Below, one piece after another: positions 1 to 64,000 of a stretch of DNA of 64,000 nt. The notes beneath the pieces were generated by a model. That model was not told the DNA's origin. It did not search any database and saw nothing but the letters and a program-made list of their open reading frames with translations. Positions within the stretch are counted from its first letter, which is position 1. Each line of letters opens with the position of its first letter. The stretch covers positions 62,001-126,000 of the forward strand of contig NZ_JAFRSC010000026.1 in assembly GCF_017427765.1 (NCBI RefSeq), given 5' to 3'. Origin of the DNA: Methanobrevibacter sp. GTDB lineage: Archaea > Methanobacteriota > Methanobacteria > Methanobacteriales > Methanobacteriaceae. A program made the translations under genes and the position numbers.

Positions 1-308
1 TCCATGAAAAAGGGTTTAAAAAAATCAACCAAACTGTAATTGACTATTATGCCAAATCCAGAAACATTACTAATATTATGGAGCCTGTTACAACCCTTTT
101 GACAAATGTAAGTAATATAACTGTCTATATGGCGGGAATTTACTTTTTGTCAGTTGGTGAAATACAGCTGGGAACCCTATTGGCGGTTATCATGTATGGA
201 CAGTTACTGACTAAGCCTATTAAAAAACTAAGTACATCTATGGCTTCTATTGAAACTGCATTTTCAAGTATCAAAAGGATATTTGCGATTATTGACTATC
301 GCAAATAG
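1..308 (+). pseudogene. 3' remnant of an ABC exporter (membrane domain without ATPase)
   Basis: The reading frame is already open at base 3 and continues through the ATG at 78, so the gene begins left of the window. The visible 102 residues look like the end of an exporter-type (MsbA-like) transmembrane domain: a hydrophobic helix pair, then the typical SxASIETAFSSIKRIFAI linker that normally leads into the nucleotide-binding domain. A TAG stop follows immediately at 306-308, and no Walker A, Q-loop or signature motif lies downstream in any frame before the next gene. Either the gene has lost its ATPase half or it encodes an unusual membrane-only subunit; loss is more likely. A hairpin and T-tract follow at 340-375. 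Confidence 0.6.
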
Positions 309-339
309 GAATGGCGGATTTTCAGTCATGTTAATGCAT

Positions 340-375
340 AAAGGTAACTTTTAAACCTTTATTTATTTTTTTTTT
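340..375 (+). terminator. Hairpin plus T-tract terminator
   Basis: AAAGGT (340-345) pairs with ACCTTT (355-360) across a 9-nt loop and is followed by ATTTATTTTTTTTTT. This is a typical archaeal T-rich transcription stop behind the ABC remnant. Confidence 0.55.
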
Positions 376-570
376 AATTCAGATAACTTTAAAACTTCAA
401 TAAGAAAAAATTGTATACTTTTTTTGCAAATTCCATTTTTGCTCTTGTTTTTTTTTTGCTTTAACCATTGTTTTATGAATTCATTCAAATCATCAATTAA
501 AAAATAATGCATTATATTTATTAATAATCAAAAATAAAACAATATATTAAGTATTGTACTTATTGACAAT

Positions 571-608
571 ATTTATATATGTATTATTGTACAGAACGAA
601 TGTTCTGT
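571..608 (+). promoter_or_regulatory. Promoter of the giant adhesin gene with inverted repeat at the start site
   Basis: ATTTATATAT at 571-580 reads as a TATA box, which places transcription start near 600. A perfect inverted repeat, ACAGAAC-GAAT-GTTCTGT, occupies 591-608 and so straddles the expected start. It could be a repressor operator or a hairpin at the mRNA 5' end. ATTGTAC also occurs twice nearby (553 and 585). The GAGGT ribosome site and ATG follow at 635 and 648. Confidence 0.5.
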
Positions 609-647
609 TTGATTACTTGATTTTTAGACAATATGAGGTAATTAAAA

Positions 648-3600
648 ATGACGAAAAAAAGGATGGTAATATTACTGATGCTACTCCTTGTAATGATTAT
701 GAGTATCGGTGCAATTTCAGCGGCTGATGCTAATGAAACCTTGCAAGGAGAAGTTAGTGATACAAATATCGCTTTGACAGATGAAGTTGGTGATACAAAT
801 ATCGCAACAACTTCTTCTGATTTGAAACAAGAGGTCAATGACACTTCACCTGCGGTTGAAAGTGTCAATGATGTTGATGAAATTAATGTAGATGATAGTC
901 GAAATGAAAATCATAAGGTGGGAGTTGCATCCTCTGCTTCAGATGATGTGCTTTCCGCTACAAATGATGATTTGCTTAAACACAGTAGTAAAAATTTTTA
1001 CTATGATGGTACTGGTGAATGGTATTATGATTTGGAAGATGCCTGGTCTGCAGCTGAAGGTAATAATGGAGGAACAATAAAGGTTTGGGCAGGTTATTAT
1101 AAATACTCTGATGATGATGATGATTTTGAGTATAAAGTTAATACAGCAGTAACTATAACACTCCAGCCATACGGCAACGGCCCAGTAACTTTTGATGGAA
1201 GTGAAAGTGGTTGGTTCCTTCGTGTAACTAATAATAATGTAAAGGTCACAATCAATGACATTACCTTTAAAAATTTGAAGGGAAGAGATGGTGGTGCTAT
1301 TGAAGTTGAAGATTCAGCACAATTGACCCTGAACGGATGTATATTTGAGTCAAATCATGCTTCTTCCGATGGAGTTAGTTATGGATTGGGTGGTGCCATA
1401 GTTGTGGATGAAGGTACACTTGTAGCCAACAACTGCAGGTTCATAAACAATAAGGCTGACAGATACGGTGGAGCCATCTGTATTGAAGATGGAGGTTCAG
1501 TTACACTTAACAGCTGTTATTTCGAAGGAAATAAAAAAGGCTCTGATGCAAACGACTTTGATGATTATGATATAGATAGTGATAAAAGTGCAGATTGGAG
1601 TTTTGAAAATTGTCTATTTATAGGACAGGGTTCCCTTGAAATTGAAGTAGACGCTCCTGCTAAATCAGTGGAAATAACTCCTGACGTTGAAGATGAGGGT
1701 GTAAATTTAGTGGTTTTATATAAAGACGGTTCCTATTATACTGAAAAACCTTGGGCTAGTTTCCATTCTGTAGAATTCACTGATCTTGAAAAAGGAACAT
1801 ATACTGTTTACATGATGAAAGATCATGAAAAAAGATACATATATTCTGGAACTGAATTTACTATTATAGAACCTTATTTTGTTTTAGACGATAAGGACGT
1901 ATTTGAAACTTTAAGTGCTGCGGTTAATGCTATTCCTAATGGTGGAAGTGGAGTAATTACTGTTGAAGCCGGAACTTACACCGATTCTTCTAATTTTAAC
2001 GTACAGATTAGAAATAAAGTAGTAACAATTATGCCTAAAATTATTTCTGAATATGATGATACTGTCATTTTTGAAGGTAATTCTCAAAATTATCTGTTGG
2101 ACGTAGGTGCTAATGCCCAACTTATCCTAGAAGATATAACTATAACCGGTAAATTTTCAAATGCAGCATTAATATTCACTAGCAATTTGGAGTCTTCAAT
2201 TACAGATTGTGAATTTAATAATATTAAAAATTCTCAAAACCAACCTGGAACTCCAATTGATGCCCAAAATTCAAAACTGGCACTAAATGATACAACTTTT
2301 GATTTAAACGGCCACATTATCTTAAAAAACACTATTGCAACTATAGAGGAATGTACTTTCACCAACAATACTGGTGAACAGGGAGGAGCAATTAATGCAA
2401 ATCCTTCTTCCGATTTAACTATTACAAGCTCCGAATTTACCCGTAATGATGCAACAACTGAAGGTGGTGCAATATATGCAACTAATCTTAAAATTGAGGA
2501 CAGTACATTCATGCTAAACACAGCTGAAACTGGAGGAGCTATCTATATAACTGACAGCAGCGACAGCCTCGTTAATATTACCTCCTGTGTTTTTGATTCC
2601 AATATTGCAACTGATTACAGAAACATATATTCCAAATCATCTACAAGGAAATTTAATTTAGATTTTAATGAATATGATTTGAATTTATCAATGAAGAAAA
2701 AAGATGCTTCCTATGGTAGTGAGTATATTCTTAATGGTGCTTTTGACTGGGGTTCAAATTTAAATAATACTTTTACTCTTTTATCAGGAACCATAGATGA
2801 TGAGAATGTTTTCGGAGATTTGCTTACTGTTGAAGATAACAAATTTAATATAAATCTTGGAGTGCTGAGTGGTGGAACACATGAATTAGCCATGGAAGGA
2901 ATGTATACTCAGGGAGACAGTAATGACCATTTCTATACTCACGTATATTATTCTGATTTAAATGGAAACGAATTCTATCTAACAAACCCTGCATATCTAA
3001 AAGTAGTTATTTCAAAAGCTAAAATATTATTGAATCTTGAAGTAAAAGACGTATTAATTCCTGAAATACCTGTTTTAAATCTTTATGCTAATTGGGATAA
3101 TAATTACACAATTTTCATCGGAAATAAATATTATAAGCTTGAAGTTGTAAACGGTAAAGGCAGTATGCAGCTGACCGGTCTTGATTTAGGTAATTATTCA
3201 GTTGTTGCTATGCGTGATGCTGATGAAAACTTTGATCTTGCCATGAATTTTACTACTTTTTCAGTAAGTAAAACCTACAGCAACTTCCTCGTTGTAAGTA
3301 CAAATGTGGAATATGATACTTTAGCACAGGCTGTAGCCAATTCCGGCAATGAAGATACAATATATGTTAAAAACGGCACATATAAAGACACAAAAGTAGT
3401 AATATCCAATAAGACTTTAGATATTATTGCACTGGAAACTGTGGTCTTTGATGCTCAGGGCAGCGATGCGAATTTCATAATCGTAAACAAAAATGCTGAA
3501 GTCTATATTTATGGTATAGCATTCAGAGGAATTCACAACAGAAATACAAATTATGGAGCTATAGTCAATCACGGATATCTTTCCCTGGATTCCTGTAATT

Positions 3601-6600
3601 TTACAGACAATAAGATTACAAAAACATCATTTGCTGGAAATGGTGGAGCAGCTATATTCAGTGACGGAGAATCACTGGAAATTGACAACTGTAATTTCAT
3701 AAACAATGTCGCTCCTTTAAAAGTAAGTACTGCAGCAGTCACATCATTGGGTTATGAGGATATTTCAATCACAGATTCCAAATTCATAAACAACACTGCA
3801 CGTGAAGGAGGAGCAGTTCACTTTAAAAACATAGCTCAATTTGAATCAGCAATCTATTCATGTGATTTTGAACAGAATACTGCTGTTAAAGGATCTGCAA
3901 TATATGTCGGAAACAATTCAAGATATGCATCTGTAAGTCTATCTAATTTCGTTAAAAACAACATCAAAAATAGTTTAGGAGAAAAAGCCCAACTTGAAGG
4001 TGGAGTAATATATGTCAATGCAAACACTACCGAGGTAACAATTGACATAGGATTATCCAACTTTGAAAACAACGCCAACAAGGATGTCGACGGAGGAGTC
4101 TTATGTCTTGACGGAAGTTCAAATGCATTCATTGAAGGCTGTGCCTTCAATAACAATAGCGGTAAGTTGGGTTCTGCAATTTTAATCAAAAACCCTAATA
4201 ATGAAAAACTCACATTACTTATAGATAGCAGTTCATTTACAGATAACCATGCAACAACTGGAGCTGTTGCAACCTCTCCTAAAGTTATAGCACTCATTGA
4301 AGAGTGTATTTTTATAAATAACACAGGAGAAAACAGGCATGTTTACAGCAACGGATTTACCGTGGCTCATGATACTGTTTTTGAAGTTAGCGATGCTAAC
4401 TTAAAAGCGTCAACTGTTTCATATGGTAATAACTCAATAATCAAAGGTACAGCAAATCCTGGTGTCAATATCTACACATTAGCAAACTTAACCATTGATG
4501 GTGAAAATGTCACTGCAGAAATTAAAAACAATGCATTTACCTATAATGCAGGTGTATTGAATCATGGAAAACATACCGCTGTTTTAAACAATATTGTAGA
4601 TATGAACAATAATACCTACTTGATGGACAGCATAAGCATAACTTTCAAAGTTAACCGTATAGGCATTGAATTAAATGTTTCTGTTGACAATATTACCTAT
4701 GGTGAAACCCTGAAAGTCGTTGAAACATTGCCTTCCACTGCTTCAGGTAGAATAAGTTATCAATTGAATGGAAAAGAATACACAAAAGATGAACTCGAAT
4801 CATTGAAATTAGATGCAGGAAAATATACCCTAGTAGCTACCTACAATAATGAAGATTACGCACCTTCATCTTCCACTGTCAATTTTGAAGTATATAAAGC
4901 TAATCCGACCATATCTGTAGAGGATGTGGAAGTAGAAGATAATGGTACCGTTATTGTAAACATAAAAACAAATGTTCCATCAATCTATACAATAGAAATT
5001 GGAGATTACAAAACTGATAAATATGTTAACGGTAGCAGAGCTGTTGAAATAGATGAAATATTTGAACCTGGAACCTACACAATCAAAGTCACTTCACAGG
5101 AACGTGTAAACTACAAATCAAATTCCACTGAGGCTACTTTGAAAGTCACTAAAAATATTCCGGTAGTCACATTAAATGCATCCAATAAAGTCACATCTCC
5201 AAATGAGGCTATTGTCGGTGTTTCAGCTCCGGAAAATGCAGTAGGAAATATCACCTACACAATAACAGATTCAAATAAAAACATTGTTAAAACCCTAACC
5301 CAATCCTGCAGAGACGATTTAATCGTTTCCGATTTGGATGACGGAGACTATGAAATCAATGCAGTATTTGAAGGTGATGATTTATACTATTCAACCAGCA
5401 ATATCAAAATGGCTCCATTATCCATTATGAGGTCCGCAAGTAATGTAAATATTCTCAGCGAGGATGAAGATGACTATGATGATGAATATAACTATCCATT
5501 CATATACCAGGAAGATGAAGATTCAGATTATGAATATTATGAAACCCTGGAAGAAGCAATAGATGCGGCTTCATTAATGGGAGGAATCATTACAGTTAGA
5601 GGAGGAACCTATTGTTACGAAGATGGAAACGCCGGTATTGATATTGAAGGAGAAGCAGAAATAACAATCAGAGCTTTTGCAGGCGAAGAGGTTATTTTTG
5701 ACTGTCAACATGAAAGTGACTTCCTGTATTTAACATATGATACTGAAGTAGAGATAATTGAGGCAGCTCCACCTATTCCTATTATATATACCACAGAAGG
5801 ACCTACCATTACACTTGAAAACATTACCGTAATCAACGGATATGCCAACAGTGATGGTGGAGTTATCGAAATGGATGCAGGTACTTTAACATTGCTGAAC
5901 TGTAATTTCTACAATAACGAAGCTGAATATGGTGGAGTAATATATATCGGTTCAGTTACTTCAGATCAGGATGCAGATGTCATTGCATATAACACTACAT
6001 TTATAAACAATATTGCAAGATCTGAAGGTGGAGCAATCTATATTTCAGAAGGTCTTGAACAGTTCGTATCAGCTTCATTTTACGCATGTACATTTTTAGA
6101 CAACTACCAAGGTGAAGATGATGAGAGAACTATGAATTACTTTGCTGGTGATGCTGCTGATGAAATAGTTAAGAAAGCTTGTATATTTAACGCTAAGGAT
6201 ACAGTAAATTGGTCAATGGATAAAATCAACCAGACAATAACTGTTATCGGTACATCTACTGATGTCTTCGATTCAATCGTTTTACTGTACTTCGATTATA
6301 TACCATTATACTCAATTTACAATAACGGTTCCCAGACATTTAATGTCACTTTCGAGGATGTGATGGGCGGAAACTACACCATAGGTGTAATGAATGACCA
6401 TGACCTCAATACATATATCTTTAAAGATGCATCATTTGAAATGATAGTGCCAAACTTCATCATATCCGCAGATGAGGTATATGAAAACTTAACTGACGCT
6501 ATTGGCAATGTTACAGATAATGGTATTATTTATGCAAATGCAAATTATCATATTGATGAGAATATGGAAATTGACATTAGCAAATCTTTCACACTTACCA

Positions 6601-9600
6601 ATTTCAGAGACCGCGTGGTTGTTTTCGATGGAAACAGCACAAACTGGTTCTTTACAGTGGCTGAAGGATGTAATGTTGTAATTGAAAACATTGAGTTTGT
6701 TGATGGAGGCATAAAAGATCATGCATCAATTGAAAATTACGGCAGTTTAACACTTAAAAACTGTTCTTTCACAGGTTTTGAAACCGAGACAATCATATAC
6801 AATTCAGGTTCCTTAAATATAACAGACGGTGTATTTTCACTTAATTCCATTAATAATGCTATTGTTTTAAATAATGGAAAATTATTCATCGACGGAGCTG
6901 AATTCTCAAGCAATGTCATAAATACAAATTCTGTTGTGTACAACAATGGAAATGCAGAAATTGTTGCTTCCAATTTCACAGAAAACATCAATAACGGAAA
7001 TGGTGGTGCAATATATAACAAAAATTCATTAACCATTAAAGACACAGTTTTCAATGAAAATGAAGGTATAAATGGCGGAGCTGTTTATAATGAAGGAACA
7101 TTAGAAGTCTTAAACTCTACTTTTGAAGATAACACTGCAAACGGATATGGTGGTGCAATTTTCAATGACGGTGAAGCAAACATAGCTAATTCATCATTTA
7201 GCGGAAGTTTCAGTGCAAAGGACGGAGGTGCCATTTACAATAATAATATGCTGATTGTGAATAATTCCACATTAGTTGCAAATACCGCAACAGGCAATGG
7301 TGGGGCAATCTACAACAACAAAACATTGAAACTTACAGAATCCTTCTTTGGAATTAACTTCGCTTATGAGTTTGCAAACATTTACAATGCAGGCGATGTT
7401 CAAGAATTTAGTAATAACACATTCGATTTCTATGATGTGATATTATACGTACCGGATGGAGAATACGGCATTCCTACAACAATTACAGGTACACTTGACC
7501 CTCAATTCAACATGGACCTTCAATTAACATTACCTGGATTTGTTAACTATAAAGACGCTGATGTCACAATTACAGACGGCATATTTGAATATAATACCGG
7601 TGTTTTACCAAAAGGCGCTTATGACGTTATATTAAATGAAGTCATTTATGATAAAAACGGCAACGTTTATTATGGTGAATCAATAAGGGACAGGCTTATC
7701 GTAAATAAAGCGAATGTCTACATAAATCTGACCGTAGAGGACATTATCCTTAAGAATGCAGATAAAGGTACACCTGTTTTAAAAATCAACGCAAGTAAAA
7801 ACGGAACATTCCAACTTCTCTTCAATAATAAGCTTACAAGTTTCACTATTGCTGACACTACAGCTGAAATAACATTGGACAGTGTTGGAGAAGGAAACTA
7901 CAGCGTAATGGTTGTCCGTGAAGGTGATGAAAACTATAACGATGCAGCAAACGGAACCACATTCACAGTCAGTGAATATATGGGCAATTTCATTGTCAAC
8001 AGTACTGGTGGAAAATTCGATACATTGGTTGAAGCTATCCGTAATTCTGCAGCTGAAGACATTATTTATGTAATGGAAGGAAGTTACAGTAATCTAGGTA
8101 ATCTCGGAGTGAGTATTTTAGGTAAAAAATTAAGCATAATTTCACTTGGAGAGGTTATTTTTGATGCAAATTCAACAATATTAATGTTTATAGCAGTTAA
8201 TGAAGGCTCTGATGTTACCATATGTGATGCAATATTCACTGGATTTGATAATAGGTATAAAGAGACAGTCTTTTTGAATAGAGGTAATTTGACTTTTGAC
8301 GGATGTACCTTTGTCAAAAATAATTTAGTTAACGACACTCATGCAGGGACTAATTCAGAACCATTTAAAGGATTAATATACAGTGAAGGAAATTTAAGTA
8401 TTGTTAACTCTGAATTTTATGACAATAAAATATACCACACTTACCTCGTCAATAGTAAATCTGACATTATTATTAATGAATCAACATTTGAAAACAATAC
8501 AATCGACAGTTGGGGCCGCCTCATTAATATAACTAATGCGAATTCAGCAAAAGTCATATCAACTGAATTTGTTGAAAACACATTAGGATCAGGTGAAGTC
8601 ATTTCTGTTGAGAGATGTAATGATGTTCTCATCAATGCTGAATTTTACGATAATACTAAAGGATGGGGTATCTTTGCAAGGAATAATTCTAACCTGAATA
8701 TTGAAAATTCAATATTTACAGGAAATTCATTTAGTCGTATAATCGAAACAAGGAACAATGTTCAAAATAGTATTTCAGGATGTACATTCAGTAACAATAC
8801 TGTTAATTATATTGTTTTAAGTGAAGACAAAAATCTGTCCGTTTCAGAATCCTCATTTTTAGCCAACACACTTTCAGACAACCCACGTTCAGGCGAAAGT
8901 GCATTATTCATTGGATCAAATGTGAATGCTAGTGTCAACGAATGTGTGTTTGCAGACAATAAGGGAGGCGATTGCAGAAACATCTATAGTGAGAACCCTA
9001 ATGTGAACATTACCAATACAACCTTTGATACTGCAAACGTTGATTATGCTGTTAGTGATATTGACTACGGACAAACTGAAATAATTAATGGTACTATTGA
9101 CATAGGTACAAACTTCGGCTTCACTGTCAATTTAAACATTAACAACAAAGTCTATCCGGTCAAAGTAACTAACAATAACTTCACCTACACTTTAAGCAAT
9201 CTAACAGGTGGAGACTATGATGTGGTATTAAATGCACAAAACAGAGATTCAAACACATTTGTATTTAATCAAATAACCAAAACATTCACTGTCAATCGTA
9301 TAGATCCTGGATTAAAAGTTACAATATCAAATATTACTCAGGGTGAAAAATTAGAAGTTAATGCAACACTCATCAATAATGCTACCGATAAGATTCTCTA
9401 TCAATTGGATGGAAAATGGTATAACAAGACTCAGCTTGAAAATCTCACATTGACCCATGGTAACTATTTAGTTGCAGCATCATATGGTGGAAATAAAAAC
9501 TACTATCCAGTCGGTATACCAGTTTATGTGGAAGTTTACAAAACCACTCCAAACATAACTGTAAGTGATGCTGAAGCTAACTATGGTGAAGATATTGAAA

Positions 9601-12600
9601 TTAATGTAAAAGTCGACGTTGCTGATTATTATACCGTGTTTATAAACGACAGCTACGATGATGCAGTTTCTTTGTATATTGACGGCAGCGGAACATTTAC
9701 AGTTCCAAGTAAAAACTTCAAACCTGGTAAATATGAAATCAAAGTTTATAAAATTGAAACTGATGACTATAATGAAGCATACGGCTATGCTAATTTAACA
9801 GTTAATGAAAATATCGGAATTTTCAACATATCTAACGATACTATTTATTATGGTGAAAATGCAACTGTTAGTGTGAAAGTTCCAGAAAATGCATATGGAA
9901 ACATTACCTACACTGTATATGATTCCAATATGAATCCTGTTTACACTATCACACAGTCCTGTCTCGAAGAACTTGTTGTTCCTAATTTGTATGTCGTAGA
10001 CAATGTTGGAAAATATCTGGTCACAGGTACTTATGAAGGTGATTCCTACTACACCAATAAATCCATAGTCTATTCCGGCATAATACTCGTCATGCCTAAA
10101 GCTGTTGAATTAAACATTACTGTATCCAATATAACCTACGGTGAAAAAGCAGTAGTTACTGTTGGTGCAGATGCTGACGGCGAATATCTCGTTTATGTAG
10201 GTAATGAAACTTATAAAGTTACTGTTGTAAACGGTAGCGGAAACATTTCCGTTTCTGATTTAATCGTCGGAAGTTATACTGTTAATGCAACTGCAATTGA
10301 CGGAAATTATTCCGCATTTGAAGAAGCAGTATTTGAAGTAACAAGTAAACAGATTTCCGTTGTTGTTTCTGTTGAGGATATTACTTATGGTGATAATGCT
10401 ACTGTTGTTGTTCAGTCTGATGTTGACGGTGAATACATTGTAAGTATTAGAGGTGAAAACTATACTGTATCTGTTAATGATGGAGAAGGAGTTAAATATA
10501 TTCCTGATTTAAATGTTGGTAAGAATATTTTTGTTTCTGTAACTGTTGTTGACGGTAACTACAGCGCATATAATACCACAACATTCAATGTAAATAAACA
10601 GGACACTCCAATTGAATTGGATATCGTAACCGGAGAAAACAATGTGACAATGACTGTTACTGTTGATGAAGCAGCAACCGGTCTTGTCAAATTCCAAGTA
10701 ACTGGTGAAGAGGAATACACTCTCTATGTCGATGTAATTGATGGTCAAGCAGTTCTTGAAGATATTCTTGATACCGGCGATTACAGAGTTATCGTAACCT
10801 ATATGGGTGATAACAGATTTAATACCAACATTACTTCTGAAGAGTTCACTCTCAAAGGTCACATTAAGAAAGATACTCCTATTACTGCTGATTCTAAAGT
10901 GAATGGATACAGAGTTACATTAACTGTTAAAGTTGATGAAAACGCTACAGGATTTGTAAGATTGACCGTTGGAGGTACTGTTGCTAATATTGAAGTAGTT
11001 GACGGTGTTGCAACATTAACAACTAGCCTGATGCCAAACAGTTACACTGTTGATGTAACTTACCTTGGTGATGACAACTACAATACCAACAGCACTATAG
11101 AGACATTTACTGTTACAGAAATTTCCAAGGAAAATACCACAATTGATCTTAACATTGATGTTTATGAAGACACTGCTCTGGTTATGGTTGATATAAATGA
11201 AGCTGCAACCGGACTGGTAAAATTCTATATGGTAGGTAAAGAAAGCGGTGAAGAATATACTATGTACATGGACGTTATAGACGGTCATGTAGAAACCTTT
11301 ACCAACAGCATCGAACCTGGAAACTACACCGTAGTTGCAACATACATGGGTGATTCAGTATTCAACACCAACACTACATCCCAAGACGTTGAAATCCTCG
11401 GACATGTAATGAAGGACACTCCAATTGATGTAACTGTTGAAACCAATGCAAATAGAGTTACATTAACTGTTAAAGTTGATGAAAACGCTACAGGATTTGT
11501 TGAAGTCAAATCTGGTCTCAGCGTATCCAATATTGCATTAGAAAATGGTGAATCTACATTAACAACTGTATTGCCTTACGGAAGCTACACCTTAGATGTA
11601 ACTTACCTTGGTGATTACAACTACAATAAAAACTCCACCAAAGCAGAATTCACACTTGTTGAGCCTAAAAAAGAAAACACACCTATCGCTTTGGATATCG
11701 TGACTGATGAGTACTATGTCGGAATGACAGCTACTGTTAGTGATAAGGCAACTGGTCTTGTCAAATTCCAAGTATCAGGTGCGGAAGAATATGTGGTATA
11801 CTCTGATGTAATTAATGGAGTAGCTATTCTTGAAGACACTCTTATAATTGGTGATTACTCAGTAGTTGCAACCTATATGGGAGACAGCAGGTTTAACACC
11901 AACATTACTTATGGTGATTTCACTATCAAAGGCCACATTAAGAAGGACACTCCTATTAGTGCTAGTGCTGATGTGCTTGGAAACAGGGTCACTTTAACTG
12001 TTAAAGTTGATGATAACGCTACCGGATTTGTAAAACTGACTGTTGGAGGTACTGTGACTAATATTGAAGTGGTAGATGGTGTTGCAACATTAACAACTGT
12101 ACTGGTTCCAAACAGTTACTTTGTTGATGTAACTTACCTTGGTGATGATGACTACAATATGAACAGCACCAAAGTGACATTTACCGTAACAGAGGCTTCC
12201 AAGAAAAATACTAATATCAATCTTGACATTATAACTGGTGAAGACAATGCTCTGATTATGGTTGATTTGAATAAAGCCACAACTGGATTGGTTAAACTCT
12301 ATATGCTTTGGAAAGAAACCGGTGAAGAGTATACTATGTATATGGATGTTATTGATGGTCATGTGGAAACATTCACTAACAGCATTGAACCTGGAAACTA
12401 CACTATAGTTGCAACATACATGGGCGATTCAGCATTCAACACCAACACTACATCTCAGGATGTTGAAATCTTTGGACATGTGCTGAAAGATACTCCAATC
12501 ACAGCAAGTGTTGTTTCAAGTGGAACCAGAGTTGCATTGACTGTTAAAGTTGATGATGAAGCTACTGGATTTGTTGAACTTAAATTTGGTGATAATGTAT

Positions 12601-15600
12601 TTAACATTGCATTAGAAGATGGTATCGGAACACTTACAACTTCATTGCCTTACGGAAGCTACAGTCTGGATATAACTTATCTTGGTGATGAGAATTACAA
12701 TATGAACTCCACTACATGTGATTTCACAATTGTAGAGCCTGCTAAGGAAAGCACTCCAATCTCCTTGGATATTGTGACTGATGAGTACTATGTTGGAATG
12801 ACAGCTACTGTTAGTGATGTTGCAACCGGTCTTATCAAATTCCAAGTAATTGGTAGCACAGGAGAATACACGCTCTATGCGGACGTAATTGATGGTAAAG
12901 CTATTCTTGAAGATACTCTTCCAATTGGCGATTACAGAGTAATTGCAACCTATATGGGAGACAACAGGTTTAATACCAACATTACTTCTGGTGAGTTCAC
13001 TATTAGTGGTCATATTAAGAAGGATACTCCTATTAGTGCTCGTGCTGTTGTGAATGGAAACAGAGTTACTTTAACTGTTAAAGTTGATGATGACGCTACA
13101 GGATTTGTAAAACTGGCTATTGGTGGTACTGTTACAAATATTGAAATAGTTGATGGTGTCGCAACACTGACAACTGTATTGGTTCCAAACAGTTACTTAG
13201 TTGATGTTACTTATCTTGGTGATGACGACTTCAATATGAACAATACTAGAGTGACATTTACTGTAACTGATGTTGCTAAAAAAGATACTCCTATTGATCT
13301 TAACGTTACAGCTGGTGAAGACACTATCTGGATTACAGTTGATTTGGATAAAGATGCAACTGGATTAGTTAAACTCTATATGGTTTGGAAAGAAACAGGC
13401 GAAAACATTACTGCATACATGGATGTTATAGATGGTCATGTAGAAACATTAACTAACAGCCTTTTACCTGGAAACTATTCTGTTGTTGCAACATACATGG
13501 GTGATTCACTATTCAATACCAACACTACATTCAAGGACGTTGAAATAATTGGACATGTGATGAAAGATACTCCAATCACAGCAGATGTTGTTGCAAATGG
13601 AAACAGAGTTACTTTAACTGTTAAAGTTGATGAAAACGCTACTGGATTTGTTGAACTTCTATTTGGTGATAATGTATTTAACATTGCATTAAAAGATGGA
13701 ATTGGAAAACTTACAACTTCATTGCCTTATGGAAGCTACAGTCTGGATATAACTTATCTTGGTGATGAGAACTACAATATGAACTCCACTACATGTGACT
13801 TCACAATTGTAGAGCCTGCTAAGGAAAACACTCCAATCTCCATGGATATTGTGACTTATGAAGATGAGGTGTGGATGACTGTTAGTGTTGATGATGCTGC
13901 AACCGGTCTTGTTAAATTCCAAGTAACTGGTCCAGAAGAATTTACACTATATGTGGATGTAATTGATGGTAAAGCACTTGTTGATGAGGTTCTTTTACTC
14001 GGTGATTACAATGTAATTGTAACATATATGGGAGACGCTAGGTTTAATACCAATATTACTTATGGTGAGTTCACTATCAAAGGTCACATTAAGAAGGACA
14101 CTCCAATCTCAGCACATGCTGATGTGCTTGGAAACAGGGTTACTTTAACTGTGAATGTTGATGACGAAGCTACTGGTTTTGTAAAATTGGCCATTAGTGG
14201 CACTGTTACTAATATTGAAGTGGTGGACGGTGTCGCAAAACTGACAACTACATTACCTGCAAACAGTTACTATGTTGATGTAACTTACCTTGGTGATAAT
14301 GACTTCAATATGAACAATACCAGAGTGACATTTACTGTAACTGATGTTGCTAAAAAAGATACTCCTATTGATCTCAACATTGTAACTTATGAAGACGCTG
14401 CCTGGATTACAGTTGATTTGGATAAAGCTGCAACAGGATTGGTTAAATTCTACATGGTTTGGGAAGAAACCGGTGAGGAGTCTACTGTGTACATGGATGT
14501 TGTAGATGGTCATGTGGAAACCTTTACAAACAGTATTGCACCTGGAAACTATACTGTAGTTGCAACATATATGGGTGATTCAGTATTCAATACCAACACT
14601 ACTTCTGGGGATGTTGAAATCCTTGGACATGTGCTGATGGATACACCAATTACAGCAAATGTTGTTTCAAACGGAAACAGAGTCACATTGACTGCTAAAG
14701 TTGATGAAGATGCTACTGGATTTGTCGAACTCAAATTTGGTGATAATGTATTTAACATTGCAGTAAATGATGGAATTGCAACATTGACCACTTCATTGCC
14801 TTACGGAAGCTACAGCTTAGATATTACTTATCTTGGTGATGAGAACTTCAATAAGAACTCCACTAAACTCGAATTCACACTTGTAGAGCCTGCTAAGGAA
14901 AACACTCCAATTTCCATGGATATTGTGACTTATGAAGATGAGGTGTGGATGACTGTTAGTGTTGATGATGCTGCTACTGGTCTTGTTAAATTCCAAGTAA
15001 CTGGTCCAGAAGAATTTGCACTCTATGTGGATGTAATTGATGGTAAAGCGATTGTTGATGAGGTTCTTTTAACTGGTGATTACTCAGTAGTTGCAACATT
15101 TATGGGAGACGCTAGGTTTAATACCAATGTTACTTCCGGTGAGTTCACTATTAGTGGTCATATTAAGAAGGATACTCCTATTAGTGCTCGTGCTGACGTG
15201 ATTGGAAGCAGGGTTACTTTAACTGTGAATGTTGATGAAGATGCTACTGGTTTCGTAAAATTAACCATTAGTGGTACTGTTGTTAATGTTGAAGTTGTGG
15301 ATGGTGTTGCAAAACTGACAACTACATTGCCTGCAAACAGTTACTTTGCTGATGTAACTTATCTTGGTGATGAAGACTACAATATGAACAGCACTCAAGT
15401 GACATTTACCATAACAGAAGTTTCCAAACAAAATACTACTATCGATCTTGACATTGCAGTTTATGAGGACACTGCTCTAGTTATGGTTGATGTTAATAAA
15501 GCTGCAACCGGATTGGTTAAACTCTATATGGTCTGGGAAGAAACCGGTGAGACCTATACTATGTATATGGATGTTATAGATGGTCATGTAGAAACATTAA

Positions 15601-16826
15601 CTAACCTCATTGAACCTGGAAACTACACTATAGTTGCAACATACATGGGTGATTCAGTATTCAACACTAACGCTACATCTAAAGATGTTGAAATCATTGG
15701 TCATATCAAGAAGGATACTCCAATTGATGCTAATGTTGAAACCAGTGGAAATAATCTTACATTAACTGTTAAAGTTGATGAAAATGCTACTGGATTTGTT
15801 GAAGTCAAATATAATGATACTGTATTCAACATTGCATTAAATAATGGAACTGGTGTATTAAATATTGCATTGCCTACCGGAAGTTACAACCTGGATATAA
15901 CTTATCTCGGTGATGAAAACTTCAATCAGGCTAATACATCACAATCATTCAACATAGGTAAAAAATCTAGTGAATTTAAAGACATTACCGTAAGCGATAA
16001 TGGAACTGTTGTTGTCGTTTTGGTTGATGGTGATGGAAAAGGCATTGCAAATGTAAATGTTTCATACACAATCAATGGTGAATTGAAAACAACAACCACC
16101 AATGATAAAGGTGAAATTGTAATTAATGCAACTTCAAACAGTATTGTTGTAATTGATTATGCAGGTGACGATCAAACCTTGCCGGCAAATGTGGTTATTT
16201 CATTAAAAGATTTAACTCCGGTAAGACGTGCAACTTCAATCATAGCAGATGATTATACTACATATGCTATTGATTATTATGTTGGTGAAAGAGGAGGATA
16301 CTATAAAGTTAAATTGGTTGATGATTCCGGTAACTTATTGGCTAACAAAGCAGTAAAAATCGGATTCAACGGTAGGGTATACAATACTACTACTGACAGT
16401 GAAGGTATTGCTAAACTGCAAATCAACTTAATTAAAGCTGGAACCTACACATTCGCTGTAGCATTCTTGGGAGATGAAAACTTCAACGCTTCATTTAGAG
16501 TAAATTCAATTACTGTAAATCTTAAGAAAACTTCCATAAGTGCTGCTGCTAAATCCTTCAAAGCATCTGCAAAAACAAAATCCTACACAGTAACCTTAAA
16601 AACAGACAAAGGATCATCCATTGATGGTAAAACATACATGGCATCCGGTAAAACTGTTAAACTTACTGTAAACGGAAAAACATATACTGCAAAAACCAAT
16701 GCTAAAGGTCAGGCTACCTTCAAACTTAACATCAACAAGAAGGGTGTCTACAATGCTTCTGTAAACTTCGCAGGTGACAGTACCTACAAGTCTTGCAAAG
16801 CAACCACAAAAATAACAATTAACTAG
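648..16826 (+). CDS. Giant adhesin-like surface protein (5392 aa)
   Basis: Secreted adhesin-like protein of the Methanobrevibacter type. Start: ATG with GAGGT 8 nt upstream. Residues 1-25 are a signal peptide ending near AISA-AD; an acidic linker follows to about 115. Six right-handed beta-helix regions begin near residues 120, 403, 879, 1628, 1935 and 2447. Most open with a line of the form YxTLxxAxxxxxxxDxIYVxxGxY and carry polymorphic-membrane-protein style GGAIY/NNxA repeats. Ig-like domains lie between them and from about 2810. Residues 3318 to about 5108 are five near-identical units of about 358 residues, each of four Ig-like domains of about 89 residues. The last 198 codons match the third adhesin without gaps. 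No membrane anchor or sorting signal is visible at the C-terminus. Likely role: adhesion to host, other microbes or substrate; the ligand is unknown. Confidence 0.85.
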   Translation: MTKKRMVILLMLLLVMIMSIGAISAADANETLQGEVSDTNIALTDEVGDTNIATTSSDLKQEVNDTSPAVESVNDVDEINVDDSRNENHKVGVASSASDDVLSATNDDLLKHSSKNFYYDGTGEWYYDLEDAWSAAEGNNGGTIKVWAGYYKYSDDDDDFEYKVNTAVTITLQPYGNGPVTFDGSESGWFLRVTNNNVKVTINDITFKNLKGRDGGAIEVEDSAQLTLNGCIFESNHASSDGVSYGLGGAIVVDEGTLVANNCRFINNKADRYGGAICIEDGGSVTLNSCYFEGNKKGSDANDFDDYDIDSDKSADWSFENCLFIGQGSLEIEVDAPAKSVEITPDVEDEGVNLVVLYKDGSYYTEKPWASFHSVEFTDLEKGTYTVYMMKDHEKRYIYSGTEFTIIEPYFVLDDKDVFETLSAAVNAIPNGGSGVITVEAGTYTDSSNFNVQIRNKVVTIMPKIISEYDDTVIFEGNSQNYLLDVGANAQLILEDITITGKFSNAALIFTSNLESSITDCEFNNIKNSQNQPGTPIDAQNSKLALNDTTFDLNGHIILKNTIATIEECTFTNNTGEQGGAINANPSSDLTITSSEFTRNDATTEGGAIYATNLKIEDSTFMLNTAETGGAIYITDSSDSLVNITSCVFDSNIATDYRNIYSKSSTRKFNLDFNEYDLNLSMKKKDASYGSEYILNGAFDWGSNLNNTFTLLSGTIDDENVFGDLLTVEDNKFNINLGVLSGGTHELAMEGMYTQGDSNDHFYTHVYYSDLNGNEFYLTNPAYLKVVISKAKILLNLEVKDVLIPEIPVLNLYANWDNNYTIFIGNKYYKLEVVNGKGSMQLTGLDLGNYSVVAMRDADENFDLAMNFTTFSVSKTYSNFLVVSTNVEYDTLAQAVANSGNEDTIYVKNGTYKDTKVVISNKTLDIIALETVVFDAQGSDANFIIVNKNAEVYIYGIAFRGIHNRNTNYGAIVNHGYLSLDSCNFTDNKITKTSFAGNGGAAIFSDGESLEIDNCNFINNVAPLKVSTAAVTSLGYEDISITDSKFINNTAREGGAVHFKNIAQFESAIYSCDFEQNTAVKGSAIYVGNNSRYASVSLSNFVKNNIKNSLGEKAQLEGGVIYVNANTTEVTIDIGLSNFENNANKDVDGGVLCLDGSSNAFIEGCAFNNNSGKLGSAILIKNPNNEKLTLLIDSSSFTDNHATTGAVATSPKVIALIEECIFINNTGENRHVYSNGFTVAHDTVFEVSDANLKASTVSYGNNSIIKGTANPGVNIYTLANLTIDGENVTAEIKNNAFTYNAGVLNHGKHTAVLNNIVDMNNNTYLMDSISITFKVNRIGIELNVSVDNITYGETLKVVETLPSTASGRISYQLNGKEYTKDELESLKLDAGKYTLVATYNNEDYAPSSSTVNFEVYKANPTISVEDVEVEDNGTVIVNIKTNVPSIYTIEIGDYKTDKYVNGSRAVEIDEIFEPGTYTIKVTSQERVNYKSNSTEATLKVTKNIPVVTLNASNKVTSPNEAIVGVSAPENAVGNITYTITDSNKNIVKTLTQSCRDDLIVSDLDDGDYEINAVFEGDDLYYSTSNIKMAPLSIMRSASNVNILSEDEDDYDDEYNYPFIYQEDEDSDYEYYETLEEAIDAASLMGGIITVRGGTYCYEDGNAGIDIEGEAEITIRAFAGEEVIFDCQHESDFLYLTYDTEVEIIEAAPPIPIIYTTEGPTITLENITVINGYANSDGGVIEMDAGTLTLLNCNFYNNEAEYGGVIYIGSVTSDQDADVIAYNTTFINNIARSEGGAIYISEGLEQFVSASFYACTFLDNYQGEDDERTMNYFAGDAADEIVKKACIFNAKDTVNWSMDKINQTITVIGTSTDVFDSIVLLYFDYIPLYSIYNNGSQTFNVTFEDVMGGNYTIGVMNDHDLNTYIFKDASFEMIVPNFIISADEVYENLTDAIGNVTDNGIIYANANYHIDENMEIDISKSFTLTNFRDRVVVFDGNSTNWFFTVAEGCNVVIENIEFVDGGIKDHASIENYGSLTLKNCSFTGFETETIIYNSGSLNITDGVFSLNSINNAIVLNNGKLFIDGAEFSSNVINTNSVVYNNGNAEIVASNFTENINNGNGGAIYNKNSLTIKDTVFNENEGINGGAVYNEGTLEVLNSTFEDNTANGYGGAIFNDGEANIANSSFSGSFSAKDGGAIYNNNMLIVNNSTLVANTATGNGGAIYNNKTLKLTESFFGINFAYEFANIYNAGDVQEFSNNTFDFYDVILYVPDGEYGIPTTITGTLDPQFNMDLQLTLPGFVNYKDADVTITDGIFEYNTGVLPKGAYDVILNEVIYDKNGNVYYGESIRDRLIVNKANVYINLTVEDIILKNADKGTPVLKINASKNGTFQLLFNNKLTSFTIADTTAEITLDSVGEGNYSVMVVREGDENYNDAANGTTFTVSEYMGNFIVNSTGGKFDTLVEAIRNSAAEDIIYVMEGSYSNLGNLGVSILGKKLSIISLGEVIFDANSTILMFIAVNEGSDVTICDAIFTGFDNRYKETVFLNRGNLTFDGCTFVKNNLVNDTHAGTNSEPFKGLIYSEGNLSIVNSEFYDNKIYHTYLVNSKSDIIINESTFENNTIDSWGRLINITNANSAKVISTEFVENTLGSGEVISVERCNDVLINAEFYDNTKGWGIFARNNSNLNIENSIFTGNSFSRIIETRNNVQNSISGCTFSNNTVNYIVLSEDKNLSVSESSFLANTLSDNPRSGESALFIGSNVNASVNECVFADNKGGDCRNIYSENPNVNITNTTFDTANVDYAVSDIDYGQTEIINGTIDIGTNFGFTVNLNINNKVYPVKVTNNNFTYTLSNLTGGDYDVVLNAQNRDSNTFVFNQITKTFTVNRIDPGLKVTISNITQGEKLEVNATLINNATDKILYQLDGKWYNKTQLENLTLTHGNYLVAASYGGNKNYYPVGIPVYVEVYKTTPNITVSDAEANYGEDIEINVKVDVADYYTVFINDSYDDAVSLYIDGSGTFTVPSKNFKPGKYEIKVYKIETDDYNEAYGYANLTVNENIGIFNISNDTIYYGENATVSVKVPENAYGNITYTVYDSNMNPVYTITQSCLEELVVPNLYVVDNVGKYLVTGTYEGDSYYTNKSIVYSGIILVMPKAVELNITVSNITYGEKAVVTVGADADGEYLVYVGNETYKVTVVNGSGNISVSDLIVGSYTVNATAIDGNYSAFEEAVFEVTSKQISVVVSVEDITYGDNATVVVQSDVDGEYIVSIRGENYTVSVNDGEGVKYIPDLNVGKNIFVSVTVVDGNYSAYNTTTFNVNKQDTPIELDIVTGENNVTMTVTVDEAATGLVKFQVTGEEEYTLYVDVIDGQAVLEDILDTGDYRVIVTYMGDNRFNTNITSEEFTLKGHIKKDTPITADSKVNGYRVTLTVKVDENATGFVRLTVGGTVANIEVVDGVATLTTSLMPNSYTVDVTYLGDDNYNTNSTIETFTVTEISKENTTIDLNIDVYEDTALVMVDINEAATGLVKFYMVGKESGEEYTMYMDVIDGHVETFTNSIEPGNYTVVATYMGDSVFNTNTTSQDVEILGHVMKDTPIDVTVETNANRVTLTVKVDENATGFVEVKSGLSVSNIALENGESTLTTVLPYGSYTLDVTYLGDYNYNKNSTKAEFTLVEPKKENTPIALDIVTDEYYVGMTATVSDKATGLVKFQVSGAEEYVVYSDVINGVAILEDTLIIGDYSVVATYMGDSRFNTNITYGDFTIKGHIKKDTPISASADVLGNRVTLTVKVDDNATGFVKLTVGGTVTNIEVVDGVATLTTVLVPNSYFVDVTYLGDDDYNMNSTKVTFTVTEASKKNTNINLDIITGEDNALIMVDLNKATTGLVKLYMLWKETGEEYTMYMDVIDGHVETFTNSIEPGNYTIVATYMGDSAFNTNTTSQDVEIFGHVLKDTPITASVVSSGTRVALTVKVDDEATGFVELKFGDNVFNIALEDGIGTLTTSLPYGSYSLDITYLGDENYNMNSTTCDFTIVEPAKESTPISLDIVTDEYYVGMTATVSDVATGLIKFQVIGSTGEYTLYADVIDGKAILEDTLPIGDYRVIATYMGDNRFNTNITSGEFTISGHIKKDTPISARAVVNGNRVTLTVKVDDDATGFVKLAIGGTVTNIEIVDGVATLTTVLVPNSYLVDVTYLGDDDFNMNNTRVTFTVTDVAKKDTPIDLNVTAGEDTIWITVDLDKDATGLVKLYMVWKETGENITAYMDVIDGHVETLTNSLLPGNYSVVATYMGDSLFNTNTTFKDVEIIGHVMKDTPITADVVANGNRVTLTVKVDENATGFVELLFGDNVFNIALKDGIGKLTTSLPYGSYSLDITYLGDENYNMNSTTCDFTIVEPAKENTPISMDIVTYEDEVWMTVSVDDAATGLVKFQVTGPEEFTLYVDVIDGKALVDEVLLLGDYNVIVTYMGDARFNTNITYGEFTIKGHIKKDTPISAHADVLGNRVTLTVNVDDEATGFVKLAISGTVTNIEVVDGVAKLTTTLPANSYYVDVTYLGDNDFNMNNTRVTFTVTDVAKKDTPIDLNIVTYEDAAWITVDLDKAATGLVKFYMVWEETGEESTVYMDVVDGHVETFTNSIAPGNYTVVATYMGDSVFNTNTTSGDVEILGHVLMDTPITANVVSNGNRVTLTAKVDEDATGFVELKFGDNVFNIAVNDGIATLTTSLPYGSYSLDITYLGDENFNKNSTKLEFTLVEPAKENTPISMDIVTYEDEVWMTVSVDDAATGLVKFQVTGPEEFALYVDVIDGKAIVDEVLLTGDYSVVATFMGDARFNTNVTSGEFTISGHIKKDTPISARADVIGSRVTLTVNVDEDATGFVKLTISGTVVNVEVVDGVAKLTTTLPANSYFADVTYLGDEDYNMNSTQVTFTITEVSKQNTTIDLDIAVYEDTALVMVDVNKAATGLVKLYMVWEETGETYTMYMDVIDGHVETLTNLIEPGNYTIVATYMGDSVFNTNATSKDVEIIGHIKKDTPIDANVETSGNNLTLTVKVDENATGFVEVKYNDTVFNIALNNGTGVLNIALPTGSYNLDITYLGDENFNQANTSQSFNIGKKSSEFKDITVSDNGTVVVVLVDGDGKGIANVNVSYTINGELKTTTTNDKGEIVINATSNSIVVIDYAGDDQTLPANVVISLKDLTPVRRATSIIADDYTTYAIDYYVGERGGYYKVKLVDDSGNLLANKAVKIGFNGRVYNTTTDSEGIAKLQINLIKAGTYTFAVAFLGDENFNASFRVNSITVNLKKTSISAAAKSFKASAKTKSYTVTLKTDKGSSIDGKTYMASGKTVKLTVNGKTYTAKTNAKGQATFKLNINKKGVYNASVNFAGDSTYKSCKATTKITIN
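10599..15971 (+). repeat. Five tandem ~1.07-kb coding repeats (20 Ig-like domains)
   Basis: Units start at codons 10599, 11673, 12747, 13824 and 14898 and measure 1074, 1074, 1077, 1074 and about 1074 bp. Each encodes four Ig-like domains in the order FQV-type, LTVGG/ISG-type, YMVW-type, LPYGSY-type, joined by KDTPI or KENTPI linkers. DNA identity between units is high enough by eye to allow recombination, so copy number may vary between strains or be miscounted in short-read assemblies. Confidence 0.85.
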
Positions 16827-16860
16827 AAGGGATTAAATTCTCTTCTACCTTTTTCTTTTT
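16825..16860 (+). terminator. Terminator overlapping the adhesin stop codon
   Basis: AGAAGGGA (16825-16832) pairs with TCTCTTCT (16839-16846), 8 bp with one G-U, and is followed by ACCTTTTTCTTTTTTTAG. The left arm includes two bases of the TAG stop codon. A similar element ends the third adhesin gene at 34903. Confidence 0.6.
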
Positions 16861-17293
16861 TTAGTAATTTATTCTTCAAAATCGTTTAATTAAACTGCTA
16901 TTTTATAAGTTAAACAGTATTTTTATTAATTGGATATTATAGTAAACATATCCGATGATTGAGTTTATTCGTTTTAACTCGGACAGTATATATTAATTAG
17001 TTCTTATTTTGTTAATATCCGTTTTTTAATTTTAAATGTTGTGCTGTTGATTTGTTTATAATCTTTTAAATTCCATTTTTCTTTTTTAAATTTCTTATTT
17101 TTTTATTATTCATTATATTATTCTTTTTTTGATTATTTTAAGATGCAAGTGAGCACTTACATTCGAAAATCTTTATATATGGGCTTGTTTATATATTTAC
17201 TTGTGCAGAGGGGTGTTAATTTATAAAACTAACTTCTCGCATTTTAAATTTATTGACTTCATAAAAAAATTCGATTATTAATGGGTGATACAA
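16861..17293. other. AT-rich intergenic region with promoter at its right end
   Basis: No coding potential is seen. The left part is T-rich. The right part carries an AAGTG-AG-CACTT inverted repeat (17147-17158) just upstream of a BRE/TATA pair, CGAAAA (17164-17169) and TTTATATA (17172-17179). Start near 17205 would give a leader of about 90 nt. Confidence 0.5.
17147..17183 (+). promoter_or_regulatory. BRE/TATA promoter with adjacent inverted repeat
   Basis: CGAAAATC followed by TTTATATA is a strong archaeal core promoter for the small surface protein gene. The AAGTG/CACTT inverted repeat 6 bases upstream of the BRE is a candidate regulator site. Confidence 0.5.
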
Positions 17294-17728
17294 ATGGAAT
17301 TCAAAAGTAAATTATTTGCAATACTAGCAATTTTCTGTGTAATATGTTCTGTATGCGCAGTCAGTGCAACTGACGATACTTCAAATCAGGCAAACGACTA
17401 TTATTTGGATGCAAGCCATGACGGCCACGACGGTTTAATTATTCCTCCGGATAACACTCACGATGAAGAAATTCACGCTGCTGGTGGAGATCCTTACTTA
17501 GATGCAAGCCAAGACGGACACAACGGTACTATTGTGCCTCCTGATACAAACCACAGCGAACAAACAATGACCACATCCGGAAACTTCACCGCTCACGCAG
17601 CAAGTGAAAATGTTAATGCAACCAACGCAACAACAACACACACAATGCCGGCTACAGGCAATCCAATATTAGCATTATTCTGCGTATGCGCTATTCTTGG
17701 TGGTTATGCTGTAATCAAAAGGAAATAA
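17294..17728 (+). CDS. Small secreted protein with LPXTG-like cell-wall sorting tail
   Basis: 144 residues. The ATG at 17294 is chosen over GTG 17285 because GGTGAT (17284-17289) sits 4 nt upstream of it. Residues 1-24 are a signal peptide ending near VSA-TD. Two copies of a repeat of about 30 residues follow, each with YLDASxDGHxGxIxPPD. A Thr/Asn/His-rich linker leads to MPATG, a hydrophobic stretch and a basic RK-type tail, the layout of a sortase sorting signal with Met replacing Leu. That layout implies secretion, cleavage between T and G, and covalent attachment, if the cell has a matching sortase; none is visible in this window. The repeat family is not one I recognise, and its function is unknown. 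Confidence 0.7.
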   Translation: MEFKSKLFAILAIFCVICSVCAVSATDDTSNQANDYYLDASHDGHDGLIIPPDNTHDEEIHAAGGDPYLDASQDGHNGTIVPPDTNHSEQTMTTSGNFTAHAASENVNATNATTTHTMPATGNPILALFCVCAILGGYAVIKRK

Positions 17729-17756
17729 CCACCAATTTTTCCTCCATTTTTTTTAT
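17697..17756 (+). terminator. Terminator hairpin overlapping the end of the small surface gene
   Basis: TTGGTGGTTAT (17697-17707) pairs perfectly with ATAACCACCAA (17725-17735). T-rich tracts follow. The left arm lies inside the coding region and the right arm includes the stop codon. Confidence 0.6.
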
Positions 17757-17879
17757 TTATGTATTTAAAAGCATGTGTTTTCATGCTTTTTTTCTCCTCA
17801 TTTTTCTATAGATTCATATTAGTAATATATAAATGCCTTCGATACCAAAGTTATTTTAATATTATGTGGAGGCAATTTC

Positions 17880-18393
17880 ATGTATAAAAGAAACTTTTTA
17901 ATTGTGTTGGCAGTTATTTTAGTGATATTTGCAGCTGCTACAACAGTATTTGCACAATCTGATATCAACACATGAATATAATTATGCAAACAAAGCCTTT
18001 TTCAATATCAGTGATGATTTGACTGATGAAAAGGAATTTATGCCCTCTCTATTTAACAGTTTTGAAGGCGGAACACATTATACATATTCTAATGAAAGTG
18101 TATTCTGTTCACTTTCCATTGAAGGAGAAGATGAACCTGGAGATTTCGAATCTCATCAAAATGACACATCCTATGAAAAGATGGGCAGCAATACAACTTC
18201 CCAGGGATATAAAGCATACATTTTTAAAGATGCCACTGAATATGATGTGTTCATTGATTTGAATAATCTGACTGTTGGTTTTAAAGAGGGTTTTGATGCG
18301 CAGTATAACTATTTCAAAGCAACATTTAAAACATTGGATGAAGCCCAAATCTTCGTTGACACATTTAAAATTAATGAAACATCAATAATATAA
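17880..18393 (+). pseudogene. Frameshifted secreted protein gene
   Basis: An ATG at 17880 with GGAGG about 7 nt upstream and a TATA-like ATATATAAA (about 17825) starts a clear signal peptide (MYKRNFLIVLAV through TVFAQ). This frame stops at TGA 17973-17975. The frame one base over continues without a break from HEYNYANKAFF to the stop at 18391-18393, giving about 140 residues of acidic, plausibly secreted sequence. Removing one base near 17972 restores a single protein of about 170 residues. The unrelated-looking anchored protein at 46193-46705 has a similar size and build. Function unknown. This is a pseudogene, a programmed shift or a sequencing error; the decayed gene immediately downstream favours decay. 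Confidence 0.6.
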
Positions 18394-18638
18394 TCAGTTG
18401 TCTTTGTGCTGATGATATTGTATGAAATATACTGGATCAGGTATTTCAAAAGCTCCAGGACAATGGCCGATATGTATTCAAGCTTTCTGAAAATTCCCGT
18501 TGCAGGTGCTACACTGCCTGTTTTGGCATTTTTGGCTTTGGGAGTCTAGGAAAAAATATATTCTTGATAATTGCAACAGTAATTCTGGCGATTGGCCATA
18601 TCGCAATTCATTTAAGCCATGAAAAAGAAGTCAATTAA
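18394..18638 (+). pseudogene. Remnant of a small membrane protein, frameshifted
   Basis: Directly after the preceding stop, in the same frame, the DNA encodes VLMILYEIYWIRYFKSS through PVAGATLPVLAFLALGV and a TAG at 18547. Adding one base there continues as GKNIFLIIATVILAIGHIAIHLSHE to a stop at 18636-18638. Together these give about 80 residues with two or three hydrophobic helices. No start with a ribosome site is visible, so the N-terminus is probably lost too. The 3' end overlaps the stop codon of dus on the other strand. I do not recognise the family firmly. Confidence 0.5.
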
Positions 18639-19615
18639 CGTGCTATTGATTTTCTATACTCTTCAAGCAGTTCATACAATTCTTTTTTGGTATGGATTTT
18701 AAATAGCTTCGGCTTTATTTCTCCGCTTCTATATGAATTTTTAAGATAATAGGCGGCATGTGTCCTCATTTTATGCACAGCTACTTTTTCAGGAATTCTG
18801 GTTGAAAGCAAATCAACATGCTTTTTAATCATAGTTATCTTTTCATCAAGAGTTACCTTTTGAGGTTCAATTCCATAATCCAGATAGTCAATGCACTGTT
18901 TAATTAACCAGGGATTTCCACGAACTGCTCTTCCAAGCATAATTGCATCACAGCCTGTTTCATCAATCATTTTTGATGCATCATGACATGTCCAGATGTC
19001 TCCATTTCCAATTACTGGTATTGACACTGCGTCCTTAACATCTTTGATTAGTGACCAGTCTGCCGGAATGTCGTAGCGATCTTCTCGAGTACGTGGATGA
19101 ACGGTAATCGCTGATGCGCCGGCATCTTCAATAATTCCTGCAACTTCAATTGCATTGATGTTTTTTCTATCCCATCCGCTTCTTATTTTAACTGTAACTG
19201 GCACATCAACACTATCAACAACTGTTTTCACGATGTCTTCAATTTTTTCAGGGCTTTTTAAAAGTGCACTTCCCGAATTGCTTTTAACAGCCACTTTGGT
19301 AACCGGACAACCCATGTTGATGTCAATAATGTCCGGGTTCATGGTTTTTGCGATATATTCGGATGCAATTTTAAATGATTCTGCTTCAGCACCGAATATC
19401 TGCTGTGAAATTGGCCTTTCCTCTTCGGTCATGTATAGCATTTCCTTGGTTTTCCAGTTGTCATACATCAGTGATTTTGCCGAAACCATTTCAGTTTCAA
19501 TAAGTCCGCAACCCATTGATTTGGCTATTCTTCTAAAAGCAGAGTCGCATATTCCTGCCATCGGTGCTAAAACGACCTGGTTGTCTATTTCGACATTGCC
19601 GATTTTCCATTTCAT
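18635..19615 (-). CDS. dus: tRNA-dihydrouridine synthase
   Basis: 326 residues, full length for the Dus family of FMN enzymes that reduce uridine to dihydrouridine in tRNA D-loops using NADPH. Visible motifs in order: APMAG near residue 17 (FMN binding), the Q-Q-I-F-G strand, NMGCPV with the catalytic Cys near residue 103, KIRSGW, HPRTR (usually HGRTR), IPVIGNGDIW and LGRAVRGNPW for the phosphate site. A C-terminal helical tRNA-binding domain follows. No Shine-Dalgarno is evident before the ATG, so the gene may be leaderless. It lies between secreted-protein genes with no evident functional link to them. Confidence 0.9.
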   Translation of the reverse strand: MKWKIGNVEIDNQVVLAPMAGICDSAFRRIAKSMGCGLIETEMVSAKSLMYDNWKTKEMLYMTEEERPISQQIFGAEAESFKIASEYIAKTMNPDIIDINMGCPVTKVAVKSNSGSALLKSPEKIEDIVKTVVDSVDVPVTVKIRSGWDRKNINAIEVAGIIEDAGASAITVHPRTREDRYDIPADWSLIKDVKDAVSIPVIGNGDIWTCHDASKMIDETGCDAIMLGRAVRGNPWLIKQCIDYLDYGIEPQKVTLDEKITMIKKHVDLLSTRIPEKVAVHKMRTHAAYYLKNSYRSGEIKPKLFKIHTKKELYELLEEYRKSIAR

Positions 19616-19705
19616 ATTATCGGATATTATTTTTTTAAAAATAGGTTAAATAATTTTTTGCAGTTAAAAATAAGATTGGTTTAAAAAATAAAATATGTGG
19701 ACTAT

Positions 19706-20554
19706 TTAGTTAAATAGCCCATCAAACAATCCTTTTGCTGAATCAGTGGTATTAGTGCCATTTAAGACATCAGACATCTGTGATTCGTAATTGTTGATAT
19801 CACCTTGCACGTTTTGTATTTGTTCAATAGTTGTTGCAAGATTTTCAATGTCACTGTTTGTAATGTTAATATTATTGATGACAGTGTAATTTTGGATTAT
19901 ATTTACAATAGTTTGGTGGTCTGTAACGTTTTCCTCTTTAACTGTCTCTTTTACATCATCAACCATATCGGATAATTTTTCACTACTTACATTTGAATTT
20001 TTAACAATTTCTGCTTGTGTATAAATTTCGTTATTGGCTGCTTCTTTTACAGTGTCTGGAATTTCAACGTTTGTTGCAACTTCATATGAATTCATAATTC
20101 CAGCTAAAGCAGATTCACCGGTTGCAGTCACTGGACTTGTAACGTAAACGTGTCCTTTAGTGATTCCCGCTGATTTTAAAGCTGATAAATACATGTCTCC
20201 GGTAATGGTGGTGATTTTTGATTTGTCCACACTTACTTCAAGGTTATCATTATCATTCAAATCAACAAGCGCTGATGAAAATATCTGATTGGATCCGTAA
20301 GTTTTACCAGTTATTGTACTTGCAATTTTATTTACTTCACTTGCAGTGATTACTTTTGAGTTAGCATTTCCCAAATCGGCATGTGCTTGGTTTTTGAAAA
20401 ATGTGTCAACAGTATTCTTATAAGCTGAATTTGCATATGTGGTCTCGCCGTAGGTAACTACGACAGGATCAACTTGGCCTGAAAATCCGATAGGGATAAT
20501 CATTCCAACTACAATTATAGATAAAATTACTATACCTATTGTACTTTTGCGCAT
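19706..20554 (-). CDS. Secreted DUF1002-type protein
   Basis: 282 residues from the ATG at 20554. That start is chosen because GAGGTGAT (complement of 20558-20565) lies 3 nt upstream; an ATG nine codons earlier lacks a ribosome site. Residues 1-25 form a signal peptide or N-terminal anchor. The body, with GDMYLSALKSAGITKGHVYVTSP and GESALAGIMNSYE, resembles the DUF1002 (YpuA-like) family found mainly in Firmicutes. The C-terminal third is predicted helical, rich in Asn/Asp/Thr, and reads as coiled coil. Biochemical function is unknown; a surface role is likely from the signal peptide and the neighbouring CobN-like and adhesin genes. Confidence 0.7.
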   Translation of the reverse strand: MRKSTIGIVILSIIVVGMIIPIGFSGQVDPVVVTYGETTYANSAYKNTVDTFFKNQAHADLGNANSKVITASEVNKIASTITGKTYGSNQIFSSALVDLNDNDNLEVSVDKSKITTITGDMYLSALKSAGITKGHVYVTSPVTATGESALAGIMNSYEVATNVEIPDTVKEAANNEIYTQAEIVKNSNVSSEKLSDMVDDVKETVKEENVTDHQTIVNIIQNYTVINNINITNSDIENLATTIEQIQNVQGDINNYESQMSDVLNGTNTTDSAKGLFDGLFN

Positions 20555-20736
20555 ATTATCACCTCTAATATAATAGCACACTTTATTTATTTAATGTAGT
20601 ATTTAAATCTATCCTTTGTGCTTAATTTAATTTTAATATTAAAAAACTATAATTTGTTTAGTAAGTTTTATATGTTTTCAAATTAAATTTACAAATGTAG
20701 TAAAGATTATTGCTATATTTATAAAAAAGTGTAAAG

Positions 20737-20751
20737 GGAGGTGAAAATACG
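20737..20751 (+). promoter_or_regulatory. Ribosome binding site pointing to an ACG start codon
   Basis: GGAGGTGA at 20737-20744 is followed after AAAT by ACG (20749-20751), then GTA AAA TTA ACT AAT AAA in frame with the CobN-like gene. Initiation at ACG would supply a basic n-region (VKLTNK) to the signal peptide. The first NTG codon in frame, GTG 20770, is 27 nt from this strong site and gives a signal peptide without positive charges. Confidence 0.55.
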
Positions 20752-20769
20752 GTAAAATTAACTAATAAA

Positions 20770-23700
20770 GTGATATTTGCATTAATTATTTCTATATTGC
20801 TTCTATTTTCTGTAAGCTGCGTTTTTGCAGGAGATAACGAAACAGTATCTGAGGTTATGAGTGTTTCCAATAACTTGGCGACGAGTAATGACGTTGCTAA
20901 TGTTAATGAAATGCTTAACTCTCCATCAGATGAAGGGGTATTAACAGCAAGCAATGTAATTAATGTTCATGTTACGGATTCTTATAATGAAACTAGCAAC
21001 AAATGGGACGAAGACGGATTTAACCTGGCTGGAGCCACAGTTAAAGTCTATAATTCAAAAAACAAACTGATTTCAACATTGACTACGGATAAGTCAGGTA
21101 ATGTTGTAATTAAGAATTTAGGTTCTGACAAATACAGATTAGAGATTAGCTATTCTACATACGAGCCTATAACCCTTAAAGACATAGACTTCACTAAACA
21201 GAGCGGTTCAGTCAAAATTGACGATGTCATGTTTGTTCCGGATATATTATTATTGGTGGATTACAACTCCCACAATGAAAAAGTCGATGTGCTTATGAAT
21301 ATGTCGAAAAGAGTGGCTTATATCAGTACAACTGATTTTGATAAATCCAGAGCATGGTTAGTCGAATATGCAAATTTTATGCATATTGATATGTTTTCAG
21401 AGTCAGCATACAGCGTTTTAACAGGTCAGTATTTAAAGGAACTTCTTTCAAAATCTCCGGCTAATGCCAACTATAATGTAGCGTATACGTTCAGTGTTTT
21501 CTCACAGCAAATCCTGAATAACACCGGTTTGCACGTTGTCGGAGCTTCAGCAAAGAACAATACTTATGACACTATTGAAAACACTTATATTGGTTCTTAT
21601 TTCCAGGCTCGTGACATAGAGGAATCCGATATTCTGCAAAGCAACATGAAAAACTATCTTGCTTATGTCAAATATTTAATCAATCCTTTAAAATATGATG
21701 ATCCTACTCTTGATGAGAATAACGCTCCGTTAATGTCTCCGGAATGCGGATTTTACCATCCGGATTTAGGCATGTATACATTGGTGCCTGAAGGAAAATT
21801 AATCAATAGCTGGATTCGTGAAAATCCGGGTTACACCCATAGCTCAGACGGTAGTCTAAATTGGATGACCGAGAATTATGTCGTTTGGTTAATGGATGTT
21901 TTAGATCCTACAGAACTTTTTAAGAAGTTTGAAAAGGATTATATTGATAAATTCCATCCTGATAAACCATTTATAGCTATCGCTTCATATTATGGTGGTG
22001 AAGAAGTTTCAGATGCATTAATCAGAGGTTATGAAGCTAATGGCAGACCTGCTTTCAACGTGTTTAAAACAGGAACTCAGCCTCCTATGTCTTCAATCTT
22101 GAATAAGATTAACAATATTTCAACTGTAGGAATTTCTGCTGTAAACTCATTATGCAGCTGGTCTTTGGACTATGCAAATGGTACTGCAGAGCCTGATTTG
22201 ACTGATATTGATTTGCATGTATTGAAAGGAATCGTTGAGATTTCAGAATACAGTTACAACAGTGAATTGGGTCCTCAAGTCGAATGGACATATATGGTTA
22301 CTTATCCTAGTTTTGAAGGTGTATTCGGTCAAGTCGCTTTATCATGGGTTGACCGCTTAGGAAAATCCCATGTGATTCAGGACGGTGTGGATAAGATGGT
22401 TCAGCTGAACTGTAAATGGGCTGATTTGCATGATTTAGAAAACTCTGATAAGAAAGTTGCAGTAATGCTTTATAACTATCCGCCGGGTAAGGCCGAAATC
22501 GGCGCTTCATATTTGGACGTGTTTACAAGCGCTTATGAACTGCTGCTTCAGCTATATGTTCAGGGATATGATATCGGCGGTTCTATAGAGTATTCCAATT
22601 ATTATAATAATACGTATGAATGGTTAATCAAATCAAATGAAGGTCATAAAATCAACAAAACCCTTACAAAGCTTATTTCAGTATATAATTTAACTCAAAT
22701 AATCTTTGATATGAACAATAAAGGTTCATGGGCTTCAGGATTGCTTGAAAAATACGTTGAAGAGAATTGGGATGAACTGATGGCTCATCATCAATTGATT
22801 TCACTTGAAGAGTTTGAGCATTTGACCTCAGATATCAGGGATGAATTATACGATAAGCTTATTGGGTATTGGGGAGACAATTTAGGCCCTGCAATGGTTT
22901 ATAAGAATAAATACATTGTAATTCCGGGTGTATGGTTCGGTAATGTGTTCATTACTTTCCAGCCAAGTAGAGGTTGGGAAGAGGTTCAGGATTACCACAG
23001 CCTGATTATTCCGCCACATCAGCAGTATGTTGCATTTTACAAATGGATGGAAAAATCAGCCAAAATTAATGCTATTGTGAGTATGGGTACTCACGGTACT
23101 TTGGAATGGCTGCCTGGTATTAACCTTGGGGCATTCCCTGGCGATTGGACCTTTGAATTGTCATTGATTCCAACTGTATATCCTTATATTGTATCAAACC
23201 CTGGTGAAGCAATGGTTGCAAGAGATAGAAGTTCTGCACTGTTAATTACTCACATGACTCCAGCTATGGTTTCATCTGAGTTATATGGTAATTACACTAC
23301 TTTAAAAAATTACATCAATTACTATAAGGAACAACTGGCAGTTAATGTTACATCAAATGCAGAATCCTATAAAAATAAGATTTTGAATTTGGCTCCGGCA
23401 TTAGGTTTTAGAAATATATCCGGCAACGAATCATTCTCAGACTATATTGATGAGCTGCACCATTACCTGGATGCAATGGAAGATGATTTCAATACTTTCG
23501 GTCTTCACACTTTAGGTAAGATATTGACAGGTTATGAGCTGGCTGAAGAAGTAATCACTATTGTGACTTCCCAGACTAAGATTTATGACCAGTTGGTGGA
23601 ATTCTTATACCCTAAACTGGCGGGAAAAAGTTTCTATAAGGAACTGCAAGGCGATTTTAAATATTCTAAAGAAGTGGATGCCGTCAAGGCCTACTTTAAA

Positions 23701-25620
23701 GATTATGCTTATCGTCTTGTCAACGGAACTTCCGTTAAGGATTTAAATAAGCAATTAGGTATCAAAGAGGGGTCTGCGTTATACAATTCAACCCTATACT
23801 GTGAAGATGTCATTGCCAATATTGAAAGGAACAATGAATGGAATGCGATTCTGCTTTCTTTAAGCGGACGCTATGTGAAATCAGGATTATTCGCTGATCC
23901 GTCCTATGGTGATTCAATACCTACAGGATACGACGGTTATGCTTCTGATCCTACAAGAATGCCTTCTCATGCGGCTTATGAATCTGCTGTAAATATAGTT
24001 AACATGCTTCTGGCTAATTACTATGAACAGCACGGCAAATGGCCGGAATTGACTTCTTTAATCTTATGGGGTACTGAGATTTCCAGAACTGAAGGAATCG
24101 GTGTTGCCGAGTTCATGTACCTGTTAGGCTGTAAACCTGTATGGGCTGACAACGGTAAGGTACTTGGAGTTGAGCAAATCCCATTAAAAGATTTGAATGT
24201 GACTTTAAATAACGGTTCTGTTGTTAATAGACCAAGAATTGATGTATTTGCAAGTATGGTTACAAACAATAAGGATTGGATTACCTGGATGCTGACTTCA
24301 GTCAAGTTGGCAGTTAACGCTACAGGCGAAGATGCAACAAACAATTACGTTAAAAAGCATTACGCTGAAAATCCTACTTTAGACAGATTGTTCGGTCTTC
24401 CGGGCAATGTGCTGGAAGGAACCGGTATGTCTAATCTTATTCCGAACACTGCTGATTGGGATATTTCATCTGTAAATGAGTATGCTATGGATATCTACTT
24501 AAGTAAAGTGTCTTATTCATGGACTCTTGATGAAAAGGGAAATGTTGTTGTAACCAACCAGAAAGAGAATTACAAATATTTGCTTGATAAGGTAGATGTC
24601 ATTACTCAAAACTTTGACAGTTCATGGAGATTATTCGATTCCGATGATTATTATGATTGGTTTGGCGGATTATACAATGCTGCAAATGTATTGAAAAAGC
24701 AATCAGGTAAAGAAAGACCAGATACTGCATTTTTCGATATTAGGAACAAAAATAACTATATTTCAAGAACTTATAAAGAGGAAATTGATTTTGAAGTTAG
24801 AAGCATATTGTTAAATCCTCAATATATCAATGCATTGGTCAATTCTCCTGCAGGAATGAATGCTTATGCATCCAGATTCCAAAACTTCTATGCGAGTACA
24901 GTCATTGGTGGTGAAAAACTGAATAAAGAACTTGGTAATCAGTTGGCTGACACCATTATGGGAATCAATTCCGGTGTCACTAATGCACAATTGGCTGCAG
25001 GTTCCCAATCTTCAACCGCCTGGATGATTTACATGGCTCAGCAAGGAATTTGGGAAGGAGATGCTAAAACAGTTCAGAAATTAGTGGATTCATATATGCA
25101 AAGCGTAATCAATTATGGTGTTGCATGTTGTCACCACACCTGTAAAAACCTTGCTTGGAATGCGGAAATCATTCAATTGAGTTCCTTAACTCCTGCTCAA
25201 AAGCAAAAATTCGCTGAAATTCTTGCTCAGGCAACAAATACTGATCCTTTATATCAGGACCAGTCCAATAACGGCAATCAAGGTCAGTCCAGTAACGGAA
25301 ATCAGAATGCTAATACGCTATCAAACAATACTTCTCAAAAACAGTCAGAAGGATCCAGTTCAGGAGGCAGAACTGCATTTGGTTTGGACCCTTCACAAAG
25401 CGGTAATGCTAAAGATGCTTCAGATTCACAAAGTTCCCAGGATTCTTCCGGACAATCCGGTGCTAAATCCTATGAGATTTCAGAGAAATCCGCATCAAAA
25501 TCTGCAAGCTCTACAGAATCCAGCATGCCAATATTTGTTATTATTGCAGTAATTGTACTGATTGCGATATTTTTAGCAGGTTACTGGCGTAATAATGAAG
25601 ACGATTATGATGATTATTAA
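20770..25620 (+). CDS. Surface-tethered CobN/BchH-like chelatase subunit
   Basis: 1616 residues from GTG 20770; the true start is probably ACG 20749 (see ribosome site). A signal peptide (about 1-20) precedes an Asn/Asp linker, a CarboxypepD-regulatory-like beta-sandwich (about 60-145) and a long CobN/BchH domain (about 150-1460) with the family hallmark HGTLEWLPG at 775-783 and YPYIVSNPGEA after it. A cluster CCHHTC lies at 1453-1458. A Ser/Gln/Asn-rich stalk (about 1485-1585) leads to one membrane helix and a short acidic tail (DDYDDY). CobN inserts cobalt into hydrogenobyrinate diamide and BchH inserts Mg into protoporphyrin, both with AAA+ ATP-driven partners in the cytoplasm. Here the topology puts the domain outside the cell, and no AAA+ partner is nearby. 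Handling of tetrapyrroles or metal at the surface is an inference. Confidence 0.8.
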   Translation: MIFALIISILLLFSVSCVFAGDNETVSEVMSVSNNLATSNDVANVNEMLNSPSDEGVLTASNVINVHVTDSYNETSNKWDEDGFNLAGATVKVYNSKNKLISTLTTDKSGNVVIKNLGSDKYRLEISYSTYEPITLKDIDFTKQSGSVKIDDVMFVPDILLLVDYNSHNEKVDVLMNMSKRVAYISTTDFDKSRAWLVEYANFMHIDMFSESAYSVLTGQYLKELLSKSPANANYNVAYTFSVFSQQILNNTGLHVVGASAKNNTYDTIENTYIGSYFQARDIEESDILQSNMKNYLAYVKYLINPLKYDDPTLDENNAPLMSPECGFYHPDLGMYTLVPEGKLINSWIRENPGYTHSSDGSLNWMTENYVVWLMDVLDPTELFKKFEKDYIDKFHPDKPFIAIASYYGGEEVSDALIRGYEANGRPAFNVFKTGTQPPMSSILNKINNISTVGISAVNSLCSWSLDYANGTAEPDLTDIDLHVLKGIVEISEYSYNSELGPQVEWTYMVTYPSFEGVFGQVALSWVDRLGKSHVIQDGVDKMVQLNCKWADLHDLENSDKKVAVMLYNYPPGKAEIGASYLDVFTSAYELLLQLYVQGYDIGGSIEYSNYYNNTYEWLIKSNEGHKINKTLTKLISVYNLTQIIFDMNNKGSWASGLLEKYVEENWDELMAHHQLISLEEFEHLTSDIRDELYDKLIGYWGDNLGPAMVYKNKYIVIPGVWFGNVFITFQPSRGWEEVQDYHSLIIPPHQQYVAFYKWMEKSAKINAIVSMGTHGTLEWLPGINLGAFPGDWTFELSLIPTVYPYIVSNPGEAMVARDRSSALLITHMTPAMVSSELYGNYTTLKNYINYYKEQLAVNVTSNAESYKNKILNLAPALGFRNISGNESFSDYIDELHHYLDAMEDDFNTFGLHTLGKILTGYELAEEVITIVTSQTKIYDQLVEFLYPKLAGKSFYKELQGDFKYSKEVDAVKAYFKDYAYRLVNGTSVKDLNKQLGIKEGSALYNSTLYCEDVIANIERNNEWNAILLSLSGRYVKSGLFADPSYGDSIPTGYDGYASDPTRMPSHAAYESAVNIVNMLLANYYEQHGKWPELTSLILWGTEISRTEGIGVAEFMYLLGCKPVWADNGKVLGVEQIPLKDLNVTLNNGSVVNRPRIDVFASMVTNNKDWITWMLTSVKLAVNATGEDATNNYVKKHYAENPTLDRLFGLPGNVLEGTGMSNLIPNTADWDISSVNEYAMDIYLSKVSYSWTLDEKGNVVVTNQKENYKYLLDKVDVITQNFDSSWRLFDSDDYYDWFGGLYNAANVLKKQSGKERPDTAFFDIRNKNNYISRTYKEEIDFEVRSILLNPQYINALVNSPAGMNAYASRFQNFYASTVIGGEKLNKELGNQLADTIMGINSGVTNAQLAAGSQSSTAWMIYMAQQGIWEGDAKTVQKLVDSYMQSVINYGVACCHHTCKNLAWNAEIIQLSSLTPAQKQKFAEILAQATNTDPLYQDQSNNGNQGQSSNGNQNANTLSNNTSQKQSEGSSSGGRTAFGLDPSQSGNAKDASDSQSSQDSSGQSGAKSYEISEKSASKSASSTESSMPIFVIIAVIVLIAIFLAGYWRNNEDDYDDY

Positions 25621-25795
25621 ATTAATCATCAGCTTTTTTTATTTTTTATAATTATTTTCAAATTAAATTTAGTTTTTTAGTAATTTTTAAATAATATATC
25701 TTTTCATAAATTAACATTATAATAGAAAATTTTTAAAGTAAAATTTAATAAAATTTTCAGGTAAATTAATAAAAGAATTGTGATGAGGTATAATA

Positions 25796-28700
25796 ATGAT
25801 TAAAAAAATTAATATTTTTTTAGTGTTATTGCTGGTATTAATTTCCATAAGTGCAGTTAGTGCTGCTGATGGAAATATAACTGAATTAACCAGTAATAAA
25901 GATATTCAGGATACTATGGAAGTATCTGTTGATAAAGATATTAGTTATGGCTCTTCCAATTTAGAGGATTTGGCCTCAATTGAAAACACTTCTGTGATTA
26001 AGTCTTCCTCTCATACAATAACTGAAAGCAATTACAATCAATATTTCAGTTCTTATGATGGAAAATTGGTATCTTCAAGCGTAAATCCAGGAGATACAAT
26101 TGTATTGCAGGGAACTTTCACAGATAAATCATTTGTTTTTGAAAAGCAAGTCAACATTGTTGGTGATTCAACATCTTTGAAAAATTCAATGATTACATTG
26201 TTGACCGGGGCTTCAGGAAGTTCTATAGCTAATCTGAATATTGCAAATACAAAGGATACAACCTACGGTATATTTTTAAATAGCGCTAATAACTGTTCAA
26301 TTAAGGATTGTACAATAAAAAATACCGGAATGTCTTCATATTGTATTTGTGTTGCTAATGGAGCAAATTATAATAATATTACTGGAAATGATTTGACAAC
26401 CTATGGTATTACATATGGTCATGGCAGTTTTACAAGATCCACTCCAACATTAATTCTAAGCGGTTCTCACTATAACTACATAGCTAATAACCACGTTGAA
26501 GCTGACGATGCAAATGGAATTTATTTATCCAGCTATTCTGGCGGACCGTTAAAAGGTGGAAACTCAAATTATAATACAATTTTCAATAATACTGTCCACT
26601 ATAACGTATTGCCTACATCATGGGCTTACGGTATTCAGGTCATGGGTAAAAATAATATAATTGACCGCAACACAGTCATTGGTGGTTATAGGGGTGTTTC
26701 TACTGCAGATAGTGGAAATACTATAATTAATAATTATATTATTAACATTACTGGAGCAGATTATAATCATCCTGGTGTTGAAACTGGTGGTGAATATGGT
26801 ATTGTAGCTTCATATAATTCCTATGTGGCTAACAATACAATTATTGGTTCTAAAATCATTTCTACAGGTGCTGGAATTACAGCTATTGACAATTCAATTG
26901 TGGAAAACAACTGGGTTAATGTAACCTTGAAAGGTAGAGGTATTGTTGGTGGAGGAAATAACGTAATTATTAGGAATAATGTTATTTTCACTGTATCTGG
27001 TTCAGGAATTTATCAAAGCGGTGAAGATTCTGGTTTGATTATCGATAACAATAATATCACTTCCGATTCTGGTGTGGGTATTTTAATTGAAAAATTAAGT
27101 TCAAAAAGAATGCCTAAAAATGTCACAGTTACTAATAACGTCATTTCAACTAGTAATAAATATGCAATTGATGTAGCTGGAGTTCAGGCTGATACTTCCA
27201 ATATTGATTATAAATCAAATAGTATTATTGGAAACGGTTTAGTTAACTCTCCTGCAGGTGTAATAGACACATCCAAACCGATTTATATATTTAAGGGAAC
27301 TACTCATACAATCACTCCTGAGAATATCCGTAAATACATTAATGAGAATGGCGGTTTAACTTCAGAGATTAGTGATGATGATATTTTAAACTTTGCAGGT
27401 GTGTTCAGCAATGAAGTAATATATGTTACAAAAGCAGTCAGAATTACCGGTAAAAATCCAATATTTTATAATTCCACTTTCAAGGTAACTTCCGGCGGAG
27501 TATTAATTGAAAACTTGACTATTATCAACAAAGCGGCTGAAAGAGTAAATGCCTGGGGTATTTTCATAAATCAGGCATCTGGTGTTAAAGTCACAAATAA
27601 TAAAATCAGTGTAAGTGATCCAAAAGCGGCTTATGCAGTTTATGTTTTACAATCAACTGATATTGATGTGTCAAACAATGAATTGACTTCTCAAGGAGAT
27701 TATTTAACTTTCACATTACTTTCCTATGCCTGTGAAGATTGTTCCTTTGAAAATAATGTGATAAAAACAATCGGTACTGGCCAGCCATACAGGTTCTCAC
27801 CTGAAAAATGCATTGACGGTAATGAATTAGTAATCAATGGCAGGTCATACTGTTTGGATGGTAATGAGTTAGTTATTGACGGTAAATCATACTGTATTGA
27901 CGGCAATGAATTAGTTATTGACGGTCAGTCTTACTGTTTGGATGGTAACGAGTTCGTCATAGATGGAACTGCCTACTGTATTGACGGTAATGAATTTGTC
28001 ATTGACGGTACAAGCTACTGCCTGGACGGCAATGAACTGACTATTGATGGGGTTTCATACCAGTTTAAAGATAACAAACTGACAATCAACGGAACTACCT
28101 ACTGTTTGGATGGTAATGAAGTGACCATTGGTGGAAATACTTACTGTCTGGATGGTAATGAAGTAACTATTGATGGTAAGGCATACTGTTTGGACGGCAA
28201 TGAACTTGTTATTGACGGTGTTCACTATCAGTTCAACAACAAAAAGTTAACAGTCAATGGCACTAGCTACTGTTTGGATGGTAATGAAGTGACCATTGGT
28301 GGAAATACTTACTGTTTGGATGGCAATGAGCTTGTAATTGATGGTAAATCCTATTGTTTGGATGGTAATGAGTTGGTTATTGACGGTACTCGCTACTGTG
28401 TAGACGGTAATGAATACTGTATGGATGGTGCACATGTTGTTTCTGAAATTTATCAAACTTACGGAATCTTATTGTTATACTCATCAAATAATTTAATTTA
28501 TGGAAATGATGTGAATGTCACCTCAAAACTCGAATCCCAGCAAGCAACCAAAGGAAACAATTCCTCTCAAAATTCCATTGTAGGTATTGACATATACTTT
28601 AACAGCCATAACAACACTGTTTCATACAACGATGTTTACCTAAAAGCTAATGATAATTACATTTATGGAATGGGCGTTTTAGGTTATTACACCGGACACA

Positions 28701-30424
28701 GTGCTCCTGTAGGTCAGGGTGCCACCAACAATGCATTCGTTGGAAATCAGATAACCATTGATGGAGTTTACTGTGTTGAAGGTATCATTATAGGTGATGA
28801 ATCCGAAGATACATTTGTAGAAGATAACGTGTTGAATTTAAAATCAGATGCTGTAGTTTATGGAATTTATTTCGAAATGTCTCATAAATCCACTGTTAAA
28901 AACAACGAGCTCAATTTAAATTCACAGGCAATCTACGGTATTGAAGGATACGGTTCCAACAATAACACTGTATTGGACAATACTGTTGATGCCAACGCTA
29001 AAGACGTCTATGGTGTAATTTTCTTAAATGGAAACGACAACATCATTACAGGCAATAAAATTAATGCTAACGGCAATGGTGAAGCTATTGATACTGCAAT
29101 CCTGGATTCTATTAAACCTGGCAATGCGGGAATTATTCTGATGGCTAATTCTACCGGTAATTACATTGCAGATAACGAAGTAAAATCAACTAAAGGTTAT
29201 GCAATTTCTTTAGATGATGAAGCGATTAACAATGTCATTGCTGATAACTATCTGAACTCAGAAAAAGGCGTTGCTAATAAAGCTGTCAGTAATGCTAAAA
29301 ACAACAATGTTTCAGACAATTATATCTATATTGCAGATGCTACTGCTGAAGATGTTTCAGTTAAATATAGAGGAACCGGTGAATTCAAACTGGTCACAGA
29401 TAAAAAAATGGATGGTGCTATTGTCAAATTCTATGATCTTGATGGTAAATATCTGGTTCAGTCAACAGTGTCAAATGGCCTAGCTGTTGCAAAATATAAA
29501 TTTGATGCATCATATACTCCTTCCCAATATCTGTTTACAGCCAAAATATTCAAGGAAGATTACAAGGCATCTTCTTTCGATATTAATGTTTTCGTATCTA
29601 AAAGCAACATGAAAATTAATGTCGCTGCTGTAAGCATTGGACAGGGGGATAAAGGAAATGTTGTTGCAAAAGTTTTAGATGAATTTGGAAATCCAATCAG
29701 TGGCGTATCAGTGACATTCAAACGTATAAATTCAGCAGGAAGAGCTGTAACTATGGGCAGCGCAAAAACCAACAGCAATGGTGTTGCCACACTCTCATAT
29801 TCCGTTGGAGCATCATTAAATAAGGGAACATACTCCATGACTGCTGAGGTGGCAAATCAGGATAACTATAATGGTGCAAAAATCACTTCCAAATTAACTG
29901 TCAAAGAAAAGATATCATTTGTCGGTGCTAAAAACTATAATGTTTATTATGGTAACACAGTAACTTACAAAATACAGATTAAGGATGCAAATACCAAAAA
30001 ACCGCTTTCAGGAAAATCAGTTACCTTTAAAATCAACGGTAAATCCAAAACAGTTAAAACAAATAAAAACGGATATGCTTCTTATTCTGTTAAATTGGCT
30101 GCAGGATCATACACCATTACAGCTTCATGCAATGGTTATTCCTCATCTAAAAAGATTACTTTCAAACCTACTTTGACAGCTAAGGATATTTCCAAGAAAA
30201 AATCCAAAACTACAAAATTCACCGTTAAGCTAGTGGATAAAAATGGTAAGATATTGAAAAACAAGAAGATTACCTTCAAGTTCAAAAATAAAAAATATAC
30301 TGCCAAAACCAATAATAAAGGTATTGCTACATTATCTCTTAATAATATAGCAGTCGGCAAATACCCAATTACATCTAGTTACGGTGGATGCACTATTAAA
30401 AATACAATTACAATAAAAAAATAA
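25796..30424 (+). CDS. Adhesin-like protein with a cysteine-ladder repeat
   Basis: 1542 residues. Start: ATG with GAGGT 6 nt upstream. Signal peptide 1-24 (ends SAVSA-AD). Residues about 80-660 are a right-handed beta-helix with NosD/pectate-lyase style turns (NNxIxxN, GIFLNSANNCSI). Residues 672-880 are a tandem 14-residue repeat of the form CLDGNELVIDGKSY, each starting with Cys. The beta-helix resumes from about 890 to 1180. The C-terminal part has a linker, a Big_1-like Ig domain (about 1272-1370) and two small Ig-like domains of the KxVTFKINGKSKTVKTNKNGYA type. The Lys-rich C-terminus lacks a membrane helix or sorting motif. Expected role: surface adhesin; the repeat may be disulfide-linked or bind metal. 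Confidence 0.82.
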   Translation: MIKKINIFLVLLLVLISISAVSAADGNITELTSNKDIQDTMEVSVDKDISYGSSNLEDLASIENTSVIKSSSHTITESNYNQYFSSYDGKLVSSSVNPGDTIVLQGTFTDKSFVFEKQVNIVGDSTSLKNSMITLLTGASGSSIANLNIANTKDTTYGIFLNSANNCSIKDCTIKNTGMSSYCICVANGANYNNITGNDLTTYGITYGHGSFTRSTPTLILSGSHYNYIANNHVEADDANGIYLSSYSGGPLKGGNSNYNTIFNNTVHYNVLPTSWAYGIQVMGKNNIIDRNTVIGGYRGVSTADSGNTIINNYIINITGADYNHPGVETGGEYGIVASYNSYVANNTIIGSKIISTGAGITAIDNSIVENNWVNVTLKGRGIVGGGNNVIIRNNVIFTVSGSGIYQSGEDSGLIIDNNNITSDSGVGILIEKLSSKRMPKNVTVTNNVISTSNKYAIDVAGVQADTSNIDYKSNSIIGNGLVNSPAGVIDTSKPIYIFKGTTHTITPENIRKYINENGGLTSEISDDDILNFAGVFSNEVIYVTKAVRITGKNPIFYNSTFKVTSGGVLIENLTIINKAAERVNAWGIFINQASGVKVTNNKISVSDPKAAYAVYVLQSTDIDVSNNELTSQGDYLTFTLLSYACEDCSFENNVIKTIGTGQPYRFSPEKCIDGNELVINGRSYCLDGNELVIDGKSYCIDGNELVIDGQSYCLDGNEFVIDGTAYCIDGNEFVIDGTSYCLDGNELTIDGVSYQFKDNKLTINGTTYCLDGNEVTIGGNTYCLDGNEVTIDGKAYCLDGNELVIDGVHYQFNNKKLTVNGTSYCLDGNEVTIGGNTYCLDGNELVIDGKSYCLDGNELVIDGTRYCVDGNEYCMDGAHVVSEIYQTYGILLLYSSNNLIYGNDVNVTSKLESQQATKGNNSSQNSIVGIDIYFNSHNNTVSYNDVYLKANDNYIYGMGVLGYYTGHSAPVGQGATNNAFVGNQITIDGVYCVEGIIIGDESEDTFVEDNVLNLKSDAVVYGIYFEMSHKSTVKNNELNLNSQAIYGIEGYGSNNNTVLDNTVDANAKDVYGVIFLNGNDNIITGNKINANGNGEAIDTAILDSIKPGNAGIILMANSTGNYIADNEVKSTKGYAISLDDEAINNVIADNYLNSEKGVANKAVSNAKNNNVSDNYIYIADATAEDVSVKYRGTGEFKLVTDKKMDGAIVKFYDLDGKYLVQSTVSNGLAVAKYKFDASYTPSQYLFTAKIFKEDYKASSFDINVFVSKSNMKINVAAVSIGQGDKGNVVAKVLDEFGNPISGVSVTFKRINSAGRAVTMGSAKTNSNGVATLSYSVGASLNKGTYSMTAEVANQDNYNGAKITSKLTVKEKISFVGAKNYNVYYGNTVTYKIQIKDANTKKPLSGKSVTFKINGKSKTVKTNKNGYASYSVKLAAGSYTITASCNGYSSSKKITFKPTLTAKDISKKKSKTTKFTVKLVDKNGKILKNKKITFKFKNKKYTAKTNNKGIATLSLNNIAVGKYPITSSYGGCTIKNTITIKK
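27809..28435 (+). repeat. 42-bp coding repeat, 14 full units plus partial units
   Basis: Fourteen consecutive 42-bp units run from TGC 27809 to 28396, each encoding C-[LI]-D-G-N-E-x-[VT]-I-[DG]-G-x-x-Y. Two short variants follow (CVDGNEY and CMDGAH). Units 7 and 11 replace the first Cys with Gln and change the turn (QFKDNK, QFNNKK). Units 6-8 and 10-12 resemble each other, which suggests duplication of a larger block. The array interrupts an otherwise continuous beta-helix. Confidence 0.9.
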
Positions 30425-30450
30425 AGGTTTAACCTTTATTTTACTTTTTT
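30423..30450 (+). terminator. Terminator overlapping the second adhesin stop codon
   Basis: AAAGGT (30423-30428) pairs with ACCTTT (30432-30437) across a 3-nt loop, followed by ATTTTACTTTTTTTTT. The left arm includes the last two bases of the TAA stop. Confidence 0.55.
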
Positions 30451-30559
30451 TTAAATTTTAGTTGAATTATATTTAAATATCTTTAAATTTAAAATATAAT
30501 CAATAGTCATTTTTTATTTTTAAGTTTTATTAGACTATTATAGATTTAATAATATTAAT

Positions 30560-30573
30560 GAGGTGAAAATATT
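30560..30573 (+). promoter_or_regulatory. Ribosome binding site pointing to an ATT start codon
   Basis: GAGGTGA at 30560-30566, then AAAT, then ATT (30571-30573) in frame with the third adhesin. The spacing (6 nt after GGT) is the same as for the ACG of the CobN-like gene and the ATG at 25796. Starting here adds five residues with two lysines (xKTKT) before the hydrophobic signal core. The first NTG, TTG 30586, lies 21 nt past the ribosome site. Confidence 0.55.
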
Positions 30574-30585
30574 AAAACTAAAACT

Positions 30586-33500
30586 TTGGTTATTTCATTA
30601 ATCATGGTCTGTTTGGTAATGTTGTCTGTCGGTTCAGCTTTTGCGGCAGATGATAGTGCTGATGTAATCGCTGTTGATGATGAAATAGCTGTTGATGGGG
30701 GAGAACTTGCTGTAGAGCAAGACACTCAATTAAGTGCCTCAGAATCTGATGTTGTAACACCTGATACTTTTTACAATTATTTTGATAAAGACGGGTTATT
30801 ATTAAAAAACGTTACTTCTAAAGAACTGATTTTTGAAGGTACTTTTGAAAATTATAATTTTAAATATTTAGATATTGACAGCACAATAACCTTAACAGGT
30901 AAAAATGCTACATTAAATGGTCTTTCTTTATTTATTACTGCTGATAATGTGACAGTTTCAGGCTTTGAAATAACTCAAGCCAATTCAACTGATGCTATTT
31001 TAGTCAGCGGTTCTGATGTAACCATTGCAAACAATACTGTTAATTTCGTTGATAGTCGTGCTCCTGAAGGTGTTGCGATTTATGCAGTCAATTCAAATAA
31101 TTTAAAGCTTTTGAATAATGTTGTTTTCTATGGCGGAAGCACAGATGGAACATATAAAAACAATGGAATTTTCATTACAAACTCAAGCAATGCCAGAATT
31201 AAAGGCAATAAGTTCGAGTTCCAGTTAGTTTCTGCTGCTGTGTATTGGGAGCAAATTCCTGCAGGTTCAGGCAATTGGGTAAGCACTGTTGTAAGTGAAG
31301 GTATTGTTGTAGATTCTTCTGAAGGAGTCGCACTGGAAGACAATTACATTGATGTTTGGTATCTTGGAGTTGCAGGATGGTATGACACCATTTATGCTAT
31401 CGACTTTAAAAACTCCGATAATGCAATGATTACAAACAATAATATTACAGTTAAAGGTCACACTTACACTTATGGTTTGATTATTACAGGTGATAACTTC
31501 ACTATTGAAAATAACACCATTAAAGTAGAATCCGATAATAATTATGCTAACGGTATTGATATTGAAGGTCCTTCAACTGGTATTGTATACGATAACGATA
31601 TTGATGTTAAAGGTGTCCAATCCGCTTATGCGATTTACTCAGGTATGAACGGTCAAAACGTTTCAGCTGGATATGTTTATAATGTCATTTCCGCTGAAGC
31701 TTACAATGTATTCGGTTTCTCTTTAGGTGATGTATATGCTAGACTCGCTAATAACTCTATCAATCTTGTAGGTAATTATACAACAGGTATTGCTTATAAT
31801 GGAAATTATATGGTGGCAGATGGTAATGTAATTGGTTTAGTATCTTCTGAAAAAGGTAATGAAACAGTTTCTGAAAGTTTTGGTGTTGAAACTGTTGGTA
31901 TTAAAGCTACCAACCCTAATGGTTTAGTATTCCTTGAAGGAAATTATATTATCGGTCAGGGTAAAGGTATTTCTTTAACTGGCGGAACTGCTACAATAAG
32001 TGAGAACAATATTACAGTCAACGCCAATAAGGATGCTGATGCATATGCTATTTATGCTAAAGACTTAGGTCCTCAATTGTACGTTGTTAACAATGTAATT
32101 GAATACGTTGGCGCTACAGAAGGTACTGGAATTAATAATGCAATTTATATTTCTAACTGTGAAAGACCTATGATTTATGTAAATAAAATTGTCTTGTCTT
32201 TAGTTTCATCTTATGTTCCTTGGTTTGAAATTCCGGCTGGTTCAGGTAATTGGGTAAGTTTCCCAATCAGTGAAGGTATTGTAATTGATTCATGTTATTA
32301 TCCTGTAATGATGGGCAATACAATAAACTTGACATATAATAATGTTGTAGGCTCTTATGATACAATTTATGCAATCAGTGTTAAAAATTCTAATCTCACT
32401 ACAATTCAGCTAAATGACATCACTGCAAAAGGTCACACCTATATTTATGGAATTCAGGCAAGCGGTGACAATCTCAATATATATCTTAACAATATTACTG
32501 TAGAATCAGATAATTATTATGCTAACGGTATTGATATTGAAGGTCCGGCTAGCGCTACAGTATTCGGCAATTATATTGATGTTAAAGGTGTCCAATCCGC
32601 TTATGCAATTTACTCCGGTATGAACGGTCAGAATGTTTCATCAGCATATATTTCAAATGGCATTCGTGCTGAAGCATACAACGTATTCGGTTTCTCTTTA
32701 GGTGAAATTATGACTTCAATATCAGATAACCTCATTGATCTTGCAGGTAATTACACCACAGCTATTGCATTTAACGGAACCATGTTGATTGCTCAAAATA
32801 ATACAATTAACCTAAATTCATCTGAAAAAGGTAATGATAGTGTTTGGGAAAGCTTTGGTGTTGAAAGTGTAGGTATTAAAGCTCTTAATGGTAATGCCAC
32901 CATAGTAGATAACTCTATCACTGGTCAGGGTAAAGGTATTTTATTAACCGGTAATAGTGCTTTAGTACAAAATAACACAATCGATATCACTGATATGGAC
33001 GGTCTTGACTCATACGCTATTTATGCTGAAGATTTATCCGCATTAAATATCACAGAAAACGATGTTAAATATACTGGAAACACTATTGGATCAGGTATTA
33101 ACAATGTGCTTTACGTTTCCAATAGTTTAGGAGCTTACATTGCAAACAATAAATTCAATGCATCCCTGGTTTCCTGCTATGTTCCTTGGTTTGAAGTTCC
33201 TGCAGGTTCAGGTAATTGGGTAAGTTTCCCGGTCAGTGAAGGTATTGTAGTAGAAGAATCTGAAGGAGTTCAACTTGAAAACAACGTAATTGATGTTGCA
33301 TATAATGGCGTTTCAGGAAGTTATGATACTATTTACGCTGTTGACTTTAAAAACTCTGACTATGCAATGATTTCTGCTAACAACATCACTGCAAATGGTC
33401 ACACCTATATTTACGGAATTATCATTTCCGGTGAAAAATTCACTATTGAAAATAACACAATCGATGTTGCATCCGATAATTATTATGCTAACGGTATTGA

Positions 33501-34905
33501 TATTGAAGGTCCTGCAAGCGGTGTAGTAGACAACAACGGTTTATTTATTAAAGGTAATATGTCCGCTTATGCTATTTACTCAGGTATGAACGGTCAAAAC
33601 ACAACTGTTATGTATATTGATAACGTTATCTTTGCTGATGCTTACAATGTATTCGGTTTCTCTTTAGGTGATGTTGAAAGTGAGGTATTATCAAATATTC
33701 TTTTACTTACAGGTAATTACACTACAGGTATTGCATTTAGAGGATCTAACCTAACAGTTAATGATACTTTAATCACTGCAGTTGGTTCTGATGTAGGAAA
33801 TGAAGCAATCTGGGAAGGATTTGGTGTTGAAAATATTGGTATTAAAGTTGTCAATGGAACTTCCACAATTACAAACAACATAGTAGTTACTTCAGGTAAA
33901 GTTCCTATTAATGTATTTGACCATAAAGCATCAGTACATGACAACATGTTAAACGGTACCAGATTTATCGGTGACGAAGGTGTTAAAAACGCAGCTAATG
34001 CGGAAGTTTACAACAACACTCCAACAATCGGAGATAAAAACGCTTCCACAGTTACTGTTACTGAAGTTGACGGTGACTGCAACATTACCGGTATTGTAAA
34101 AGACGCTCAGGGTAAAGCTATTAAAGAAGCAGAAGTTCAATATTCACTTGATGGTGTTGTTGCAGGAACTGCAACCACTGATGAAAACGGTGTTTTCACA
34201 GCAACCGGTTTAAACAACGGTAAAATTGAAATCACATATCTCGGTGACAGTTTCACAGCTAATTCCACTGCTGCTATAACTTTAGTGGATGTAAAACATG
34301 AAAGAATTGAAACTTCTATCAAAGCTCAAGACTACAATACTAAAGCTATTGATTATTATGCTGGTGAACGTGGAGGATACTTTGAAGTGACCTTGGTTGA
34401 CGGTTCAGGCAAAGCTCTTGTAAACAAATCTGTTAAAATTGGATTCAACGGTAAAGTATATAACACTACCACTGATGAAAAAGGTGTAGCCAAATTGCAA
34501 ATCAACTTAGGTAATGCAGGTACATACACTTTCGCTGTTGCATTCTTAGGTGATGATGACTACAAAGGTTCATTCGTTGTACAAAAAATTACCGTAACCA
34601 AGAAAACAACCAGTATTTCAGCTTCTGCTAAATCATACAAGGCATCTGCAAAAACCAAATCATACACAGTAACCTTAAAAACAGAAAAAGGTTCATCCAT
34701 CGACGGTAAAACTTACCTCAGAAATGGTAAAACTATTAAGCTTACTGTAAACGGTAAAACTTACACAGCAAAAACCAACTCTAAAGGTCAAGCTACCTTC
34801 AATTTAAACATTAATAAGAAAGGTACTTACAATGCTGCTGTAAACTTTGCAGGTGACAATGGTTACCAAGCATCAAAAGCAAACACAAAAATAACTATTA
34901 ACTAG
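30586..34905 (+). CDS. Adhesin-like protein with three large beta-helix modules
   Basis: 1439 residues from TTG 30586; probably 1444 from ATT 30571 (see ribosome site). The signal peptide ends near SAFA-AD. After an acidic linker, residues about 140-1115 hold three tandem modules of about 322-325 residues, recognisable by PAGSGNWVS, YANGIDIEGP, SAYAIYSGMNGQN and AYNVFGFSLG in each, with beta-helix character. An Ig-like domain (about 1165-1240) precedes the C-terminal 198 codons, which match the giant adhesin without gaps (two Ig-like domains, including DYYxGERGGY and KTKSYTVTLKT). No membrane anchor is present, so this shared tail is a candidate wall-retention module. Surface adhesin is likely; the ligand is unknown. 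Confidence 0.82.
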   Translation: MVISLIMVCLVMLSVGSAFAADDSADVIAVDDEIAVDGGELAVEQDTQLSASESDVVTPDTFYNYFDKDGLLLKNVTSKELIFEGTFENYNFKYLDIDSTITLTGKNATLNGLSLFITADNVTVSGFEITQANSTDAILVSGSDVTIANNTVNFVDSRAPEGVAIYAVNSNNLKLLNNVVFYGGSTDGTYKNNGIFITNSSNARIKGNKFEFQLVSAAVYWEQIPAGSGNWVSTVVSEGIVVDSSEGVALEDNYIDVWYLGVAGWYDTIYAIDFKNSDNAMITNNNITVKGHTYTYGLIITGDNFTIENNTIKVESDNNYANGIDIEGPSTGIVYDNDIDVKGVQSAYAIYSGMNGQNVSAGYVYNVISAEAYNVFGFSLGDVYARLANNSINLVGNYTTGIAYNGNYMVADGNVIGLVSSEKGNETVSESFGVETVGIKATNPNGLVFLEGNYIIGQGKGISLTGGTATISENNITVNANKDADAYAIYAKDLGPQLYVVNNVIEYVGATEGTGINNAIYISNCERPMIYVNKIVLSLVSSYVPWFEIPAGSGNWVSFPISEGIVIDSCYYPVMMGNTINLTYNNVVGSYDTIYAISVKNSNLTTIQLNDITAKGHTYIYGIQASGDNLNIYLNNITVESDNYYANGIDIEGPASATVFGNYIDVKGVQSAYAIYSGMNGQNVSSAYISNGIRAEAYNVFGFSLGEIMTSISDNLIDLAGNYTTAIAFNGTMLIAQNNTINLNSSEKGNDSVWESFGVESVGIKALNGNATIVDNSITGQGKGILLTGNSALVQNNTIDITDMDGLDSYAIYAEDLSALNITENDVKYTGNTIGSGINNVLYVSNSLGAYIANNKFNASLVSCYVPWFEVPAGSGNWVSFPVSEGIVVEESEGVQLENNVIDVAYNGVSGSYDTIYAVDFKNSDYAMISANNITANGHTYIYGIIISGEKFTIENNTIDVASDNYYANGIDIEGPASGVVDNNGLFIKGNMSAYAIYSGMNGQNTTVMYIDNVIFADAYNVFGFSLGDVESEVLSNILLLTGNYTTGIAFRGSNLTVNDTLITAVGSDVGNEAIWEGFGVENIGIKVVNGTSTITNNIVVTSGKVPINVFDHKASVHDNMLNGTRFIGDEGVKNAANAEVYNNTPTIGDKNASTVTVTEVDGDCNITGIVKDAQGKAIKEAEVQYSLDGVVAGTATTDENGVFTATGLNNGKIEITYLGDSFTANSTAAITLVDVKHERIETSIKAQDYNTKAIDYYAGERGGYFEVTLVDGSGKALVNKSVKIGFNGKVYNTTTDEKGVAKLQINLGNAGTYTFAVAFLGDDDYKGSFVVQKITVTKKTTSISASAKSYKASAKTKSYTVTLKTEKGSSIDGKTYLRNGKTIKLTVNGKTYTAKTNSKGQATFNLNINKKGTYNAAVNFAGDNGYQASKANTKITIN
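30985..33900 (+). repeat. Three tandem ~970-bp coding modules in the third adhesin
   Basis: The PAGSGNWV landmark codons occur at 31258, 32233 and 33199, giving periods of 975 and 966 bp. Each module also repeats the GIDIEGP, YSGMNGQN and FGFSLG segments almost unchanged. Array boundaries are approximate. Confidence 0.8.
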
Positions 34906-34938
34906 GGAGATTTAATCTCTCTAACTTTTTCTTTTTTT
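34903..34938 (+). terminator. Terminator overlapping the third adhesin stop codon
   Basis: TAGGGAGAT (34903-34911) pairs with ATCTCTCTA (34915-34923), 9 bp with one G-U and a 3-nt loop, followed by ACTTTTTCTTTTTTTAG. The stop codon TAG is the base of the stem. It resembles the terminator at 16825 in position and T-tract. Confidence 0.6.
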
Positions 34939-35164
34939 AGTAAATTCTTTAAATCATCTTCGAACATGTAGATGTCACAATTAATTTGTTTCATTTTAAA
35001 AAATAGTGATGTTTATTTTCAAGTATTGATTAATTATTATCACTTAATATTGTCTTAACTAAAATTTAATTAATCGATATTTTAAGTATTCGCAATGGTT
35101 TTGTTGTAGTGTTTTGTGAAAATAATTTTAAAAAAATAAGAAAAATAAATTAGCATTAGCTAAC

Positions 35165-36307
35165 TTATTTCATTGCATCTTTAACTCTGTCAAAGATTCC
35201 TTTTTCAACATGTTTGATTTCGTCTCCGCTAATTTCAGCAAATTCGTTGAGCAGTTTTTTCTGTTTGGAGTTTAGCTTTTTAGGAACTACTACACTAACT
35301 GTAACATACATATTTCCTCTGCCTGCATGTCTAACGGAGTTCATACCTTGTCCTCTCAGTTTAAATACAGTTCCGCTCTGTGTTCCTGGGGTTATTTTAA
35401 ACTCAACTTCTTTTCCTTCAATTGTTGGAATGCTAATCAAATCACCCAAAGCCGCTTGAGGGAAACTGATTTGCTGTTCGAGATAAATGTGGTCTCCTTC
35501 ACGGGTGAATTTTCTATGTCCTTTGATGTGGACGGTTACAATTAAATCGCCTTCAAGTCCAGGTCCTTCTCCACAGTTACCTTCACCTGATACTCTAAGG
35601 TGATTTCCTTCATCAACACCTTCAGGAATTTCAATCTTAATGGTTTTTGTTTTTCTTTTACTTCCTTTTCCATGACAGTCCGGACATGGTTCGGTAATGA
35701 TTTTACCGGTTCCGCCACATTCTCTACATGGCCTTACATTTACCATTTGGCCTAGGAAAGTGTTGCTGACCTCTTTAACCTGTCCGGTTCCGTCACATTT
35801 TGGACATGTTTGCGGATCGACTCCAGGTTTGGATTTGGATCCGTTACATGTTGGGCATAATTCACTTCTGGTAATCTTGATTTCTTTATCGCATCCTTGG
35901 AATGCTTCCTCAAGTGAAATTGGAACTTCGGTGTATATGTCTGAACCTCTTTGAGGGCCTGTTCTTCCACGGCTGCGACTTCCTCCACCAAAACCGAACA
36001 TATCGAATATGTTTCCAATATCGAAACCCTGGAAAATATCTTCAAAGTTTACGTTTTGATAGAAATCTTCTGCAGTAAATCCATCCATTCCGGCATGACC
36101 GAATTGGTCATATCTTTGACGTTTTTCATCATCAGACAAGACGGCATAAGCTTCACTTACCTCTTTAAATTTTTCTTCAGCGCCTTCTTCATCACAAACG
36201 TCAGGATGGTATTTTCTGGCTAATTTACGATAAGCTTTTTTAATTGTCTTTTCATCCGCAGATTTATCCACTCCAAGAACTTCATAATAATCTCGCTTGT
36301 CTGCCAT
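35165..36307 (-). CDS. dnaJ: Co-chaperone DnaJ (Hsp40)
   Basis: 380 residues with the full type I layout. The J-domain (1-70) has HPD near residue 34, which triggers DnaK ATP hydrolysis. A Gly/Phe-rich segment (about 75-115) follows. The zinc region has four CxxCxG-type motifs: CPTCNGSK (slightly off consensus), [16 protein letters not shown] and CPDCHGKG. The C-terminal substrate-binding domains end near residue 380. The ATG has AAGGTGA a few bases upstream. It is the last gene of grpE-dnaK-dnaJ, 135 bp after dnaK. These genes were probably acquired by archaea from bacteria, as is known for mesophilic archaea. Confidence 0.96.
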
Positions 36308-36442
36308 TCGTTCACCTTAAAAAAATAAATTTAAAAAAATAGATAGAAAAAATAATAGTTTTATCTATTGTTAGTTTATCGTTTGATTCTGATTCTGATT
36401 TAATATATTTCCCAACAATGTAATAAAACTATATTATTTAAT

Positions 36443-38320
36443 CTAGTCTTTTACTTCATAGTCTGCATCAATTGTGTCATCATCGTTGTTGTCTTGAGCA
36501 CCTGCATTAGGGTCAGCTCCAGCTTGTTGTTGTTGAGCTTGTGCCTCAGCTTGTGCTTGTTGGTATATTTTTGCACCAATCTCTTGAACTACATTTGATA
36601 GTTCATCAGACTTTTCTTTAATGGCAGCAACATCATCGCCAGCTATAAGTTCTCTTAATTCAGCTACAAGACCTTCGACTTTTGTTTTTTCTTCTTCAGA
36701 TACTTGATCTTTGAGTTCGTCTAAGGTTTTTTCTGAAGTGTAAATTAATGAGTCTGCGTTGTTTCTGATTTCGATTTCTTCTTGTCTTTTTGCATCTGCT
36801 TCGGCGTTCATTTCTGCTTCTTTGATTTTTTGTTCAATTTCTTCATCAGACAATTTGGTTGAAGAGGTAATTGTAATAGCCTGTTCTTTACCTGTTCCTT
36901 TGTCTTTAGCAGTTACGTTAATAATACCGTTAGCGTCAATATCGAAAGTTACTTCAATTTGCGGAACACCTCTTGGTGCAGGTGGGATTCCGACAAGTTG
37001 GAAACGTCCAAGTGAAGTGTTGTCTGCAGCCATTTTCCTTTCTCCTTGCAATACATTGATGTCTACAGATGGCTGATTATCTGCAGCAGTGGAGAATACT
37101 TGGCTTTTCTTGGTAGGAATAGTAGTGTTTCTTTCAATTAATGTGGTTGATACTCCACCTAAGGTTTCAATACCTAATGATAATGGAGTTACATCTAAAA
37201 GAACGATGTCTTTAATTTCACCGGCTAATACTCCTCCTTGAATAGCTGCACCCATTGATACACATTCCATTGGGTCGATACCACGTTCAACAGGTTTTCC
37301 AATGAATTTTTCTACAAATTGTTGTACGATTGGCATTCTGGTAGGTCCACCAACTAAGATGATTTTATCAATATCGCTTTTGTTCATTTTAGCATCATCT
37401 AATGCTTGTTGCATTGGTTTTCCTGATTTTTCTACAATGGAATCAACTAACTCTTCTAATTTTGCTCTTGTAAGAGAAATAATTAAGTTTTTAGGAGTTC
37501 CGTCTGTTCCCATTGCAATAAATGGTAAGTTTACTTCAGTGGTTGTGGTGGTGGATAATTCGATTTTTGCTTTTTCTGCAGCTTCTCTTAATCTTTGTAC
37601 TGCCTGGTCATTATCCATTAAGTCAATACCTTCTTGTGCTTTGAATTCATCAGCTAAGTATTTGATTAATACGTTGTCCATGTCTGTACCACCAAGTTGG
37701 GTATCTCCGCTTGTGGATCTTACTTCAAATACTCCTCCACCGAATTCCATGATTGTTACGTCTAAGGTACCTCCACCTAAATCGTAAACCATAATGTTCA
37801 TGTCTTCTTCATCAGCTTTATCAAGACCGTATGCAAGGCTTGCTGCGGTCGGTTCGTTTACAAGTCTTACTACATCAAGACCTGCAATAGTTCCAGCATC
37901 TTTGGTTGCTGTTCTTTGGTTGTCGTCAAAGTAAGCAGGTACGGTAATTACCGCTTTTTGAATAGGTTCTCCGAGGAAGGTTTCAGCATCTTTTTTAATT
38001 TTTTGCAAGATGAATGCAGAGATTTCCTGTGGGGAATATTGTTTTCCGTTTACAGTTACTTTGTGGTCAGTACCCATACTTCTTTTGATAGCACTAATAG
38101 TGTTTTCAGGGTTGGTAACTGCTTGTCTTCTTGCAGGTTCTCCAACTAACATTTGTCCTTCTTCAGTAAAAGCAACATAACTTGGGAAGGATTTACCGTA
38201 TTGGCTTGCTCCTTCTGCAGATGGGATTGTAGTTGGTTTTCCTCCTACAAGCACTGATGCTGCTGAGTTACTTGTACCTAAATCAATTCCAATAATTTTT
38301 TCTTTTTTAGTATCAGACAT
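36443..38320 (-). CDS. dnaK: Chaperone DnaK (Hsp70)
   Basis: 625 residues. The start is ATG 38320 because GGTGAT lies 4 nt upstream; an in-frame TTG four codons earlier overlaps that site. The nucleotide-binding domain shows [14 protein letters not shown] at the N-terminus, [39 protein letters not shown] and [10 protein letters not shown]. The substrate-binding domain (about 390-500) is followed by a helical lid and a Gln/Ala-rich tail ending in an acidic VKD-type end. It folds and protects proteins in an ATP cycle with DnaJ and GrpE, both in the same operon. Confidence 0.97.
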
Positions 38321-38365
38321 AATTATCACCAATTTTTTTTATTATATAATTAAATAAACGTAATA

Positions 38366-38920
38366 TTATTTTTTACAAACAATAACTTTTGAGTATTTAA
38401 GAACTTTATCTTTATACATATACCCTTTCATCAGTTCGTCTATAACATATCCATTTTCAACATCATCTGATTTTTGAACCATTAATGCTTCATGCTTGTT
38501 CAAATCAAATTTTTCACCTTTTGCAGGAATTTCTTCAACGCCCTGTTTTGTCAAAATGTCTTTGAACTTGTTATATGTAAGTTCTATTCCTTCTCTTAAA
38601 TTGTCATCATTTTCAATTTCTAAAGCTCTACCGAAGTCTTCATAACAATCTAAAAACTCTTTTATAATATTTTCATTAGCGAATTTTATGATTTCTTTAT
38701 TTTGTTTGTCAGTAATCTTTTTGAAATTTTCAAAATCCGCCTGAAGTCTTTGGGAAAGTGAAATATATTCCTGAGTTTCAGCTTCTTGTTTTTTGAGATC
38801 TTCTTTGAGTTTTGCAATTTCTTCATCTTTAAGAGCTAACTCATCAATAGGTTCTTCTTCGGTTTTTTCTTGAAGATCTTCTTCGTTAACTTCAGTTTCA
38901 CTCTTTTTTTCGTCAGTCAT
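38366..38920 (-). CDS. grpE: Nucleotide exchange factor GrpE
   Basis: 184 residues. An acidic N-terminus is followed by a long coiled coil (about 30-105), then the small beta-domain that contacts DnaK, with the family pattern near the C-terminus (NPNxHEAL-like here as DLNKHEALMV, then VIDELMKGYMYKDKVLKYSKVIV). It releases ADP from DnaK. An AGGTGT ribosome site precedes the ATG. First gene of the heat-shock operon; its promoter and long leader lie in 38921-39180. Confidence 0.95.
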   Translation of the reverse strand: MTDEKKSETEVNEEDLQEKTEEEPIDELALKDEEIAKLKEDLKKQEAETQEYISLSQRLQADFENFKKITDKQNKEIIKFANENIIKEFLDCYEDFGRALEIENDDNLREGIELTYNKFKDILTKQGVEEIPAKGEKFDLNKHEALMVQKSDDVENGYVIDELMKGYMYKDKVLKYSKVIVCKK

Positions 38921-38957
38921 ATGGACACCTTTTTTAGGTTTTTTTTGAAAAACTGTT

Positions 38958-39087
38958 GTAATAACTCTTAATCGAGAATCATACTTTAAGTCCCTTAATA
39001 TTTGGTTTTTGGGAATTTATGGACATATAGGAAAATGGTTCATCATATTAGAGTTATTACTTTAAGTTTTTCTAAACCAAATATTAA
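38958..39087 (-). promoter_or_regulatory. grpE leader with two crossing inverted repeats
   Basis: Arm A GTAATAACTCT (38958-38968) is the perfect complement of AGAGTTATTAC (39050-39060). Arm C TTAATATTTGGTTT (38995-39008) is the perfect complement of AAACCAAATATTAA (39074-39087). The order A-C-A'-C' means the two stems cross: they form a pseudoknot or exclude each other. TACTTTAAG also occurs twice (38982 and 39058). All of it lies downstream of the predicted grpE start site, so it would be in the mRNA leader. Confidence 0.5.
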
Positions 39088-39089
39088 AG

Positions 39090-39179
39090 TAACAAAAAGT
39101 TATCTTTCTCTTACTATATTATAGTAACAAAAAGTTATATAAAGGTTTCGATATTTTTGATTATTGTAACTGAATGTTA
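39090..39179. promoter_or_regulatory. Three TAAC-N5-GTTA operator-like sites
   Basis: TAACaaaaaGTTA occurs at 39090-39102 and 39125-39137, and TAACtgaatGTTA at 39167-39179, spaced 35 and 42 bp apart. The middle site overlaps the TATA box of the heat-shock operon, the first lies just past the expected start, and the third lies upstream. A degenerate fourth (TAACaaaaaCATA, 39340-39352) sits next to the TATA box of the divergent regulator gene. The pattern fits a repressor that controls the chaperones and itself. Confidence 0.6.
39133..39150 (-). promoter_or_regulatory. BRE/TATA promoter of grpE-dnaK-dnaJ
   Basis: Read on the minus strand, CGAAACC is followed by TTTATATAAC, a near-ideal BRE plus TATA box. 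Start would be near 39113, giving a leader of about 190 nt before the grpE ATG. Confidence 0.65.
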
Positions 39180-39355
39180 TTCTAATGTAAATCAGTTTAT
39201 TTTATTAATATGATGTTATAAATTTTTATTTTTTCAATTTTAACAAGCAGAATTACTAATATGATTTTAAAAATAATATTTATTTTTATATTTGAAATTA
39301 AATGGATTTAATTTAATTTTCACATTTTCTTACATGTTGTAACAAAAACATATGG

Positions 39356-39366
39356 ATTTATATATA
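39356..39366 (+). promoter_or_regulatory. TATA box of the winged-helix regulator gene
   Basis: ATTTATATATA is centred about 28 bases before the ATG at 39389, so the transcript is predicted to start at or next to the ATG (leaderless). Confidence 0.5.
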
Positions 39367-39388
39367 ATTTTTAATATAATGTATAATC

Positions 39389-39955
39389 ATGAATAATAGT
39401 AACGACATTCCAAAAAATAAAAGAAATGTCAATTCTTCTAATGGCCACATAGAAATTAGAGGAAACTATAACGACCACTTAGGAGAGATTGATAAAGAAG
39501 ATATACTCGATGTAATGGGTTGTAAAACCAGAAGGGATATTATAAACCTCTTAAGAGAAGAACCTATGTTTGTCAGTGAAATCTCAAACGAGCTTGACAT
39601 TGGTCAAAAGGCAATCATAGAGCATTTGCGTGCTATGGAAGAAATAGGTATCCTGAACTCTTCTTATAAAAAAATCTTAAGGGGCCGTCCGCGTAAATAT
39701 TATGATTTGCAAAATGAGGTTAATATCCATATTACCATTAATAGAAATACATTCGACGTTAACCTTTCAGAGGACATGTTAAATACTCTTCAGCTCCCTT
39801 CAGGTGACGAATGGTCTAAATTACTGGACATCGAAAAGAGAATTGATGCCGGCCAGCTTGAAGCTATTGATGAGCTTAAAAATCAGATTAGATTATACGG
39901 TAATCTTAAAGAAAGAGCAGAATATATTCTCGAGAGAACTTTAAATAATAGATAA
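39389..39955 (+). CDS. Winged-helix (ArsR-like) regulator, candidate heat-shock repressor
   Basis: 188 residues. After a polar N-terminus (about 1-35) comes a winged helix: CKTRRDIINLLREEPMFVSEIS, a recognition helix around IGQKAIIEHLRAMEEIGIL, and a wing with RGRPRKYYDL (about 40-110). The C-terminal half (about 140-188) is helical and probably dimerises. It is transcribed divergently from grpE-dnaK-dnaJ, and repeated TAAC-N5-GTTA sites lie in the shared region. In Archaeoglobus and Pyrococcus, unrelated or distant winged-helix proteins (HSR1, Phr) repress heat-shock genes; a matching role here is inferred from position only. A leaderless start is likely. Confidence 0.7.
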   Translation: MNNSNDIPKNKRNVNSSNGHIEIRGNYNDHLGEIDKEDILDVMGCKTRRDIINLLREEPMFVSEISNELDIGQKAIIEHLRAMEEIGILNSSYKKILRGRPRKYYDLQNEVNIHITINRNTFDVNLSEDMLNTLQLPSGDEWSKLLDIEKRIDAGQLEAIDELKNQIRLYGNLKERAEYILERTLNNR

Positions 39956-39979
39956 ATAACTATTTGTGGTCATTAATTC

Positions 39980-40019
39980 AATGGTTTATTTTTTAAACCA
40001 TTTTTTATCTTTTTTTAGC
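39980..40019 (+). terminator. Terminator between regulator gene and hypF
   Basis: AATGGTTTA (39980-39988) pairs perfectly with TAAACCATT (39994-40002) over a TTTTT loop and is followed by TTTTATCTTTTTTT. It ends the plus-strand regulator transcript and overlaps the 3' end of hypF. Confidence 0.65.
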
Positions 40020-42245
40020 GATAATTGCCTGTCCGAGGGAAACTGATCCGTCTCCTGCGCAGGTGTTTAAGTGCTGAATGAAATTGTATCCGTTTTTTTC
40101 AACATGGTTTTTAACAGCATTTGTGATGGCTTCATTATAAAAACACCCTCCGGTAGCGCCGATATCTGAAATGTTCTTTTTATCAGCCGCTTTAATTGCA
40201 AGTTCTGCCAAACCTTTTGAAACTGCATTTTGACCTGCATAAGCAACATTCGCCTTTTTTTCTCCATTTTGATATAACCTTACAACTTCTTTTAAAATTT
40301 CGGTTGTATTTAATGTATCATTTTCAATGATGTATGGGATTTCCAGCTCTTTGGTTGCATAATATGCACATGATTCGAGTTTCATGGAACATTCTCCTTC
40401 ATAAGTTCTCTCATGACATACTTCAAGCGCCACAGCCATGGAATCCAGGACTCTGCCCGTACTTGTTGTTTTACCAACATTCAAACCGGATTTGAGCTGT
40501 TTGAAAATCATCTGAATTTCTTTTTCGCCATATTTGAAATATTTGGAATAATTTTTAATCAGCTCCTCATCATTCAGGATGCTTGCAAGCATTCTTGCGG
40601 GGTATCTTGTTGCCACATCTCCTCCCGGCATCAGTTGAGGCTGCAAATTAGCAAGCCTTTCAAAACTGTTAATGTTTGTGTAAAGAATTTCTCCTCCCCA
40701 ACTTGTAGAGTCACTTCCATATCCCACTCCGTCAGCGGTAATTGCTATCATTTCATCAATTGAGTGGTCATTTGCAAGTGCAACAGTGTGGGCATGGTGG
40801 TGTTGGATAGGCATTACTTCAGCACCATATTTCTCGGCTAATTCATGGGCCAGTCTTGTTGTAAAAAAATGAGGATGCATATCACAGGCAATCACGTCAA
40901 ATTCATTGATTTTAGTGATTCTTTCCATATTTTCAATGGCCTGGCGTAGAAAGTCTAATGTTTTGGGCTTATTTGTATTTCCAATGTGCTGGGACGGATA
41001 TACGATATTGTCTTTGGCAATTGAAAATGTCACATCAAGTTCCGGACCCAATGCAAGTACATCGCAATCATTAACTTCATAGTTAATTGTATAGGGTTCT
41101 GGTGTGTATCCCCGTGATCTTCGGATAAATGACAGTTCGTTATTTCTAAAGCGGATAACGGAGTCATCACATCTGTTTAAAATTGCCCGATTGTGCACAA
41201 GAGAATAATCATTAACGCCATTGATTATTTCTTCGTTTTCAATCATCATAGGCTCTCCAGGTATATTTGCAGATGTCATTACATAAGTGTCAATGTCTCC
41301 TTCATCAAACAGCAAATAATGCATTGGTGAATAAGGAAGCATCACACCAATATTGTGCAGTCCCGGAGATAAACTTTCAGGAAACGGATAATTGTCATTT
41401 TTCTTTAAAATAACGATTGGTCTTTTATTTGAAGTGATTGTTTCAATTTCCTTTTTTGAAATCTGCGCATAATTTTGAACGGATTTCAAATCTTTACTCA
41501 TTACTGCAAAGGCCTGATTCGGACGGTTCAGACGTTTTCTCAATTCGCAAATGGCCTCATCATTATATGCATCAACGACTAAATGGGTTCCACCAATTCC
41601 TTTAATGGCTAAAATCTTACCTTCTTTTAATATGTCCGCACCCATTTTGATGGGATTTTCGCAGGTTACCTTAGTTTTACCTTCATAAAATGCCATTTGA
41701 GGCCCGCAGTCAGGACAGCAAATAGCTTCGCCGTGATATCTTCTGTCAAGCGGTTGTCTGTATTCGCCAAGGCAGTCATCACACAGCGGGAATTCATCCA
41801 TTGATGTTCTGATTCTGTCATAGGGAACACTTTCAATAACTGTAAATCTTGGTCCGCAGTCCGTACATGCATTAAAGGCATATTTGTATCGCCTATCATT
41901 TGGATTTCTTATTTCATCCAAACATTTATCGCAAATGGCAATATCCGGTGGAATCACACTAATTCCTGAATATGTGTCTCCACTTTCCAGGATTTCAAAA
42001 TCAGCATAATTTTTACAGTCAATATTCTCCACATTCATGGAATCTATTTTAGCTATCGGCGGCAGTTCTTTAGGTAATCTTTCAATAAATAAGTCAGTAT
42101 TTTCACCCTCAATTATGATTTCAACTACATTTCCAAGGTTTCTGACATATCCTTTTATGTTTAATTCAGATGCAAGTCGGTATACATAAGGTCTAAAACC
42201 TACTCCCTGAACTATTCCTTGGGTTAAAATCTTTTGGGCTTTCAT
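40005..42245 (-). CDS. hypF: Carbamoyltransferase HypF, [NiFe] hydrogenase maturation
   Basis: 746 residues, normal length. An acylphosphatase domain is at the N-terminus (GIVQGVGFRPYVYRLA, about 10-25). Two zinc-finger segments follow with CDKC...CTDCGPRF and CDDC...CCPDCG (about 105-185). A YrdC-like domain (about 200-380) makes carbamoyl adenylate, and a Kae1-like carbamoyltransferase domain carries HHHAH near residue 475 and DGVGYGSD. HypF uses carbamoyl phosphate and ATP to carbamoylate the C-terminal Cys of HypE, the source of the cyanide ligands of hydrogenase. Probably leaderless from the shared TATA box at 42264. Confidence 0.95.
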   Translation of the reverse strand: MKAQKILTQGIVQGVGFRPYVYRLASELNIKGYVRNLGNVVEIIIEGENTDLFIERLPKELPPIAKIDSMNVENIDCKNYADFEILESGDTYSGISVIPPDIAICDKCLDEIRNPNDRRYKYAFNACTDCGPRFTVIESVPYDRIRTSMDEFPLCDDCLGEYRQPLDRRYHGEAICCPDCGPQMAFYEGKTKVTCENPIKMGADILKEGKILAIKGIGGTHLVVDAYNDEAICELRKRLNRPNQAFAVMSKDLKSVQNYAQISKKEIETITSNKRPIVILKKNDNYPFPESLSPGLHNIGVMLPYSPMHYLLFDEGDIDTYVMTSANIPGEPMMIENEEIINGVNDYSLVHNRAILNRCDDSVIRFRNNELSFIRRSRGYTPEPYTINYEVNDCDVLALGPELDVTFSIAKDNIVYPSQHIGNTNKPKTLDFLRQAIENMERITKINEFDVIACDMHPHFFTTRLAHELAEKYGAEVMPIQHHHAHTVALANDHSIDEMIAITADGVGYGSDSTSWGGEILYTNINSFERLANLQPQLMPGGDVATRYPARMLASILNDEELIKNYSKYFKYGEKEIQMIFKQLKSGLNVGKTTSTGRVLDSMAVALEVCHERTYEGECSMKLESCAYYATKELEIPYIIENDTLNTTEILKEVVRLYQNGEKKANVAYAGQNAVSKGLAELAIKAADKKNISDIGATGGCFYNEAITNAVKNHVEKNGYNFIQHLNTCAGDGSVSLGQAIIAKKR

Positions 42246-42263
42246 AGATATATTATTTAAGTT

Positions 42264-42281
42264 AAATTTTATATAAAATTT
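42264..42281. promoter_or_regulatory. Palindromic TATA box shared by hypF and larB
   Basis: AAATTTTATATAAAATTT is a perfect 18-bp palindrome, the only TATA-like element in the 53-bp gap. Its centre is about 26.5 bp from the larB ATG and 27.5 bp from the hypF ATG, the normal TATA-to-start distance in both directions, so both mRNAs should begin at their ATG. Confidence 0.65.
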
Positions 42282-42298
42282 TATCCTATATTATTAAT

Positions 42299-43060
42299 AT
42301 GAAAGAAATTCTTGAAAGACTGGTCAGTGGAGAGCTGAATATTGATGAGGCGGAAACTCTCTTAAAAGCGGATTCAATTCTTGAATTTGATGAAATTGCC
42401 AAATTCGACAATAAACGCTGTGAGCGCACAGGTTTTCCGGAGGCGATTTTTTCTCCAAGCAAAGACTATGAAGATTTGTTAGTGATTGTTAAAAAGTATT
42501 TGGAAAATAATGATGAAGATTTAATAATTACCAAATTATCACAAAAGAGATATGAAAAGATTTTAGCCGATTTTGGCGAAAATTCATTAATTTTCGACTA
42601 TAATAAAAGAGCTCAAATTTTAGTTATCAGAAAGGAAGAAAAAATAAAAGAAAAAATTGCAAAAGTTGGCATTATCACTGCCGGAACTTCAGATATTAAT
42701 ATTGCTGAAGAGGCAAAGGTAATTGTTGAGGAAGGGGGATGTGAAGCCATAACTTCCTATGATATTGGTGTTGCTGGAATCCACAGGCTGTTTCCGCAGA
42801 TTGCGCATATGGTAAAAGAGGGAGTCAGAGTTTTTATTGTATGTGCTGGAATGGAGGGAGCTCTTCCTTCAGTCGTTGCAGGACTTGTTGACGTTCCGGT
42901 CATTGGAGTTCCGACATCTGTAGGTTATGGTGTTGGTGAAGGGGGCCGTGTAGCTCTTGATGCCATGCTTCAGTCATGTGCTCCTGGAATTGCTGTTGTC
43001 AATATTGATAATGGATTCGGAGCGGGTGTTTTTGCATTAACTATTGTCAATAGTGATTAA
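42299..43060 (+). CDS. larB: LarB, nickel-pincer cofactor synthesis (PurE-like)
   Basis: 253 residues. The N-terminal helical region (1-125) includes RxxxGFPEAIF, typical of LarB. The C-terminal PurE-like domain (about 126-253) has [42 protein letters not shown] and [11 protein letters not shown]. LarB carboxylates and hydrolyses nicotinic acid adenine dinucleotide to start the nickel-pincer nucleotide cofactor of lactate racemase and related enzymes. LarC and LarE are not in the window. The leaderless ATG is driven from the TATA box shared with hypF, which links two nickel-enzyme maturation pathways. Confidence 0.88.
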
Positions 43061-43622
43061 TTTGATTTATGAAACTTTCAATCCTGAAATGCATGATGTC
43101 TTACATGTTGCTAAACTGGTTTATGATGTTGATTATAGGACATTCGATTTATTTTTCAAATCAGATAAGCAGGCCATAAGTTCAATTTCAAGCTATTTGC
43201 TAAAAAAGAATATTAATGAAAATTTTAAGGTTATTTTGGATGATGATAAACATATCATTGGATATGTAAGCATTTATCTGCATGACGATAAGCATGAATT
43301 TCATTTTAAATCTTTAAAATTGGTCCTTGTTGATATTCTGGATTATTTTGTATTGTGCGATATAAAAAAAGATGACTTGTATCTTGCTGAAATCGCCATT
43401 GATGAGTCTCAAAGAGGTCAGGGACTGGGCAGAAAAGTTATATTGGATGTAATTGATTATGCCAAATCCAAAAATTTCTCAAGAGTGATTCTTGATGCGG
43501 ATTTCAGAAATGAAGGCGCAAAGAAACTGTATGAATCTTTAGGTTTTAAAGAGTTTAATAAAAAAAGAGTTAAAATTGCCGGTTTTGAAAGGGGAATGTA
43601 TAATATGGAGTTTATTCTCTAG
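43044..43622 (+). CDS. GNAT-family N-acetyltransferase
   Basis: 192 residues from TTG 43044; GTG 43053 is an alternative. Either start overlaps the end of larB, and no Shine-Dalgarno is seen, so translation is probably coupled. The GNAT fold is clear in the second half: a beta-strand [11 protein letters not shown], the acetyl-CoA loop [10 protein letters not shown] (Q/RxxGxG) near residue 133, then [15 protein letters not shown]. The N-terminal 90 residues are less conserved. The substrate is unknown; a protein alpha-amine or small amine is possible. The 3' end overlaps the convergent transferase gene by 11 bp. Confidence 0.8.
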
Positions 43623-46191
43623 GCTGAAGTTTTTTAATGGCGTCATGTACCCTTTTACAGTTGTTCTTATCGGTAAAAATGAAATAGTCTTCTACATTTT
43701 TCACATGTTTTTCTTTCATTTTACAGTCATTTTCAATATATTCTCCAACCAGTTCCACCAGTTCATCTTCATTTGAGCATACTTCTCCAAAACCCATTGT
43801 TTCGAAATTAAAATAACTTTCATCCAAATTAAAATGATAATCTTCACCATATTGATAATATAAAACAGGTTTTTTAAGGTATGCGAAATCAAATGCCACT
43901 GATGAGTAATCGGTTATTAAAAGAGCTCCTGTTTTAAAGAGATCCTGATAACTGCCTCTTTCATAATCTATTCGGATATATTCGTTTTCATCAAATAGGC
44001 TAATGAAATTGTATACATGTGGGTGAGGTCTGAAGATTATTGTATAGTTGTTCTCTTTTAATTTTTCAATAAGTTTCTTGTTATTAATAAGGGAGTTATA
44101 TGCCTTAAGATAACTGGAATTACTTATGGTGTATTTATTTTCATTATTAAGGTATCTTCTCCATGTAGGCATTAATAATATTGTTCTTGTTTTTTCATCT
44201 CTTAGATTGTCGAATCTCGGAAATCCTAAAAGCTGGATGATATCTTCATCATAATTGTAATAATATTTAAACAGGGAATCATATTCCTTTTTGGATGCAG
44301 TCAATAGGAAATCCAGGTTTTTGTCAAACTTATTCAGCCAGCTGGAAATGTTGTTGAGTGTTATTCCGTGCTGCAGGAATATTGTGCTTGATTTCAAAAT
44401 GCCTGCAAAATTGGGGTAATGTCCCCAGAACGCATAAATATAGTTATTGTCCGGATGTGATGTGATAATCTTTTCTGCAAATAATCCTAAAATTCTGTGC
44501 TTTATTGAGTGATAGCTAATAACCGGTCCGATTTCTTTCATTTTTTCATAATCTTTGGAATTTTTATCAATAACGAAATATTTTTTGATATCTTCATCAT
44601 TTTGCTTTACTGAATATCTGAAAAGATGCATTCCGTTATCATCAGCTAGTGTGGGGAAATCCATGTAAAACCATATGCGTTTATTTTTTAGGAATGGATA
44701 TAATGCAAAATATATTGCTCTTATAGGGATTGCTGTTTCAAATCCTGGTGATTTATTTTTTAACATTTTTCCAAGGGCTTTAAGCTCTTTTTTAATCCAT
44801 CTGATTTTTGTTTTTTTAGTTATATTGATTTGATCATTTTTTAGTGAGCTTAGGTATTTTTTGGTTTTTGCATATCCCACTACTTTTGAAAAGTTACACG
44901 GCCTTGAAAAGTCAATATGCAAATCTCCATAGATGGCTGATTTGAATTTGAGGTTATAGTTTTTATTTTCATTCAATTTTAATCTGAATTCGAAAGTTGT
45001 GTTAATGAGATATCTTTCATTGAGATAATATTTTTCTCTTTGCGGGAAATCAATTATTTTGGTTTCGATTTTTTCATCGTTTACATATACCTCTATTTTT
45101 TCATCAAAGTCAATGGAGTTTATATTTGCCATAATATACAATTCATCATTGATAATTTCATATATGTCAATAAAAACTGTATCCAATTTTAATGATTTAG
45201 TTAATTTAAAGAAATCTTCTCTTTTATAGGAATAGTCGTTTTTTAGGAAAACAAGAAAAGTTTTTATTTTTTCATCAATGTGGATTTTGTTGTAGATGTT
45301 TCTGTCATCAATGTATTTTAAAATATCTCTCATTTCACTGCTTAATCTTTTTATCTCCTGCGGAGTTAGCTTTTCGTTGATGGATTCATTCAGTATAATC
45401 TCATTGAAATAATATAAAATTGTATTCTGTATGAAATCTGGAATCTGAGTATATTTCTCAACACCCCGTTCAATAAGATTCCTTAAATAATATCTCACTT
45501 TATCCCCGTCAACTTCTTTTGAGTTGGATATTATGTTTAATAGGGCACTTTTTTCCATTATTCGATTATTGTAATATCTGCATTCGCTGCAAATTCCCAA
45601 ATTTGAATTGTCAATAAGCAGATTGTTTAAAAAATAGATTTCTTCTGAAAGTTTAATCTGATGAGAAAATTTTGCATGTTTGATTAAATCTCTTTTAAAA
45701 AAACAGGGATTGGTCTGCACCTGGATAAATTCCGGAAATTCTATCAGACTCACTACTCTTGTTTTTTCATATTTCAAATCAAAATAAGGGTAGGAATTAT
45801 CGGATTTCAAAAATGTAGTTGGAATTGAGACAATTTCCACATTATTATTTTCCTGAAAGAAATCTGAAACATTCTTCAATGTATTTCTGGAAAGATAATC
45901 GTCTCCATCTAAAAATTGTATATAGTCTCCACGGGCATATTCAAGCCCCAGGTTTCTGCTGGATCCGTTACCTTCATGTTTTTTTGAGATGTAGGTGATA
46001 TTTTCAGGATATTTTGATGCAAAGCTTTCACAAATCTCGCCGGTATTATCTCTGCTGCCGTCATTGATGAGGATTATTTCAGTATTATCTTTAAATGTTA
46101 ATGTTTGTTTTATAATAGATTTAATGCATTTTTCAATTCCTTCTTCGGAATTATATGCCGCAATTATGATTGAAAATTTGAATTCACTCAT
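43612..46191 (-). CDS. Two-domain GT2 glycosyltransferase / TagF-like glycerophosphotransferase
   Basis: 859 residues. The N-terminal GT-A domain (about 1-230) starts FKFSIIIAAYNSEEG, with LINDGSRDNTG and the metal motif FLDGDDY. A middle linker (about 230-480) is poorly conserved. The C-terminal half (about 490-859) matches CDP-glycerol:poly(glycerophosphate) glycerophosphotransferases (TagF family), with FLQHGITLN, IFRPHPHV and LLITDYSSVAFDFAYLKKPVLYY. It probably adds sugar and glycerol- or ribitol-phosphate units to a wall polymer at the inner membrane face. It follows the upstream gene by 1 nt (TAA-T-ATG) and is the last gene of the export operon. Confidence 0.85.
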   Translation of the reverse strand: MSEFKFSIIIAAYNSEEGIEKCIKSIIKQTLTFKDNTEIILINDGSRDNTGEICESFASKYPENITYISKKHEGNGSSRNLGLEYARGDYIQFLDGDDYLSRNTLKNVSDFFQENNNVEIVSIPTTFLKSDNSYPYFDLKYEKTRVVSLIEFPEFIQVQTNPCFFKRDLIKHAKFSHQIKLSEEIYFLNNLLIDNSNLGICSECRYYNNRIMEKSALLNIISNSKEVDGDKVRYYLRNLIERGVEKYTQIPDFIQNTILYYFNEIILNESINEKLTPQEIKRLSSEMRDILKYIDDRNIYNKIHIDEKIKTFLVFLKNDYSYKREDFFKLTKSLKLDTVFIDIYEIINDELYIMANINSIDFDEKIEVYVNDEKIETKIIDFPQREKYYLNERYLINTTFEFRLKLNENKNYNLKFKSAIYGDLHIDFSRPCNFSKVVGYAKTKKYLSSLKNDQINITKKTKIRWIKKELKALGKMLKNKSPGFETAIPIRAIYFALYPFLKNKRIWFYMDFPTLADDNGMHLFRYSVKQNDEDIKKYFVIDKNSKDYEKMKEIGPVISYHSIKHRILGLFAEKIITSHPDNNYIYAFWGHYPNFAGILKSSTIFLQHGITLNNISSWLNKFDKNLDFLLTASKKEYDSLFKYYYNYDEDIIQLLGFPRFDNLRDEKTRTILLMPTWRRYLNNENKYTISNSSYLKAYNSLINNKKLIEKLKENNYTIIFRPHPHVYNFISLFDENEYIRIDYERGSYQDLFKTGALLITDYSSVAFDFAYLKKPVLYYQYGEDYHFNLDESYFNFETMGFGEVCSNEDELVELVGEYIENDCKMKEKHVKNVEDYFIFTDKNNCKRVHDAIKKLQPRE

Positions 46192-46192
46192 A

Positions 46193-46705
46193 TTAATCCT
46201 GTTTTTGCTTATAATTAGGAGCTAATGAATCAATAATAAATTTCACGTTATCTTTTATTGTATCGTTCTTGAGGAAATTTGTGCTTTCGATTGAAAACGT
46301 ATGATTGTATTTGGTGAAATAGGACACCTGGTTTATTGTATTGTTATCATAAGATTCGTAAGAGATGCTTGGTATTGAATCATCATCTATTTTAAGGCTA
46401 AACTTATCTATGTTGCTAAAAGATCCGTTGTTTTCAAGGGAGTCTGTCTTTTCGTCCACACTCTGTTTGATTAAATCTCCCTTACCTAAATCCACAATAG
46501 TAATGTATTCTTTTGTATTCCTGTTGATTAATTGGGCATATTGTCCGCCGGTATTGTCAATGTTGAATGAATCGGGTATTGTAATCAGATACGCATTCAC
46601 TTTAACAGTTGCTTTTCCTATTGTGGTTGATGAATCGGCAACTAAATATAAGCATGAAATTCCGATAATAAATATAATTAAAATATAAATCCATCTTTTA
46701 TCCAT
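46193..46705 (-). CDS. Membrane-anchored protein of unknown function in polymer-export operon
   Basis: 170 residues with one N-terminal membrane helix (about 5-24), probably an uncleaved anchor or signal peptide. A mixed alpha/beta domain of about 140 residues follows (IPDSFNIDNTGGQYAQLI, KEYITIVDLG, then SISYESYDN and FSIESTN), with the look of PsbP/DUF4367-like outer domains; I cannot assign a family. It sits between the ATPase and the transferase of a teichoic-acid-like system, 8 bp and 1 bp from its neighbours, so a role in polymer export or attachment outside the membrane is likely by context only. Confidence 0.6.
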   Translation of the reverse strand: MDKRWIYILIIFIIGISCLYLVADSSTTIGKATVKVNAYLITIPDSFNIDNTGGQYAQLINRNTKEYITIVDLGKGDLIKQSVDEKTDSLENNGSFSNIDKFSLKIDDDSIPSISYESYDNNTINQVSYFTKYNHTFSIESTNFLKNDTIKDNVKFIIDSLAPNYKQKQD

Positions 46706-46713
46706 TTTAAAAC

Positions 46714-48189
46714 CTATTTTTTCTTTTTCTTTTCTTTTTTATAGTCGCTTTTCGCACCTTTGACGTATGCGGCACATACTTCTTCAGCTTCACCATACAT
46801 CTTTATTTTTCCATTTTCAAGCCAAATGCATCTGTCACAGATTCTTTTGATTTGAGGCAGGGAATGTGAAACCAGCAACACTGTAACTCCATCTTTCATC
46901 ATTGAATCGATTTTTTCAGCACTTTTCTTCTTGAATTTAATGTCTCCCACAGCAAGGATTTCATCAATGATTAAGATATCCGGATTAATCTGTGTAGCTA
47001 TTGAGAAACCTAATTTTGTCCTCATACCTGAAGAATAATTTTTAATTGGATAATTAATAAACTCGCCAAGTTCTGAAAATTCAACGATTTCATCATATTT
47101 TTCTTTGATGACATCTTCGCTGATGCTTAACAAAGCTCCATTTAAATAAATATTATTTTTACCTGTGTAATTTTTATCAAAACCGGCACCAAGCTCCAGC
47201 AATGGTGCAATTTTTCCGTAGGTGGTTATTGATCCTGATGTAGGTTCATAGATTCCGGCCATAATTTTTAATAAAGTACTTTTTCCAGCACCGTTGAACC
47301 CGAGAATACCTAACTTGTCCCCTTTATAAACCTTAAATGAAATATCATCAATGACTCTTATTTTTTCCTGTTCCTCTTTATTTCTTTTGATGGTTCTGAT
47401 AATAAATTCCTTTAATGTGTCAATTTTATCTTTAGTAACTTTGAATTCCATTGTCAGATTTTCAACATCGATGATGACTTCCTTGTCTATATCCCTGATG
47501 GCCATCTGCAATTGGGATTTTGCCCTGCAGCAGTCATATTTGTCGCTTCCTTCAAATTCGGATATGACCTCATATTTTCCGGGACCGAGATTTTCGATAT
47601 CCAATCTTGCAAATCCCGCATCATCGGTTATTAGCTCGTGAGTTTCATCATTTAAAGTGATTTTCACTTTTTCATTAGGGATTGCATTATATTTGTAGTC
47701 TCTTAGTTTAGCGTAAAACTGCCCCTCATTGTGAATATACATTTTCATGTTTGGAGCATTAAGTGAGCAATGTCTTAAATTAGGCTTACTATCTTTTTTG
47801 TTTTTAGGTTTTCTGGCGGCTTTTCGAACATTCAGTTCACTTTCAATGACCTGTGAGTACTCTCCGTTAGGGAACTGAATTTTAATAGTATGTTTTTTTG
47901 GAGGTAAATCAATACGCCATCTTACAAGTCCGTTTTCAAGTGATACGAATTCATACTCTTCACCGGAAATCTTGGCATGTATGGTTTCATTTGCGATAGG
48001 TTCATTATTCTCGTCATGAACTTCCATGTAGAAATAATTCTCGTCACCGTCGTAAACGGTTTTACCCGGTGCAAGTATTGTCATGTTCTTGTATTTCGGC
48101 TCAATTTTTACAATAGGTTTTTCTTCTGATTCAATTTGAGCATATTCTTGTTTATTAAAAATATTCTTCAATTTTTCTATCAAACTCAT
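46714..48189 (-). CDS. TagH-like ABC ATPase with two N-terminal Ig-like domains
   Basis: 491 residues. Residues about 36-120 and 139-230 are beta-rich and resemble the Ig-like repeats of the adhesins, with the line LITDDAGFARLDIENLGPGKYEV. The ATPase (about 238-470) has Walker A GFNGAGKST (about 296), the signature YSSGMRTKLGFS, Walker B PDILIIDEILAVGD and the switch His in LLVSHS, and the KIAPLLELGAGF segment typical of Wzt/TagH exporters. It energises export of a lipid-linked polymer with the permease encoded just upstream. Known Wzt and some TagH proteins carry extra domains at the C-terminus; here they are at the N-terminus. The tail is Lys-rich. Confidence 0.88.
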   Translation of the reverse strand: MSLIEKLKNIFNKQEYAQIESEEKPIVKIEPKYKNMTILAPGKTVYDGDENYFYMEVHDENNEPIANETIHAKISGEEYEFVSLENGLVRWRIDLPPKKHTIKIQFPNGEYSQVIESELNVRKAARKPKNKKDSKPNLRHCSLNAPNMKMYIHNEGQFYAKLRDYKYNAIPNEKVKITLNDETHELITDDAGFARLDIENLGPGKYEVISEFEGSDKYDCCRAKSQLQMAIRDIDKEVIIDVENLTMEFKVTKDKIDTLKEFIIRTIKRNKEEQEKIRVIDDISFKVYKGDKLGILGFNGAGKSTLLKIMAGIYEPTSGSITTYGKIAPLLELGAGFDKNYTGKNNIYLNGALLSISEDVIKEKYDEIVEFSELGEFINYPIKNYSSGMRTKLGFSIATQINPDILIIDEILAVGDIKFKKKSAEKIDSMMKDGVTVLLVSHSLPQIKRICDRCIWLENGKIKMYGEAEEVCAAYVKGAKSDYKKEKKKKK

Positions 48190-48202
48190 AATAAAACCTA
48201 TC

Positions 48203-48970
48203 TTATAATTCTAAAGCTAATTTTTTATTATATATATTAAACAATATTATTCCGATGCCTAATGTTGTAAATGCGAATACTGCCAAGTAAGCCACTGTAG
48301 ACATATTCGGTATTAATCCATAAACGACACATTCTCTAAATGATGTGATTGCACAGTATATCGGGTTTAATGTAAACAGTTTCTGCACGGTAACCGGTAC
48401 GATTTCCATCGGATAAAACAGTGCGGAAGCATACATTAATATCAATGCGAAAACACCGTATAAATGTTCAACGTCTGTGAAATAGGTGTTGCTGACTGCT
48501 AGGATTAATCCCACTCCAAATATTAACACTATCAAAAAGAACAGTGGAATAACTGCAAATATTGTTGTTAGGTGGAATTGAGCACCTGTAACAAACATTA
48601 CTCCAAATAAGATTATAAATGAAATTAAAAAGTTAATAAATTCATAACAGATTTTACTAACTGTAAACATGTATTTCGGAACGTAAATCTTTTTAAGAAT
48701 GGAAGAATTTCCTTTAACGGAGGTCATTGCTCCCTGTGTTGCTGATTTGTAGAAATCATAAATTACTCTTCCGGACAGGAAGTAAACGGGGTAATTGTCA
48801 ATTTGACGACCGAAGAGCATTGAAAAAATAGCTGTAAACACTATCATTATCAATAACGGATTAAGAAAACTCCAAGCTATTCCTAAAACTGAATCTTTAT
48901 ATTTTGAAGTCAAATCCCTTTTGACTAATTGCTTTAATAAAAATTTTTTCTCAGCATATGTGTCAAACAT
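48203..48970 (-). CDS. ABC-2 type permease, TagG-like polymer exporter
   Basis: 255 residues with about six membrane helices and the ABC-2 family pattern: N-terminal LLKQLVKRDLTSKYKDSVLGIAWSFLNPLL, then VYFLSGRVIYDFY and NPIYCAITSFRE near the C-terminus. It forms the channel for the ATPase encoded 13 bp downstream. First gene of the operon permease-ATPase-anchored protein-transferase. The family includes wall teichoic acid (TagG) and O-antigen (Wzm) exporters; the nature of the archaeal polymer is not shown by the sequence. Confidence 0.9.
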   Translation of the reverse strand: MFDTYAEKKFLLKQLVKRDLTSKYKDSVLGIAWSFLNPLLIMIVFTAIFSMLFGRQIDNYPVYFLSGRVIYDFYKSATQGAMTSVKGNSSILKKIYVPKYMFTVSKICYEFINFLISFIILFGVMFVTGAQFHLTTIFAVIPLFFLIVLIFGVGLILAVSNTYFTDVEHLYGVFALILMYASALFYPMEIVPVTVQKLFTLNPIYCAITSFRECVVYGLIPNMSTVAYLAVFAFTTLGIGIILFNIYNKKLALEL

Positions 48971-48991
48971 GTTTTTACCGCTTTATTCTAA

Positions 48992-49282
48992 TTATTTTCT
49001 TCTTTTGGCAAATTCCTCAAATATTTCATCGATTTCTATTCCTTTATAGACCAATATGAGTAATGTGTGGAAAATCAAATCGACTGATTCATAAACGAGA
49101 TTTTCATCATTTTTTGCTGCAATGAGAACTTCACCGGCTTCTTCAGCAATCTTTTCTAGAATCTTATCTTCAGCTTTTTTATCGCTGTCCTGCATAATAT
49201 TTGAAGTGTATGAATCAATCGGATTGTCCCGTCTTGATTTTAATACTTCATATACTTCTCTTATGATTTTATCATCAGTCAT
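48992..49282 (-). CDS. hisE: Phosphoribosyl-ATP pyrophosphatase
   Basis: 96 residues, usual for stand-alone HisE. The MazG-like helical fold shows SYTSNIM, then [15 protein letters not shown] and [13 protein letters not shown] with the Glu/Asp residues that bind magnesium. It hydrolyses phosphoribosyl-ATP to phosphoribosyl-AMP in step 2 of histidine synthesis. The ATG follows the stop of the upstream gene directly (TAGATG), with a GGTGG ribosome site inside that gene, so the two are co-translated. Confidence 0.93.
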
Positions 49283-50089
49283 CTAATTGCCACCTTTTGA
49301 CTCTTGGTCCTGTAAACTTTCAGTAAGTGCAATTAAAGGATGTTTATCATCATCAATGATTTCAATGTCATCAAATGTGTATATTCCTGCTTTATCGGCG
49401 GTTTTTTCCATTCCCAATCTGATGTCTTGGCCCAAATCAATGACATATGAATCAACAGTTTCATAGCCTCTCTGCGCTGATGCAACTGCTCTGTGATGTC
49501 CGTCAACTAAAATCCATCTGTCTCCGGTTTTAACCACAATTGCCGGTTCGGCCAGTCCTTTTTCTAATTCGTAAGCTCTGCCTTCCAGTTCATCGGCATA
49601 AACTCTGTCCTGGGTTGGTCTTAGTTTATCGGTTTCAACAGCAATGTGTTTTAAAGTAGTTTTGATGCCGTATAATTGTTCTAAAGTTCTTTTGAAGTAT
49701 TCTACTTTATTTGGTGTTGATCTTTCAATATGTGACCTTACCATATCTGTGTTGGTAATAATTCCGACTAACTCTCCTTCTCCGTTTACAACAGGCATGC
49801 GTGAAATTCCTCGTCTGAACATTACTCTTGATGCATCATTAATGGATAGATCCTGATTAGCAACAACCAATTTGGTGGTCATGATTCCGTCAACTGTTTC
49901 TGTCCATGGTTTAGCTACGATATCGAATGCAGTTACCATTCCCACTAATTTATTGTCTTTAACAACAGGATAACTGTTGTGGTGGCTCTCTTTCATTAAA
50001 TTGATGATTTCATCAGTTTTTGTATTGGGAGATACACTGATAACATTTTTTGTCATGTAATATTTTACATAGGATTTCTTTTCAGCCAT
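49283..50089 (-). CDS. CBS-pair protein with ParB/SerK-like domain
   Basis: 268 residues. Two CBS motifs (about 8-60 and 65-125: YMTKNVISVSP, NSYPVVKDNKLVGMVT, SRMPVVNGEGELVGIIT) form a Bateman domain that usually binds adenine nucleotides. A ParB/sulfiredoxin-fold domain follows with ILVDGHHRAVASAQRG near residue 200. The DGHHR line is also the hallmark of archaeal ADP-dependent free serine kinase (SerK), so kinase activity is possible; ParB-type partition is less likely. A GAGGT site precedes the ATG, 10 bp after gatB, and the gene is joined to hisE, so it may be part of an amino-acid operon. Confidence 0.75.
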   Translation of the reverse strand: MAEKKSYVKYYMTKNVISVSPNTKTDEIINLMKESHHNSYPVVKDNKLVGMVTAFDIVAKPWTETVDGIMTTKLVVANQDLSINDASRVMFRRGISRMPVVNGEGELVGIITNTDMVRSHIERSTPNKVEYFKRTLEQLYGIKTTLKHIAVETDKLRPTQDRVYADELEGRAYELEKGLAEPAIVVKTGDRWILVDGHHRAVASAQRGYETVDSYVIDLGQDIRLGMEKTADKAGIYTFDDIEIIDDDKHPLIALTESLQDQESKGGN

Positions 50090-50099
50090 TGTTCAACCT

Positions 50100-51458
50100 C
50101 TATTCGATATTTTCTTTTAGGAGTTTAACAGTTTCTCCAGGATCTGCTTTTCCTCTGGTCAATCTCATGACTTGTCCTACCAAAAAGTTTATTGAAGCTT
50201 TTTGACCATTTAAGTAGTCATCTACAGCTTTAGGATTTTCATCGATAGCCTGTTTTACAGCAGCTAAAATTTCATCATCTTTAACAACGCCCAATAATCC
50301 CATTTCTTCTGCAATGGCTTTTGGTGATTTTTCATTGTTCGGCATCTGTTCGATGATTCTCTGACCTGCCTTAACAGTAATCTCTTTGTTTTGAATCATG
50401 TTGAATAATTCAATCAAATCATTTGCTTTAATTTCACTGTCGGCAAAGTCTAATTTGTTATATGATAAAACTCTTTTTAGCTCGTCTCTCATCCATTTAC
50501 CTGCAAAAATAGGATCAATTTCTTTTACAACTTCTTCATAAGCAATAGCTAAATCAATTTCTGAAGTTAAAACTTTTGCAGTTTCATCATCAACTTTGTA
50601 TTCGCTGACAAATCTTTTCACTTTGTTGTGAGGAGCTTCAGGCATCACGTCCAAAACTTTTTCGATTGTTTCATCTAAAATTTCCATTGGTGGTAAGTCA
50701 GGATCGGTAATGAATCTGTAATCATCAGCATCTTCTTTAAATCTCATGTGTTTGGTGGATCCGGTTTTACCATTGTCGATATATGCACGTGTCTCCTGTT
50801 TGATAACTCCGCCTCTTTTAACAGTATTTTTCTGTCTGATGAGTTCGAAATTCAAAGCTTTGTATGCACTTTTAATGGAGTTGATGTTTTTCATCTCTAC
50901 TCTGTTTCCACCGTTGATGGATATATTTACATCTGCTCTCATTGTTCCTTCACCACGAGCGGCTCCACTATACTGTAAAACACGGATTAACTCTTTTAAG
51001 AAGTTTCTTGCTTCTTCCGGAGATTTGATATCCGGTTCGGTAACAATTTCAACAAGTGGAATTCCTGAACGGTTGAAGTTGACAATACCTAAATCTGGTT
51101 TGTATTGGCCAGGGTCTTCTTCAACGTGGATTTCTCTAATTCTGATTCCGTTTAATTCCCCTTGGATTCCGATAGGTACGGAGGTTCTCTGATAGCCTGA
51201 AGGCAAATCCGGATAATCATAGTGTTTTCTCATAAAGTATGTAACACCTTGGTCAATTTCACAGTTTAACATTAATGCAATCATTAAAGCATTTTCCAAT
51301 GCTTTTTCGTTTGTAGGATGTGGTTTAGCACCCGGCTGGTTTAAACAAACTGGACAGATGTTTGTATTTGCCGGTGCGTCCTGATAATTTGTAGGACAAT
51401 CACAGAATAATTTTGATTCGGTTTCTAATTGTACGTGGATTTCAAGTCCACACATCAT
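50100..51458 (-). CDS. gatB: Aspartyl/glutamyl-tRNA amidotransferase subunit B
   Basis: 452 residues from ATG 51458; probably 458 from ATT 51476 (see ribosome site). The catalytic cradle domain shows CGLEIHVQLETESKLFCDC, CPVCLNQPGAKP (zinc Cys pairs), RKHYDYPDLPSGYQRTS, EDPGQYKPD and GEGTMRADVN. A helical and YqeY-like tail (about 300-452) binds tRNA. GatB phosphorylates Asp-tRNA(Asn) or Glu-tRNA(Gln) and transfers ammonia supplied by GatA. gatA and gatC are not next to it. First gene of a likely gatB-CBS-hisE transcript. Confidence 0.95.
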   Translation of the reverse strand: MMCGLEIHVQLETESKLFCDCPTNYQDAPANTNICPVCLNQPGAKPHPTNEKALENALMIALMLNCEIDQGVTYFMRKHYDYPDLPSGYQRTSVPIGIQGELNGIRIREIHVEEDPGQYKPDLGIVNFNRSGIPLVEIVTEPDIKSPEEARNFLKELIRVLQYSGAARGEGTMRADVNISINGGNRVEMKNINSIKSAYKALNFELIRQKNTVKRGGVIKQETRAYIDNGKTGSTKHMRFKEDADDYRFITDPDLPPMEILDETIEKVLDVMPEAPHNKVKRFVSEYKVDDETAKVLTSEIDLAIAYEEVVKEIDPIFAGKWMRDELKRVLSYNKLDFADSEIKANDLIELFNMIQNKEITVKAGQRIIEQMPNNEKSPKAIAEEMGLLGVVKDDEILAAVKQAIDENPKAVDDYLNGQKASINFLVGQVMRLTRGKADPGETVKLLKENIE

Positions 51459-51473
51459 ATCGACATCGTCACT

Positions 51474-51488
51474 AATAGTAATTCCTCC
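51474..51488 (-). promoter_or_regulatory. Ribosome binding site pointing to an ATT start codon for gatB
   Basis: On the minus strand GGAGG (complement of 51484-51488) is followed after 7 nt by ATT (complement of 51474-51476), then AGT GAC GAT GTC GAT ATG ATG in frame. The first ATG (51458) is 25 nt from this site. The short extra peptide SDDVDM would precede the conserved MCGLEIH. Confidence 0.45.
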
Positions 51489-51583
51489 AATTGGATAATT
51501 TTTATATTATAATAATATTTATTTTATGTAATTTATAAAGATTTTCGAAAAGTAGGTGATTTAATTATAAAATGGTGTTTGGT

Positions 51584-52564
51584 TTAATATTTATTTTTCA
51601 GTGATTCTTTAACATAACGTTTAATAAACTTGTCCAAATCTGGTGAAACTTCACTTTTTTGAGGACCTAGCATGTTTTTATCAGTAAATGTGCCTTTCAA
51701 ATCACGTCCCGCCCATTTGACCTCTTCTTCAACTCTTTTTCCATATTTTGTTCCAAACATTTTGAATAATGGGAATTTGGTGATTCCATTGGCTCCGCTT
51801 AAAATTAGAATTCCGATATTCGCCAGATTGTCTATCCAGGTTCCGCATATTATCTCTATGTCTGGAAATGCCAATCTCACTTGGGCCACAACTTGGGCAT
51901 AGTAAAGTGAGGCAGGCTGTGATGAGTTTGCATAGACTGTTTCCTTGTGAGGATTTAGGGAATAAAATATTATGCGGTCTATCTTGTGGTCTTTGATATA
52001 GTCTATAATATAATTAACGTCATCCAGTGTCTCGCCAAGGCCTAAAATTATGGTGATTGCCTTTTTAAAGCCCAAATCTCCGGCAACATCTAACATATTG
52101 CTGATATCATCTAACTTTTTGGACGGACATACTCTTTCATGAATCTGTGGATTGGCTACTTCAACAGCCCCGGTTATTCCTTTAATTTCAGAACCATATT
52201 CTCCTAACTCATCGGTTATGCCGGTGTTTAGCCAAACTCCATCTCCTGTAATGTTTTTGATGGTTGTAGCTATTTCTTTAATTTCTTGGGTGGTAAATGA
52301 TTCATATCCTCCAGATAAAAACTCAATATTCCAGTCTAGGCGTCTGCACATTTCCGCTTCTGCATAAATGTTGTAAATGTTTCTTCTGGCTTTTGTCGGA
52401 TCTTTGATTTTATTTTTTTGTGTTGACATATAACAGAATGCACAGTCTCCCTTGTCACACCACCAGGATAGAAACACCGCTCTTTCAAGGGTTATCAAGT
52501 TTCCATGCTTATTTAAAGTTGTTTTATTAGCTTTTTTAATTAGGTCGAATATGTCTAAATCCAT
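51584..52564 (-). CDS. Radical SAM protein, biotin-synthase-like, variant cluster motif
   Basis: 326 residues. The iron-sulfur motif near residue 36 is CDKGDCAFC, that is CX4CX2C rather than the usual CX3CX2C. Downstream are LSGGYES (the GGE-like SAM motif), WLNTGI, GAVEVANPQIHERVCPSKK and TIILGLGETLDD, all consistent with a BioB-like TIM barrel. The C-terminal part IICGTWIDNLANIGILILSGANGITKFP resembles the biotin-synthase end domain. The reaction is unknown; biotin synthase itself is unlikely because of the changed motif. It is transcribed alone and may be leaderless. Confidence 0.8.
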   Translation of the reverse strand: MDLDIFDLIKKANKTTLNKHGNLITLERAVFLSWWCDKGDCAFCYMSTQKNKIKDPTKARRNIYNIYAEAEMCRRLDWNIEFLSGGYESFTTQEIKEIATTIKNITGDGVWLNTGITDELGEYGSEIKGITGAVEVANPQIHERVCPSKKLDDISNMLDVAGDLGFKKAITIILGLGETLDDVNYIIDYIKDHKIDRIIFYSLNPHKETVYANSSQPASLYYAQVVAQVRLAFPDIEIICGTWIDNLANIGILILSGANGITKFPLFKMFGTKYGKRVEEEVKWAGRDLKGTFTDKNMLGPQKSEVSPDLDKFIKRYVKESLKNKY

Positions 52565-52654
52565 ATTTTAATATAAGTTTCTTAAAGTTTATATATTAGT
52601 TCATAATAAATTATTTTATAGAATTTTATTATTTTACAATAATTTTCCAAAAAA

Positions 52655-52671
52655 CCAAAAGGTTTATATAG
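52655..52671 (+). promoter_or_regulatory. BRE/TATA promoter of the tRNA cluster
   Basis: CCAAAAG followed by GTTTATATAG is a good BRE plus TATA pair, about 90 bases before the first tRNA, so the tRNAs may be co-transcribed. Confidence 0.45.
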
Positions 52672-52758
52672 TATCCAAATAATAATTATTATTACTGTTT
52701 AAAGTCTTTTGATTTTTAATCATGGGTTTTATTTGGTTAAGTTAGATGGTGTTCTTAT

Positions 52759-52831
<73 letters not shown>

Positions 52832-52836
52832 CTTTT

Positions 52837-52910
52837 GGGCCTATAGCTTAGCCAGGTAGAGCGTCCGGCTCATAACCGGAAGGTCATGGGTTCAAACCCC
52901 ATTGGGCCCA
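52837..52910 (+). tRNA. tRNA with CAT anticodon (elongator Met, or Ile2)
   Basis: The acceptor GGGCCTA/TGGGCCC (one G-U), anticodon stem TCCGG/CCGGA with loop CTCATAA, and T-arm ATGGG-TTCAAAC-CCCAT give 74 nt. The anticodon stem lacks the three G-C pairs of initiator tRNA, so it is elongator Met or the lysidine/agmatidine-type Ile tRNA; sequence alone does not settle which. Confidence 0.88.
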
Positions 52911-52940
52911 TGTTAATTAAAACTTTATTTGTATTTGTAT

Positions 52941-53018
<78 letters not shown>

Positions 53019-53074
53019 TTAAAAATTTGTTAAGATTTTTTATGGTTTCTATGTATCCTTTGTTTTTTTCATAA

Positions 53075-53157
53075 GCGGGGGTGCCCGAGAGGCCAAAGGG
53101 GACAGGCTTAGGACCTGTTGACGCAGGTCTTCCAGGGTTCGAATCCCTGCTCCCGCA
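53075..53157 (+). tRNA. tRNA-Leu (TAG)
   Basis: Class II tRNA of 83 nt with acceptor GCGGGGG/CTCCCGC (one G-U), anticodon loop CTTAGGA (TAG), a long variable arm (TTGACGCAGGTCTTC region) and T-arm CAGGG-TTCGAAT-CCCTG. Discriminator A. Confidence 0.94.
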
Positions 53158-53186
53158 CTTTAACAATTTTTATTTAATCTATCAAT

Positions 53187-53263
<77 letters not shown>

Positions 53264-53351
53264 TAATAAAACTGTTTTTCTTATTACTTTTCAAATGCTC
53301 TCACATTTTTTTTAAATACTATTAAAATTATATTATTTATTGAGTGTTATT

Positions 53352-53762
53352 ATGGCTAAAAAAGGGTCTGCTGAAGAAAGGGATTTGGTACATAAACTTT
53401 GGGATAGGAATTTTGCCGCAATGAGGGCTCCTGCATCTGGCGGTGCTACTAAAAATCCGTTGCCTGATGTTGTTGCTGGAAACGGTAAAATTTATCTTGC
53501 AATTGAAGTTAAAACAACCACCAAAGATAAAGTTTACATTGATGAGGCTCAAATTTCTGATTTGTGCAATTTTTCTGAAATATTTGGTGCTAAAGCATAT
53601 ATTGGAGTTAGGTTTAAATATACAAAATGGCTTTTTTTAGAACCGGTAAATACTCCCAGAACCAGAAATGGTAATTATAAGGTAGAAAAGGATTATGCTT
53701 TGGAAAAAGGTTTGGAAATTGACGAAATAGCAGGTATCGATAAACAGATGAAATTTGACTAA
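53352..53762 (+). CDS. hjc: Archaeal Holliday junction resolvase Hjc
   Basis: 136 residues from ATG 53352, the first Met before the conserved KKGSAEERDLVHKLW. The nuclease core shows RAPASGG, PDVVAGNGK and IYLAIEVKTT, the E-x-D-ExK pattern of the Hjc/PD-(D/E)XK family, then VYIDEAQISDLCNFSEIFGAKAYIGVRF. It cuts four-way DNA junctions during recombination and repair as a dimer. It stands alone between tRNA-His and tRNA-Trp with short flanks, and a TATA-like stretch lies about 25 bases before the ATG, so it is probably leaderless. Confidence 0.93.
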   Translation: MAKKGSAEERDLVHKLWDRNFAAMRAPASGGATKNPLPDVVAGNGKIYLAIEVKTTTKDKVYIDEAQISDLCNFSEIFGAKAYIGVRFKYTKWLFLEPVNTPRTRNGNYKVEKDYALEKGLEIDEIAGIDKQMKFD

Positions 53763-53812
53763 ATGCTAACATTTAAATATTATCAAAATATATTTATTAT
53801 AGTATATTGTAT

Positions 53813-53960
53813 GGGGCTATAGTGTAACCTGGCATCATCTGGGACTCCAGTTGTCTTTGAAGAAATATACGCGTAACTGAACAGTATCCGTTGTGATGAT
53901 CAATTGGAGTACTGAGACAAGAGAAATCCCAGGATCGGGGTTCAAATCCCTGTGGCCTCA
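53813..53960 (+). tRNA. tRNA-Trp (CCA) with box C/D intron
   Basis: The exons give a 73-nt tRNA: acceptor GGGGCTA/TGGCCTC (G-U pairs), anticodon stem TGGGA/TCCCA, loop CTCCAG|A with CCA at 53847-53849, and T-arm CGGGG-TTCAAAT-CCCTG. The intron is about 75 nt (near 53851-53925). Its ends pair (TTGTC with GACAA), and CTC/GAG with bulges forms a relaxed bulge-helix-bulge site. Exact cut sites may differ by one or two bases. Confidence 0.92.
53851..53925 (+). ncRNA. Intron-encoded box C/D guide RNA for tRNA-Trp C34
   Basis: Inside the intron are a degenerate box C (TTGAAGA near 53858), box D' CTGA (53877-53880), a perfect C' box GTGATGA (53893-53899) and box D CTGA (53912-53915) with a 12-nt spacer. 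CAATTGGAGT before box D pairs with ACTCCAGTTG across the exon-intron border (10 bp, one G-U). The fifth base from box D faces C34. This matches the known euryarchaeal mechanism described in Haloferax. Confidence 0.8.
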
Positions 53961-54069
53961 CTTTTTATTTTAAAACTTTTTTTGGCAATTTCAATATTTT
54001 TAAAATTAGAGTATTATTTCTATAAATGCCAGATATTAAAAATAAAAAAAGAGAAGTTGTAGTCAACCT

Positions 54070-55824
54070 CTAAAATAATTCACTTTCTTCTAATTTTTCT
54101 TCAAAGTACTTTGAAGCTTTATCCGCTTTTTCTTTAATTAATACTGCAACAATAACAGTAACAATACCTATAGCTAGAAGAATAATCAATGCAGGAATAT
54201 AATTCGCCCAAACAACACCAAGCTGCGCTTCACGGATTAAGCTGATTGCGTATGTCATTGGCATAAATGGATATAATGTTTGGAAAAACTTATGCATGAT
54301 TTCGATTGGATAGATTCCTCCGGTTGCAGATATCTGAAGTACTAAAAGAATTACCGCAATACCCTTTCCAACAGTTCCGACTGCAGATATTATTGAATAT
54401 ATTAAAATCATAAACACTGCCGATACCAGAATTGCCGATGATATAAATAATGCATAATTAGTTATATAAACACCTAAAAGATGAGCTCCAATTATTGTTA
54501 CGCACGCCTGAAGTATGCTCAGTATTATATAAATCAAAAGCTTTCCGGAATACATTTCAAACGGAGAATATTTGGTTCCGGCACTTGATTTCGGTTCAAT
54601 CATTACGCAGGTAATCAGTGCACCAACCCACATGGATAATACGAGATAGAATGGGGCTACATTGGATCCGTAATCAGGAACTGAAAATACTTCGTGTCTG
54701 TCTAATTTGACAGGTGAATAGAAATAGTCTCCAAGTATTGTTTCATTGATTCCGGTTAATTCCCCAAGCATATTTGCAGTTGACCCCAGTGATCCTGCTG
54801 CGGTAAATAATGCTTGCGCTGCGGAGTTTCCAAGTAACTCGGCACCTGCAGCAAGGCTCAATGAACCTTCTGCGAGCTCAACTGAACCGCCGGCTAAAGT
54901 ACTTGCTCCTCCAGCTAACTCACTAGCTCCATCGGCTAATTGGGATGAACCTTCAGCAACTTTTCCGCTTCCTTTTGCAAGTTCGGAGCTGCTTTCAACA
55001 TACTCTTTTACAGGTCCTTCAGGTATTAAGGATGAATCAACTGCAGCATCCAATTCTTCTGAACCCTGTTGAACTTGACTTGCTCCCTGTTTGACTGATT
55101 CAGAACCTTTTTGAAGCTGGCTTGCTCCATCCGTAACTTGGCTTGCACCATCTTCGACTTGGTTTACTCCTGATGCCACCTGTCCTGCACCGGATGAAAC
55201 CTGCGATGCACCTGATTGAAGCTGGCTTGCTCCGCCTGATAACTGACTTGCACCTGAAGCAAGACCTTCTTGCAATTCTCCAAGTTTTCCATATGCTGCA
55301 AGGTTAATGATTTCAACAATTTTGGCATTAAGAGCAGTATAAACCGCATTTGCACCGGAATCTGTTAATTTTGTAGCCACTGGGTTGGATTTTACATTGA
55401 CGAGATATTCAAGTTTTGCCTGTTGTGGGTCGTCACCTGTAATTGAAACGACATTTTCACTCAGGTTTTTTGGTATTATTATGCCCGAATAATATTTTCC
55501 CGTGTAAACTCCGTCCCGCAGGTCATCTTCCGTTGTAAATGTCCAGTTAAACTTGTCATTTTTCTTCAAATCCTTGACAAGTTCATTTCCGACATTTAAT
55601 TTTTCACCGTCTACTGTTGCACCTTCATCAAGATTGGCTATTGCGAATTGAACTTCACCGGTATTTCCATAAGGATCCCAGCATGCCTGGATATTTAGAA
55701 GAGCGTAAAGTGAAGGTAAAATTATAATTCCAATTAACACGATTGTTACAATAGGGTTGGAAAACACAGATTTAAAATCGTTTTTCATTATCTCTGCAAT
55801 CATGCCGATATCTTTTCTACTCAT
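54070..55824 (-). CDS. YhgE/Pip-type ABC-2 membrane protein
   Basis: 584 residues. One membrane helix near the N-terminus (about 22-42) is followed by an outer domain (QACWDPYGNTGEVQFAIANLDEG) typical of YhgE/Pip. A region rich in Gly, Ser, Ala and Gln follows, built on heptads of the GASQLQSGASQV type (about 195-330), probably a long coiled coil. Five or six helices of an ABC-2 permease-like domain close the protein (about 375-570), with GGIYPIEIMHKFFQTLYPFMPMTYAI. Relatives include the phage infection protein Pip and type VII-associated YhgE; the role in archaea is unknown. A GAGGT site precedes the ATG. Confidence 0.85.
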   Translation of the reverse strand: MSRKDIGMIAEIMKNDFKSVFSNPIVTIVLIGIIILPSLYALLNIQACWDPYGNTGEVQFAIANLDEGATVDGEKLNVGNELVKDLKKNDKFNWTFTTEDDLRDGVYTGKYYSGIIIPKNLSENVVSITGDDPQQAKLEYLVNVKSNPVATKLTDSGANAVYTALNAKIVEIINLAAYGKLGELQEGLASGASQLSGGASQLQSGASQVSSGAGQVASGVNQVEDGASQVTDGASQLQKGSESVKQGASQVQQGSEELDAAVDSSLIPEGPVKEYVESSSELAKGSGKVAEGSSQLADGASELAGGASTLAGGSVELAEGSLSLAAGAELLGNSAAQALFTAAGSLGSTANMLGELTGINETILGDYFYSPVKLDRHEVFSVPDYGSNVAPFYLVLSMWVGALITCVMIEPKSSAGTKYSPFEMYSGKLLIYIILSILQACVTIIGAHLLGVYITNYALFISSAILVSAVFMILIYSIISAVGTVGKGIAVILLVLQISATGGIYPIEIMHKFFQTLYPFMPMTYAISLIREAQLGVVWANYIPALIILLAIGIVTVIVAVLIKEKADKASKYFEEKLEESELF

Positions 55825-56109
55825 TTCAAACCTCTTATTTCATTTAAAACAAAGTATTATGAAATTTTAAATGGTAATGTTTAATATTTATTACTGGTTA
55901 TAGGATAAATTTCCTTATAAATTCTAAAAAATATTAATTTGATTTTACAATCAAATATTTCCCATTTAAACTTACATTATTATGTTTTATGTTAAATAAT
56001 ATAAAAGTATATTGTATTGTTCATTTTGATTCGAGGTAATTATTTTCAAAACAAATAAATATTAAAATTTAATAAACTATTTATAATATAGTAAAAATGG
56101 AGTTAAAAC

Positions 56110-57576
56110 ATGAAGTTTAAAAATATGATTCTTGTTTTATCATTAATGCTTTGTATTCTATTTAGCATTTCTTCTGTTGCGGCTAGTGATGTTAACGATA
56201 CTGTAGTCTCCAGCAGTGTCAGTGATGCAGAAGTTATAAGTATTGATGAAAATCAAGTCAGTAATGAAGTTATTGGTAAAAGCAATAATGGAGATTTCAC
56301 CGAACTGCAGGTTAAGATTATAATGGCTTCAGAAGGAGATACAATAAATCTCGATAAGGATTACTCTTTTAATACTGATTCAAATATCACTACTGGAGTT
56401 TTCATTAATAAAAATTTAACCATTAATGGTAATGGCCATACTATTGATGGAATGTCCAAATCTAGAATTTTCAACATACTCTATGGTTTAAAGGACAATA
56501 ATCATGTTGTATTAAAAAATATAGTATTTAAAAACGGTTTTGCTAAGATTTATGGTGGCGCAATATTGAATTTTGCAGATCTGGTTGTTGATAACTGTCA
56601 ATTCATAAATAATTATGCAGACACTGCTGGTGGGGCAATAAATTCTTTAGGTTCACTAAATCTGAAAAATTCCAAATTCGATAAGAATGTCGCCAGAGGT
56701 GATGCAGGAGCTGTTTTCTCACTAAATCTTGTTAGAGGAAATGACCTTTTCAAATCTTTAAATACTACCGATGAGCTAACAGTCATGCTTAATGTTATGA
56801 TGGATAAGGCATTTTCACATGGTAAGGATTACATATCCAATTGTGTATTCACCAACAACGTAGCTAACGGTAATGGCGGAGGCGCAGTATATGCATTTTC
56901 CCATATAGACATTAAATCTTCCACATTCAATTCAAATAAGGCCGGTGAAAAAGGAGCTGCTGTATATGGATGTAAGGATCTCTTTATAAAGAATTCAAAT
57001 TTCAATAAAAATAAAGTGGGAATGTATGGTGGTGCAGTTTATTTCAAATGCCATGAAATGACCGGACATTATGAAAATGGACGCTGGGTTTCTTCTGTTA
57101 AATATTATTCTAATTTAATTGAAAACTCAGTGTTTGCAGATAATGTTGCAGGTGAGAGAGGTGGAGCAATATATGGATTTAAATCATCAGCTTCTGATAA
57201 ACATGCTGCAAAAGCGGTCAAATGTACTTTCAGTGACAATAAAGCACCTAACGGTAAAGACATATATGGTGGGACCGTAAGCAAATGTATTTATAAAAAT
57301 ACAAAAATTACTATCAATACTGTAACTATTAAAAAATCAGCTAAAAAGCTTGTTTTAACAGCCACACTTAAAAAAGGTTCCTCACCACTTAAAAACAAAC
57401 AAGTCACATTCAAATTCAATGGCAAAACCTACAAAGTTAAAACTAATTCAAAAGGAATTGCAAAATGGACTATTAATAAGAATGTGCTTAAAAAACTTAA
57501 AGTGGGCAAAAAAATTACCTATCAGGTTAGTTACGGTAGCTTTACTGCTAAAAAAACTGCAAAAGTGAAAAAGTAA
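56110..57576 (+). CDS. Small adhesin-like protein
   Basis: 488 residues. Start: ATG with GGAG 7 nt upstream. The signal peptide (1-25) ends near VAA-SD. Residues about 60-395 form a beta-helix with polymorphic-membrane-protein type repeats (GGAILNF, GGAINSLG, GGGAVYAF, GGAVYF, GGAIYGF), each before a short NN/DNxA turn. A C-terminal Ig-like domain (about 405-488) of the KKLVLTATLKKGSSPLKNK type, with KVKTNSKGIAKW, is shared in style with the other adhesins but is not the 198-codon tail. There is no membrane anchor. It is transcribed divergently from the YhgE-like gene and ends at a strong terminator. Confidence 0.82.
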   Translation: MKFKNMILVLSLMLCILFSISSVAASDVNDTVVSSSVSDAEVISIDENQVSNEVIGKSNNGDFTELQVKIIMASEGDTINLDKDYSFNTDSNITTGVFINKNLTINGNGHTIDGMSKSRIFNILYGLKDNNHVVLKNIVFKNGFAKIYGGAILNFADLVVDNCQFINNYADTAGGAINSLGSLNLKNSKFDKNVARGDAGAVFSLNLVRGNDLFKSLNTTDELTVMLNVMMDKAFSHGKDYISNCVFTNNVANGNGGGAVYAFSHIDIKSSTFNSNKAGEKGAAVYGCKDLFIKNSNFNKNKVGMYGGAVYFKCHEMTGHYENGRWVSSVKYYSNLIENSVFADNVAGERGGAIYGFKSSASDKHAAKAVKCTFSDNKAPNGKDIYGGTVSKCIYKNTKITINTVTIKKSAKKLVLTATLKKGSSPLKNKQVTFKFNGKTYKVKTNSKGIAKWTINKNVLKKLKVGKKITYQVSYGSFTAKKTAKVKK

Positions 57577-57612
57577 ATGCTTTGGCATTTACTTCATATT
57601 ATTTTTTTTTAA
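57571..57612 (+). terminator. Strong terminator overlapping the small adhesin stop codon
   Basis: AAGTAAATGC (57571-57580) pairs perfectly with GCATTTACTT (57585-57594) over a TTTG loop, then CATATTATTTTTTTTT. The TAA stop lies in the left arm. Confidence 0.7.
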
Positions 57613-59012
57613 ATTTCTAAAATTCTTAAATAATTAGTTGTTCTGCTTTTTTTCAGTGGAAATCCTCCGGTAACAACAATCAGATCTCCTTTTTTTAGAT
57701 TAAATTCTTCCTGAGCCACTTTCCTTGCATTTTCAACTATTTTATCAGTGCTTTCATATATCTGAGTTATAACTGGTTTGACACCAAAGTTTAAAACAAC
57801 TTTCTCAGCAATGTGGTTGGATGGACAACAGGCTAAAATAGTGCAGTTTGGCCTCAAATTACTGATTTTACTTGCTGTAAAACCGGTCATGGTCGGTGTA
57901 ACTATTAATTTGACATCTGAATATTCAACAGCGCCTACAACTAATCTGGCAATTGTATCGCTGATGTCTATTGTTCCTTTATAGGCGACATGTTTTGTAT
58001 AATCAATAGTTGATTCTATATATTTGCATACCTTGCTCATTATTTCTACTGCAGAAACAGGATATTTTCCAATTGTGGTTTCTCCAGACAGCATTACGCA
58101 GTCAGTTCCATCCAATACTGCATTGGCTACATCTGAAACCTCTGCTCTTGAAGGTCGGGGGTTTTCATACATTGAGGCGAGCATTTCAGTTGCAACAATT
58201 GCAAATTTGCCTTTTTCACGGCATTTTTTAATAATGCTCTTTTGCAGCATTGGCAATTCCTCCATTGGAACTTCCACTCCCAAGTCTCCTCGGGCCACCA
58301 TGATGCCGTCGGATTCATCAATGATTTCATCTATATTTTCTATGCCTCTTCGGCTTTCAATCTTTGAAATGATGTATGAGTCTCCTCCTGCTTCGTTAAT
58401 TATTTCACGAGCTGCAATCACATCATCCTTTGTATTTACAAATGATAATGCCAAATAATCACAGGAATGCTGCGCTGCAAATGTAATGTCTTTTCTATCT
58501 ATTTCACTTATGAAATCCAGGTTTAAATCGACTCCTGGAACATTGATGGTTTTATGGTTCTCAATCTTGCCTTCGCCCAGGGCTTTTAATTCAACATATT
58601 CTTTTTCCTTTGCGATGACTTCTAATTCGAGTAAAGCATTATCAATAAGTACTTTATCGCCGATTTCAATAAAATCAATTGCTTCGTCGTGATTTACTCC
58701 AAATTCATTTTCACTTCCGATAATGCAATTTTTACTCATCTTAATCGTATCGCCTTCTTGAAGAGTTATGCCTCCATCTTTAAATTTCAAAGTTCTAAAC
58801 TCAGGCCCCTTGGTATCATACATAATGGCTACTGGAGTATTACAGGCTTCACGTACTTGTCTGATGACGTCTATTGTTTTTAATATGTCATCAGGTGTTG
58901 CATGACTGAGATTAATGCGCGCACAATCCATGCCCTGATTAACCATTTCACTCATAACCTCGACGCTATCGGATGCCGGACCTATGCTGCATATAATTTT
59001 TGTTTTTTTCAT
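57609..59012 (-). CDS. pyk: Pyruvate kinase
   Basis: 467 residues, full length. Barrel motifs: MKKTKIICSIGPAS, RINLSHA, MYDTKGPEFRT, ISKIESRRGIENIDEI, DGIMVARGDLGVE (metal and substrate residues) and ATEMLASM, where most family members have ATQMLESM. The C-terminal allosteric-type domain (about 345-467) ends with VTGGFPLKKSRTTNYLRILEI. It makes pyruvate and ATP from phosphoenolpyruvate and ADP. The terminal LKKSRTTN replaces the usual PxGxxGxTN line, as in other archaeal enzymes lacking fructose-bisphosphate control. A GGAGAG ribosome site precedes the ATG. Confidence 0.94.
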   Translation of the reverse strand: MKKTKIICSIGPASDSVEVMSEMVNQGMDCARINLSHATPDDILKTIDVIRQVREACNTPVAIMYDTKGPEFRTLKFKDGGITLQEGDTIKMSKNCIIGSENEFGVNHDEAIDFIEIGDKVLIDNALLELEVIAKEKEYVELKALGEGKIENHKTINVPGVDLNLDFISEIDRKDITFAAQHSCDYLALSFVNTKDDVIAAREIINEAGGDSYIISKIESRRGIENIDEIIDESDGIMVARGDLGVEVPMEELPMLQKSIIKKCREKGKFAIVATEMLASMYENPRPSRAEVSDVANAVLDGTDCVMLSGETTIGKYPVSAVEIMSKVCKYIESTIDYTKHVAYKGTIDISDTIARLVVGAVEYSDVKLIVTPTMTGFTASKISNLRPNCTILACCPSNHIAEKVVLNFGVKPVITQIYESTDKIVENARKVAQEEFNLKKGDLIVVTGGFPLKKSRTTNYLRILEI

Positions 59013-59202
59013 TTTTACTCTCCAAATTTTTTATTTACTGATGAATTAAGCTTATGTTAAGAATTCTATTGATTAAATTATTTAATTTTTTGGCAATAGT
59101 TTCTATCAGTTAGAATTTCCTTTTTTTACAAAACCGTTTTGAATATTTTAAGTTAATGTTTTTTCAAAACTTTTAATTACTTTTATCTTAATATTAATTT
59201 TC

Positions 59203-59808
59203 ATGTCTGATATTGTTTTTATTATAGGGTTTAATTATGATTCAAATTGTTACTTAATCGATAATAATATATTGGTTGATACTGGTGCAGGTCACAATAA
59301 AGATTATCTGTTTTCTAAACTTAAAGAAAATGGTGTAGAGCCTGAAGATATTGAATTGGTTGTTAACACTCACTGTCATTTTGACCATATTGGTGGAAAT
59401 CATTTCTTCCCTAATGCCAAAATAGCCGTTCATAAGTTTGATGCAATTTCAATTAAAAATGAGGATACTTTAGGAACTTCAATGTCTGCTTTTGAGGGTG
59501 TCGACAACTCCCGTGTTGACATTGAACTTGAAGAGGGAGATAAGATTGCCGATTTCGAAGTCATTCATACTCCTGGCCACACTAAAGGAGGAATATGTCT
59601 TTGGGATGGTGAAAATTTAATTTCCGGCGACACTATCTTTGCCGGTGGGGGCGTTGGTAGAATGGACATTGGCGGAAGTTATGAAGACATGAAAAATAGT
59701 GTTGAAAGATTATTGGAGTTGGATGTTAAAAACATCTATCCGGGTCATGGTCCAATAGTGGAAAAAAATGGAAAAGACCATATTAGATTGTCTTATTCCT
59801 ATTTATAA
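59203..59808 (+). CDS. Metallo-beta-lactamase-fold hydrolase
   Basis: 201 residues. Zinc-binding motifs in order: THCHFDHIGG (HxHxDH, about 53-62), the later His in IHTPGHTKGGICLW (about 128), Asp in LISGDTIFAGG (about 145), and the last His in YPGHGP (about 185). The set fits the glyoxalase II/RNase-like MBL superfamily of small hydrolases. The substrate is unknown; thioester or lactoylglutathione-type hydrolysis is a family possibility. It is likely leaderless and ends 4 bp from the convergent trkA. Confidence 0.85.
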   Translation: MSDIVFIIGFNYDSNCYLIDNNILVDTGAGHNKDYLFSKLKENGVEPEDIELVVNTHCHFDHIGGNHFFPNAKIAVHKFDAISIKNEDTLGTSMSAFEGVDNSRVDIELEEGDKIADFEVIHTPGHTKGGICLWDGENLISGDTIFAGGGVGRMDIGGSYEDMKNSVERLLELDVKNIYPGHGPIVEKNGKDHIRLSYSYL

Positions 59809-59812
59809 TTAA

Positions 59813-60460
59813 TTATCCTAATTTTTTGGATAATTTTTTAAATGATCCTCTCTTAACGAGAACTGTTACCTTTTCTCCACGGCTGATTGTATTGTCCGGC
59901 TGTGGGATAACTAATTTTCCGTTTTGATAAGTTGATATAATGATGTAGTCTTTAGTTGGGGATATGTCCTTAAAACGTTTTCCGACGATTTTGTCATTGG
60001 TGATTGTCATATCCAAAATTTCAGCATCTCCTTCACCAAGAGTCATCAGTTCAGCAGCATTAGGTCTTGTAACTAATTTCTGTAATTGCGCAGCAGCTGC
60101 AGTTTCAGGACTTATAACGTGGTCTATTCCGACTTCTTTAAATGCTTCTTCATGGTCTGGATTACTTACACGTGCAATAATATTTGGAACTTCATATTTT
60201 CTAACTAAAATGCATGACAGCAGGTTTGCCTCGTCATTTCCTGTTGTTGCAATAAAATAATCTGCATCTTCAATATTTGTTTCTTCAAGTAATTTTGAAC
60301 TGGTTCCGTTTCCATGAATGACTAATGCGTCAAGTTCTGCTGCAATATCAGAGCATAATGCTTCATCACTTTCAATCAATGTAATGTCTTCGCCATTATC
60401 AATTAATAAATTTGCAAGTGCAAGTCCAACACGGCCTCCACCCATAATCACGATATACAT
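59813..60460 (-). CDS. trkA: Trk/Ktr potassium uptake regulator TrkA
   Basis: 215 residues: a single RCK unit. The RCK_N Rossmann domain starts MYIVIMGGGRVGLALA (GxGxxG) with the acidic end of strand 2 (LIESDEALC) that selects NAD or ATP, and the RCK_C domain (about 130-215) follows (GKRFKDISPTKDYIIISTYQ). It gates the TrkH channel from the cytoplasm in response to nucleotides. GAGGTGAT sits 3 nt before the ATG. It lies 52 bp after trkH on the same strand; the two form an operon. Confidence 0.92.
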   Translation of the reverse strand: MYIVIMGGGRVGLALANLLIDNGEDITLIESDEALCSDIAAELDALVIHGNGTSSKLLEETNIEDADYFIATTGNDEANLLSCILVRKYEVPNIIARVSNPDHEEAFKEVGIDHVISPETAAAAQLQKLVTRPNAAELMTLGEGDAEILDMTITNDKIVGKRFKDISPTKDYIIISTYQNGKLVIPQPDNTISRGEKVTVLVKRGSFKKLSKKLG

Positions 60461-60512
60461 AACATCACCTCTAACAATAAATAATCAATATTTATTTTAT
60501 GACATTATAAAG

Positions 60513-61946
60513 TTATCTTTTAAAAATTTCAAAGAATGCCCTTATAGTAATCAAAACTGGATAAATCTCTAATCTTCCGGTCCACATATCAAACATACTT
60601 ACAATTTTTAATACTGGGTGTAATGTGTAATTGATGATTCCAAGTTCCAGACCGTTGTTTCCCTGCAGAGACATTGCAGCAAATAAGCTTCTGAACGGGT
60701 CATATCCAAAAAGACAGAATAATGCCCATGTAAACATGATAAACATCATATACAATGTTATGAAGTTTCCGGATTGGGCTATTGCTTTTTCAGGAATCTT
60801 GTGGCCATGTAATTTTACAGGAACGACACGTCCTTCCGGAGATAGAATTTCTCTTATATGTCTGTAGATTCCTTTAAAGAATGTTATCATCCTGACAAGT
60901 TTGATTGCACCTACTGTTGATCCGTTGGAACCTCCGGTCAACATCAGACACATTATACATATGATTACAAATGACGGCCATCTTGCCATTGTAAGCGGTG
61001 CGGCAACGCTGGCTCCGGTTGTAGTTATTGCTGATACGACTGTAAAGAGCAAATCGATTGGCACGATATTTGATAAAAAGTAGAGCATCACGGTTACAAA
61101 TGCAATAACGCAGATAATGATTTTAAATTGCAAATCTTCAATTAATGATTTTCCTCTGGTTTTAATAACTTTATAATGGACTAAAAAGCTTGTAGCTCCT
61201 AAAATCATTAGGACAATCGAAATGAAATAAATCAGATCATCCTGGTAGAATCCCATATTTGCGTTTTTAATGCTCATACCTCCGGTTGAAATTATGCTGA
61301 AAGTATTACATAATGAATCAAACGCAGGCATTCCGGCCAATAGGTATAAGACAATTCCTAAGATTGTATATATTGTATAGATTTGCAGGGTCATTTTAAG
61401 AGTTGTTTTAACACTTGGTTTAATACGTTCTTCACGGGCTTCCGAATTATATAGTTTGGATGAAACTGAACCCGGTTTTGTCAAAACACTAACGACCATA
61501 ACGACAACTCCCAAACCTCCAATCCATTGTTCGAGAGCTCTAAAAAATAGTATGCTGTGAGGTAATATTTCAACATCTTCAAACATGGTTATTCCTGTAC
61601 CTGTTAATGCAGACATACTTTCAAAAACAGCATCAAGCAGGGGCATATGTGTGGCCAGCATGAAAACAAGACCTCCGATAAGACTTGCCCATAGCCATGC
61701 AAATGATGAAATCATCATCCCATGTTTAAGACGAATTTTCTTTTTGGTTTTGTTTTCAAAATATTTTGAAAATCCAATTCCCAATAAGATGGATATTGCT
61801 GAGGGAATAAGAAAACTGATGATATCAAATTCAAAATAGATTAAATCGAAAATTAATGGAATTAAACACATAACTCCGATTCCAATCATCAGTAATCCTG
61901 AATTGCTCGCAACAATTACTAAATCCGTCTTAGTTATATACCTCAT
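60513..61946 (-). CDS. trkH: Trk-type potassium uptake channel TrkH
   Basis: 477 residues with about ten membrane helices in four M-P-M repeats. The four selectivity-filter loops are recognisable by their glycines: SALTGTGI, SIISTGGMSI, SAITTTGAS and SLQGNNGLEL. It moves K+ (or Na+) into the cell with TrkA encoded just downstream. The ATG lies near a TATA-like stretch in the short divergent gap to the next gene, so it may be leaderless. Confidence 0.93.
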   Translation of the reverse strand: MRYITKTDLVIVASNSGLLMIGIGVMCLIPLIFDLIYFEFDIISFLIPSAISILLGIGFSKYFENKTKKKIRLKHGMMISSFAWLWASLIGGLVFMLATHMPLLDAVFESMSALTGTGITMFEDVEILPHSILFFRALEQWIGGLGVVVMVVSVLTKPGSVSSKLYNSEAREERIKPSVKTTLKMTLQIYTIYTILGIVLYLLAGMPAFDSLCNTFSIISTGGMSIKNANMGFYQDDLIYFISIVLMILGATSFLVHYKVIKTRGKSLIEDLQFKIIICVIAFVTVMLYFLSNIVPIDLLFTVVSAITTTGASVAAPLTMARWPSFVIICIMCLMLTGGSNGSTVGAIKLVRMITFFKGIYRHIREILSPEGRVVPVKLHGHKIPEKAIAQSGNFITLYMMFIMFTWALFCLFGYDPFRSLFAAMSLQGNNGLELGIINYTLHPVLKIVSMFDMWTGRLEIYPVLITIRAFFEIFKR

Positions 61947-62024
61947 TATTGTAATAATTTGAATAAATATCTATATAAATTTATAAGTATTAAGAATTAT
62001 TAAATAAAATATAAAGTTGATGTT

Positions 62025-63095
62025 ATGGACCGTAAAACAATATTATTATTGGGAATAAGTATTCTTATTTTAGCCATAATGTTGTGGTTTGTAGGAATCG
62101 ATCAGGTATTGGACGCTTTAAAAATTGCCAATCCTTTAATTATAGCTTTAGCTATAGCAACTCAAGTTTTCACTTACTTTTTATATACTCTAAGGTGGCA
62201 AATTCTTAATAAGATTGCCGATATGGATGTGAGCATTAAAAAATTGCTTCCGATGGTTCTGGTCAGTCTTGCAGTCAATAATATCACTCCGTCAGGTCGT
62301 GGTGGTGGAGAACCTGTCAGGGCATATTTGTTATCTCAAGCTGATGAAAATTATCATTTTGAAGACTCTTTTGCAACTGTCGTTGCCGATAGGGCTTTGG
62401 ATACATTTCCGTTTGTGGTTCTGGCGGCAGTTACAATTGCATCCATGACTTTGTTTTTTGATTTTGATTTATGGTTAATTGTTGTAATGGTTTTAGCCGT
62501 AATTGCTATTGTAGCAGTCCTTATAATTATTATTTACATGTGTATTAATCCTAGTTTTGGAAAACGTGTTGATGGATGGATTATTGGTCTTGTTAGGAGA
62601 TTTTATAAGAAAAACTCTGAAAGTTTAGAAAATCAAATTCATGAAGCGATTTTTGGTTTTCAGGAAACCATGAAAATGTTAATTTCCAATAAAAAAGGTT
62701 TGGTATATACTTTGACTTTATCTTTTATAATTTGGATATTTGAAATATTTAGGGTCTATTTGGTATTTTTGGCCTTTGGAGCTAATGTAAACATTATTGT
62801 AATAGGTGAAGTGTTTATAGTAGCTTGTTTGGTTGGGATGATTCCTCTTCTTCCGGGAGGACTTGGTGCTGTTGATGGATTGATGATTATATTTTACTCT
62901 GCAGCAGGTATTTCTACTTCAGTAAGTGCTGCAGCAACTGTTATCGAAAGATTGATTTCATTTTGGATGACTACAATAATTGGTATGGTCATTATGCCAT
63001 ATTACGGATCTTCTGTTCTCGATAAAATTTCATCCAGCTCTTCAAATGAAGAAATTGAAGAGATAGTGAGCGAAGAACAAAATGAAAATGAGTAA
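62025..63095 (+). CDS. AglD/MprF-type membrane protein (UPF0104)
   Basis: 356 residues with about eight membrane helices and the LPG_synthase_TM family pattern: LKIANPLIIALAIATQVFTY, LVSLAVNNITPSGRGGGEPVRAYLL near residue 90 (the SGRGGGEP line), and LLPGGLGAVDG near 285. Family members flip or synthesise lipids (MprF flippase domain, AglD in halophile N-glycosylation). The C-terminus is a short Ser/Glu-rich tail. In this window it may serve lipid-linked wall or glycan assembly, which is inference. It is divergent from trkH with a 78-bp gap. Confidence 0.85.
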   Translation: MDRKTILLLGISILILAIMLWFVGIDQVLDALKIANPLIIALAIATQVFTYFLYTLRWQILNKIADMDVSIKKLLPMVLVSLAVNNITPSGRGGGEPVRAYLLSQADENYHFEDSFATVVADRALDTFPFVVLAAVTIASMTLFFDFDLWLIVVMVLAVIAIVAVLIIIIYMCINPSFGKRVDGWIIGLVRRFYKKNSESLENQIHEAIFGFQETMKMLISNKKGLVYTLTLSFIIWIFEIFRVYLVFLAFGANVNIIVIGEVFIVACLVGMIPLLPGGLGAVDGLMIIFYSAAGISTSVSAAATVIERLISFWMTTIIGMVIMPYYGSSVLDKISSSSSNEEIEEIVSEEQNENE

Positions 63096-63266
63096 CTCCT
63101 GTGAATAATTTAGATTATTCATCATCTTATTTTATCGTTTAATCTGTCGGAAATTATTTTTTTTAATTCAAATTAGTGTTTTAAAGATTTTTTTCATTGG
63201 ATATTAAGACTTTTGGATTAAATAGAAAACTTTATTTTAATAATAATATATACCTTTATGTGTTAA

Positions 63267-63305
63267 GAAAATTAGTTTGATTTATATTTTTTTAATCTAA
63301 TTTTC
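63267..63305 (+). promoter_or_regulatory. Inverted repeat between the TATA box and ftr
   Basis: GAAAATTAG (63267-63275) and CTAATTTTC (63297-63305) are perfect 9-bp complements. A TATA-like AATATATA lies at about 63245-63252, so the left arm covers the predicted start. It may be an operator or a leader hairpin before the GGTGA site at 63319. Confidence 0.4.
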
Positions 63306-63326
63306 AACGAACTAAATGGTGAAAAA

Positions 63327-64000
63327 ATGGAAATTAATGGTGTAAATATACAAGATACCTTTGCTGAAGGTTTCGGAATTAAAGTATCTAGATTAATTAT
63401 TACTGCAGCTACTAAACATTTAGCTAAAATTGCAGCTACTGAAGCTACCGGATTTGCTACTTCAGTTATCGGATGTCCTGCAGAAGCAGGTATTGACCAA
63501 TATGTTCCTCCAACTGAATCTCCAGATGGAAGACCTGGTTACGCAATTATGATTTGTCACATGTCTAAAAAAGCTTTAGGCGGACAAATTATGGACAGAA
63601 TCGGTCAATGTGTTTTAACCGCTCCTACTGCTGCAGCATTCAATGCTCTTGAAAGTGAAGAAGCATTCCCTACCGGAAAACAACTCAAATTCTTCGGTGA
63701 CGGATTTGAAACTGAAAAAGATGTAAACGGTAAAAAAATGCACGTAATTCCTATTATGTCTGGTGAATTCTTAGTAGAAGATGAAATGGGATGGAAAGAC
63801 GGTGTAGCTGGTGGTAACTTCTTCATCATGGCTGACAGTCAAATGACTTCTATTGTTGCTGCTGAAGCAGCTGTTGATGCTATTCACGCTGTTGCTGGTG
63901 TAATCACTCCTTTCTCAGGTGGTATGGTTGCTTCCGGTTCTAAAACTGGTTCCAAATACTCTTTCATGAGTGCATCCACCAACGAAAAAGAATGTGTAAC
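63327..64000 (+). CDS. ftr: Formylmethanofuran:tetrahydromethanopterin formyltransferase (partial)
   Basis: The first 224 codons are present; the gene continues past the right edge (full Ftr is about 297 residues). The ATG has GGTGA 3-4 nt upstream. Family lines: [96 protein letters not shown] and the late [12 protein letters not shown]. Ftr transfers the formyl group from formylmethanofuran to tetrahydromethanopterin, the second step of CO2 reduction to methane, in the cytoplasm as a tetramer. Confidence 0.96.

Follow-up and report, generated by a model that had tools for sequence, protein, structure and literature searches.

A predicted surface protein with a chelatase fold

The locus lies in a 64,000-nucleotide stretch of DNA (the window), which is part of contig C44 of a 2.53 Mb Methanobrevibacter metagenome-assembled genome (MAG; G000) whose nearest relatives are MAGs from the rumen and gut. 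The window encodes a protein with a CobN/ChlH fold, here called type A, in which a signal peptide, a beta-sandwich, a CobN/BchH region containing HGTLEWLPG, a stalk, a transmembrane (TM) helix and an acidic tail are all present (Table 1), as a sequence-only reading had described. Proteins related to it insert or remove the metals of vitamin B12, chlorophyll and heme. Its PF02514 match scores 557 bits, against a curated Pfam cut-off of 24.5, and spans positions 11–1012 of the 1090-position profile. Synteny and repeats link the downstream beta-helix gene to the type A gene.

Table 1. Features of the type A locus (window coordinates)
Feature	Position	Strand	Evidence or remark
Secreted DUF1002 protein, divergent, conserved neighbor	19706..20581	-	Pfam, E 1.8e-49; synteny
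TATA-box-like element TTTTATATG	20666..20674	+	Conserved; alignment of ortholog upstream regions
Short 5'-UTR dyad GTAGTAA-AGATTA-TTGCTAT	20697..20716	+	
Shine-Dalgarno GGAGGTGA	20737..20744	+	Conserved in orthologs
Near-cognate ACG, almost certain start codon	20749..20751	+	Same in-frame position across orthologs
CobN/ChlH-fold protein, predicted exported, type A, 1623 aa	20749..25620	+	
Signal peptide TVKLTNKVIFALIISILLLFSVSCVFA, predicted cut after CVFA	20749..20829	+	Hydrophobicity scan
CarboxypepD_reg beta-sandwich domain	21007..21201	+	Pfam PF13620, E 7.7e-9
CobN-Mg_chel domain	21643..24846	+	Pfam PF02514, E 9e-167
IVSMGTHGTLEWLPG, including HGTLEWLPG; H782 (HmuS His-538, in GTHG) and E786	23074..23118	+	Alignment
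NPGE motif; E820 (HmuS Glu-577)	23188..23235	+	Alignment
RPRIDVFASMVTNNKDW, clade A replacement of superfamily SG/CGxxRD motif	24229..24279	+	Alignment
DSDDY motif; D1299/D1300 at HmuS Asp-1208/His-1209 positions, like CobN	24592..24681	+	Alignment
Membrane-proximal ACCHHTCKN motif, exported forms only	25123..25149	+	
Low-complexity Ser/Gln/Asn/Gly stalk	25255..25524	+	Of its 90 residues, 27 are Ser, 11 Gln, 10 Asn and 10 Gly
C-terminal TM helix	25525..25581	+	Hydropathy 3.06
Short acidic cytoplasmic tail YWRNNEDDYDDY	25582..25617	+	
Beta-helix surface protein, Cys-bearing beta-roll repeats (YCLDGNELVIDG), downstream	25796..30424	+	Pfam; synteny

Type A orthologs with approximately 60–94% identity lie in the same synteny on 17 other Methanobrevibacter-type contigs, and we therefore consider the layout to be far beyond chance. 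The gene order conserved in other Methanobrevibacter is Dus, the divergent DUF1002 gene, CobN, the beta-helix protein and a second surface protein, while at one locus (L008) the pair of CobN and beta-helix genes is present in two copies. Because essentially all full-length orthologs have a type I topology, the composition is of the extracellular type (K+E+R 13.5% versus 22–26% in cytoplasmic paralogs), and the gene keeps its place among surface proteins, display of the type A protein at the cell surface is well supported, as far as sequence can tell. As a whole, the sequence-only reading, which placed the chelatase domain outside the cell among adhesin genes, is partly supported. Glycosylation sequons in the protein are numerous, yet not above the expectation from its own composition (z 0.64), and we did not take them as evidence.

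Translation start and leader

The gene had initially been taken to begin at 20737. That position belongs to the Shine-Dalgarno sequence, and the conserved in-frame ACG at 20749 is, on comparison of orthologs, almost certainly the translation start: several orthologs, such as that at L008, have no in-frame ATG, GTG or TTG between the upstream stop and the signal-peptide core. We rejected the GTG at 20770 as a start, as the positively charged n-region would be lost. The start pattern GGAGGTGAAAANACG has one match in the window and a single perfect match genome-wide, that of the type A gene. The near-cognate, non-AUG starts behind a strong Shine-Dalgarno sequence suggest deliberately weak initiation; a literature search for non-AUG starts in Methanobrevibacter returned nothing relevant.

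The leader dyad was found 16–27 nt before the Shine-Dalgarno sequence in 32 of 36 distinct ortholog leaders, with a pattern that presupposes part of the dyad. Inspection by eye found no operator common to the type A gene, the orphan motor operon described below and the gene of type B, a related exported form.

Start codons vary within the type A clade (clade A). Where a strong Shine-Dalgarno sequence is present (approximately 40 clade A genes), the codon is ACG in about 24, TTG in one, ATG in one, and ATC, ATT, ATA, CTG or ACA in the remainder; orthologs at L081–L085, which do not have that Shine-Dalgarno sequence, begin with ATG.

Exported and cytoplasmic forms in Methanobacteriota

PF02514 was present in 63 of 67 genomes of the genus. 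G000 encodes only one other PF02514 protein (contig C40, 1688 aa), which likewise has a signal peptide, a stalk and a TM helix. The full-length PF02514 proteins of Methanobacteriota are of two kinds: cytoplasmic forms of about 1165–1250 aa, without signal peptide, TM helix or C-terminal Cys motif and with a K+E+R content of 22–26%, and exported forms of 1340–2200 aa, with a K+E+R content of 12–15% in the nine examined. Type A is one of two exported paralogs in G000 and a member of a family found across Methanobacteriota, rather than a lone oddity.

Within the same order, cytoplasmic CobNs at L089 and L095 adjoin genes for ChlD-type AAA+ proteins (AAA_lid_2 and VWA domains). We saw no cytoplasmic CobN form in Methanobrevibacter, and a ChlD query had no match in G000 or in four other Methanobrevibacter, while strong matches were obtained in five relatives that retain a cytoplasmic CobN, which served as positive controls. 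The earlier remark that no AAA+ partner is encoded nearby therefore holds genome-wide and, judging from these searches, both the cytoplasmic CobN and the ChlD-type AAA+ protein have been lost in Methanobrevibacter. As CbiX is present, cobalt insertion gives no reason for the type A protein.

Structure and phylogeny

The closest solved sequences are CobN (7c6o), ChlH (4zhj) and HmuS (9d26). When the C-terminal half was modeled with AF2 (pLDDT 66, pTM 0.64), HmuS was the top PDB match of the model (E 9e-17), and its alignment with HmuS was longer (460 columns) than those with ChlH and CobN (about 415); a model of 1200 residues (21571–25170; pLDDT 56, pTM 0.41) was left out of the fold search.

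In a tree of 45 sequences and 756 columns, read as unrooted, clade A is monophyletic (bootstrap 100) and separate from HmuS. Two further exported types, B and C, form one clade with HmuS (87), within which HmuS groups with B (86), while a third clade (88) unites the cytoplasmic archaeal forms with CobN and ChlH. As HmuS groups with types B and C, apart from clade A, its function is not transferable to type A by orthology; on the tree and the motifs, we rejected orthology of type A to HmuS. Export, the Cys motif and the partner genes suggest that clade A and the B/C/HmuS group derive from a common exported ancestor. Type A probably belongs with the exported CobN-like (BtuS/HmuS) kind and falls outside the definitions of HmuS, CobN and ChlH.

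A conserved but distinct cleft

Site residues were read from the alignment with CobN, ChlH and HmuS. The sequence-only reading had tied its proposal to the metal site, of which the main residues are kept: H782, E786, E820 and the DSDDY carboxylates D1299/D1300 are invariant or nearly so in orthologs, and LPTG-like and RPRID motifs are also retained. However, clade A lacks two features of the HmuS pocket, and we count both against our preferred reading. The SG/CGxxRD motif after RPRID, which CobN, ChlH, HmuS and most other paralogs keep, is replaced by VTNNKD here and is gone from all six clade A sequences compared, a loss that takes in the position of HmuS Ser-1067. Likewise, the HmuS motif LSLDHxxEFMGG, which contains His-1209, is not matched (LFDSDDYYDWFGG here), Asp standing in the place of this His. 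The Met-rich domain IV insertion of HmuS is absent as well, the segment being about 145 aa shorter as read from coordinates. The heme ligands of HmuS at the head and neck are Met-79 and His-254; the head domain gave no reliable alignment. In these alignments, the cleft of type A is conserved but identical to that of no characterized member, so that type A may act on another substrate or may bind without turning it over.

Nearly all exported forms carry GVACCHHTCxN, GVACCDCSCGN or a close variant ahead of the stalk; the motif is strictly conserved in exported orthologs and absent from cytoplasmic paralogs, and our alignments showed no counterpart in CobN or ChlH. The HmuS sequence PSCSGFVCDN aligns with GVACCDCSCGN and GVACCHHTCKN, giving the common pattern C-x4-C-x-N. 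Its restriction to exported proteins is compatible with a role as a metal relay or a disulfide.

Partner genes

The second exported CobN of G000 has a partner trio of its own, being followed by genes for DUF2162, MotA/TolQ/ExbB and DUF2149. In another genus, a clade A ortholog heads a four-gene CobN-DUF2162-ExbB-DUF2149 operon (L123), and at L113 and L117 the same trio comes after a pair of exported CobNs, in double operons. The trio that goes with the window gene lies in trans on contig C5, where it forms an orphan operon (L133). Eight genomes in which type A is the sole CobN were inspected, and each has such an operon at this conserved locus; exactly one strong DUF2162 was found in 10 of 10 such genomes. 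PF02514 and DUF2149 occur together in 79 of the 90 genomes examined from the phylum; of the rest, one has CobN alone, six have DUF2149 alone and four have neither. CobN without DUF2149 thus occurs in one of 80 genomes (Fisher p 4e-4, ignoring shared ancestry). Other clients account, at least in part, for genomes that have DUF2149 but no CobN, since G000 has on contig C39 a third module of this kind, which goes with a surface FmdE-domain protein next to CbiM. It also counts against our preferred reading that the motor operon and the type A gene are not adjacent in most Methanobrevibacter, and that only one DUF2162 is present in some genomes carrying both CobNs.

As judged from these gene neighborhoods, exported CobN forms are paired with DUF2162-ExbB-DUF2149 and cytoplasmic forms with ChlD-type AAA+ proteins, which amounts to a partner switch. 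DUF2149 had no Pfam match to ExbD at E values up to 1, so that the notion of a motor rests on ExbB; as an ExbD homolog, DUF2149 is without Pfam support, and we retain this as an idea only. A literature search for DUF2162 yielded nothing relevant. In addition, FeoB follows a type C exported CobN on the same strand in Methanothermobacter (L092 and L112; Pfam for L092), and CbiM lies near exported CobNs at L114 and L117. Iron, cobalt and nickel are all possible metals for type A.

Proposed function and alternatives

We give roughly even chances to the reading that type A works at the surface as a dechelatase of metallo-tetrapyrroles, or as a metal harvester, powered by ion-motive force in place of ATP. 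In this proposal, the protein would lie outside the single membrane, probably extending into or through the wall, where it would bind a metallo-tetrapyrrole and extract the metal as HmuS does with heme. Coupling at the membrane would be through DUF2162-ExbB-DUF2149, in the positions of hmuT-U-V, replacing AAA+ ATPases and ATP; this complex would be supplied in trans from C5 for type A, and in cis for the second exported paralog. The membrane-proximal CCHHTC motif might receive or relay the metal, which would then be imported by a metal transporter. The exported topology, the family, the main catalytic-site residues, the missing AAA+ partner, the operons of relatives and the co-occurrence are read from sequence; force coupling, metal removal, the part played by the Cys motif and the metal itself are inferred. 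More tentatively, and with rather less confidence than an even chance, we suggest an archaeal counterpart of TonB energization, in which a single ExbB-DUF2149-DUF2162 motor, or a small set of them, would serve several large surface proteins in trans by direct action, both exported chelatases and metal binders of the FmdE type, and so pull metal from extracellular tetrapyrroles.

Type A might instead be a non-catalytic surface receptor that captures intact tetrapyrroles (corrinoid, F430 or breakdown products, heme, chlorophyll derivatives), a proposal that we regard as less likely; the cargo would be handed to DUF2162 or an ABC importer, with release driven by ExbB/DUF2149. In its favor, both SGxxRD and the HmuS His-1209 are lost in clade A, HmuS itself carries a second, non-substrate heme site (PMC12583661), and DUF2162 is named 'predicted transporter' in Pfam. 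However, the near-invariance of H782, E786, E820 and DSDDY seems more than binding alone requires, and FeoB and CbiM beside related forms point to free metal ions. Were the cleft a relic and CCHHTC the working site, the protein could trap free Ni, Co or Fe at the surface in the manner of a metallophore; the conservation of the Cys motif in exported forms alone and the third module, which serves an FmdE-domain protein beside CbiM, agree with this, but such a trap would not need the whole chelatase fold and cleft motifs, which are nevertheless conserved in the exported protein, and we consider it improbable.

Reuse of the CobN fold as a scaffold in an adhesin or wall protein with no metal role would suit the CarboxypepD_reg domain and the beta-helix and Ig-like surface proteins that surround the gene in conserved synteny; active-site conservation, co-occurrence with the ExbB module and the ortholog within an hmuSTUV-like operon make this a poor prospect. 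Finally, the NCBIfam matches of type A are CobN/BchH models throughout, which would fit a genuine cobaltochelatase of cobalamin synthesis with mis-predicted export. Yet the scores fall far under the CobN equivalog cut-offs (428 versus 1619; 330 versus 822), as does that for the BchH/ChlH equivalog TIGR02025 (360 versus 829), signal peptide and TM helix are conserved in orthologs, and the genome encodes CbiX and no AAA+ partner, leaving this reading scarcely credible; given the missing AAA+ protein, CbiX and the wrong compartment, we rejected a role in cobalamin biosynthesis.

Implications

According to a 2025 study, the archaeal use of many HmuS/CobN/ChlH homologs is unclear and there are no complete hmu operons in archaea (PMC12583661). 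Methanobacteriota hold what appears to be the S-T-U-V half of hmu, cleanly split from AAA+-linked cytoplasmic CobNs, and the question can now be addressed in Methanobrevibacter smithii or another relative that grows in culture. Since these methanogens have no outer membrane, the view that HmuU/HmuV power an outer-membrane receptor only comes into question. If archaeal motors do act in trans, HmuUV of Bacteroidota would drive the dechelatase or its permease, instead of or besides that receptor. If dechelation by type A is correct, rumen and gut methanogens would rival Bacteroidota for tetrapyrrole-bound metal, with a bearing on the nickel, cobalt and iron supply for methane formation.

Comparison with known systems

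The parallel with HmuS of the Bacteroidota hmuYRSTUV system (PDB 9d26), which the sequence-only reading had drawn, is strengthened by the same partner genes in the same order, the common C-terminal Cys/Asn motif and the structural match of the C-terminal half. In Porphyromonas gingivalis the operon is annotated as HmuY, a TonB-dependent receptor, CobN, a hypothetical protein, ExbB and DUF2149 (PMC10434189), HmuT being a putative permease (PMC13227078). HmuS strips iron from heme and needs no ATP (PMC12583661), and the order hmuS-T-U-V matches archaeal CobN-DUF2162-ExbB-DUF2149. Both HmuS and type A have a class I chelatase fold, are exported (by prediction, for type A) and membrane anchored, have no ATPase partner, and have ExbB and DUF2149 companions with a membrane protein in the hmuT position, likened by gene order. 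Both keep Cys-x4-Cys-x-Asn and the equivalents of Glu-577 and His-538, the latter (H782 in type A) being essential for turnover in HmuS. Type A differs in its Asp for His-1209, the loss of SGxxRD, its separate clade, a partner operon in trans and the absence of the Met-rich insertion (the LTP and LPTG motifs are about 220 aa apart, and about 365 aa in HmuS). The outer-membrane partners HmuY and HmuR are not expected in an archaeal envelope without an outer membrane.

Types B and C of Methanobacteriales have the same layout, Cys motif position and DUF2162-ExbB-DUF2149 partners as type A, but group with HmuS and keep SGxxRD in most members; type B has CCDCSC in place of CCHHTC, and type C is accompanied by FeoB or forms part of double operons. 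Types B and C may also include the BtuS proteins of Methanosarcina barkeri, which respond to iron and sulfur source (PMC10846266). Rodionov 2003, as cited in PMC6460266, has BtuS as a third CobN type, CobN-related but outside cobalamin synthesis, with a role in salvage. In its conserved synteny, type A is flanked by genes for surface proteins and not by cob genes.

CobN (7c6o) and ChlH/BchH (4zhj) share with type A the fold and the GxHG..E, NPGE-like and LPTG motifs, with DSDDY as in CobN. Unlike type A, they are cytoplasmic, need AAA+ partners and have no signal peptide, stalk, TM helix or Cys motif. The cytoplasmic archaeal CobNs beside ChlD (L089, L094, L095) have a homologous PF02514 core and come from the same archaeal class, but they differ from type A in being AAA+ linked, with neither export signals nor a Cys motif.

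Translation start and leader of the type A gene

The gene for the exported, membrane-anchored CobN/ChlH-fold protein (type A) and its orthologues retain a near-cognate non-AUG start codon preceded by a strong Shine-Dalgarno sequence (window 20737-20751). In a comparison of this segment with orthologues L008-L054, L107 and L108, the start codons were ACG, ATC, ATT, ATA, CTG and ACA, while ATG or TTG served in just 2 of about 40. Similar-looking starts occur at some other surface genes of the compared loci (L115, L124, L125). An ATAGTAA-loop-TTRCTAT dyad was found in 32 of 36 type A leaders with a pattern that already fixed some of the stem; its loop varies in length, and the stem is compensated in L054 and L107.

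Features of the window and of other contigs of the source genome
Feature	Position	Remark
Leader dyad	window 20697-20716	also in orthologue leaders
DUF1002 protein, secreted, divergent	window 19706-20581	conserved neighbour of type A gene in Methanobrevibacter
Beta-helix protein	window 25796-30424	downstream of type A gene
Second exported CobN-like protein and operon	L004:22-6840 (contig C40)	
Third ExbB-DUF2149 module	L142:4900-11683 (contig C39)	

Neighbouring genes

A beta-roll of YCLDGNELVIDG-type repeats, each with one Cys, is inserted in the beta-helix protein and was found directly after the type A gene in 12 relatives; a metal or redox role is possible. Upstream of the region lies a 5392-residue ORF resembling surface proteins (window 648-16826). 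Methanogen CobN and adhesin genes also occur on a contig labelled Acholeplasmatales (L015, CAJOOI010000130.1), probably a misbinned methanogen contig.

Other exported CobN-like proteins and ExbB-DUF2149 modules

The third module, adjoined by a CbiM gene, comprises genes for an FmdE-domain surface protein (1012 aa), an HPGHG protein, a divergent DUF2162, ExbB and DUF2149; its DUF2162 and DUF2149 have a second copy on contig C49. In Methanothermobacter-like relatives (G067, G070-G075, G079), each genome has a single DUF2149 locus but several exported CobN paralogues, which suggests that one motor, the proposed ion-motive-force complex DUF2162-ExbB-DUF2149, is common to many of them. In Methanothermobacter, FeoB lies 3' of an exported type C CobN on the same strand (L092:3923-10258; L112).

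The second exported CobN-like protein, which contains a CCDCSC motif, is encoded by the first gene of a CobN-DUF2162-ExbB-DUF2149 operon at the end of its contig, and its nearest solved structure is HmuS, the haem dechelatase of Bacteroidota.
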